Source: Crambe crambe
Lineage: Eukaryota; Porifera; Demospongiae; Poecilosclerida; Crambeidae
Reading direction: 5' to 3'
Length of the DNA: 64,000 bases
Assembly: GCA_963924555.1 (NCBI GenBank)
Contig: OZ004584.1
Coordinates: forward strand, 5,951,001 to 6,015,000
Shown: positions 1 through 64,000 of the stretch, in pieces
Layout of the letters: each line of letters begins with the position of its first letter
How positions within the stretch are numbered: the first letter of the stretch is position 1
Program-made: the position numbers and the translations under genes
Notes under the pieces: model-generated
Database searches by the model: none
What the model was told of the DNA's origin: nothing
What the model saw: the letters and a program-made list of their open reading frames with translations, nothing else

Positions 1-479
1 ACATAAATAGATCATACCTACAAAGCTATACAATGAAATATAGGATGTTTTTTTTTACAGGATTAGCTAAACTAAATGTGGTCAGACCTACTAACTGTTG
101 AGAATGTGTTACTATTGTCTTCTTTCTTGCATGATCACTATAACAATGTTGATCCATGCAATGTAAATGCACTATGCTGTGCTATCCTATGGATGCATAT
201 GCAGCAAAGGCTATATATTTTCAATGCTGTAGCTATTGGCCTGGAGTAATCATTGATAATGATATGGTGTAGAGCAAGCTAACTAGGTGGTCTCAACCAC
301 TGCAAGAATCTAGCTACGTAATGAGTATGAATGATGGCAATTGGTGTGTACCCACGAGACTTGCCATAACAAACCCTAGTACTAACAGTTTATGATTGTA
401 ATCAATTTCATTTTAATTGCAGATTGCACATATAATTTGAGAGTAGATTATCATTTCATTCGAGGCATCATCTTTGCAG
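1..479. other. Probable intron or 5' region of the ankyrin gene
   Basis: AT-rich, with stops in all frames. It ends in a plausible 3' splice site (CATCTTTGCAG). I cannot place an upstream exon in it. Confidence 0.5.
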
Positions 480-3400
480 TATTATTATTTGCTATTTCTT
501 CTTGGTTGAATCCTTGATTCTTTTGGATCAAAGTGAGATTATAAATAGCGCGGCGCCTTTTGATTGTATTCTCGTCACCGCCAGTCGTCACATCAACACC
601 TTACATCAATTAATTAATGGACTATTACAAGGGACATTGACTGATAAAACTTCAATAATTTCAGAATTGAGTTATGAAATCGTTCGATCAAGTATAATGT
701 CTTCGTTAAAAGAAAACATTCACATTGAAACATTAATATCAGCATTGGAATCAGGTGATTTCAAGACGGTGTTACCAATATTATTATTGCAACAAAAATC
801 GTTACCAGAGCTCACTCTTCCTAATAAATTCACACCTCTTCACTATGCCTGTCGTCATGGCAGACTGGATGTGGTTCAATCACTCATTACTAACTGCATT
901 GGGTACACCATTGAGAGTAGAGATGCAAATGGTTGCACACCCTTACACACTGCAGCAAAGTACGGACACTTCAATATCATCGAATATGCTATATCGAGCT
1001 TACTCTTCTCCAATACATTGCCATGTATACAAATGGAGATTAATACTAAATTATCTTTAGCACTAATGTCTTTATTCCAAGGTAAATTAAAAGACCAGCA
1101 TACAGATTTGAATGGAAATACTCCATTACATGCTGCCTGTATGGGAGGGAACTTGGATATAGTCCAGTTCCTTGTCAATACTATTGGCTGTGATCCAATG
1201 AGCACTGGAAACTGTCTCCACCTGGCAGCAGAGCATGGACACTTGAATGTGGTTAAATACTTATTGGAGGAGGTAGGGAGTGACGTGAATCCTGTGGATG
1301 TACATGGGAAATCTCCAGCTTACCTTGCAGCTGAAGGAGGACATTTACCAGTCCTCAAGTATCTCATTGAGATAAAGGGAGCAGATCCTCAATTCAAAAC
1401 AACTGCAGAATGGAAAAGTGATTACTTTCATATGGCACCAGGTAGGTCACTAGTACATACAGCAAGTTGTGAAGGGCACCTAAATGTGGTGGAATATTTG
1501 CTATGCAGTCACTATTGCAGTCCATCTTGTCAGGATGAAGAGCATGATACTCCTCTTCATTATGCCAGTTACAAAGGACACATGGACATTGTAGTTTACC
1601 TAATAGACATACATCACTGTGATCCATTATGTGAAAATAAAAAAAAGCAAACTCCATTGAACCATGCTTCCTTCGGCGGACACTTAGATGTGGTGAGATA
1701 CTTTACTGCTATCCACCACTCAAATCCACTAGTGAAGGATACTTATGGTAACACACCACTTCACTATGCTGCATTGCAAGGTAAACTAGATGTGGTCAAG
1801 CACTTTATTGAAGATATGAAATGTGATCCCAACAATAAAGAACGATTGGATAGGATTCCTCTTCATCATGCGAGTGAACAAGGACATCTAGATGTCGTGA
1901 AATACCTCGTAGAATCACATCACTGTGATCCATTGTGTCCAGATGTTTGGAAGGAAACTCCATTGCACCGAGCCTCTTACAAAGGACACTTAAATGTGGT
2001 GCAATATTTAAATGCTCTCCACAACTCAAATCCACTAGTGAAAGATACTTATGGTAACACACCACTTCACTATGCTGCATTGGAAGGTAAACTAGATGTG
2101 GTCAAGCACTTTATTGAAGATATGAAATGTGATCCCAACACTAAAGAACGATTGGATAGGATTCCTCTTCATCATGCGAGTGAACAAGGACATCTAGATG
2201 TCGTGAAATACCTTGTAGAATCACATCACTGTGATCCATTGTGTCCAGATGTTTGGAAGGAAACTCCATTGCACCTAGCCTCTTACAAAGGACACTTAAA
2301 TGTGGTGCAATATTTAAATGCTCTCCACAACTCAAATCCACTAGTGAAAGATACTTATGGTAACACACCACTTCACTATGCTGCATTGGAAGGTAAACTA
2401 GATGTGGTCAAGCACTTTATTGAAGATATGAAATGTGATCCCAACACTAAAGGACGATGTGATGGGATTCCTCTTCATTATGCAAGTGAACAAGGACATC
2501 TAGATGTCGTGAAATACCTCGTAGAATCACATCACTGTGATCCATTGTGTCCAAATGAATACAAGCAAACTCCATTGCGCCAAGCCTCTTCCAACGGACA
2601 CTTTGATGTGGTGCAATACTTTACTGCTATCGACCACTTAGATCCATTGATGAAGAACATGATCAAATACTTTCTTGAGGATATGGAGTCCAACCTTAAT
2701 GCTAATAGCCTATTTTATCAGCATTCACTTCATCATGCAGCACATCTAGGACGTTTAGATGTTGTGAAATACTTAATAGAATCACATCATTATGATCCAT
2801 CTTATCAGGATGAAAATGAGAGAACTCCATTGCATCTTGCTTCATTGGAAGGTCACCTGGATGTGGTGAAATATCTAGCAACTATCCACCAGTTAGATCC
2901 ACTAGTGAATGATGTCAACTACAATTCATCACTCAATCTTGCCACATTAAATGGTAAATTTGAAATATTGAGATACTTCATTGAAGAAATGAAATGTGAT
3001 CCTTACACTAGAGGTGAAGAGAATCAGACTCTTCTTCATCAAGCCAGTGAACGAGGACATTTCGATATTGTTTTATACCTAGTTGAATCACATCACTGTG
3101 ACCCTTTAAGTCCTGATAGTGAACTGGTGACTCCATTGCACTGTGCATCTGCTGCAGGTCACTTGGATATAGTTCGATTTTTCACCATTTATTGCAAGTC
3201 TGATCCATTAGTGAAAGATGATTATGGTAATACTTCTCTACACAAAGCTGTGCAGAATAATAGACTTGAAGTGGTCAGATTTTACATTGAAGACATCAAA
3301 TGTGATCCTAATATCAGGGGTCAGTTTGGTAGTACTCCTCTCCATGATGCGATCATAAGTGACTCTTTTGATGTTTCTAAATATCTGATAGATTCAAATA

Positions 3401-6400
3401 CCTGTGATGTACAGTTATCGAATAATTCTGGTGAAACTCCTTTTCGTCTTGCAATAAAAAGAGACGACCTTGAAATTATCAAATTTCTCATGACTTTTTG
3501 CAGATTAGATCCATATACACAGCCTGATAGGAAGGCTCTTCTAAAAATTAAGTCTCCAGAAATTCAGAAGATTTTTGATGAATATGCTGATCCCCTTCAC
3601 AAAGCTGTCATTATTGGAGATATGGAAAACGTCACATTTTACATTGAGAGGAAAAAGTGGAGTCCACTACTACAAGATAGACATGGAAATAACTTACTCC
3701 ACAATGCAGCAAAGTATGGTCAATTGGAAGTGGCCAAGTACTTAACAGGGAGTGGACTAGATAATGCAGAACAGGATAATTATCGAGTTTCGTGTGATCC
3801 ATCTATAAAGAATAAGTGTGGCCTAACAGCACAACAGATAGCATCACAGAGTGGTCATAAACATGTGGAGTCTTATCTTCTTCGTGCTACAACAAGTCTA
3901 ACTATTGCCAAAAAGTATGCTTTATCACCTTCTATCTGCATATTGGTGATAGGCAATTCTGGGTCAGGAAAATCCACTTTAGTCAAAGCTTTGAGCAAAG
4001 AAAAAAATCTTATTGGAAAAATCAAGAAGGTTAAAGGAGTTGTACCATTAACAGCTGGTATCATACCCACTACCCTCCAGAGTAAAGTGTTTGGAAGTGT
4101 CAGCATTTATGACTTTGCTGGACATGAAGAATACTATGCAAGTCATGAAATAATCCTTCAGCAAGCAACTCAACCACTCGTTCTTGTAGCAGTCGATATT
4201 TCACTACCTGCAACAGATATAAAGAAGCAGACATTATACTGGCTTTCCATATTATCCAATGCAGCTTCTATCAAGAAACATAAAACATTCCACTTGATAG
4301 TTGTGGGTAGTCATGCAGATCAAGTCTCTAGTGAAACAAATAACAGTGTACAACAGATTATGACTTCTGCTTTTGTAACATGTGAGACCATAAAATATCA
4401 TGGATTCATTCTCTGTGATTGTCGATATTCAGGATCTAGTGACATGAAGGAACTGCGGCAAAAGTTAAACAGTGTTTGTGTATCTATACGTCAGCATATC
4501 ACACGTACTGAAAGTGATTACTCTAACAGGTTATGTGCATCTTTAATGTACTACTTGCGAGAAAGCGTGTCTGATCAAGTTCCAACAATCACTGTAAGCA
4601 AGTTGTGTAACCTGATTAAGGAATTGAGGAGTCCAGGTCCAACTTTAGTTCAACTTGCTAATCTGAATTTATTGATTGATACTTGTGATACTCTATGCTC
4701 AAATGGACACCTTATCTTCTTGCCACATGAAAGAAACATGAAGAAAAGTGTGTTAGTATTGAATCAAAACATCATGCTTTCCAAGGTCCATGCAAGTCTC
4801 AAGTTGATAAAGCAAAACATAACAAACGATGTAGGAATGTTGGAAGCATCTCAACTTAAAGAAATTCTGTCTAAATCTTTGCGGAGTGCAATGCCACCGG
4901 ATTTAGCTATCAAATATCTGATTTTCACTCAATTTTGTACTGAAGTGGCTCCTGATCATCTCCTATCTGCTCCAGAAAATCTCAAGAAATCTGTTCACTA
5001 CTTCTTTCCAAACTTAGTTGATAATCCAAGGCCTTTGAATATGTGGAAAACAGAAGAAGAAAGTTACACACACTTGTACACATGGTGTTTAAAGTGTTCC
5101 AATCCTCACCACTTCTTTACCCCCAGGTTCCTCCACATTTTATTCATTCAACTATTGGAATATGAACGATATTCATTCAATCCTGTATATCCCATCTGGA
5201 AAAATGGCATCTTGTTAGTCCACAGCAATGCCACCAGATGTGTGATTGAGGTTACAGACCAGACTTCTCAGTTGTGCATAGCAATGCAGTGTGTAAAGGG
5301 TTATGAATATAACTTAGTGCAGCAACGATCCACCCTAATCTCCCTCATCAAATCTTTGAAAACAAAAGTCTGTCCATCAATTGAGCTTGAAGAATTCTTT
5401 TATCATCCTCAGAGATCATATCCTCCAGAGATCACAGCAGAAATACCAATGGCTGAAGTAGCTCACTCTGTCATTAAGGGTGAGCCTACCGTTGTAACTC
5501 ATGAAGACAGAAGAAATCCTCAACATGTTCTTCTTTCTGATCTCCTTCATTTCGATTCCTTTCACAAATTAAGAGAGTCAGTTCTTCAAGAAATTTATGC
5601 AAATACTATTGCATCAAATGTGAATGTTCCTGAGAGCACATTAAGAAATGTGTATGAAGCAGTCAAGGAGTGCGGGCAGTTAGCTGAGATGCTTCAAGGC
5701 CCTGCCCCAGCCACAGAGCACACTGCAATTACTTATCAACAACTCCATGACATATTGGCTAAATACTCCATATTCACCCATGGGAATCTTTATGTAAGAC
5801 TATAATTATAGTAGCAATCACACAGTAAGTTGATTCATCTCATGCATGATCTCTCCTTATAGGAAGCAGCTGGAATTGAACTACCAAAGGTCGAAACCAT
5901 CCAGGGGCCCCCAAATCTTCCAATCAATAGTGGTAAGTCAATTTACTGTTATACTGTCATGCCATGTAGCAGTTTTCATAATGAAAATTGAGTTGTTGTT
6001 TTTTGTTTTTTTTTTTGTTTTTGTTTTTATTTATTTGACAAATATTTTACAGCACAAAAATTTTATCTCACAAAATTTCCTGTTATACAGTATGATAATT
6101 AATTTTATTCCAGAGTATTTCAAGTCAAAAATGATACTAGCTTGTTATTATGCACAATTACCATTGTATTCATAACAGCATGGTGGTAAACATTATTATT
6201 AAACACCATTTGTTGTAGATCCTTTGTGCATTGAAGACCTTTATAGCATCAATGTCAAGGTGGCTGAAGTGACTAAGTGGAGGGAATTTGGGTCAGCTCT
6301 CAGGCTGAGAGACTACACCTTGGAACTAATCAGAATCCGTCATCTCCAAGATGCTCAGCATTGCTTGACTGAAGTACTAGCAGCCTTTTTGAAGGGGGAA

Positions 6401-7197
6401 GGACAATCGAACGAATCACCTCCAAACTGGAAGAAAGTGGTTGGTGCTCTCAAGTCTGTAAACATGAATGAATATGCTGAGCAACTCATACGACAATTAA
6501 CAGGTACGTAGTTGATCAGCAAAGATGAAGCATCCTAGCTGACTCTAATTTAGTTATATACAGTAAGCCAAGCAATGAAGTACTATCCCAATAATTATAT
6601 TGACTGCAGTTTCTGTAACAGAAAAATTAATTTCCTATTTACTTGCTAGTGTTGACTGGTTTTTTTCCTATAGATGTTAATTGTGATTCAAATGAAGCAT
6701 CAAAAGATTTTGCTTCAGTTAACAGTGATCTTATAGGTATGAATGTAGCTAGATCATGTGACCTTATAAGTGTTTATCTAGCTAGATCATGTGACCTTAT
6801 AAGTAAGCATATAGATAGTAATAAAGAATTATAGCTATAGTTATGGTAGCTGTTGAGTTAGGAACTCATTATTGCAGGAAGTGACTCCTTTATTGACGTG
6901 AAGAGATATGTTCAACCCCTGAGTCACAAGTGGTTCCACCTTGGTCTCTCCCTCGGCCTCCGCTACTCCACTCTCAAGAATATTGAGGCCTCCCATCACC
7001 ATGACGTTGGGGATCACATGACTGATATGCTTCAGACATGGCTGAGAGGAGTGGACCCGGATGTCACTGAAAGGGTAAGGGGTCCTCCCAGCTGGAGGTC
7101 CCTGGCCCAAGCCCTGGACTGTCCTCTGGTGCGTGAACACCAGGTGGCACTCAACATCAAGAGTGAACATGAAATCCCTGAAGAAATTCACCTTTAA
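480..7197 (+). CDS. Ankyrin-repeat / Roc-like GTPase / double death-domain protein (5' partial)
   Basis: Five exons: 480-5793, 5863-5932, 6219-6503, 6674-6736, 6878-7197, all with GT-AG borders and matching phases (about 2,015 residues). No ATG lies in frame near the 5' end, and an acceptor (TTTGCAG) ends at 479, so earlier exons probably lie left of the window. Residue numbers count from base 502. Ankyrin repeats (TPLHYA..G.LDVV) fill roughly 110-1130. A Roc/Ras-like GTPase follows: P-loop GNSGSGKST near 1151, DFAGHEE switch, and GSHAD in the place of the NKxD box. A COR-like region runs to about 1650. Exon 3 carries a death domain (KWREFGSALRL...NWKKVVGAL) and exon 5 a second (KWFHLGLSLGL...SWRSLAQAL). 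The order ankyrin-GTPase-death matches the C-terminal half of DAPK proteins; no kinase is in the window. A death- or immune-signalling role is inferred. Confidence 0.85.
1741..2580 (+). repeat. 306-bp tandem repeat within the ankyrin exon
   Basis: Three nearly identical 306-bp copies (102 codons, three ankyrin repeats each) start at 1741, 2047 and 2353, marked by ACTTATGGTAACACACCACT. The third copy diverges after about 2570. The unit keeps the reading frame and is far more alike at DNA level than other repeats of the same exon, so the expansion or conversion is recent. Confidence 0.9.
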
Positions 7198-7937
7198 TAG
7201 CTAGCAATGTAGGTGATATTCACTTTCCTTTGCTACTGTACATCTATAGATAGTTCATTGTTTTCGTTGTTTTTTGTAGTTAAATCATCTGATTTTTTGT
7301 CCTCAATGAAAGAATGTTGTTCTTTTTTTTTGCCAATACAAGATTTTATAATTATATTTCACTATAGCTAACACCATTGTGATTTTCCCCCCCTCCCTGC
7401 TTTGTCAACGTAGCTAGCTACATGTACTCACATTAATTTTTGGTTAGTGTTAGGGAGCAGTGAGTGTACATGTATGCATGCACATCATGTCCTAAGCTCC
7501 AGACGACCACACCCCTCCTGGCCAAAAGTTATTGCATGTGCTATTGAGTTGCTAGGTTCATTCAAGAAATGCCACATCATGGCAGGAAGGATCCAAGTGC
7601 AGATATCAACATCAGTCAGGCAAGAGAGCTAACCCAGAAAGCAGCTGTCCCCTATACCTGTTAGTTTTATTTTATTTTGTTTTTGGTTTGTTTTTGTTTT
7701 TGTTTTTGTTTTTAATTTTTTCATCTTGCTAACCACCAATCCCAGACCTCCTCTGTAGTGTTGACTACAATTTATATCAGTCCAGCATGGGGCATATAGC
7801 TATTATACAGATGGTAACTCAATTGATCTCTGTGATCTGCCCATGCATGTGTGCATGTCGTGACGGGGAATTATGCATCATGTGACCATATAGGGGAAAC
7901 CCTGAGCACTGGTTAGCTAACACCTTGCTTATAGTTA
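7198..7937. other. Intergenic, no gene seen
   Basis: Follows the ankyrin/death gene. It contains T-rich simple sequence (GTTTTT runs near 7680-7715) and only short non-conserved ORFs. It ends at the TTA duplication flanking the next element. Confidence 0.6.
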
Positions 7938-8264
7938 GGCCACTATTTATAGAATGATTGTTTCCTGTCCACCGCCCGCGTATTGAAAATGTCACCGCAT
8001 CAAAAAATATTATTACTGCCTAGCGAGCGCCTGCCATTGCTCATGCGCGCAGTAGAGCGCGCACATTTGGCTTCACATGCAGCTCTTTTTGGGAAAGCCC
8101 GTGGTGAATGACTAGTCTCGCGGGGCGCGAGACTAGTGAATGATGAAGACAGGACCCTTGAGACAAACAACGAAGCAGTAATAGAATAATTATAATAACC
8201 GCCCGCCCGCAGCACTTGTGGATGTTTTCTTGGACAGGAAACTAGGATTCTATAAATAGTGGCC
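7938..8264. mobile_element. PIF/Harbinger-like MITE (327 bp)
   Basis: Terminal inverted repeats of about 34 bp, imperfect, begin GGCCACTATTTATAGAAT at both ends, followed inward by TTTCCTGTCC. The element is flanked by the direct repeat TTA (7935-7937 and 8265-8267). A 3-bp TWA target duplication with a GGCC-type terminus is typical of PIF/Harbinger elements. There is no transposase ORF. An internal palindrome at about 8110-8136 (ACTAGTCTCGCG / CGCGAGACTAGT) forms a strong hairpin. Confidence 0.75.
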
Positions 8265-8555
8265 TTATCACGTATTATTGCACAACTGCATGTATTGATC
8301 CTTTGTAAGCCATTAGCTATTACAAACACAGATGATAAAATTGCAAGACTTTAGGATAATGTATACAGAGGAATGTTAGCTACAATGATCTTATGCTATA
8401 GCTAGTGAATAAGGACTTGGATGTTGTGAAATAAAATACCTCATAGGATTTTTTAAAAGTTTGCTCATGTAGCTAGCTATGTATAGTGAAGCTTCCAAAT
8501 AACTTGGGATCCAGCCTTTTGTCTGTTATCCTCTTTTGGACTCATATGTAGAATG

Positions 8556-8854
8556 CAGGGGCGGATTTAGCCAGTCTTCTTCCGTGTTCCGGAAGACGGT
8601 CAATATTTTTGTTATTAGTCAGCGCGTGCGCAGACTGATTTTACACTCCGCATTTGATTAGGTTTCAGCCTATTGCTAGCAGCAGGCTACAGCTACTGAA
8701 GCTTAGCTATATTAGATAGCTGGGCCATCAGAATTCAACTTTGAAATGGGCGTGGCTGAGCAAATGTGTGGGCGTGGTCAGATAAATTTCCCCGCGCGCA
8801 ACTGATTTACCACTGGTGGAAGACTGTCAATTTCAAGGGCTAGATCCGCCCCTG
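8556..8854. mobile_element. hAT-like MITE (299 bp)
   Basis: Inverted termini CAGGGGCGGATTTAGCC and GGGCTAGATCCGCCCCTG enclose about 300 bp without coding capacity. CAGGGGYGGAT termini are common in hAT-derived non-autonomous elements. The flanks share GAATG (8551-8555, 8855-8859), shorter than the usual 8-bp hAT duplication, so the superfamily is tentative. Confidence 0.6.
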
Positions 8855-9065
8855 GAATGTATACATAGCTACAAAGGTGCATGCTTTATAGATTGTCCTT
8901 TGTTGAGAGGTTTGTCCTCCTTCAGAGTGTCCTTCATCAGAAGTTCCATCACCTATAGATAACTAGCTAGCTACCATTATAGTTAGTTGCTATCCCTGTT
9001 CATTAGCTAAGTAACTTCATAGTTGATGGATTAATTTCAACATGTTAGAATTCTTGTGTAGTTAG
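8855..9065. other. Intergenic, no gene seen
   Basis: Short AT-rich stretch between the MITE and the 3' end of the fibrinogen-like pseudogene. No convincing signal. Confidence 0.5.
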
Positions 9066-10084
9066 CTAATAGCTATTAACCAGTTCTATTTTTGTTCTTG
9101 CTATTGCATAAATCTCCATTATCTGAATAGGTGTATCCACTCCATTTCCATCATTACAGATCCTGACTTCCAGGTCATCAGTGGTGGACTGGGAGAGGGT
9201 CTTACAGAACCATGGAGGGTTGTTGAACTGGCAGCAGGTGCTATTGGAACCACACCCCTTGCTGTCCCAGAGAGGGTTGTTTGTGTAGAGAATTCTTCTA
9301 GGATAAGTGGTTGAATTATAGCCAGTGTCGCAGAAGTAGTCGTTTCCAACGAAGGATATCGACGTCGAATATGGCCAAGTATTACTGCATGGGCACATCC
9401 AGTAATATTGGAAATTTTGACCCCTTTCTCCAACACCACAAGCGAATGACCAGATGTGGCTCCTCGACCCCACACTGCCGTGGGTAAGGGACACACCATG
9501 TACATAAGCGCGATCTATTGGACGGTTAGATAGTAAGGGAGAAAAAGCATGTGGACCACCATATTGATAAGCTTTTATGCGTCCACCCACACACATGGCG
9601 ATATGAGATTCCAAACGTGGAATAGAATGTTGATATACATCCTGGGTTTCTGTTCTGTCCCCTCCCACATGTCCTCACGGGGGTACTGATGGCGGTCCAG
9701 TCACTGGGGCAGACCTGGTTGGGGTCTGACATGTTGAGGAAGGCTACACAAGTCCATGTACTTGGTCCATCACAACCACACTGCCTGTTGAAGTCACAGT
9801 ACACACGCACAGCAGGTGGGCCAGTGCTGGAAAGTATCCAGTAGTAACCAGAAAGACTTTTTGAGGGCAGAGCATTGCAGGAACTGGCAGGGTTGTCTTC
9901 AGAGAAGCCAAAGTTGAAAATGCTTTGTCTTAATTCATGCCTGGCTTTAGCCATGGCTGATTTGGAAAGGGCAAGTACCACTAGGTCCACTTCTTAATAC
10001 TTTGATAGGAGGATTCATCAGTCCCTGTGACACGCATGACAAAACTAAGGAGCAGAGAAACACAACTATGATGAATATCTTCAT
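9066..10084 (-). pseudogene. Frameshifted copy of the secreted fibrinogen-like gene
   Basis: Tandem paralogue of the gene at 10870-11865. From the ATG at 10084 a signal peptide (MKIFIIVVFLCSLVLSCVS) and the linker KVLRSG are intact. A 1-nt insertion near 9965, shortly after CPF, breaks the frame; the body then reads in the next frame through VYCDFNRQCGCDG to SYRHVCG. A 4-nt insertion in the CA/GT run near 9585 shifts it again; the rest (GCGSNSTCCQFNNPPWFCK, TTDDLEVRIC) runs to the stop at 9066. Both breaks were located by aligning to the intact paralogue. If they are assembly errors this would be a working gene; two independent breaks make a pseudogene more likely. Confidence 0.8.
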
Positions 10085-10869
10085 TTCTTTTTCAGTAGCT
10101 AGCTAATACAGACCTAACCACTTCAGAGCTATTTCATTTCAGGATAGTGTGTGTATTGTCTGATGAAACCATTAAGCTTGTCACCACAGAACACAATATG
10201 ATCCCCATGCTGTTGGCTCATAACTTTGTAATCTTCCATGTAGTCACATAATTACATAATATGACGAAATCGATGAAGTCCACTTTGAAACATTAAAGCA
10301 TAAAAGCTTTATTTGTGGTAATGACATAATTTAAATTTTAAAGCCAATTAATTCTGGTGTCATCATCTCATTTCATGACTGCTACTTAGAGCCTACCTTC
10401 CACTTGCATATGTATAGGATATTTTTGTATCTGGATAGCTACATGGATACTTTGTATTCTGATAGCTAGCTACAAAAGTATCCAATGGATGTTAAATGTA
10501 GCTACATAGCTAGCTAGCTAGCTAGCTATCCAGAGATTAGAAAGAAGTTCTATTTTCAGGCACTGATCTGTCCAAAAGATCAAAAGAATCATTGCAACCC
10601 GAGGGGATGTACAATAGAAGTACACATCATCACCTTAATTTTCATGACTTGCTCATACGTGGAAATAACCCATTTTTAATAATCAGGTAAACCAGGGACA
10701 GGATATTAATTTTATGCCTCTGCATGGTGCTATGGGCACAGTTGACATGCAATGATATAGCTGGTGGAAATAGCTAGATCTCAGCAATCACACCATTCAA
10801 TTCAGAATTATCATAATTATAATATTTACATCAGCAGAAAGAAATTCAGATAGAGTTCAAAAGTTTCAT
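10085..10869. other. Intergenic between the fibrinogen-like copies
   Basis: No ORF of interest. It contains an AGCT-rich tract near 10500-10530 (TAGCTAGC repeated). Presumably it holds the promoter of the 9-kb copy and the 3' region of the upstream copy. Confidence 0.5.
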
Positions 10870-11865
10870 CTACTGGATATAGAGTTCTAATAATTGGATA
10901 GGTGTATCTGCTTCATGAGGAACATAATCTTTACAGATCCTGACCTCCAAGTCATCAGTGGTGGACTGGGAGATGGTCTTACAGAACCATGGAGGCCTGT
11001 TGAACTGGCAGCAGGTGCTGGAGGAACCACACCCCTGTCCATCCCAGAGAGGGTCGTTGGAGTAGAATGTAGTTGTACTTGAAGAAACACCATGGTTGCC
11101 AGAATCACAAAAGTAGGCATGGCCGACAAAAGCAGTTGAGAACCCCCAGTTATTGGTGTTACTGCAGTCACAGATCTTGGAACTAAATTGTCCGATTTCT
11201 CCGAGTGCTGCTGCAAAGGACCAAACGTGTTGCCGGAAACCCACTCTGCCATGTGTAATGGAGACACCTTCTACGTAAGGTCCATCAATTCGATAACGAT
11301 TGCGGACTACTGACGGATGAAAAGCTTCTGTACTTCCATGTTGATAGGCTATTATGCGTCCACACACACGCCTGTAGCTAAGTCCAAAAGTGGAATAGAA
11401 CACTGAACTGCATTCACCACTTGTGCTTAATCCCCTCCCACATGTCCTTACGGGATAAGGGATAGTGGTCCAGTTGCTGGGACAGACATGGTTGGGGTCT
11501 GACATGTTGAGGAAAGCTACACAAGTCCATGTACTTGGTCCATCACAACCACACTGCCTGTTGAAGTCACAGTACACACGCACAGCAGACCCATTGGAGG
11601 ACCTGATCCAGTAGTAATCAGAAGGGGAGTTCACAGGTACAGCATTGCAGGAACTGTATATGGTAGGCATTTTCTCTGGGGAATTGAAAATTAACTCTCT
11701 CAATTCACTTCTAGCATTAGCAACTTGTGATTCAGATGGACAGGCACCATTAGACCCACTTGTTAAGACCTTGACAGGAACAGTGGTGATGTTGTTGGGT
11801 CGTTGTGCCATGCATTGCCTTGGCGCCAGGAGAACAACTGACAAAACCAAGATCAAACCTGCCAT
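10870..11865 (-). CDS. Secreted Cys-rich fibrinogen-like protein, intronless
   Basis: 331 residues in one exon. Residues 1-20 are a signal peptide (MAGLILVLSVVLLAPRQCMA). At about 84-96 DYYWIRSS...VRVYCDF resembles the start of a fibrinogen C-terminal domain, followed by a Cys-rich part (QCGCDGPSTWTC, RTCGRG). The C-terminal half has conserved motifs (RRVCGRIIAYQ, GVSITHG, VWSFAAALGE, YFCDSGN, LWDGQGCG, STCCQFNRPPWFCK, TTDDLEVRIC) that I associate with uncharacterised secreted proteins of sponges and cnidarians. It should be extracellular and disulfide-rich. A lectin or recognition role would be a guess from the fibrinogen-like fold. The second tandem copy downstream on the same strand is broken. 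Confidence 0.85.
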   Translation of the reverse strand: MAGLILVLSVVLLAPRQCMAQRPNNITTVPVKVLTSGSNGACPSESQVANARSELRELIFNSPEKMPTIYSSCNAVPVNSPSDYYWIRSSNGSAVRVYCDFNRQCGCDGPSTWTCVAFLNMSDPNHVCPSNWTTIPYPVRTCGRGLSTSGECSSVFYSTFGLSYRRVCGRIIAYQHGSTEAFHPSVVRNRYRIDGPYVEGVSITHGRVGFRQHVWSFAAALGEIGQFSSKICDCSNTNNWGFSTAFVGHAYFCDSGNHGVSSSTTTFYSNDPLWDGQGCGSSSTCCQFNRPPWFCKTISQSTTDDLEVRICKDYVPHEADTPIQLLELYIQ

Positions 11866-12411
11866 GGCTATTTTTATCTAGCTAATCAAAAAAGCTAGCA
11901 AAGTAGCTAACTAGATAAGCAATACTTATCACATCACCAGAAACCTTATTGGCTGATTATTGCATAGTTCATTAATACAACATTGTAACTCTTTGTCACA
12001 GTCATGTTGCTAATAGGCCTGCCTAGTCTGGTGACCCTTATTTCCGATGTAACCCTACGCCATCCCCATCATGGAGGGGATGACATTTACCATCAAATCA
12101 GCAACCTGTTGTTATACCTTTTAATCTATTATGTGCCATGGACTATAAGCCAATTCCACTCCCAGGTTATCAGAGATTTACGCCTGCTGCCGCCCTGCGA
12201 AATTAACTAGCCACCCCTAATAATTATTATAGGTGCAGATGGGAGGAAAAGTTAGAGAAGTAAATAAACCTGAGTGAGTTGATAGTCAAGTTGTGACAAA
12301 GGCTTGGTTGTAGAACATCTGCCAACTGCGCACGCGCAATTAGAAAATTAAATTTCACTTTCGCGCATGACCTTTGACCCTCATTACCGGAAGTGAAATT
12401 TGCAGTATAAT
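11866..12411. other. Intergenic up to the foldback element
   Basis: Contains no convincing ORF. Its right part holds GC-rich regulatory-looking motifs (separate entry) and ends with GTATAAT (12405-12411), the left copy of the foldback element's putative target duplication. Confidence 0.55.
12327..12395. promoter_or_regulatory. NRF1-like and ETS-like motifs, possibly a displaced promoter
   Basis: TGCGCACGCGCA (12327-12338) fits the NRF1 palindrome, and ACCGGAAGTG (12386-12395) fits an ETS site. Such pairs mark CpG-type animal promoters, but no gene starts here. The sorcin-like gene begins 91 bp beyond the far side of the adjacent 6.5-kb element. I infer these were its promoter elements before the insertion. 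Confidence 0.45.
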
Positions 12412-12699
12412 CAGGTATTATACTGATAGAATTTTAGGCTAGGACCCATTTCTAAGGACCTAAATGACGTCATCTTTAATTGATTTAACCCCATACATTC
12501 GGATTAAACGAGCTACTCAGTGCTACTCAGTGCTACTTACAGCTACTCAATAAGCTACTGGATGAAAATCTAGCTAAGTGGCATGGATCCAGGCAAGTGT
12601 AATATATCTAATACATTGAGGAAGGAGTATGAAGTAACCTCAGAGCATCTCACTTACTTCCATCAATGTAAAAGAGTAATATAATATTCAAGAAGAGGA

Positions 12700-15600
12700 A
12701 TGATCAAAAAAAATTAAGGACCCATGACCATTACTATCCTAAACGATAAGGTGCATTCTGTTCCAATGGTCACCAGTATCATCTATGCTAGTACAAACTA
12801 TATCAGCACTTGATAATTTATATCACTATTTCTAGTTGAGGAACATTGTTTTCTAAAAGAGGAGTTGATTAAGGACCCATGGCCGTTACTCTCCAAATAG
12901 ATAAGGTGTGTTCTGTTAAAATGGTCACCGGTATCCTCTATGCTAGTATAAGCTATATCTGCACTTGATGATCTATATCTCTATGAGGAACATTATTTTC
13001 TAGAAGAGGGGTTGATTAAGGACCCATGGCCATTACTATCCAAAAAGATAAGGTGCGTTATGTTCCAATTGTCACCAGTATCCTCTATGCTAGTACGAAG
13101 TATATCTGCACTTGATGATCTATATCTCTATTCCTAGTTGAGGAACATTGTTTTCTAGAAGAAGGGTTGATTAAGGACCCATGGTTGTTACTCTCCAAAA
13201 AGATAAGGTGTGTTCTGTTCCAATGGTCACCAGTATCCTCTATGCTAGTACAAATCATATCTGCACTTGATGATCTATATCTCTATTCCTAGTTGAGGAA
13301 CATTATTTTCTAGAAGAGGGGTTGATTAAGGACCCATGGCCGTTACTCTCCAAAAAGATAAGGTGTGTTATGTTCCAATTGTCACCAGTGTTTTCTATGC
13401 TAGTTAAAACCATATCTGCACTTGATGATCTATATCTCTATTCCTAGTTGAGGAACATTGTTTTCTAGAAGATGGGTTGATTAAGGACCCATGGTTGTTA
13501 CTCTCCAAAAAGATAAGGTGTGTTCTGTTCCAATGGTCACCAGTATCCTCTATGCTAGTACAAACTATATCTGCACTTGATGATCTATATCTCTATTCGT
13601 AGTTGAGGAACATTGTTTTCTAGAAGAGGAGTTGATTAAGGACCCATGGCCGTTACTCTCCAAAAAGATAAGGTGCGTTCTGTTCCAATGGTCACCATTA
13701 TCCTCTATGCTAGTACGAAGTATATCTGCACTTGATGATCTATATCTCTATTCCTAGTTGAGGAACATTGTTTTCTAGAAGAAGGGTTGATTAAGGACCC
13801 ATGGTTGTTACTCTCCAAAAAGATAAGGTGTGTTCTGTTCCAATGGTCACCAGTATCCTCTATGCTAGTACAAATCATATCTGCACTTGATGATCTATAT
13901 CTCTATTCCTAGTTGAGGAACATTATTTTCTAGAAGAGGGGTTGATTAAGGACCCATGGCCGTTACTCTCCAAAAAGATAAGGTATATTCTGTTTAAATG
14001 GTCACCAGTATCCTCTATGCTATATCTGCACTTGATGATCTATATTTCTATTCCTAGTTGAGGAACATTGTTTTCTAGAAGAGGAGTTGATTAAGGACCC
14101 ATGGCCGTTACTCTCCAAAAGGATAAGGTGTGTTCTGTTCAAATGGTCAGCAGTATCCTCCATACCATATCTGCACTTGATGATCTATATCTCTATTCCT
14201 AGTTGAGGAACATTGTTTTCTAGAAGGAGTTGATTAAGGACCCATGGCCGTTACTCTCCAAAAAGATAAGGTATATTCTGTTTAAATGGTCACCAGTATC
14301 CTCTATGCTAGTACTAACTATATCTGCACTTGATGATGTATATCTCTATTCCTAGTTGAGGAACATTATTTCTAAAAGATTAAGGACCCATGGCCGTTAC
14401 TCTCCAAAAAGATAAAGTGTGTTCTGTTCAAATGGTCACCAGTATCCTCTATGCTAGTACTAACTATATCTGCACTTGATGATGTATATCTCTATTCCTA
14501 GTTGAGGAACATTGTTTACTAGAAGAGGGGCTGATTAAGGACCCATGGCTGTTACTCTTTGAAAAGATAAGGTGCATTCTGTTCCAATGGTCACCAGTAT
14601 TCTCTATGCTAGTTAAAACTATATCTGCATTTGACGATTTATATCTCTATTCCTAGTTGAGGAACATTGTTTTCTAGAAGAGGGGTTGATTAAGGATCCA
14701 TGGGCCGTTACTCTCCAAAAAGATAAGGTGTGTTCTGTTCAAATGGTCACCAGTATCCTCTATGCTAGTACAAACTATATCTGCACTTGATGATCTATAT
14801 CTCTATTCCTAGTTGAGGAACATTGTTTACTAGAAGAGGGGCTGATTAAGGACCCATGGCTGTTACTATTCGAAAAGATAAGGTGCGTTCTGTTCCAATC
14901 GTCACCAGTATTCTCTATGCTAGTTAAAACCATATCTGCACTTGACGATTTATATTTCTATTCCTAGTTGAGGAACATTGTTTTCTAGAAGAGGAGTTGA
15001 TTAAGGACCCATGGCCGTTACTCTCTAAAAAGATAAGGTGCGTTCTGTTCCAATGGTCAAACTATATCTGCATTTTAATGATCTATGATCTATATCTCTA
15101 TTCCTAGTTGAGGAACATTGTTTTCTATAAGAGGGGTTGATTAAGGACCCATGGCCGTTACTCTCCAAAATGTTTTGTTCAAATGGTCACCAGTACCGTC
15201 TTTGCTAGTACAAACTATATCTGCACTTGGTGATCTATATCTCTATTCCTAGTTGAGGAACATTGTTTTCTAGAAGAGGAGTTGATTAAGGACCCATGGC
15301 CGTTACTCTCCAAAAGGATAAGGTGTGTTCTGTTCAAATGGTCAGCAGTATCCTCCATACCATATCTGCACTTGATGATCTATATCTCTATTCCTAGTTG
15401 AGGAACATTGTTTTCTAGAAGGAGTTGATTAAGGACCCATGGCCGTTACTCTCCAAAAAGATAAGGTATATTCTGTTACTCTCCAAAAAGATAAGGTATA
15501 TTCTGTTTAAATGGTCACCAGTATCCTCTATGCTATATCTGCACTTGATGATCTATATTTCTATTCCTAGTTGAGGAACATTGTTTTCTAGAAGAGGAGT

Positions 15601-16320
15601 TGATTAAGGACCCATGGCCATTACTCTCCAAAAAGATAAGGTGCGTTCTGTTCAAATGGGCACCAGTACCCTCTATGCTAGTACGAATTATATCTGCACT
15701 TGATGATCTATATCTCTCTTCCTAGTTAAGGAACATCGTTTCTAGAAGAGGGACCCATGGCCGTTACTCTCCAAAAGATAAGGTGCATTCTGTTCAAATG
15801 GTCACCATTATCCTTTAAGCTAGTACAAACTATATCTGCACTTGATGATCTATTTCTCTATTCCTAGTTGAGGAACATTGTTTTCTAGAAGAGGAGTTGA
15901 TTAAGGACCCATAGCCATTACTCTCCAAAAAAATAAGGTGTGTTCTGTTCCAATGGTCACCATTATCCTTTAAGCTAGTACAAACTATATCTGCACTTGA
16001 CAATTTATATCTCTATTCCTAGTTGAGGAACATTGTTTTCTATAAGAGGGGTTGATTAAGGACCCATGGCCGTTACTCTCCAAAAAGATAAGGTGTGTTT
16101 TGTTCGAATGGTCACCAGTACCCTCTTTGCTAGTACAAACTATATCTGCACTTGGTGATCTATATCTCTATTCCTAGTTGAGGAACATTGTTTTCTAGAA
16201 GAGGGGTTGATTAAGGACCCATGACCGTTATGTTCAGGTATGCTTGGTCACCAGTATCCTCTATGTTAGTACAAATCATCTGCACTTCATGATCTATCTT
16301 TCTATATATCTAGTTGAGGA
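12700..16320 (+). repeat. Left-arm tandem array, ~155-bp unit, about 24 copies
   Basis: Each unit contains TTGATTAAGGACCCATGG, CCGTTACTCTCCAAAAAGAT, TCACCAGTATCCTCTATGC and CTATTCCTAGTTGAGGAACA. Unit starts include 12864, 13011, 13166, 13321, 13476, 13631, 13786 and 13941, mostly spaced 155 bp, with some 141-147-bp shortened variants. No coding frame is maintained. Confidence 0.95.
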
Positions 16321-16493
16321 ACTCATGGCTGTTTTACTACTGAGCAGTGAGATGAGTGAATTCTTTGCCGCCTGATTGAAAAACTTCTGCCACTTCTGTG
16401 AAACTGGATGCTGTTCATTTTTTTCTATGATTACTTGCTAGCAAGCAAATTCTATATCATGACTTCATCATGAAATTTAAGGAGTGATGTACA

Positions 16494-17010
16494 TCAAGTA
16501 ATGGGGTGGAAACATGTATGGTATTCTGGTGCCCTGAACTCTGGTTGGTAGCATCCAACGTCCCTGAACTCTGGTTGGTAGCATCCAACGTTCAGCATGA
16601 AATGTGCAAGTAATGGGGTGGAAACGTGTATGGTAGTCTGGTGCCCTGAACTCTGGTTGGTAGCATCATGAAATGTAGCATTCAGCAGGTAATGGGGTGG
16701 AAACGTGTGGTGCCCTGAACTCTGGTTGGTAGCATCCAACGTTCAGCATGAAATGTAGCATTCAGCAGGTGATGGGGTGGAAACGTGTATGGTAGTCTGG
16801 TGCCCTGAACTCTGGTTGGTAGCATCCAACGTTCAGCATGAAATGTAGCATTCAGCAGGTGATGGGGTGGAAACGTGTATGGTAGTCTGGTGCCCTGAAC
16901 TCTGGTTGGTAGCATCCAACGTTCAGCATGAAATGTAGCATTCAGCAGGTGATGGGGTGGAAACGTGTATGGTAGTCTGGTGCCCTGAACTCTGGTTGGT
17001 AGCATCCAAT
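16494..17010. repeat. 90-bp tandem repeat in the core of the foldback element
   Basis: About six copies. The last three units are 90 bp apart (GATGGGGTGGAAACGTGTAT at 16771, 16861, 16951); the first copies are shortened. Shared text includes CTGAACTCTGGTTGGTAGCA and CAACGTTCAGCATGAAATG. The minus-strand ORFs here are only repeat translation. Confidence 0.95.
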
Positions 17011-17319
17011 GTAGTCAGCATTCAAGTGCATGGGTACACCATGTATTCATCAAAGGTATGTAATTAAGAGTACATTTCTGCTGTTAATTAAAATAATCAT
17101 TTTGTGTGTGTGTGTTTTTTTTGTTGTTGTTTTTTTTGGAGTCAGATTTCTCAGTAGCTGGTGGTAGAGAAGTTCTCTTCAGGGATAATTTCTGAATCAG
17201 CAAGTCTTGATCATTGTAGCATTTTATATGATTGTACCTCCTCCTATTATTGCACATACAGGGAAGCTCAACTCCATCTGAGTGTCCTGGGCACGAGAAA
17301 GAGATATAGATCATCAAGT

Positions 17320-18640
17320 GCAGATATGGTTTGTACTAGCATAGAGGATACTGGTGACCATTGGAACAGAACACACCTTATCTTTTTGGAGAGTAATGGC
17401 CATGGGTCCTTAATCAACTCCTTTTCTAGAAAACAATGTTCCTCAACTAGGAATAGAGATATAGATCATCAAGTGCAGATATAGTTTGTACTAGCATAGA
17501 GGATAATGGTGACCATTGGAACAGAACACACCTTATCTTTGGAGAGTAACGGCCATGGGTCCTAATCTTTTAGAAAATAATGTTCCTCAACTAGAAATAG
17601 AGATATAGATCATCAAGTGCAGATATAGTTTGTACTAGCGTAGAGGATACTGGTGACCATTTGAACAGAACACACCTTATCTTTTTGGAGAGTAACAGCC
17701 ATGGGTCCTTAATCAACCCATCTTCTAGAAAACAATATTCCTCAACTAGGAATAGAGATATAGATCATCAAGTGCAGATATGGTTTTAACTAGCATAGAA
17801 AACACTGGTGACAATTGGAACATAACACACCTTATCTTTTTGGAGAGTAACAGCCATGGGTCCTTAATCAACCCATCTTCTAGAAAACAATGTTCCTCAA
17901 CTAGGAATAGAGATATAGATCATCAAGTGCAGATATGGTTTTAACTAGCATAGAAAACACTGGTGACAATTGGAACATAACACACCTTATCTTTTTGGAG
18001 AGTAACGGCCATGGGTCCTTAATCAACCCCTCTTCTAGAAAATAATGTTCCTCAACTAGGAATAGAGATATAGATCATCAAGTGCAGATATGATTTGTAC
18101 TAGCATAGAGGATACTGGTGACCATTGGAACAGAACACACCTTATCTTTTTGGAGAGTAACAACCATGGGTCCTTAATCAACCCTTCTTCTAGAAAACAA
18201 TGTTCCTCAACTAGGAATAGAGATATAGATCATCAAGTGCAGATATACTTCGTACTAGCATAGAGGATACTGGTGACAATTGGAACATAACGCACCTTAT
18301 CTTTTTGGATAGTAATGGCCATGGGTCCTTAATCAACCCCTCTTCTAGAAAATAATGTTCCTCATAGAGATATAGATCATCAAGTGCAGATATAGCTTAT
18401 ACTAGCATAGAGGATACCGGTGACCATTTGAACAGAACACACCTTATCTATTTGGAGAGTAACGGCCATGGGTCCTTAATCAACTCCTCTTTTAGAAAAC
18501 AATGTTCCTCAACTAGAAATAGTGATATAAATTATCAAGTGCTGATATAGTTTGTACTAGCATAGATGATACTGGTGACCATTGGAACAGAATGCACCTT
18601 ATAGTTTAGGATAGTAATGGTCATGGGTCCTTAATTTTTT
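17320..18640 (-). repeat. Right-arm tandem array, inverted ~155-bp units, about 9 copies
   Basis: Reverse complement of the left-arm unit (CCATGGGTCCTTAATCAA recurs every ~155 bp). Private variants match the left arm unit by unit from the outside. For example, the shortened unit with CTATGAGGAACATT occurs at left 12983 and again near right 18360. The two arms therefore descend from one array and differ in copy number. Confidence 0.95.
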
Positions 18641-19033
18641 TTTGATCATTCCTCTTCTTGAATATTATATTACTCTTTTACATTGATGGAATAAGTGAGA
18701 TGCTCTGAGGTTACTTCATACTCCTTCCTCAATGTATTAGATATATTACACTTGCCTGGATCCATGCCACTTAGCTAGATTTTCATCCAGTAGCTTATTG
18801 AGTAGCTGTAAGTAGCACTGAGTAGCACTGAGTAGCTCGTTTAATCCGAATGTATGGGGTTAAATCAATTAAAGATGACGTCATTTAGGTCCTTAGAAAT
18901 GGGTCCTAGCCTAAAATTCTATCAGTATAATACCTGGTATAATAGGCGTGCCACCCTGTGACTAGCTATTTAAAAGTTTAGGTACCTCAAATTCACTCGC
19001 TGTGTGTGTTGCTTCCGAATCCTTTATCAAAAA

Positions 19034-21218
19034 ATGGCGTATCCACCACAGACGGTAAGTAAACTAACCTAGTTCTGGAAAACTTGATTACTGATTTTTT
19101 TGCTCGCAGCAAGATCCACTGTGGCCCTACTTCTACCAAGTGGCAGGTCAAGATGGACAAATAGATCCAGAAGAACTGCAACGCTGTCTTACCGCTTCAG
19201 GGATAGGCGGCAGCTACCAGCCCTTCAGCAAGGAGACTTGCATCATCATGATCAATATGCTGGATAGGGACTATTCTGGAAAGATGGGCTTCACTGAGTT
19301 CAAGGAGCTGTGGACATGCCTCAATCAATGGAAGGTAATCATAACAGCCTGACACGAGACAAAATGTTGGATATCCAAAATATCCAGGCAGAACTGCTGT
19401 TTAACTGGCCAATTTCCCGTTGGCCTGATACTAAATAGAGTTGGAAACAGAAGTTCATTTCCTTCCAGAGTGGCCCGGTGCAAATGTCATGCAACTATTT
19501 GGCCTTGAGTTAGTGTCGAGTATGCACAGTGCTGTACAGAGTTGCTCTTTGGTGGTATACTTGGTCCTGGGTTAGTGTAATGATTTGGTATACTAGGCCC
19601 TGGTGTTAGTGTTAGTGCTCAGCTGTACAGAGCAAGTGGTTTGGTATACTTGGTCCTGGGTTCGTGTCAGAGTATAATACAGATGATTTGGTATACTTGG
19701 TCCTGGGTTCGTGTCAGAGTATAATTTCAGATGATTTGGTATACTTGGTCCTTGGTTCGTGTCAGAGTATAATTTCAGATAATTTGGTATACTTGGTCCT
19801 GGGTTCATGTCAGAGTATGATACAAATGATTTGGTACACTTGGTCCTGGGTTCATGTCAGAGTATAATACAGTGCTGTACAGAGCAAATATCAACTATGC
19901 TTGGTTATAAGGCCTTAGGTTAGCAGAATTCTCCCCAGGAGCGGTGCTTGAATATTCTTGTGGCTACATTTTGAAATGATTCTTTTATCTAACCTTGGTA
20001 AGAAGCATGAACTTCAAACTTTGGTATATGACTTTTAGCATACCCTTAAGATTAAGTTTGGAGGGAATACACTGAACCATGTGTGAAATGCAGGGACCAA
20101 CTTTCAAGCTGTGACATCATTTGTAGCCAAGCCCCAGTACCCAAAAAGCCAATATACTGAGGAATGATTTTTCCACTTTAATAGAGCTCTAGGTTTCATT
20201 AAAAAATTCTTGATGTTTTGGTCTGGTGCTCAGGCTTTCCTCAGGGGATGGCCTTCAATTTCATGTTTTAAGGTATCAAATGCTATAATGTAAACTCTGT
20301 GTTGTATAATCAAAAATATAGACTACTTTCATGGGCTTGTTGAACCAGGCCCTCGTCTCCTTTGGCTACAACCTCTCCCCTCAGGCAGTGGGTGTCCTCA
20401 CTCGTCGCTACGGGTCCAGTGGCCGGATAGCTTTCGATGCCTTTGTTGCACTGTGTGTGCGTCTCAGAATGCTCACAAGTAAGTTGATGAGTTGCACTCT
20501 AGCCTCGTACCCAGACCTGCTTTTCTCGTATGTACTCTGTGAAAAAAAAAAAAAAAAAAGCAGGTCTAGGGACAAGGGCTAGCCATAGATCTAGAAAATG
20601 AAACCTCAGACCCAATCATGCAATTACAGAGTTTAGTTAAGGATAGCATAATTGTATGCTATAAGAATTGGCTATAAGAATTAGTGTACCAAATGCAGAC
20701 ATAATTGTAGTAAATTGTAGTAATCTTTGATATCCTGTTCCTGTGACCTGCAGCTGGTCAGGTTTTACTGTTTTAAGGGCGGAGTGTAGAATTCCTTCAG
20801 TATTATTTTCAGTGGGGGGATTCGTGTACTAAAATGTACCACCAACTTCTATTGAACTGTTAACTTATGTTATTTTATACACATAGGAGGCTACTTAACA
20901 TAACAAAGTGATTGGGTAAAGCACTTGAATGACTGAGGCAATAGTAGTGTATGTATCTAGGGACCAACAATGACTCCTGTGGTGTTTCTTCCATCTTTTT
21001 TAACTTAACCCCTGAAATGGGGACACCTCTCTAATCAGGACACTTTTCGCTGGTCCCAAAGGTGTCCGCATTTTAGAGGTTCCACTGTAATCATCCATTA
21101 ATGAACACACACACACACACACACACACACAGCTCAGTTCCAGCAGCGAGACACAGCGAGGAATGGAACGGCAACCCTCCGCTACGACGACTTCATCCAG
21201 ATCGCCATGAGCACTTAA
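19034..21218 (+). CDS. Sorcin/grancalcin-like penta-EF-hand protein
   Basis: Four exons: 19034-19054, 19110-19334, 20322-20478, 21133-21218 (162 residues; vertebrate sorcin about 198). The ATG sits in AAAATGGCG. The N-terminus MAYPPQT-QDPLW is sorcin-like, but the usual Gly/Pro-rich tail is absent. EF1 ([12 protein letters not shown]) and EF2 ([13 protein letters not shown]) are intact. Exon 3 should carry EF3, but WKTTFMGL runs straight into [15 protein letters not shown]: exactly the 12-residue calcium loop is missing relative to sorcin. EF4 ([11 protein letters not shown]) and the EF5 dimer helix (RRD-like RDTARNG, YDDFIQ) follow. The family acts as cytosolic calcium sensors that move to membranes and target proteins such as ryanodine receptors. 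Loss of the EF3 loop should weaken calcium response. The last acceptor lies directly in a (CA)n tract. Confidence 0.85.
19550..19870. repeat. 47-48-bp minisatellite in intron 2 of the sorcin-like gene
   Basis: Units TTGGTATACTTGGTCCTGGG...GTGTCAGAGTATAAT begin at 19641, 19688, 19736, 19784 and 19831, with degenerate copies upstream. ORFs on both strands are repeat artefacts. Confidence 0.9.
20499..20584. repeat. Short foldback repeat in intron 3 of the sorcin-like gene
   Basis: CTAGCCTCGTACCCAGACCT is mirrored by AGGTCTAGGGACAAGGGCTAG around a poly-A loop. A related arrangement (CTAGCCTTGTAC ... GTATATACAAGGCTAG) occurs near 23664-23735, so this is probably a small repeat family. Confidence 0.6.
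21004..21087. mobile_element. Tigger/pogo-like MITE fragment
   Basis: Read on the minus strand the end is CAGTGGAACCTCTAAAATGC, resembling Tigger/pogo termini, next to TA. The internal phrase GGACACCTCTCTAATCAGGA recurs several times at about 22705-22845 inside a WDR12 intron, indicating a dispersed family. Confidence 0.5.
21105..21131. repeat. (AC)n microsatellite forming a 3' splice site
   Basis: ACACAC... runs directly into the AG acceptor of sorcin exon 4, with no pyrimidine tract between. Confidence 0.9.
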
Positions 21219-21399
21219 GAAAGAAACTCGGTACTCTAATTAATCGTAGCTCCTATTTTTACTTACATAATTGGAATTGACCTTTTTTTTTTAAAGTATT
21301 GATTTTGTACTTTTGTGCTGTTCTCAAGATTATTATTATTATTAAACAAGTTTCTATAGATAAATTGGTAGTGGATTATTTTGACTACAATACCTGCGT

Positions 21400-23991
21400 C
21401 TATGAAAATTGAAAAGTCCTCAGTTTGTGGTCAGTACCGCCGCTAAAAAAACACTGAAAAAGAAAGGAAAGTGAATGAAAGATAAAGTATTATTCAAGCT
21501 ACACTGTCGTACCAATCACGAAAATGTCAACCAAAATGGCCGTACCCTATTCAACCCTCAAGCATGTAATGATAAAGATACTTTTTGATCTGACATTTTG
21601 TCCAGACAACTCAAACTCTCAGCCTATGGTTGGACATTTATCAGTTTGATTGGTTGGAAAATGTCAGATGACAGGTTATTATAATGGAGCATCATGCTTA
21701 GTATGTATAATGGGGAGAGTCCTATTAATTAGAGAGCTGTCTTCCTCTTTACTTAGTATGTATAATGGGTAATTAGAGAGCTGTCTTTCCTCTTTACTGC
21801 AGTAAATATTTAGCACTAAGTTGCTATGGAATCATTAGAGGGAAAGTTCCTGAGCTGTCCTTAATGTGAATTTATTATGGAATGGACTAGAGAGAAATTC
21901 CAAGCTGTCTTTACTCTGAAGGCTACAGTGGAATCATTCAGTGAATTTAGCATTAAGTTACTATGTGGATGACAGGGATGGTTCTGTTAATTAGAGAGCA
22001 GTCCTTATTTGGAGGAGTAAAATTACACATACAGTTCTGCGCATACCTTTGGATCTGACCAATCACAGCACAGGACCTTTCCCTCGTGAGCCAGTACAGT
22101 GAAGAGAGGTTTCTTGGTGCTTCTCGTGTCCCATAGCCTCAGGGTGGAGTCGTACGAGCCGGACAGGAGGTGATAGGGGTCGCAGGGACTCCATTTAACA
22201 CACACCACCCACCCATTGTGGGATGAGAGGGACGATTGGATCACGGAACTCTCTGAGGAATGTGGTGGGGTGGAGGAGATGGGGGAGAAAGGAAGGGAGG
22301 GGTGGGGTGGGGGTAAGGCGGGGAAAGGAATGAGGGTGGGGAAATTAACGGGGAAAGGAAAGGAGGATGGGCTAGAGGTAAGTAGCACATTTTAATTTTA
22401 CTCAATTACCCTTCTGCCTGGGATCCCACAGTCGCACGAATTTATCCGAGTTTCCCGAAGCTATCAAATGGTTTAGTTCACTCCAGTCAATGCTGTGGAA
22501 CACTTTGGACCCATTCTACGTGTATGATTATAATATTATTACAGCAGTGATTAATTTAAAAATTGCAGGGAAGGGGAGGCAGGAGGGAGGGAGGGAGGAG
22601 TCATTGCTATCAGGATCCAAGGCTCACTAATAACAGGACATTTTCCAGTCAATTTCTTCATTTATCTGGTCATTTTCTGCCTTTGTCTGACCAATTTTTC
22701 ACATCTCTAATGAAGACACCTCTCTAATCAGGAAAGACATTAAGACACCTCTCTACCCCTCTATTTAGGACACCTCTCTAATCAGGACACCCCAATAAGG
22801 ACATCTCCTTATCCCTCTATTCAGGACACCTCTCTAATTAGGACTGCATTAAACTAACCAGTGTTATCTTATTGACTCCATTGGCCACATCCCACACACG
22901 AATACAGTTATCCCAGCCACCTGTGATGATGTCATTGCCAAGCTCTGCCCCATTCTCCACCCCCTCACCAGCCCACACCACTGCTGTGACGGATTTAGTG
23001 TGACCCTTCAAAGTGACTAAGGGTGTACGTGTGGTGGCTCTGGGCTGAGATTCAGATCCAAATTTGGGTTTCTTTGCAGGAAGGTCTGATTCCTGTTCCA
23101 CTTCATCCAATGGAACATCATCTGGAACTGAAGTTATAGTTGTGATACCAATAATATCAAAAAATTGGTTAAAGAATGACTTACCAGTGGACCAAATCTT
23201 GACATAGCTGTCCCAAGAAACACTGCAAAACTGAGAAAACAAGACATTGCAATGTAGCTTAATAGTTAGGCCATTGAGTTCATCACCACCTCCCTCATCT
23301 GATAAATAGAGGCATTTGAGCCCAAATAGCTAGTTGGTAAAACCTCAGCATTTTTGCCCTTAAATTTCCTTCGGAAATCTTGTGCCGAAAAAGAGCAGTG
23401 ACCTTATTTTCCTCACTCACCTTTGACTTGTCTGAGCTAACATCGATGGCTTCCACAGACCCAGCATGACCTTTGCACTGATGAACTAAAGTCACATGCC
23501 CCGTGGGGGAATCCCCATCGCCAGCCTCATCTGTGTGTAAGGTCAGCCGCCAAAGCAACACATTCTGGTCTTGAGAAGCACTGAGAAACAAGTATTCTCC
23601 ATCACCTGGAATTTAAAGCAGTTAAGATCACTAGAATGATAGTTGAGATAATCCAAGGAAAATTAACTCTAGCCTTGTACACAGGATTGCTTTTTCTGTG
23701 GAGAGAAATGTGCCTGGTATATACAAGGCTAGGAAAACCCCAGCAGATAGCTGAAAGATTCGATCCAGTCCATATCAAATTTGCAAAAATTGGAATGTGA
23801 ATCATATGAATAAATCTACCCCACAAGACTTCCCGCTATAATAATGGTATAGAGTCTTCCTGAACCTTATCCCTCACTGACCTTCAGATATCCATCTCAC
23901 TGCTTTGATCGGAGCAGTATGACCTTCAGCCTCACAAATCAGGTCACCTAAAGTGCACAATTGGTGGAGCTATCACATATGAAGGCATACA

Positions 23992-24054
<63 letters not shown>

Positions 24055-24989
24055 CACGTCATACCATACCATTCTTTGTCCATACTCTCACACAATTGTC
24101 ATAGCAACCAGTAAGGATTCTGAATAAGAAATGATTTCGGATAAATCCTATCTAATCATTCAATAAAACTTACAAGTTTTTATAACAGTGTAGACCACTA
24201 ACCCAGTCTTTGTGGTCCATTTCATGGGTAAGAGATGGTTTAGGGTTGCGTTTGACACATTCTATTTGCAAGACTTCTTCAGTAGAGAGTTGGTTCTCAG
24301 CTATGTGTTTCTCCAAGGTATCTGTAACCAACTTGTCCTTGATGAGAAAGTCAAACTCTTGCTTAATCGGGGTGGATGTTGATTCAGAATTAGATGAGTC
24401 TACGAAAAAAGAAGAAAAAAGTGTACTACAGAATGACATGAACAGTGACAGTTTCCTGCCAACAATAACAGGAAAGTCCAAGATAAGGACAACCTTTGAT
24501 GATCTTTTGGGCCCCTTTCCCATAGCATTAGTACACTTTTAACCTCCAAGAATAAGACAACCTCTCTATAATTAAAGGATTGAATGTCTCAATTTACTCC
24601 CACAGTAGTTACTTCCTCACATTTTTCACTGAAGGTATAGAGATTCACTGCTGCTCATGAAATACATGCTACAACAACAGTTACAAACACTCGATCGACT
24701 AAGTAGTGCCATGTGGAATTCTTAAAATATCCTCGCGAGGATTACCTTACAAACCTTACAATAACATGTAGTGCTGCAAATTAGTATGTATGTACGTACG
24801 CAATGTTTCCGCAAGGATATCGTTGAGTTCGACTCGTGTTACACTCACTGGTATGGAGAATTGGGAATCTGGAATTGAAAATCTGTAAAGAATACATTAG
24901 TGACGTGAAATGATGCAACAGTATGTACATGTCATATTTACTCACTGAAAATCAGTACTAAAAAATTGGGCTTGTGCGTGGGCGTCCAT
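21400..24989 (-). CDS. WDR12: WDR12 / Ytm1 ribosome-biogenesis WD40 protein
   Basis: Eleven exons with consistent phases: 24989-24946, 24882-24800, 24399-24174, 24119-24070, 23947-23882, 23605-23421, 23230-23185, 23127-22859, 22515-22410, 22252-22047, 21453-21400 (444 residues; human 423). The first three exons give the N-terminal NLE domain (MDAHAQAQFF..., VTRVELNDILAETL, LEKHIAENQLSTEEVLQIE, then DWVSGLHCYK). Seven WD repeats follow (TGCYDNCVRVW, ASQDQNVLLWRL, VSWDSYVKIWS, ITGGWDNCIRVWD, SGNSDKFVRLWD, SGSYDSTLRLWD), ending FFSGGTDHKLRTF. In the PeBoW complex (Pes1-Bop1-WDR12) it is needed for 27S/32S pre-rRNA processing in the nucleolus; the NLE domain binds the AAA ATPase Rea1/midasin. It is divergent with LIN9 (108 bp between ATGs) and convergent with the sorcin-like gene. 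Confidence 0.92.
23996..24052. repeat. (GA)n microsatellite in a WDR12 intron
   Basis: About 28 GA units. On the WDR12 sense strand this is a CT tract between exons 4 and 5. Confidence 0.95.
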
Positions 24990-25097
24990 TCCTTGTTCCA
25001 GTTCCGGATTCCGCATAAAATCAATCACGTGGTCCTTCTTGCGCATGCGCTAATCTAAAGCCAACCGGCCCCACCCTCCAAATTCGTTTCGAAAAAA
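24990..25097. promoter_or_regulatory. Bidirectional promoter of WDR12 and LIN9
   Basis: Only 108 bp separate the two start codons. The interval contains CACGTG (25026-25031, E-box) and TGCGCATGCGCT (25040-25051), an almost perfect NRF1 palindrome. The LIN9 start codon lies in AAAATGGCGG, a YY1-like context found at many animal start sites. No TATA box is seen. Head-to-head placement suggests shared growth-linked transcription of both genes. Confidence 0.75.
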
Positions 25098-40402
<15,305 letters not shown>

Positions 40403-40584
40403 GATCCCTCCTTCCTCCTCTGCCCAAGTCTATCTTCAGACAGTAAAATTTTGATTGAACAACTGTTGATTCTCATCATTATACGAATACTGTAAAGTTT
40501 GTACATAAATTATTCACAACTGCAACTTACGATAAGTCATGGTGAGGGAACACCCCCATTAAACTTGTTCCAGGTATAGGGACT

Positions 40585-41097
40585 CAGGGGTGGATACGGG
40601 GCCAGTGCCCCCCCCCCCCCCCCCCTTCTCATTTCAATCTTACCACCCACTCATTCTACATAGCCTTTTCTCCTGTTCATACATGCTTGAGGGCAATGCC
40701 ACCCCCTCAATTGGACTGTGGCTGAGCTCTGGTGGGTGCAAGGTTGGCCAACCACTTGACTTAAACAAAAGTAGCGGGAGGTGTGCTGACCCCAGATGCC
40801 CTCTCACCATTCTGACTCTGTCATTGTTGTGTAACCATCAATTAGTAATTCTTCTCTGCTAGCTGAGGCCTCTCAAATGCAATCTAAGAGTATCAAAAAC
40901 TCAAAAAAAAAATTCCCAGAGGTGCATGTCCCTGGACCCCTCTAGATGGCACGAAGTCAAGCTTCTACCCCAAAATAAAATTCCTCAATGGAACCCTAGC
41001 ATAGTCTCGTGAACCAGACCCTGGTTCACGAGACTAACCCTAGCAGTGGTCTTACGGCATCATGCTCCCCCTTTTCAAATTCCTGGATCCACCCCTG
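40585..41097. mobile_element. hAT-like MITE (513 bp) downstream of LIN9
   Basis: Inverted termini CAGGGGTGGATAC and GGATCCACCCCTG. The flanks TAGGGACT and TAGGTAAG match only partly (5 of 8). Inside are a C run (about 40608-40625) and a perfect hairpin, TAGTCTCGTGAACCAG / CTGGTTCACGAGACTA, at about 41003-41037. It fills most of the gap between LIN9 and the next gene; no transposase. Confidence 0.55.
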
Positions 41098-41317
41098 TAG
41101 GTAAGACCCAAGTAAATGAAAGGCATCTTGCTACCTTAACCCCCACCCCCTTTCATTGGTGTGGTGCCCATTAGACCATGTCTGTCCTACAATACATGCT
41201 TGTTGAAATGTTTCATTTGTGCTCCACCCTGGAAGAAGACCCTGCAAAGGAATAATTATAGTTTCTTCAAATTATTATTATAGTCATTGTTATACTGACA
41301 CATTAAATATTTAATCC

Positions 41318-42203
41318 TCAATTCTCTCTGATATTATAAATCAAGCCAGTTGCTAGTTTCGGCTGTTTTACAACCATTCGACTTTCTATTGCTGTCTTCA
41401 TGTTGACAAGAAGATTCTTGACTTCATTCACAATCCTTTCCATTTCTTTCTCCAATTTTTCTACCTCACTGAAGACAGTTTCTATCTTCATCGTTTTTAC
41501 AGCCACTTTCTGTTCCATCTGATTTTTGTCCATCATCATTTGCTGTTGCGTGAATTCATAGTTCTCAAATAGATTATGACATTTAACCAAAAGCTCCTCC
41601 ATTGAATCGCCAATATCCGATACTTCTGGGGAAAGGTACTCCTTTTTTTCGTTTATACGTATGCTCTTGATTTCTTGTACATCATTGAACTGCACAATCC
41701 AAGCTTCTTTTTTATCCTGGTTATCATAGTCTGTAAATGCCATTTGCTTCCAAGACTCGAAACAGGCAGTTAAAGCAGCATTCATCGGATTCTTAGTTTC
41801 TCTCTTAAATGATTTTAGAGCATTATCGACATCTAACCTCCCTGCAAGGATACGTTTGTTAAATATTTCAGCAATGCTGCTAGTAATCTCGTTAACTTCA
41901 TCCTCTTCACACTTCGTGAAAATCGCCTTTTGATAACCATCAGGAATATAATCAAAAGTCTTTATTGTACTTTGAGTTGTGGTGGCTCTAATGTCTGGAA
42001 GTTCTGGGACATGATCTGATTCATCCTCACTTTGACTTTGCCCACTTTGTGGTACATCATCATCATCATCATCAGCCACTTTTTGCTCAGGTGCTTCCTC
42101 CTCCTGGATGACAAGAAAGGGTAAGTGTATGTAATGCCTATAACTGCTAGCTTACCGCATTATCGTACCACCATCGACTTAGAGCATTGAAAATAGTGCC
42201 CAT
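41318..42203 (-). CDS. Putative N-myristoylated coiled-coil protein, paralogue 1
   Basis: Two exons: 42203-42156 and 42103-41318 (277 residues, phase-0 junction, GTAAGC donor, CCAG acceptor). Exon 1 encodes only MGTIFNALSRWWYDNA. Met-Gly with small and hydrophobic followers fits an N-myristoylation signal and recalls the ARF start. Exon 2 begins acidic (EEEAPEQ, a run of six Asp), then a mixed helical domain (FNKRILAGRLDVDNALKSFK, ACFESWKQMAF), and ends in a predicted coiled coil (VFSEVEKLEKEMERIVNEV). I do not recognise the family. A paralogue lies at 45038-46856 and a dead copy at 43400-43900. It is divergent with the membrane protein gene starting at 42341 (137 bp between start codons). 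Membrane-attached cytosolic location is inferred. Confidence 0.7.
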
Positions 42204-42340
42204 CACTCCTGCTTCACCTTTGAACCAGCATATGGGGTGTGGCCACGAATGTCATGCATGCATGACGCACGATAATAAAATCGGTAATTAATACGAGAGC
42301 TAGAGAGTGAGAAGATCGCCACTGAATTGAATCGACAACA
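42204..42340. promoter_or_regulatory. Divergent promoter between coiled-coil and membrane protein genes
   Basis: 137 bp between opposing start codons. It contains an ATGCATGCATGA palindromic core (ATGTCATGCATGCATGACGC) and ATAATAAAAT. No clear TATA placement for either gene. Confidence 0.5.
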
Positions 42341-43250
42341 ATGTATAGAATTCTACTAGCGATTTGGATATTGTATCAAAGCTGCAGTGCTAAACTGAGT
42401 AAGTATCACTATGGAGATGTCCTAGCCTGAAACCTGTAGGAAACTTGATAAGGAAATTCATAGGGCAATGTTTAACTACCGTGCTTGCTTGCATATCCTA
42501 CTAAGAATACACCGTATTTCCTTCAAGTTTCTCTTGGAAACGCAAGGGAAATCATATAGTGTATAAACTTTAGCTTAAAAAATTAATTACTGTATTTGTT
42601 GATGTTTTACAGTTGCCAAAAGAAATTTTATAAGTAGGCGAATCAACTTGCCTGAAAGTGAAGATGTGTATTTAGGATTTTCAATATATGAAGATAACAT
42701 AACGAGGAGGAATTTGAACTTGATGTATCATTATAGAATTGGATTTAACTCTACCAAACGTCAGGTATTACGATATCCTCACGAATCGGCACATGGTGTT
42801 CGCATAGTTGGCATTCTTAAAGATACAAATAATGGGCAATTTGGCAGTGAATTATTGATTATAAATATCAACAATTCTGGTAACTTCACATTCAACCATT
42901 TGGAAATTTTCCCCATAGTCTTCATTGAGAATAATGAAGGTATTCCTTTAATGCAACAGCTGTATCAAAATGACTTCTACATCATAAACTTCATGACTTC
43001 AAATTCCTCTTTCCCACTAACTCCAACAAATGAGAATGCAATAGCCGGAGTACATGGCAATGGATCACAGGCTCAGCCAACAACACATGCAAGCGAAACA
43101 CAGAGAACTGTTGATACAGCAAGTCAAAGACCCCCTGTATTATTAATTATTATACTATTAGGGGTTTTTGTTATCGTAGTCATTATTGCACTCTTTTCAC
43201 TTTTGCTTACTTTTGTAATTCTGAAAAGACATAAAACCCTCAGAAAGTAA
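42341..43250 (+). CDS. Small type I membrane protein, unknown family
   Basis: Two exons: 42341-42398 and 42613-43250 (231 residues, phase 1 junction). Exon 1 is a signal peptide (MYRILLAIWILYQSCSAK). The ectodomain, about 160 residues, has several N-glycosylation sequons (NIT, NST, NNS, NFT, NSS, NGS) and almost no cysteine after the signal peptide. A Thr/Ser/Gln-rich stalk precedes a strong membrane segment (VLLIIILLGVFVIVVIIALF). The tail is short and basic (LKRHKTLRK). I recognise no domain. It is divergent with the putative myristoylated coiled-coil gene on its left. Confidence 0.75.
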
Positions 43251-43399
43251 GATGAAGATCCTGACTGATGAACACTCTAGCTAAGCTTAAGTTAATTGCC
43301 ATACTAGAAGTTATTATGCTCAAACTAAGCGCATGCGCATATCATAACTCAGCGACTACTGCATAATGATATGTAGTGCCAGTGTGGGTATTTTGAAGC

Positions 43400-43900
43400 A
43401 CTTGTTTTACAACCATTCAATTTCCTATTGCTGTCTTAATGTTGACAAGAAGATTCTTAACTTCATTCACAATCCTTTCTCCAATTTTTCTACCTCAATC
43501 TTTCTGTTCCATCTGATTTTTGTCTAGTTGCATGAATTCGTAATTCTTAAACAGATCATGGCATTTATCCAAAAACTCCTTCATTGAACCAATACTTCTT
43601 GGGAAAGGTACTCCCTTTTTTTTTTTCGTATGATGCTGTTCATCATTGAACTGCACGATCCAAGCTTCTTTTTTATCCTGGTTATTGTATTTTGTAAAAC
43701 CTCCTATGTTTGCTTCAGTAATTAGTCTAGTCTTCACACTTTGTTTCTTGGTAGTCATCAGGAATGTCATCAAAAGTCTTTTATCGTACTTTGAGTGTCT
43801 GGGACATGGTCTGATTCGTCCTCACTTTGACTTTACCCATTTTCATCATTATGAGGTGGTTTTCAGCCACTTTTTGTTCAGGTGCTTCCTCCTGGCCTCC
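43400..43900 (-). pseudogene. Decayed copy of the coiled-coil gene
   Basis: Minus-strand similarity to exon 2 of the gene at 41318-42203 runs from the acidic start (GAGGAAGCACCTGA...CAAAAAGTGGCTGA) to the end (ATGGTTGTAAAACA). Recognisable stretches are NNQDKKEAWIVQFND, KCHDLFKNYEF and DKNQMEQK. Large internal deletions, a stop after EQKD and several frameshifts break the gene. No MG-type first exon is seen upstream. It is closer to paralogue 1 than to paralogue 2, so it arose by a more recent duplication. Confidence 0.85.
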
Positions 43901-44174
43901 TGGATGGTACCGGTATACCATGGTACCATGCACGTTCGCGCGCGCTAGCCAGTATCGATATCGCTCGCGCGCGCATATAACGCGTCATGCCCGGCGCACC
44001 GCGGTGGATTCCCTGGTAATTTCCCGGTGCCGGCCCCCCGGCCGCGGCCGGCCGACTCTATTTTTAACTAGCTATGCGCGCGCGGATCTGTGATCCGCGG
44101 AATATAAAAACGTTAGCTAGAGCTAAAGCATATCAAGCTCAGCTGAATGTTCTTAATATTCAAGTGAAGTCCTA
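43901..44174 (+). promoter_or_regulatory. CpG-dense promoter-like region with TATA box
   Basis: A ~200-bp island of extreme CpG density in otherwise AT-rich DNA (CGCGCGCGCATATAACGCG, CCGGCCGCGGCCGGCCG, palindromes such as GGTACC...GGTACC). TATAAAAA at 44103-44110 lies 65 bp before the start codon at 44175. This is consistent with an unmethylated promoter for the next gene. Confidence 0.5.
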
Positions 44175-44795
44175 ATGTACTTTCAAGCAATCTTCTTCGT
44201 TTGGGTGTGCATCTGCAGTGCCCGCCCCCTTCCCCTTCCCCAGAACGTGGACCAAGTGTATATTGACCACCACGAAATCTATGAACCAAAGAACTCAACT
44301 GAGCGTAAATTACTTGTGTACGAGACCTTATGCAACCTTAGTACTGCTGGAAACTATGCTCTCAACGTACATTCAATAACTTCGAATGGCACAACCAAAT
44401 TCAGTGTCAGAATGTACGACAGATTGAATTCAGGGAATGATACGAGCAGTGGCCTGAAGATTGATTCTGTTATTTCTCGGATAAGTCCTGGGTGTAGTAC
44501 CATAGTGACTCGAATTGATCTGTCTCACATCAATACTGAAATATATACTGTTGACCTCTTCTTAACCCACTTTCAATTTGGAGTGGGTGTGACAGATCAT
44601 ACTCAAGCAACACTCCATATTAAAATAGATGTTGGAAATGATCAAGAAGTAACTGATAAAGTTGAAACTGATTTCGAGGGTTCCGCCAGTGGAGGTTCCG
44701 CTGTCAATTCCACACCCAAAACAACCAGGTCTGCAAGTATGTACGTGATTGCAGCAGCGAGTGTCTTCTCAATTTTGGCTACAAGACTGATCTAG
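44175..44795 (+). CDS. Secreted or GPI-anchored surface protein, intronless
   Basis: 206 residues, one exon. A signal peptide (MYFQAIFFVWVCICSA) is followed by an ectodomain of about 165 residues with sequons (NST, NLS, NGT, NDT) and few cysteines, a Gly/Ser/Thr-rich linker (GSASGGSAVNSTPKTTRS), and a short hydrophobic end (MYVIAAASVFSILATRLI) without a cytosolic tail. That pattern suggests GPI anchoring. No known domain is recognised and no clear sequence similarity to the membrane protein at 42341-43250, though overall layout and position (next to a coiled-coil gene copy) are alike. Confidence 0.7.
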   Translation: MYFQAIFFVWVCICSARPLPLPQNVDQVYIDHHEIYEPKNSTERKLLVYETLCNLSTAGNYALNVHSITSNGTTKFSVRMYDRLNSGNDTSSGLKIDSVISRISPGCSTIVTRIDLSHINTEIYTVDLFLTHFQFGVGVTDHTQATLHIKIDVGNDQEVTDKVETDFEGSASGGSAVNSTPKTTRSASMYVIAAASVFSILATRLI

Positions 44796-45037
44796 CTAGC
44801 AAAAAGAAAAATTGCTCTTGGAAGTGAAGTCGATTTGCCACAGACTTTGAAGAACTATCAGACAGCTATATACCTAGGTAAACCAGCAGAAAGCCTAGCA
44901 GTATAGCTGTATTAAATTTTATAATCATCACAGTCATCTTTTTAGAATAGTGTTTTTGTTAAAGAGATTATTATATAAGTGAATGAACAGTGATATGCGC
45001 TATAAAAATGACTTTATCAAAAATAATTATGTCATAG
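44796..45037. other. Convergent 3' region
   Basis: AT-rich gap between the GPI-type gene and coiled-coil paralogue 2, which point at each other. Nothing else seen. Confidence 0.5.
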
Positions 45038-46856
45038 CTATCTTATGAGTAATTTAAGTCCAGTGGCACTCTCGATGTTTTTAACAACCATGTGTTTCGC
45101 TACAGCAATTTTAATGTTCTCAAGAAGGCCATCAACTTCATCAACAATCTTGTCCATTGCAGTGTTCATGGCTTCCATTTCACTGAAGACAGCTTCGATC
45201 TTCCTTGTGCGCACAGTGATTTTCTCACACATTTGTGCCTTTTCCATCTCCATTTGGTCCTTTGTAAAGTTATGATTGTTAAATAGAGTATGACAGTTGT
45301 CCAAAAGTGAATTCATCGAGTTATCAACATTTAGTGCTTCGTGTGAGAGATAATCTCTGTGTAGATTCACTTGCATACGCTTGATCTGTTGTGATTCGTT
45401 GAATTCGACATTCCAAGCCTTTTGCTCATCTCTGTCATCAGTAAAGGCCATTTTTTTCCAGGCCTCCAGACAAGCAGTCAACGGTGCATCTTCAGGATTA
45501 TTCGTCCTTCTCTTGAACTCCTTCAGAGCATCATCAACAGACTTTCTCCCATTAATGATACGTTCTTGGTACAACCGGTAGACGTCACTGGAAACTTGAT
45601 TCACTTCTTCATTTTCGCTCTGTGTAAAAGCAGGACGCTGGTCTTCCTCAGCAACATATTTGAATTGCTTGATCACTGATGGAGTGGTAGGGGGGTCATT
45701 TTGTTCCTGGGGTTCCATTGGACATGGACGTGGTTCTTCTTGTTGCTACAAAAAATATAATAATATGACAGTCCCATGCAAGTAGAAACCAAATATGATT
45801 CTTGGCCACTTTTCCATACTTTAGCTGTCCATAACTCGTGACTACTAGTGACCTAGGTCTTGAAATTTGCTATAGAACACATGACAGAAGTTTGGGACAA
45901 TTTTATCTAAGCATGTTTTAGAAACTGCCAATTCGATTTATGTAAGCTACTTATAAAAACAGTTCGATTTCTACAGTACCATGGGACTGTCACCTTATGT
46001 TCAAGGTACAAAAGAATTTGAACGTTTTCTTATTGGGGGACTTCAAGTGTTCTGTTCAAGATAACACACTGGCAGTGATGTAGCTACCTACAAGTCTCAT
46101 TCATTTGGAGATTGATCATAGGTAGTCTCACCACAAGCCACAAAGGACAGCTGACATATAGCTAAGCAGGTTGCAAAAGAAGCGCACGATTTCTGCGGCA
46201 ATTTGTTTATATGGCATTGTGCTGCAAGGCAACAAAAGCTTAAACTTAAGAAAAAGTCATCCACTTAAGGTGGTGTTTTTGTTTCTCTGCCTACTGCCCA
46301 AGATTTCTCGGATAACAGAACCAAAAATTTGACTAGACCCATAATTTCTTCCACACACCCAATAATATCACAAAGAAAGGAATCACAAGGCAGGCAAGGG
46401 GACCTATGATAGGTTGTTTCCCAACACACACACAAAAACAAACAAAAAAAGACAACAAAAGGTGTGGTAGCTACGTACCAGCCATAGGCCAGTGCCTCCA
46501 GCCATGCATGTTTCGGGATACTTAGCCAAGCCCCATCCAGATTCAATGACATAAAGACAGCTAATTGAATCCACAATTCCCTTGATGTGGGTTCAACCTG
46601 ATTAAGAAAAAATGTATGTGCAAAAAGATACAACTCAACTGGTTATGGTGTGTTGAACAATTGCAGGGTTTCTGCAGTGCCAATTCACTTTACAAGAGAG
46701 GGTGACATGTGTGGACAGAACTAAAGCCGGGATTAAAGCTCAGCCACCCTCTGAGTTTGAACTGTTAGCTACAGTAGCTAACTAAAGCTGATGGATGCGT
46801 AGCTAAGTCTGATGTACTTGACTTACCCTCCTAAAAAGAGAAAGAAGTGGGCCCAT
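45038..46856 (-). CDS. Putative N-myristoylated coiled-coil protein, paralogue 2
   Basis: Two exons: 46856-46827 (MGPLLSLFRR) and 45745-45038, joined across a 1,081-bp intron in phase 0 (GTAAGT donor, TTTTTGTAG acceptor); 245 residues. The first exon is a better myristoylation signal than in paralogue 1: Gly2, Ser6, then two Arg. The body aligns with paralogue 1 along its length (FTQSENEEVNQVSSDVY, INGRKSVDDALKEFKRRT, TACLEAWKKMAFTD, VFSEMEAMNTAMDKIVDEV, SATGL). The Asp run of paralogue 1 is replaced by QQEEPRPCP. If the exon 1 assignment is wrong, the ATG at 45718 would serve. An ORF inside the intron (46265-46633) is not assigned. Confidence 0.68.
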
Positions 46857-47428
46857 ACTACATAATCCTCGAGTAAGAGTTGATCTTTGATCATCGATTA
46901 AAACTTCCAGACACGCCCTATAATATAGGCCTAGGCCTAGGCGCAGCTAATTAATTACTATAACATGCATGACCTTATAAGGCCGCCCAGCATCAATAAC
47001 AACAATAATATTAAAATGACCCATAAAAGAAAGAGTAAGACATGCTAGATTAATAAAACACACACACACAAATAAAAAAAAAATAGCATAAAAATATAAT
47101 AGCAAGTTATAACACAGTAATAAGTTAAAAACTATACGTATTAAAAACGTACGTATGTACGTAACTATACGTATTAAAAACGTACGTATGTACGTAACTA
47201 TACGTACGTATTAAAAACGTACGTATGTACGTAACTATACGTATTAAAAACGTACGTATGTACGTAAGTTGATCGTTGATAAACTTCCAGACACGCCCTA
47301 TATAGGCCTAGGCGCAGCTAATTAATTACTATAACATGCATGACCTTATAAGGCCTCCCAGCATCAATAACAACAATAATATTAAAATGACCCATAAAAG
47401 AAAGAGTACACTGCTAGATTAATAAAAC
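46857..47428. repeat. Duplicated segment, first copy and junction minisatellite
   Basis: A ~260-bp segment (about 46877-47136; CTTCCAGACACGCCCTATA, AGGCGCAGCTAATTAATTAC, CAGTAATAAGTTAAAAACTA) is repeated from 47266. The second copy is split at 47428 by a transposon and resumes at 49597-49695. Between the copies, 47131-47267, lie four 33-bp units containing ACTATACGTATTAAAAACGT and ACGTATGTACGTA. Confidence 0.9.
47131..47267. repeat. 33-bp ACGTAC-rich minisatellite
   Basis: Four tandem units, one with an extra TACG. Each contains the self-complementary ACGTACGTATGTACGT, able to form cruciforms. Confidence 0.9.
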
Positions 47429-49596
47429 CTTAGATAATTAGACTACGTACACAGGATTGGAAACAGCTCACGTGCGCCCATTATGCTAATACAAATCGTC
47501 GCGGACGATCCGTGTTGCTATGCGCGAAGGAAAATTGGAAATTTATTCCTTGTTTCTCGAGTATACTTTTCATGAAAGGAGAATAAACTGGTGAGTTTTA
47601 GCATCAAATAAAGGGCTACTTTACAGAGTATGTTCCAGGGATGTGAAATGTATTTCTTAAGTATAGTTAGTTTGCTCATAAAACAGTTTTCCATGGAGAT
47701 TTTTATCACCCTAGCAACGGATAAAGTTTTTTCCTTCTTTCATTGCAAAGGCATAATTCCTGTGTCCTTTTAATGAAGTTCATGTTGTGGAGTGATGCTT
47801 GCCATACGGAATGGTGTGCATAATATAAGTTTTTGTCCTGAATCTTTGATGCTTTCTGGGGTTTTCTGTGTTTGGAGGTGTATATTTTTGCTTTCTTTCA
47901 CACAAAAGGCACTATTCCATGAGCAATGAAATTTTGCCAACTGATAGAGTTAGTGCTGCAGTTTGGAATAGCATCAATCCCATAAGCTGCATGTTACCAG
48001 TATTATGCTAGTGTACGTGCTAACTCATCCACATTAATTTATTACTATACAATTGTTAGCTATGCCAAGGAGGAAAAAAAGCAAACTGTGTGTCAAAAAC
48101 ATGGAAGTAAGAACATTCTCAAGGTGCCATCTATTCCTGTGCCAGTATCTTCAAGTCCTGCTTCAGTGATCTTTCAGTCATCCTGGACAAACAGTGTATA
48201 TACTTCCATCAAATTGAAAGAGCCCAACCTCACCTGGTGAAACTCACCCAAATTCCACAGCAGTTTGTTCACTCTTTAGTGTTACCATAATGGAAGATTT
48301 TAAATGGTTCCTAAATATTAGAGATGTAGAGGTTGATCACATGAAAATTAAAGCCACTGCCAATGCACCATCATCACCATTAGATGTGATACATCTCCTG
48401 ACCCTACTGGATGATTGCGAATTTTGTCGACACCCAGACGAATGATTTATAAGGTTAATAAATGATCGTAACAGGACCATATGTAAACCCTCAGGAAGGT
48501 TACAGTTTCTTTTAGCTGCATGAACATTAATTTCATCAAAATTAAGCAGACCATTTACATCTAATTTCACTATTTTTGTACATTCCTTCTTTAACTTAAT
48601 GTTATCAATGGGCTTTATCAAATGATTCTGAACTTCTTTCTCCATCTCCACCATGAAACTATACATGGAGTTTGAAATGTGGAGTAATCTCCCCTGTCAA
48701 CCAAGTCTATCCAATCCTCTGATTCTTCATCGTCATCATAGTAACAAATCACAATCTTCTTTCAAAGGGTGAGAGGAACTTTTTAATCTCTTGTGCAGAG
48801 CCCTTGGGATGTACCCTGCTGCATACAGCAATGCATTACTCTCTTTGTAAGTAATTACACACTCATGATTATGCTGGGAGGTGGAGCTGAGGTCACTGAA
48901 ATAGGGCAGTTACTAAGAATTACTTGTTCAAAATAACACATCTGTAATTTTCTAGTACAGGAGGGGTGAAGGGTCCATTGCTATACCAGCTTGACAAAAA
49001 AAAAATCTTTCCAGATTTTCTGAAACTCTGTGGTGATTCTAATTTTATGGTCTGCCCATTGTATTTTCTCTAAGGGATGAGGGTCAATACAACATTCAAG
49101 TAATTTTATTAGGTGTGCTTCAAAGCAATTCAACATTTCATAGCAATTCAACATTTCATAGGTTGAAGGATTTGTGCACCATTCAAGAGTAGCAACTTCT
49201 CGAGCAGCAATATTGTGTGGATGAGAGATCATCTTAGTTTTCACAATTTTTTGCGAAACTTGAGGATCTATAGTTAAAGCAATTAACAATGAAGTGGTCA
49301 TATAAGCTTCAGTATAGCTAATAGCTAGCTAGCTAGGTCTCTAGCACTGTAAATTAGCAGCTTTTATTAGCTAGATCGTAGCAGGTCTCTTAGCACTGGC
49401 TAGGCAATGATAACACAATTTTACCTTGTAAACGAGTTTGTCCTTCAGTTGAGAGAGGATTTTCCCCAGCAATAATAAGCCACACACTTAGAGAAACAAA
49501 CCACACTGTAAACAGCTGCAATAATTTGGCGCAACGCGCATGGTCCGCGCGCGAATAATTGTTTCCAATCCTGTGTACGTAGTCTAATTATCTAAG
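47429..49596. mobile_element. 2.17-kb DNA transposon with 37-bp TIRs and 7-bp target duplication
   Basis: The ends are perfect inverted repeats of about 36-37 bp (CTTAGATAATTAGACTACGT, then ACACAGGATTGGAAACA). ATAAAAC flanks both sides (47422-47428, 49597-49603). The duplicated flanking segment at 47050-47060 has one uninterrupted ATAAAAC, i.e. the empty site, which fixes the borders. The interior carries remains of a minus-strand protein gene. Superfamily unassigned; P-like elements (7-8-bp duplications) are one option. Confidence 0.9.
48337..49530 (-). pseudogene. Decayed transposon protein
   Basis: Minus-strand fragments in several frames. Near 49520-49430: VWFVSLSVWLIIAGENPLS then a GTAAAA donor. 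49262-48981: PQVSQKIVKTKMISHPHNIA ... EWCTNPSTYEMLN, with an internal duplication (YEMLNCYEMLNCFEAH). Near 48845-48760: NALLYAAGYIPRALHKRLK. Near 48740-48690: DDDEESEDWIDLVDRG. 48675-48337: MYSFMVEMEKEVQNHLIKPI. Stops and frame changes separate them. AAGYIPRAL recalls the AGYV-type motif near the C-terminus of several transposases. No catalytic residues can be assigned. Confidence 0.6.
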
Positions 49597-49711
49597 ATAA
49601 AACACACACATACAAATTTTAAAAAAATAGCATAAAAATATAGCAATTTTTTTAATAATAGCTAGCTATAACACAGTAATAAGTTAAAAACTAGTTGCAT
49701 GTATCATCATA

Positions 49712-52700
49712 TCATACTGTAAAATCACAAGAAGCATCGACTATATCATGCATTTGAGTGCTGATTTCCACAGCCTCTTCAGCTTCAGATAAATGGAGGC
49801 ACTCAGATGGGACTTGATCATGTGGTTTATATCTATTCGGGTACCTAGACTTCAAGTAGTAGTCTTTGCCTTCAAGTGTTCGTGCCAGTTCACTTAAACC
49901 AATCATGGCTGTATCGACTTGTTCCAATGCCCTGGCGTGACCAATCAAGCTGTGATGCTGGAGGGCATCTGGGTGGAGACCGTTTTTAGCATACATCCCC
50001 GCCTTTAACGTCTTCTCTGCAACTTGGTGAGACAAGAAACACACGAGGGCACACAGAGTGTCATCAAATTTCGCTAATTCGTAATTAGCCCTCATTGAAC
50101 GCACATCACACTTTGCTGTCTTCATCCACACCTCAGCCTTGTAAGGATCAGGTGAAACTGTGATTGTACTGTTTCCACTGTCACCTTGGGCGCCATGTCC
50201 GCTCCTCCAACTTTGTTCATTGTCACGCCCTCTTCTGTGTTGTCGAATAATCTCTTCCCAAACATGAGTCCAGTCATCATATCTTCCAGAACTGCTGGAC
50301 TTAGTGTTAGTCCAATTTTCACTAGGATCTTGAATCTCGAGTCCTTCCTTCATCCGTCGAATTTGTATTTCAAGATACTGGAAAGCCTTTGTAGCAAATG
50401 GATGCTTATTTTTGTCCGGGTGCCACTTCAAGTACATAGCCTTTTGTGCTTTCCTCTTTTCGTCTTCATCTCGGATTCTGCTGATCCGTATGAGCTCCTG
50501 GTAAATCCTCTGCAAAATATCTTTCAACTTTTCATCTTTGATTGTGTCCCACCATCTGACAATTTCACTATCAGGATCGAAAAGTTCCAGTTCTTTTATG
50601 TTGCTGCTTCTTGCATCCTCCTTTATGCGAAGGATCTTGTGGAGATAAATGACAGACACCGTCTTTTCACAGTCGTCCTCTTCCCCTTCCTTCAGTCTAA
50701 TCACATACCTGTCCAGCTCTTCATCTTCATCTTCATCAACTGTATCTTTTCTTACCCTGTACTCCACACGGGCAAATATAAACCGGTTTTCCCGTCTTTC
50801 ATACCCGACTAGTTCTTGAGGTTTGAAATTGTTATAAATATCTGCATGCAAGCGATGGTGGAATTCATCGGGTATTGGTTCTCCAAGTTTGGGATTTAGA
50901 CGGTAATCAAATTTTCTCTCAAATTTCATGTCCGAAGCTTTTATTCCATGTTCATTTAAGATGGTTTTGATGTCATCTGGTGATTGAATTTTCAGAAGTG
51001 TAGTCAAGTTTTTTTCAGGTTCCTTGAGTTCAGAGGCAGCTACATTGCTCATCGTAAGGACTTCAGTGAGTATGGATTTAGTAAGCAATTCAAGAAGGTT
51101 GAAACTAAAAGCACTAGCATTTGAGTTTATATAAAGTATGAGTTGGTTACTCTCATCTCTGCAGATTTTGAAATCCATGTGGGCAGAACCAATTTTTCTT
51201 GGAGGGCTGGTCAAGTTCAAATATATGTTCACTTTCAGTTCTGGCACACTATAAATCTTTACCGATTCAACAAATTCCTTTAATGAGGCAGAAAATCGAA
51301 TGCTCGCCCCTTCATTATCATGTTTCTTCAACAAACGTTGTGCTGCTTCAGAGAAATTACTGATTCGGAAAGTGTTTTCTAGATTTTTAGCAAATCCTGA
51401 AAGTTCACTCTCTGGTTCACAAATGCTATCAATTTTGTCGGTACAGCAACTAGAGAGAGCTTTTGGACGAAAAGACTTGGGAATCTTTTCAATTAAGTCG
51501 ATCATTCTGAAGCCATATTCTTCAATTTCGTCACTCTTATGACAGAGAAGAGACATCATGGAATACTTGGAAACTGAGGAGAAGTCAAATGTCTCATTTT
51601 TGTAACACCCTAGCTCATCATAAAGGAGATTAGTACTCTTAAGCAGGCAATGATCACAGCCTGGGAGATAGTGATCACCCTCATAAGCATCATCAGTGAT
51701 AGCTGTGTTCAGACACTGGTGGAGCAGTTTGAAAAGTGTCTTCACAGATTTAACAGTGTTAGGGTCAAGGGGCATCTTAAAATGGGAGTGAATTAACTCG
51801 AATGCATGGAAAATATTCCCCATCGTTATGGTATGATTGACTCCAACCTTTGCTAAAGTACCAATTAATGAATAGAGTTCCTTTGGCAGGACAATAAGAC
51901 AAGGGTGGAGTGAGATAGCGAACTCTGGTGGCATTAAAACAACAACTTGTAAAGGATGGACTAGAACGGGATACGATAAATCACCAGAGAAATCTTTACT
52001 CACAGAAATGAATGGAACAGAACTTAACTTGGAAGCTAGCAGATCTGAACCATCATCTGAAGATAGAAAGCCAATATTTTCCTTAATTACGGTGTACAAA
52101 TCTGTGTAATCTTGGCTATATTTTTCAGTCTCCCTTTTTGGTTTCGGTTTAGGTTTGATGCAATCTTGACTGTATTTTTCGAATAGTTTGACGTTGGAGA
52201 ATCGTGATGCTGATAAGTTACGCACATTCTCGATAACTTGTGAAATGGAAGGTGTTACACATATCCCCAATCTTTTGAAAAGGTTTTGTTCTTTTTCCAT
52301 TCTGTCTGAATGTGTGAGGTTAGGAGGATGAGAAACCCAAGGAAATCTCACCACAGGCAACACAGTCCAAATCAAAGACGCATACTCATCACTTGCACTG
52401 TTTCTTGATGAGACCAGACCCACTTTCTTCTTCTTTTGGTGAATGATATTAACTCCATTGGTGCTGGGTGGTACTATCCAATCTAAATTGGCTGGTGTTT
52501 TTGGGGCGATAAAGGGAATTTGACTCAAGGCCTGCAAAAACTCATCATCCGAGTGCCAGTCATAAGTCTTGAACAATAGCTCCAGGAGGACAGATGATGC
52601 TTTTCTGATTTCGTCATGCTTCCCTTCAGAAATTTGGACACAAAAATTGGTATAGTCTTTCTTGGATGGCTTCGTTTGGAGACCTATCTTTATTAAGAAG

Positions 52701-55700
52701 CTTATCCACTCAGAGAGAGGGATGTCTTGGGGAGTGGGAGGGAAGGTATACTTGTCAGGAAATGCTTTAAATACAGGAACTCGAGGATCACAAAACATAT
52801 GTGCAGGTTGCAATTGAGCATCTTTGTCCTTTAATATCGCTAGATTCTTGAGTCTGTATATAAATCTGTTTCCAAGAACCTGTGAACCTTTATCTGTCTC
52901 CATCTTGCTATACTCTTCAGCTTTTGGAAATAATTCCATTTTAATGTACTTAAGATGACTGATTCGATCTTTGTCACTCAGTAGATGGAAGTAGGGGAAG
53001 ATAAAATCAACATAGAAGGTCAGAAGATCAACTGATTGGATACCAAGAATAGCAGCATTAGTCAGTATTGACCACGGACCGTTTTCAGGGAGAAAAATTG
53101 CTGGTGTCTGTGATATCAGCATCTTGGTTCCATCCATGCAGATGAGATCAGGCCAGAAATATGTCCCATTATCTGCCAAGCTACAGTACCTCCCATCTAT
53201 GTTCTTGAATAGCGGCAAGTGTTTGATATAGCGGAGACTGATTTGATCATGTGCAAAGTGAATTTCACTGAAATAAGAGAAGAGCTTTTTAACATGAGCA
53301 TCCACATCTCTGTCTGCAAGGAGAGAGTCTAGTCCCCTGTCATCATGAAGATGGCGCAAGTTAGTGAGAATATTTTGGGGGTTTGAGAAATTGGGGCAAA
53401 ATTCTCTAGCCTTGAGCACCATCCAGTGCACCACTGGCATTCCATGTTTTCTGAGAATCTCAAAAACGTCTGATTTGAGTGCATCTTCTTGATGAACCCA
53501 TTCATTTGTTGCAGGTTTACGAGGAGGTGTGATAGGCATTAGATACTTCAAATCAGGATCGTACCTGAACAACTCATTGTTGTTAGAGAGAATCAAAGCC
53601 CACTCCTGCAAGATGAATTCAGTATGTTGTTGGAACACCTTATCTTCACGTAAACACTTCCATAATATCTTCAGTAACCCCTCAATATCAATATGTGTAG
53701 GGGCATTTGTGACACGATTTGTACGCAAGGATTTTTTTAATGTCCTGCTCAAAATTTTTTGCACCAGCTCCCAATTTTCCAGAGATGGTTGCACAAAGTA
53801 ATTGCGATCAAGTTTGAGCTCCAATAGCGCTGAATGCAGAAACTTGCCCAGCACTTTTTTAAAAATTTGTGAGTATTCCGATGAAATGACTTTATCCTTC
53901 TCACTGAACAGTTGCACTTGTTCATCAGCAGTTAACAGCAATGGATAACCAAACGGAGAGGAGGGAAAAATGAAACTTGAGTAAGTTTCTTCTTTATTTT
54001 CAGAAACGTTTTTCTCTATCACATATTTTATAAAGTTCTTAATAGATTCAACATTCCTGAAGGATGTATCTGAGATGCGAATTGGAAAGGATTGAGTGGG
54101 ACTTATTATCTGATGAAAATGTTGAGTGTAATATTGGTAAACTACACCTGGTAGAGCCTGGGGGATGTTAACTTCCACAGAGTCAAAGTGTTCTTTGATC
54201 CACATAGGTGCTGCAGAAAGTACAATACCAATCCGTTTCAAAATGGGAGGAAGAGACTGGGTTTCTTCAGATGTCGTCCAGAAATGGACCTGTTTTGATG
54301 CATCATCTAGTACAGGATGCCACTCCATGATGTATTCGGGTTTCTTTTGTGGGGGTTGCTGAGGAGACTTTTCAGCAACTACCTCATTTTTGTTGACCAC
54401 AACTAGAACTCGGCACCTTCCAGCTCCAAGGTTTTTGTAAGTAATCCTTGCCAGATCTTTCATTTCATTCTCAGGACAGTGATGTGAATCAATCCACTTA
54501 GGGAAAAAGCTATAATATCTTTCAATATCATTTGATATATCTCTAGGCTTAGTATAGGTACTTCTTTTGATAATAGAATCTTGGATTCTTATTAAGAATT
54601 TTGCATAAGATGCTCCAAGTGCTTCTATCAACCTGTTGTTCCATTTCTTCTTGTCATCGGGAGTTGAAGTATCACGAGACTGCCACAGAGTACTGCGTGA
54701 TGAAGAATCAAGAATGAAGTTGCCATTTACATGAACTGGAAGCTTGGATTCATTAGGGAGAGGGAGAAAGCAGAAAATCTTAGGAGTGAATGAACTTCCT
54801 TTGATCTGAGCTGCTAATCCGTGCATAGGCTTGATGTATGAGAGGTATTCCCAGTGCTGGGAAGGGTTGTTGATGTCACCCACCCCTTGCTGTACCAACC
54901 ACTGTTCTTCCTCTTTATTAGGGACTTTCTCTACCAGCTTCAGCTTATAATCCACCAAAAGTGGTACTTTGTCACCCCTTTCAGTGAATGTAGCAGCTTC
55001 TTCATGCAATTTCAATCGCATGTTTTTAACTTCATCACTAAGCTCACACATGTAATGGTGGGTGTTCATCATCACAGTGGGTCCCACTTTACCATCTGCT
55101 ATGATAAAAAATTTCAAATCGGTGACATGTTTGAGGAATATGAGAGCTTCCTTCATCTTTGGAGCCCATTCCTTCAACTCCTCTTCCATTCTCCATGCTG
55201 ATAATGGTGGCAAGCTTTTATTCTCCTTCTCGACTAGTTCAGATCTCTTCACTAATTCAGCAGTCGAACGCAACGGGAACCTGAACAGTGTACCACTCTC
55301 TCTGATCTCATTGGGACAGTCAAGGCCTTCACGCAAGTAAGCTGTCTTGAGATCTGATAAATTTGACCAGAATTTCTCGTCCACATTGTCAAGTCTCCTT
55401 CCAGGTTTCATTGCAGTTGCCCCAGGCATGTAGCGACAGTGAGGGTCTAGAACACACAGTGTTTTGCCATTGGTAAAGAAACTTGGACAGTCAGTGAGGT
55501 GGTACACCACATTAAAGCCTATTCCATACTGTCCAATGCTCTCTGCCTTTGACCTTTTGCTTCCGAGGCCTAACTTTTGGATGCCTTCCATGTCATCTTC
55601 ATTGAATCCCTTGTCATTCCAGACAAGCAGAGCTGGTCCTTGCAAATCTTTCCATTCGTCTGTAAAGACCCTTTTTGTTCCATGTGTCCTTTTATCCAAA

Positions 55701-58700
55701 ATGAAATACAGTTTAGTTGCCTTTGCATCATCAGCATTTTGCAGTAATTCCTTGAGCACAGTTTCATCGTGAGTGTAAGTATCAAGGATATTTCTGATTC
55801 TTTGAGTCAATTCCTCCCGCTGACCAAATGGAACACCATCAAAATCATCACGTGAGGACTTGTACATATCCAGAGCTCTAGACCTTATGGACTTCACACC
55901 AAGCTTCAAGGCTACTGGATTATGTATCTTGTAGTGTATGAAATAATGCTCTTCTTCCAAGTTGCACCATAGGACATCTTTCAAGGCCAAATGCTTCACA
56001 TTTCGCATGCACAAATTCTCATCTGGCAAGAAGCACATTTCCAGCTGCTCTGCATTTAGCATTCCATCTTCCCCAATACTTTCTGCTAAAGCTAGGGCTA
56101 TATCTGCTATGCTCTTTTCTTCTCTACGGTTTAACTCTTTAACATTCCTCATCTTGTTTAGCACCTGTAAGATCACATCAGTTGAGAAGTCTTCCTTGAG
56201 ATTCAAGAAATACTTCAATTTTTCCTTTCCATGCTTCAGCAAGGAGGGCAAGGCATAGAGGTGTGGCCCATCATGCTTCCAATTCAGAGCTATTTGCTCA
56301 GGATGTATAAATTCCCTTCCATTCCAGAGAAGTCCGGGACGTGAAAGAAGCCTTTTGAGTGATCTATTAGTATTTCCTTTGGAGATCCTCTCTTCAAAAT
56401 GTTTATAAATAGCATCACAAGCTTTACTGATCCAAGAGGTGAAAAAATCAGATGAGTTGGGGACACTATTATACACATGTATGATGTGTTCAAGGTGCTT
56501 CAGTATGTCATCGATGCTTGGGGTGTCTGCTAATCTCAAAGCAGAAATGACTGAAGATAAAATATAACCACACCCTCCACTTGAAGGTAGTTCATTTGAA
56601 ATGATGGAAACTGTGGAACCAATCAAGTTTATATTCAATCTATCAATCAATAATTGTGAACTACTGAGCAAAGTTTTATTATTTCCTGCCCATTTTAACT
56701 CCCTCGGATAACCTTTAGGCCTTTGAAGAACTGGAAGAAAGGCGATTTTGGTTAATTCATTAGCCTCTGGTGGCAAGGATTCCGAGGACCCTGAATGTTT
56801 TAAGTTGGTGTCAATGCAACTGATCAACAACTTAGTCCTCATCAGAGCCTTTTCTCTGTTTGATGCATAGAGCTCCTTCACGGTGTTGGCTCTTTCGATC
56901 ACCATGTGCCAAGGAAGCTGAGATGATATGGCTCCAAGCCTGAGAAGAGTCACACGAACTATATCTTTATTGAAACTCTCCACTGCAAACATGCCATCCT
57001 CAGGCTCATACAAGGTCTTGAAATCACTCACTTGACTATCAATGATTTCATTGCACTTTTTGAGAACTTGGCCTCTGGGTGTGCACGGTATACAGGGATT
57101 ACTCTTTATCACTGCTTCAAGTTGGGATGAAGGCCGAACTTCAAGTTGGGATGAAAGCCGAATGGCATAAGTAGTGATCAAACTCAGGAGAACATTGTTT
57201 CTCATATCAACAAAAGCAGAAAACTTTTCTATATTCCTGAAAAAAATATTAATGAACTCATTTTCATTGACAGTGGATTGTTTGACTTCGCCATGGAGAT
57301 GACAGTGATACCTCTCAGGTAGACAGATCAGTGGATATTTCAAGGTCTCCATGACATGCTTAATGTCTGACACTTGCTCCGGCCGCAAGATATCGGTAGA
57401 GAGAATCTTTGAACTGCTGATCGACCGCCATTCCTTAATGCACTTGGAATAGCATAAGTCCCCACTGCATATGAATCCATAAAGATGAGGAAGAAAATAA
57501 TCCCAGGGATTATGAGTCTTCAGTGATTCCTCTAAAGGCCAAAACGTATGAAACTTGTAATCATCAACTGATATCTTCCCTTCCTGACAGAGATCACGCA
57601 ATGTTGTTAGTAGCTTGTGGTAAGATAAAGGAATGCTCTCTTCCATCAGACGCACGTTGAACTGAGATTCGTCACCCTTGCAGACACTGTCTGAATAGTG
57701 GATGCCTCTTCGATCATTCATCACGGCAAAGTTGGCACTGACATGTACAGGAAGACCAGTTTCCAAGTGTAGAGGCAGAAAACAGAATACTTCCCCTCGC
57801 ACTTCCTTTGGCCGATAAGTGAAGGTGTGGGCACTGGATAGCTTCTCTAATGAACAAGCAACAGCACTTACCTGGCTATTTTTAACGTCACTACTCTCTG
57901 CAACCAAATAAACATGCTCAACAGTTGGTGACCTGATTTCTGACACGTCCAGACTCACTATTTCTGCACTTGTTGTGTCATTCATGTGGTACATATGAAT
58001 GTGTCTCAAGGGACTCTGATTAACAATGCTCTTTAATACTGTTAAGAGACGACTAGGACCTTTCAAGTCATCATCCATATGACTGAAAGTTATGGACTTC
58101 AAGTGCTTCATGAAAAGTAGCAGCTTTGGGCCTGCCTCTTTCACGTCAGATATCAACTTGTCCACTTGTATCTTCCCATATTTCATGCCACTGATGTCGC
58201 TGGAATGAGTGCGAAATGGTAGACGAAACAAAGTTCCCTTATAAGGGACATTGGGTTTGAAGTTGAAGAGGCCTTTGTAAGGATCCATTTGGGACGAATA
58301 TTGAACACATTCATCAGTAAAACGCAACTTCTTCCCCGGTTTCATAGGATTCGTCACTGCATCCTTCAGGTACTCAAGTGTTGGGTCAAATATGTACAGT
58401 AAATCTCTGCTAATGAAGGAAGGCACATCAGTTATGTGGTAGACTGAACAAAAACCAACTCCAAATTTTCCAATCTTCAAAGGCTGGTCTTGCTTTGTGG
58501 CACCTGCCAATTTCTGAATATTTGCAAAATCTTCGTCTGAAAAAGTTCGATTATTCTGGACAATCAGTGCTGGACCGTGACATTTGGCCATCCCTTCAAA
58601 TATCAGATTGTCTTGACTGTGTTGGCGGGCATCGTAGCAAATATTGACCTCACTGGCTCCAGCATCATCAGCATTTTGTAGGAGCTCTTTGATGATGGTT

Positions 58701-61700
58701 AATCCATCTTTATAATCTCTGAGGATGTTTTTCAGCCGTTTCACTAGAGGTTCACTCTGACCAACATCTTCAAAAGCATCTTCTGAAATATTGAGCTCTT
58801 TGCTGAGAGGAGTCAATCCTAAACAATGAGCAAGATGCATGTAGTCTTTATGAACAAATTTCAAGGACTTATTTTTGGACTTTTGAAAGTTCTTCAAGTA
58901 CTTCAGGTCAGTGTACACCACATCACCAACTGTGACTAACTCAGGATAAGATGATGTCGACTCAATTGGAACACAAAGGTGCATCAAGTCAGTGACGTTT
59001 TTCTTCCCGTGATCAGTAACACAGTTAAGTATGTTGGAAACCATTTTCCATACCTGATCACAACTGACCGAATGGCTACCATCTTTAATTTTGTTCAGCA
59101 CAGTAACTAGCAGCTGATCAGTAATTTTCCTGTGAGCTCCGAATTTGATGAAAAGTGTGGAGAACTTGCAGTCTTCTGAAAGCACATGGAGAAAAGGTGC
59201 GAGGCTATGAGTGAAATTTGGATGGCGCTCAAATGCTACACTCTGAGGACTTACAAATATACAGGGATTTTTCAGCCATATCCAGTTGGACTTATACAAA
59301 TTGAAACTTGATTTCTCAAGCAATATTTGTAGATTAGCCTTGAAAAAGTTATATGTTTCGTTTGCTAGGTCATCCAGTGGAACTCCTCCTAGCTCATCTT
59401 TGTGCTTGATAATCTCCATTAAGTGAGACATTACATGTTCGACAGGAGGTTCAGGACAGAGAGCAGAGCAGAGCTCAGATGGACAGTTAACTATGTACAT
59501 CTGTGAACCCACAATATTTGGTAAAGTATTGATAGTTTTATCACTACATGGAAGTACCGAAGAATTCATTGAGGTCAGGTGAGATGTGCACTTTGCACCC
59601 TTCCATGGAAGACATGTTGGATAGTTCTCGGAAGATGGGGAGGTCTCTATTGGTAGAATGCTCTTTTCAGATGCCAGCTCTACAATGGCTTGTTTTAAGG
59701 TTTTTGATCTCCAATATACACTAATGTTATTGGACAGAAAACCTTCATAAGAGTTTAGACATGTGAAGACTGTTTTTGCTCTGATCATAGTATTTGCACT
59801 GGTTTCTGCTGGACTGTAATTCTGGGAAATTTCTGTGAGAATATCATAAAGATCTTGTCCATTGACAGACTTCTTCAAACCACATGTACGCAGGTGCAAC
59901 AAGTAGTCTTCTCTATCGAATGGGGGCAAAGGAAATACTTCCTTCCCACTGTAGAGTTGCCTGAGGACACTCTTTGATGGATCATAGAGATCCTGGGGAC
60001 TCTTGCGAGAACTGCACTCTGAGCTAAAAGGTATGAAAGGAAGCATGCTCAACTCTTGGATGAAATCAGGTGATCTTAAGGTAGAAAATACGTTAAAGAT
60101 CCCCTGCATTAGTGGACTAAGCTTTGACAAGGGCTCAAATATGTCACTGTTGATCAGAGGAAAGATAAAATCAAGTATGAATCTTTCATTTGAATCAGGT
60201 AAGCAGACGATGTTGCTTATTTGGAGAAGTGTGCGGTGATTTGAAGATTGTGACAGAACGATCAAGTTCGAAGGCAAGTTGTAGTGACTAATACAGAAAC
60301 CACGAGGCTCCAAAATCACTTTTTTCCCCTGAAAAGATGACACAACTAATGATACAGGAACTTGTTCACCAAGAGGAAGAAATATGCTTAGATATTCTAC
60401 AGCTTCTTGATGTCTTGAAAGATCAGTATGGTGACGAGCCAAAAAAGTCTGAAATGCAGCTGCCTCTGCTTTGGAGAAAGGCACACTTCTAATCTCTGAG
60501 ATGTACGAGTGAGCCTCTTCTAGAGCTGTAAGCACCCCATCAGGAGTGAGGGGATTCAAGTAGCTCATTAAATTTCTGTGTTTCAAGTATGGTACACGTT
60601 CACATAGGGTGTAATTAATACCAAGTTTTGAGAATATGTTCTGATAAACTGCAGGGATGGTATCAAATCTCTGGACACAAACCACACCAGAATTCGATTT
60701 CAGTCTCATGACACTCAAATTAGTTTCAGATGCAATAGGAACTATGAAGAGATCTTCAAAAAGACTAAGATCGTTATGTTTCACCCAGTTCCAGAAGATT
60801 TCGAACCAGGTTTTTGGAAAATTGGATACATTCAATGAATTTTTCACATTCTTTTTCCACTCTTGGGGAAAAATTAAAGGCAAGAGTTCAGCAACTCCGC
60901 ATGCATCAAGTATTTTCAACTGAGTTTTACCCGAGGAAGCAACTTTCTTCAACTTACTGTGAAGTGATGGTCGATCTGAAAGATTTACCAGCCTGTGCTC
61001 AGCATTAGGAAGGAGTTTTTGCGGACATTCATCAGTACAAACATAACAAGAGTTAGACTGATTGGCAAAATACGCTGACTTGAAACTATTAAAAGAACCG
61101 TTGGCAAGAGGCAATAATTGAAGATCCGCTAGTTTTGAGTAATTTTCATCAGAAAGACAATACTCCAGCAGATCTAGCTTCTTTGGTGCACTTACCCTCA
61201 TATATGACTCCTTATTAGCTTTGATAGCACATCTAGTTAAATCTGGGGTTAAAGTTTGCACCTCTTGAGGATGAACTAAACGCAGTGCATGCCACATATT
61301 GGAAGGGATATCAACCAGATCAAATTCACAAGAAGTAATGACTTCCTTTACACTCTCTGTGATACTCTCATCTTCGGGAATGAAAGTAGCATTGCGTACT
61401 CTAACCCACTTCTTCTTGATTGACCACAAGCAGGCATGCTCAAACAGACTAGAGTAGAGAGGATGAAGGAGACCTCCCCAATTAGTGCTACTGATCTCAA
61501 TGACATCAGGCAAAGCAGCATAAAACTCCTCAGCTGTTAGGCGACTCAAAGCTGCTTTGAGGAGGAGGACATAGCACGAAGGAAACACTTTCTCAACCAA
61601 AATCTTATTCCAATCTGCAGACAGGTCATTTCTCCTTTCACGCCCTGGCCACTTCAGGGTCCTGCGATCATCATTCAAGCTGAAAGTACCATTGACATGA

Positions 61701-62805
61701 ACAGGAAGATATGTGCATGTTTCACAAGGCATGGGAAGAAAGCAGAATATCCTACCATTTTCATCATCTCTTGGTCGTTCTAATTCAAGAGCTGTGCCCA
61801 CCCAAGGTAAGACATTGATTTCTTTAGCCATTTTTACGACATTGTAATCTTCAGACTCAACAAGGCTTGAGATAAGCCAGCGACTGCTTCCACTTGAGGA
61901 TCCCATGTGGTCTGTAACCTTCACAGTTGCTATAATGATACTTTCAAAGGTTTTGTGAGATTGCAGGTTAGAATGTGAATCGTGAATTCTGTCACAAAAG
62001 GAAGCTCGTTCAGCTCTCAAGGAAAGAGGAGCTGCCACACTCTCTCCAGATATTCCAATCTTTAGTTTCAGCGTATGCCTCCCACTTCCACCAATTTCGT
62101 ATACTTCAATTGTTTCCACTGATCTCAAAAAGAGTAAGAGTAATTTTGCTTCTTCCCTCAGGGCGTTTATCAATTCCAGCACCTTCCTTGGGTCGTACAA
62201 ATTCTTTGAAAGATTGGATTCTCTGGTCCTCAAAGGAAAACGAAACAGAGTCTTTGGGTAGCCAGAGTCGGAAAATCGTTGAGAGCTACTGAATCCAGCA
62301 ATGCCATCAAAGGGGGCTAGATGATTTGGGAAATCGCGCTGCATCACACTCAGCTTCTTTGAGTTACCACTCTTTCCACTCCATATTCTTTCTTGAGGGT
62401 CAAGGAAACCTACCTTATCTCCACTGATGATCATTGGGAGATCTGTTTAAAAACAAAGGAGGAAGCAAGTAAAAACCTCGTACCATTTAGTCATAGCTGC
62501 ATCTTTATACAGTATAGCATGAAAGTTTGAATTATCAGAATTGTAATTGAGCGCTGTGTAGACCAGCTAGGGCTTCATGTCAATCTGTCTGGCTCTTCTT
62601 TTTTGTTTTTGTTGTTTTATTTTGTTGTGTAAGTTAATCATTGATTCCTTGTATTGTTTATACTTTTATAACCACAACATGCGCTAAGGGTCATAAAGCA
62701 AGAATTGTGCTTGTTACAAACTATGGTCAGACACTCACCACTCTTTAACTCTATAATTTTGAGGCTATTTTTTGTTGGGACTCTGGAGGTCATCAGTCTA
62801 TCCAT
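49712..62805 (-). CDS. SACS: Sacsin-like giant chaperone protein
   Basis: Two exons: 62805-62739 (22 codons from an ATG preceded by an in-frame TAA) and 62442-49712, a single 12.7-kb exon; about 4,265 residues (human sacsin 4,579). The first sacsin repeat begins only after its ATPase core (LPMIISGDKVGFLDPQERIW). Two further repeats are complete: N-box KELLQNADDAGASEV near 1245 with GKFGVGFCSVYHITD, and KELLQNADDAKATKL near 2228 with GQYGIGFNVVYHLTD (GHKL ATPase). A J domain with WHPDKN lies near 4003, and a HEPN domain spans about 4095-4235 to the C-terminus. No N-terminal ubiquitin-like domain is seen. Sacsin is a cytosolic co-chaperone linked to Hsp70, mitochondria and intermediate filaments. 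If more exons lie beyond 64000, the N-terminus could be longer. Confidence 0.88.
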
Positions 62806-64000
62806 TTCCACAGCCCCTTAACTGCCAAGTAAGTATTGTCCTGAAAGACAGGGGTCACAATAACAGATATTTTCTGGCCAATTTCTCACTGGATCTTGCA
62901 TGAAAGAGTCAACCTTTTTGCTGGCTTACGTACTAATAGGATACTATCTCAAAACTTCTGTCTTGTGTTCTACAGTGCATGCATGGTTAGATCATCTCCA
63001 CACCAAATTGAAGCCCTACATACATAAGAAGTAATCACAAGAACTTTTAATACAGTCTGTAGAAATGGCCAAAAATGAGTTTCTCCTACCCAATAAAACC
63101 CATGCATTGCAAGGATAGTGCCTGGGGGCTGGAAATACCAGACTACTGTATTATCATGTACATGAGTACGTCATAAGAAACTGCTGCATCCGGCCTTATG
63201 GGTATACTGAATGGGTATACTGAATGTGATATGGAGGCTCAAAATAGAACTAGCTGGCAGCAGCTATTTTAAGCCTTGAATATTTCAGTGGTTTCACCAA
63301 GAATTGGGTTTATGAGTGGAACCATAATTATAAAATCCATACCGACTTCCCCAAAACTATATGACTATAGCTGGTAATCTTGTTCCTTGGAATTAGCTGA
63401 TATCTAAGAAACTACATGCAGTTTTTTGGTTAGAAATCCTGCTTCTTTATCTCTCTAACATGATTTGATGATATAGAATGTCTATTTACGATTGGAATTT
63501 CAGAATCAAGAAGCTGCAGCTCCATCATAGGCATTGGAAAAAGCTATAGCTGCTATTAGTAACTGGAAATACATGAAAATGTTTTACCTCAAGTCAGCTA
63601 GAATATATTTTCGTATTAGGTACTAATCCTACTGAAGTGAAACTGAAATCATAAATCACATCACAAAGATATGCAAAACTGTAATACATGTGAGGATAAA
63701 CTTTACTTCCTTTGCCAGATAGCTAGCTACTATGGGTCGAAATCTTTACACAGTAAAACTAAATTTGATATACACCAAAAACAAAACAGTGTGTGTAAAT
63801 GGTGTGCAGCAACACTTTCATAGTTACAGTGTAGACTTCTATTTTGTGAGAGTAGCTATACACATGATGGCAATAAAACTAATGCCATTCATAGCTTCTA
63901 GCTACAATACAATTCTCAATATAGTTATTTCAGCTAATGGCATGTATGAGTGATCCACTATTCCTACTACTAAGTAAGTATAGTGTGCACAGAGAATTGT
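62806..64000. other. No gene seen upstream of the sacsin-like gene
   Basis: AT-rich. I searched both strands for the missing GHKL N-box (LLQNADDA-type) and found none. Only short unconvincing ORFs. Confidence 0.55.

Follow-up and report, generated by a model that had tools for sequence, protein, structure and literature searches.

A small tandem family of probably lipid-tethered helical proteins and its surface-gene neighbors in the sponge Crambe crambe

We analyzed a 64,000-nucleotide stretch of the Crambe crambe genome (contig OZ004584.1; hereafter, the window) and found that four related genes, A to D, probably constitute a small tandem family of lipid-tethered, scaffold-like helical proteins, with the two surface-protein genes of the locus being independent neighbors in a compact genome. 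The sequence-only reading, which had proposed a duplicated pairing of receptor and partner, is replaced by a gene family that has no Pfam match and whose Met-Gly N terminus resides in a separate mini-exon. The cluster would have formed by gene birth and death, leaving two copies intact (A and C) and two dead (B and D).

The helical gene family and the extent of its duplications

The proteins of A and C (Table 1) are identical at 105 of 218 aligned residues (E = 1e-72), which bears out their earlier assignment to one minus-strand family; B, assigned to the same family, is a broken relative with two TGA stops plus gaps relative to A and no exon 1. Copy D, which lies outside the window, is also dead and keeps its exon 1 as MGPLLSFFRR. 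Codon usage in A and C scores above that of all 108 background ORFs, and among 300 first-order randomizations of the 8.5-kb region, none contained an ORF of at least 206 aa. The LWL85 estimates for A versus C (dN of 0.36, dS of 1.47, and dN/dS of ~0.24) suggest purifying selection, with the caveat that dS is high; NG86 returned no usable dS.

Table 1. Features of the locus, in positions of the window
Feature	Position	Strand	Description
Gene A, whole span	42203-41318	-	Intact
Gene A exon 1	42156..42203	-	MGTIFNALSRWWYDNA; 48 nt, phase 0, donor GTAAGC
Gene A intron	42104..42155	-	52 nt, GT...AG
Gene A exon 2	41318..42103	-	261 aa + stop; helical domain/coiled coil preceded by an acidic linker
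Gap separating the A and surface gene 1 start codons	42204..42340		137 bp; possible bidirectional promoter
Surface gene 1 exon 1	42341..42398	+	Signal-peptide-like MYRILLAIWILYQSCSAKL; followed by phase-1 intron
Surface gene 1 exon 2	42613..43250	+	Ectodomain followed by a single transmembrane-like segment and a short basic tail
Dead copy B	43403..43906	-	Two blocks versus A exon 2, 70-71% nt identity; frame broken
Surface gene 2	44175..44795	+	Single open frame; signal-peptide-like start, ectodomain, hydrophobic C terminus
Gene C, whole span	46856-45038	-	Intact
Gene C exon 2	45038..45745	-	235 aa + stop
Gene C exon 1	46827..46856	-	MGPLLSLFRR; 30 nt, phase 0, donor GTAAGT

A distant relative (26% identity) occurs once in the genome, on another contig (C20). 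It forms a reciprocal best match with A (E = 0.127 with A as the query and 0.0455 in return), its alignment z scores are 12.5 against A and 8.9 against C (with 0 of 1,000 shuffles scoring as high in each case), and 4 of the 108 background ORFs score as high as its exon 2 in codon usage. The gene structure matches that of A, consisting of two exons joined in phase 0, the first of 16 codons and reading MGCLKSKTTDNEGLLE; this first exon was picked out by eye, and its donor, GTAATC, falls outside the pattern GTRAG and inside GTRA[GT].

Two repeats define how far the duplications extend. The first matches A (positions 41364-42110) to B (43403-43906), still ~70% identical in nucleotide sequence, and stops at the exon-2 acceptor; the second matches C (44887-45749) to D (67718-68587) and ends 91 bp before reaching surface gene 2. 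Neither of these datable duplications takes in a surface gene, which, barring later gene conversion between A and B, speaks against the proposal that helical and surface genes were duplicated as a unit.

When exon 2 of A and C, a fragment of B, and the surface proteins (the first of them lacking its exon 1) were searched against Pfam, no match reached a curated cutoff, the best below it being ERM_helical against A (E = 0.0046), and C20 exon 2 gave nothing above the cutoff. Sequence searches of the PDB with an A-plus-C profile, with each of the surface proteins, and with exon 2 of C20 returned nothing significant (best E = 0.059). Viral contigs held no relatives when C was the query and yielded 400 pattern matches, 0 of them confirmed, for a three-row alignment, and prokaryote genome contigs yielded 51 pattern matches, again with 0 confirmed; these collections hold no animal genomes and are uninformative about other sponges. 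AlphaFold gave models too poor for fold comparison, both for exon 2 of C (from a two-row alignment; mean pLDDT of 47.3, at which helix content alone is readable) and for surface protein 2 (from its sequence alone; mean pLDDT of 36.7). Among the titles and abstract openings examined, none plainly concerned this locus.

The surface genes and their placement

Inspection by eye, from which the topology of both surface proteins was read, agrees with the earlier description of two plus-strand surface ORFs, each hydrophobic at its start and again in a C-terminal segment, which in protein 2 looks like a GPI-like or short anchor. Both signal peptides, as judged by eye, start with MY and finish with CSA. 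The codon usage of the two ORFs is unremarkable, 24 and 11 of the 108 background ORFs scoring as high. A cadherin-like character of surface protein 2, suggested by a C-terminal strand motif seen by eye, received no support from Pfam, the PDB search, or the model.

Protein queries against the 143-Mb genome did not turn up another copy of surface gene 1 or of surface gene 2, leaving nothing with which to compare the ectodomains and the claim that they diverge fast without support. Surface protein 1 has two weak matches besides itself, both treated as chance: one on C16 (E = 0.04), which extends into the transmembrane part of what looks by eye like an Ig/tyrosine-kinase receptor gene, and one on C12 (E = 0.95). 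The two surface proteins do not retrieve each other in the genome search, and their genes, upstream regions included, show no DNA similarity. A weak local match links the ectodomains (18/61 residues identical; E = 0.016 in a single comparison), and 1 of 1,000 shuffles scored as high; among 5,000 shuffles, 14, 34, 41, and 992 did so with BLOSUM62, BLOSUM50, BLOSUM45, and PAM250, respectively (18, 19, 29, and 1,088 when shuffling was windowed), which makes the match matrix dependent. The match is not collinear, beginning at residue 45 of one ectodomain and residue 23 of the other, and an intron is present in surface gene 1 and absent from surface gene 2. A relationship between the two proteins is at best doubtful.

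The sequence-only reading had a surface gene starting opposite a coiled-coil copy in two cases. The first, at A, stands, with 137 bp between the start codons; the second, at B, does not, since B resembles A only as far as the acceptor of exon 2 and thus has neither exon 1 nor a recognizable equivalent of the promoter side of A. Among the three intact copies (A, C, and C20), A alone is head-to-head with a surface gene, and ORF lists read by eye, in which a gene with many introns could escape notice, showed no surface-gene-like ORF upstream of C, D, or C20.

Given this close divergent arrangement, co-regulation of the single pair of A and surface gene 1 is possible. That the two share a bidirectional promoter without any physical partnership is an account favored by their spacing, but one we consider unlikely, although deserving of some weight, as the arrangement is not seen at the other copies. 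PMC4773876 reports that in Amphimedon a bidirectional promoter seems to serve almost one third of genes and that neighboring genes lie a median of 587 bp apart, figures that may not hold for the present genome; by the standard of that published compact genome, the head-to-head placement of A would be an ordinary arrangement.

Quite improbable is the fuller proposal that each helical protein, tethered by lipid, serves as cytosolic partner to its divergent surface protein and that the unit was duplicated, its ectodomains then diverging fast. Beyond the 137-bp divergent pair, this proposal could point to dead B facing surface gene 2, to the weak ectodomain similarity, and to the matching ends of the signal peptides; however, the surface genes and their upstream regions share no DNA similarity even though A and B remain ~70% identical, the two repeats end at the acceptor and 91 bp before surface gene 2, neither surface gene has a second copy, C, D, and C20 show no such neighbor by eye, and the ectodomain match is non-collinear between genes of which only one has an intron. 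The receptor/partner unit is thus unsupported. Its most specific form, in which an early-branching animal has a recognition module made of A as the adaptor and surface gene 1 as the type I receptor under one bidirectional promoter, with surface gene 2 an old and strongly diverged sibling whose partner B has died, seems very improbable.

The Met-Gly first exon

The tiny, separate Met-Gly first exons attributed to A and C were confirmed at the level of DNA sequence in that they have GT-AG borders and a phase-0 intron and are kept in D. A search of both strands of 94 kb for short MG exons in phase 0, followed by a GTRAG donor, gave four matches, three of which belong to A, C, and D; with GTRA[GT] donors, the same 94 kb gave eight matches, these three and five unrelated ones, and L023 had one additional unrelated match. 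A match at 37093 (MGGENSKRNCQAKQ) was assigned to the background, no downstream exon being recognized. Between the introns of C and D, the block around exon 1 aligns at 81% over 121 columns, and beyond it the similarity is limited to a single stretch of 25 nt (E = 0.003) and to fragments at chance level, none longer than 14 nt.

The MG exon is, thus, present at A, C, D, and C20, and its phase and borders indicate that it would be joined to exon 2. Exon 2 of A and of C20 has no Met ahead of the conserved core, so these genes need an upstream start. Translation beginning inside exon 2, which would make the products soluble helical proteins and the MG exon a chance reading, is extremely improbable: C has an in-frame Met before the core (MEPQEQND), as does D, but A and C20 have none, phase-0 MG exons recur at all four genes, and C and D are conserved around exon 1 and not in the body of the intron. 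A membrane-anchoring first exon is well supported as a trait of the family, and because D keeps the MG exon and C20 has a phase-0 exon of 16 codons, the family likely consists of membrane-tethered helical proteins.

The fit to myristoylation patterns differs among members. The PROSITE-like myristoylation pattern G-{EDRKHPFYW}-x2-[STAGCN]-{P} matches A and C20 (2/4) and excludes C and D by their Pro3. The pattern MGxxxS/T, applied as given in PMC8196677, matches C, D, and C20 (3/4), A having N at position 6. C20 alone satisfies both, and the earlier statement that A and C carry an N-myristoylation signal is not confirmed, with N at position 6 in the one and Pro3 in the other. A literature search and passages of PMC7048800 yielded no usable published rule on how NMT treats Pro3.

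Proposed role and comparison with known systems

In the tandem family that we favor, the tiny first exon would supply the membrane-binding N terminus of a short cytosolic protein, and the long second exon would encode a linker that is flexible, and acidic in A, followed by a helical domain whose end forms a long coiled coil. We infer that the N terminus anchors the protein at the cytosolic face of the membrane, where the helical part may self-associate or hold partners as a scaffold or adaptor. C20 would keep the probable ancestral form, SH4-like, with myristate on Gly2, palmitate on Cys3, and basic residues. If acylation holds, changes of anchor across births and deaths would be visible within the tandem cluster, Cys3 being absent from A, C, and D and Pro3 present in C and D.

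Divergent receptor/adaptor gene pairs occur in recognition loci, which A and surface gene 1 resemble in being close and divergent; unlike such loci, the pair is unrepeated, with no second surface copies and no co-duplication. The top PDB match of the A-plus-C profile is the coiled coil of a cavin (Caveolae-associated protein 1), which covers the C-terminal coil only (E = 0.059), is not significant, and is of the kind expected from coiled-coil composition. SH4 segments combine myristoylation and palmitoylation sites with positively charged residues, according to PMC4075076. Compared with the SH4-type N termini of Src-family kinases and other doubly acylated proteins, A, C, and D retain Gly2 without Cys3, and A also lacks Ser6, whereas C20, with MGCLKSK (Gly2, Cys3, Ser6, and basic residues), is alike and encodes this segment in a separate first exon. 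Exon 2 of A, C, and C20 differs from Src-family kinases in that Pfam recognized neither a kinase nor an SH2 or SH3 domain in it, and if acylation holds, the family would be a non-kinase user of an SH4-type anchor in this animal.

The helical genes and their copies

On several measures, the helical (coiled-coil) genes A and C are genuine. Their proteins share 48% identity (105 of 218 residues), the codon usage of both scores above that of 108 of 108 background ORFs, and LWL85 estimates over 216 codons are a dN of 0.36 and a dS of 1.47, a high value for which NG86 yields no usable counterpart. The similarity of the dead copy B is confined to exon 2 of A (A positions 41364-41737 and 41930-42110, 70-71% at the nucleotide level), its aligned part contains two TGA codons, and no MG exon (a tiny first exon starting Met-Gly) was found upstream of it by either short-exon pattern (GTRAG or GTRA[GT] donor). 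To this extent, the coiled-coil copies described in the sequence-only reading hold up: A and C form one family with small first exons, phase 0 and GT...AG introns, and B is dead. That reading recognized no known family, and searches of Pfam and of PDB sequences with the helical proteins likewise returned none.

Coordinates of the helical genes, their relatives, and neighboring genes (window numbering unless a contig is named; window, C6:5,951,001-6,015,000)
Feature	Location or length	Strand	Remarks
Gene A exon 1	42203-42156	minus	reads MGTIFNALSRWWYDNA
Gene A intron	52 nt	minus	phase 0, GT...AG
Gene A exon 2	42103-41318	minus	whole A protein 277 aa
Gene C exon 1	46856-46827	minus	MGPLLSLFRR
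Gene C intron	about 1.1 kb	minus	phase 0, GT...AG
Gene C exon 2	45745-45038	minus	whole C protein 245 aa
Dead copy B	43403-43906
Copy D	C6:6018899-6019577		four pieces, frames change
Copy D, window numbering	67718-68587 and 69294-69413		L011 3718-4587 and 5294-5413
C20 relative	C20:2650683-2651530	minus	L023 4183-5030
Surface gene 1	42341-43250	plus
Surface gene 2	44175-44795	plus
Ankyrin-Roc ORF, then weak death-domain ORF	436-7194		Pfam
Sacsin/HEPN gene	49715-62446		giant single ORF, 4,244 aa; Pfam

Judged by its sequence, copy D, beyond the window end, is a duplicate of C (84% identical DNA over 902 columns) with a broken frame and a retained exon 1, which reads MGPLLSFFRR and is followed by the same GTAAGT donor as in C. 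In the genome (143.1 Mb, 119 contigs), A as the query found one further relative, on contig C20 (E value of 0.127, 26% identity), and this relative as the query, up to an E value of 10, had A as its sole other match among the best candidates scored (E value of 0.0455). Shuffle tests gave z values of 12.5 for A and 8.9 for C against the C20 relative; in neither test did any of the 1000 shuffles score as high. Directly upstream of its long exon, we spotted by eye a 48-nt ORF, MGCLKSKTTDNEGLLE, followed in phase 0 by a 59-nt intron with a GTAATC donor and an AG acceptor, which points to a 16-codon first exon common to A and C20. Exon 2 has no Met before the conserved core in A or C20. Of 108 background ORFs, 4 score higher than the C20 gene in codon usage, and about 130 nt upstream of this gene lies a co-directional aminopeptidase-like gene (translation read by eye).

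As for the surroundings, the ankyrin-Roc ORF contains a 306-bp tandem repeat array (1645-2623), and the death-domain-like ORF after it scores just under the Pfam cut-off. The sacsin/HEPN gene is located between C and D. Past the window end, D is flanked on both sides by sacsin-like sequence (L011 1110-1403 and 6000-10000; by eye). Directly upstream of gene C is a tandem duplication (46887-47059 and 47269-47428, 90% identity), its blocks separated by a 33-bp ACGT-rich repeat array.

Surface genes beside A and B

A repeated pairing of helical and surface genes is not supported, with genome search, DNA self-comparison and neighbors all against it. Both surface ORFs are long (none of 300 randomized versions of the region contains one of at least 206 aa) and have signal-peptide-like starts, their topology being read by eye; codon usage is unremarkable, with 24 and 11 of 108 background ORFs as high. 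In exon-by-exon genome searches with the best candidates scored, surface protein 2 matched only itself up to an E value of 1, and surface protein 1 matched itself and two weak candidates (E values of 0.04 and 0.95); strongly diverged copies could escape both searches.

Descent of B and surface gene 2 from A and surface gene 1 would predict a similarity between the two surface genes close to that of A with the decaying copy B (about 70%). In the DNA self-comparison, neither the surface genes nor their upstream regions resemble each other; the A-B repeat extends no further than the acceptor of exon 2, and the start of the C-D repeat lies 91 bp past the stop of surface gene 2. The proposed duplication as a unit thus finds no support, as both repeats leave out the surface genes, though later A-B gene conversion could in principle mask an older joint event. 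Nor does adjacency look like a family trait: an intact copy stands head-to-head with a surface gene at one of five loci, dead B, lacking exon 1, adjoins the other, and none was seen at C, D (ORF lists, by eye) or C20. For the sponge Amphimedon, PMC4773876 gives a median intergenic distance of 587 bp, with bidirectional promoters apparently used by almost one third of the genes. Provided that the present genome is as compact, the one divergent pair formed by A and surface gene 1, 137 bp apart, would need no particular explanation.

Locally, the two ectodomains resemble each other weakly, with 18 of 61 residues matching (E value of 0.016 for a single comparison); this match is equaled by 1 of 1000 shuffles in a first test and, in a second test of 5000, by 14 (BLOSUM62), 34 (BLOSUM50), 41 (BLOSUM45) and 992 (PAM250). 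The match lacks collinearity, and the two genes are not alike in intron structure; since it beats most shuffles, surface proteins 1 and 2 may conceivably be remote relatives. Within the intron of surface gene 1, at 42401-42572, lies a short MITE-like repeat, for which at least 57 further matching pieces are spread over many contigs (best 40 of 193 candidates). Between B and surface gene 2, positions 43906-44120 are very GC-rich and locally palindromic, with CGCGCGCG arms; a genome DNA search that skipped common words returned only the stretch itself.

The MG exon as a putative membrane anchor

We scanned 94 kb on both strands for phase-0 ORFs of 24-60 nt with an ATGGG start and GTRAG at the end, and obtained four: A, C, D, and one at 37093. 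The last (37093-37052, minus strand) reads MGGENSKRNCQAKQ followed by GTAAGT and has an acylation-like N-terminus; no downstream exon was recognized for it. With the donor relaxed to GTRA[GT], the 94 kb yields eight, L023 two, C20 exon 1 among them, and L024, a further stretch, one. Between the C and D introns, the exon-1 block aligns at 81% over 121 columns, and elsewhere only one 25-nt stretch and chance-level pieces of at most 14 nt do so. From these scans and this alignment, the MG first exon is very probably real.

Its myristoylation is less certain. A PROSITE-like myristoylation pattern matches A and C20. The pattern MGxxxS/T, given for N-myristoylation in a passage of PMC8196677, matches C, D, and C20. 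Only C20 fits both; of the two genes for which an N-myristoylation signal was claimed earlier, A fits the PROSITE-like pattern alone and C only MGxxxS/T.

At the level of sequence, the comparisons establish that these genes are homologous, that a mini-exon of its own encodes the N-terminus, and that the long exon is under constraint. The mini-exon would act as a membrane anchor through myristate, in C20 with palmitate and basic residues in addition, and in C and D perhaps through hydrophobic and basic residues; the linker would provide reach, while oligomerization or partner binding would fall to the helical part, including its long C-terminal coil. A low-confidence model of C exon 2 has helices at 42-80, 84-100, 105-132, and 135-218. 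Of the original interpretation, a membrane-tethered partner of a surface receptor, the anchor is supported and the pair is not. SH4, as outlined in part of PMC4075076, combines myristoylation, palmitoylation and positive charge, and the likeness of C20 to it lies in Cys3 and the lysines of its MGCLKSK mini-exon.
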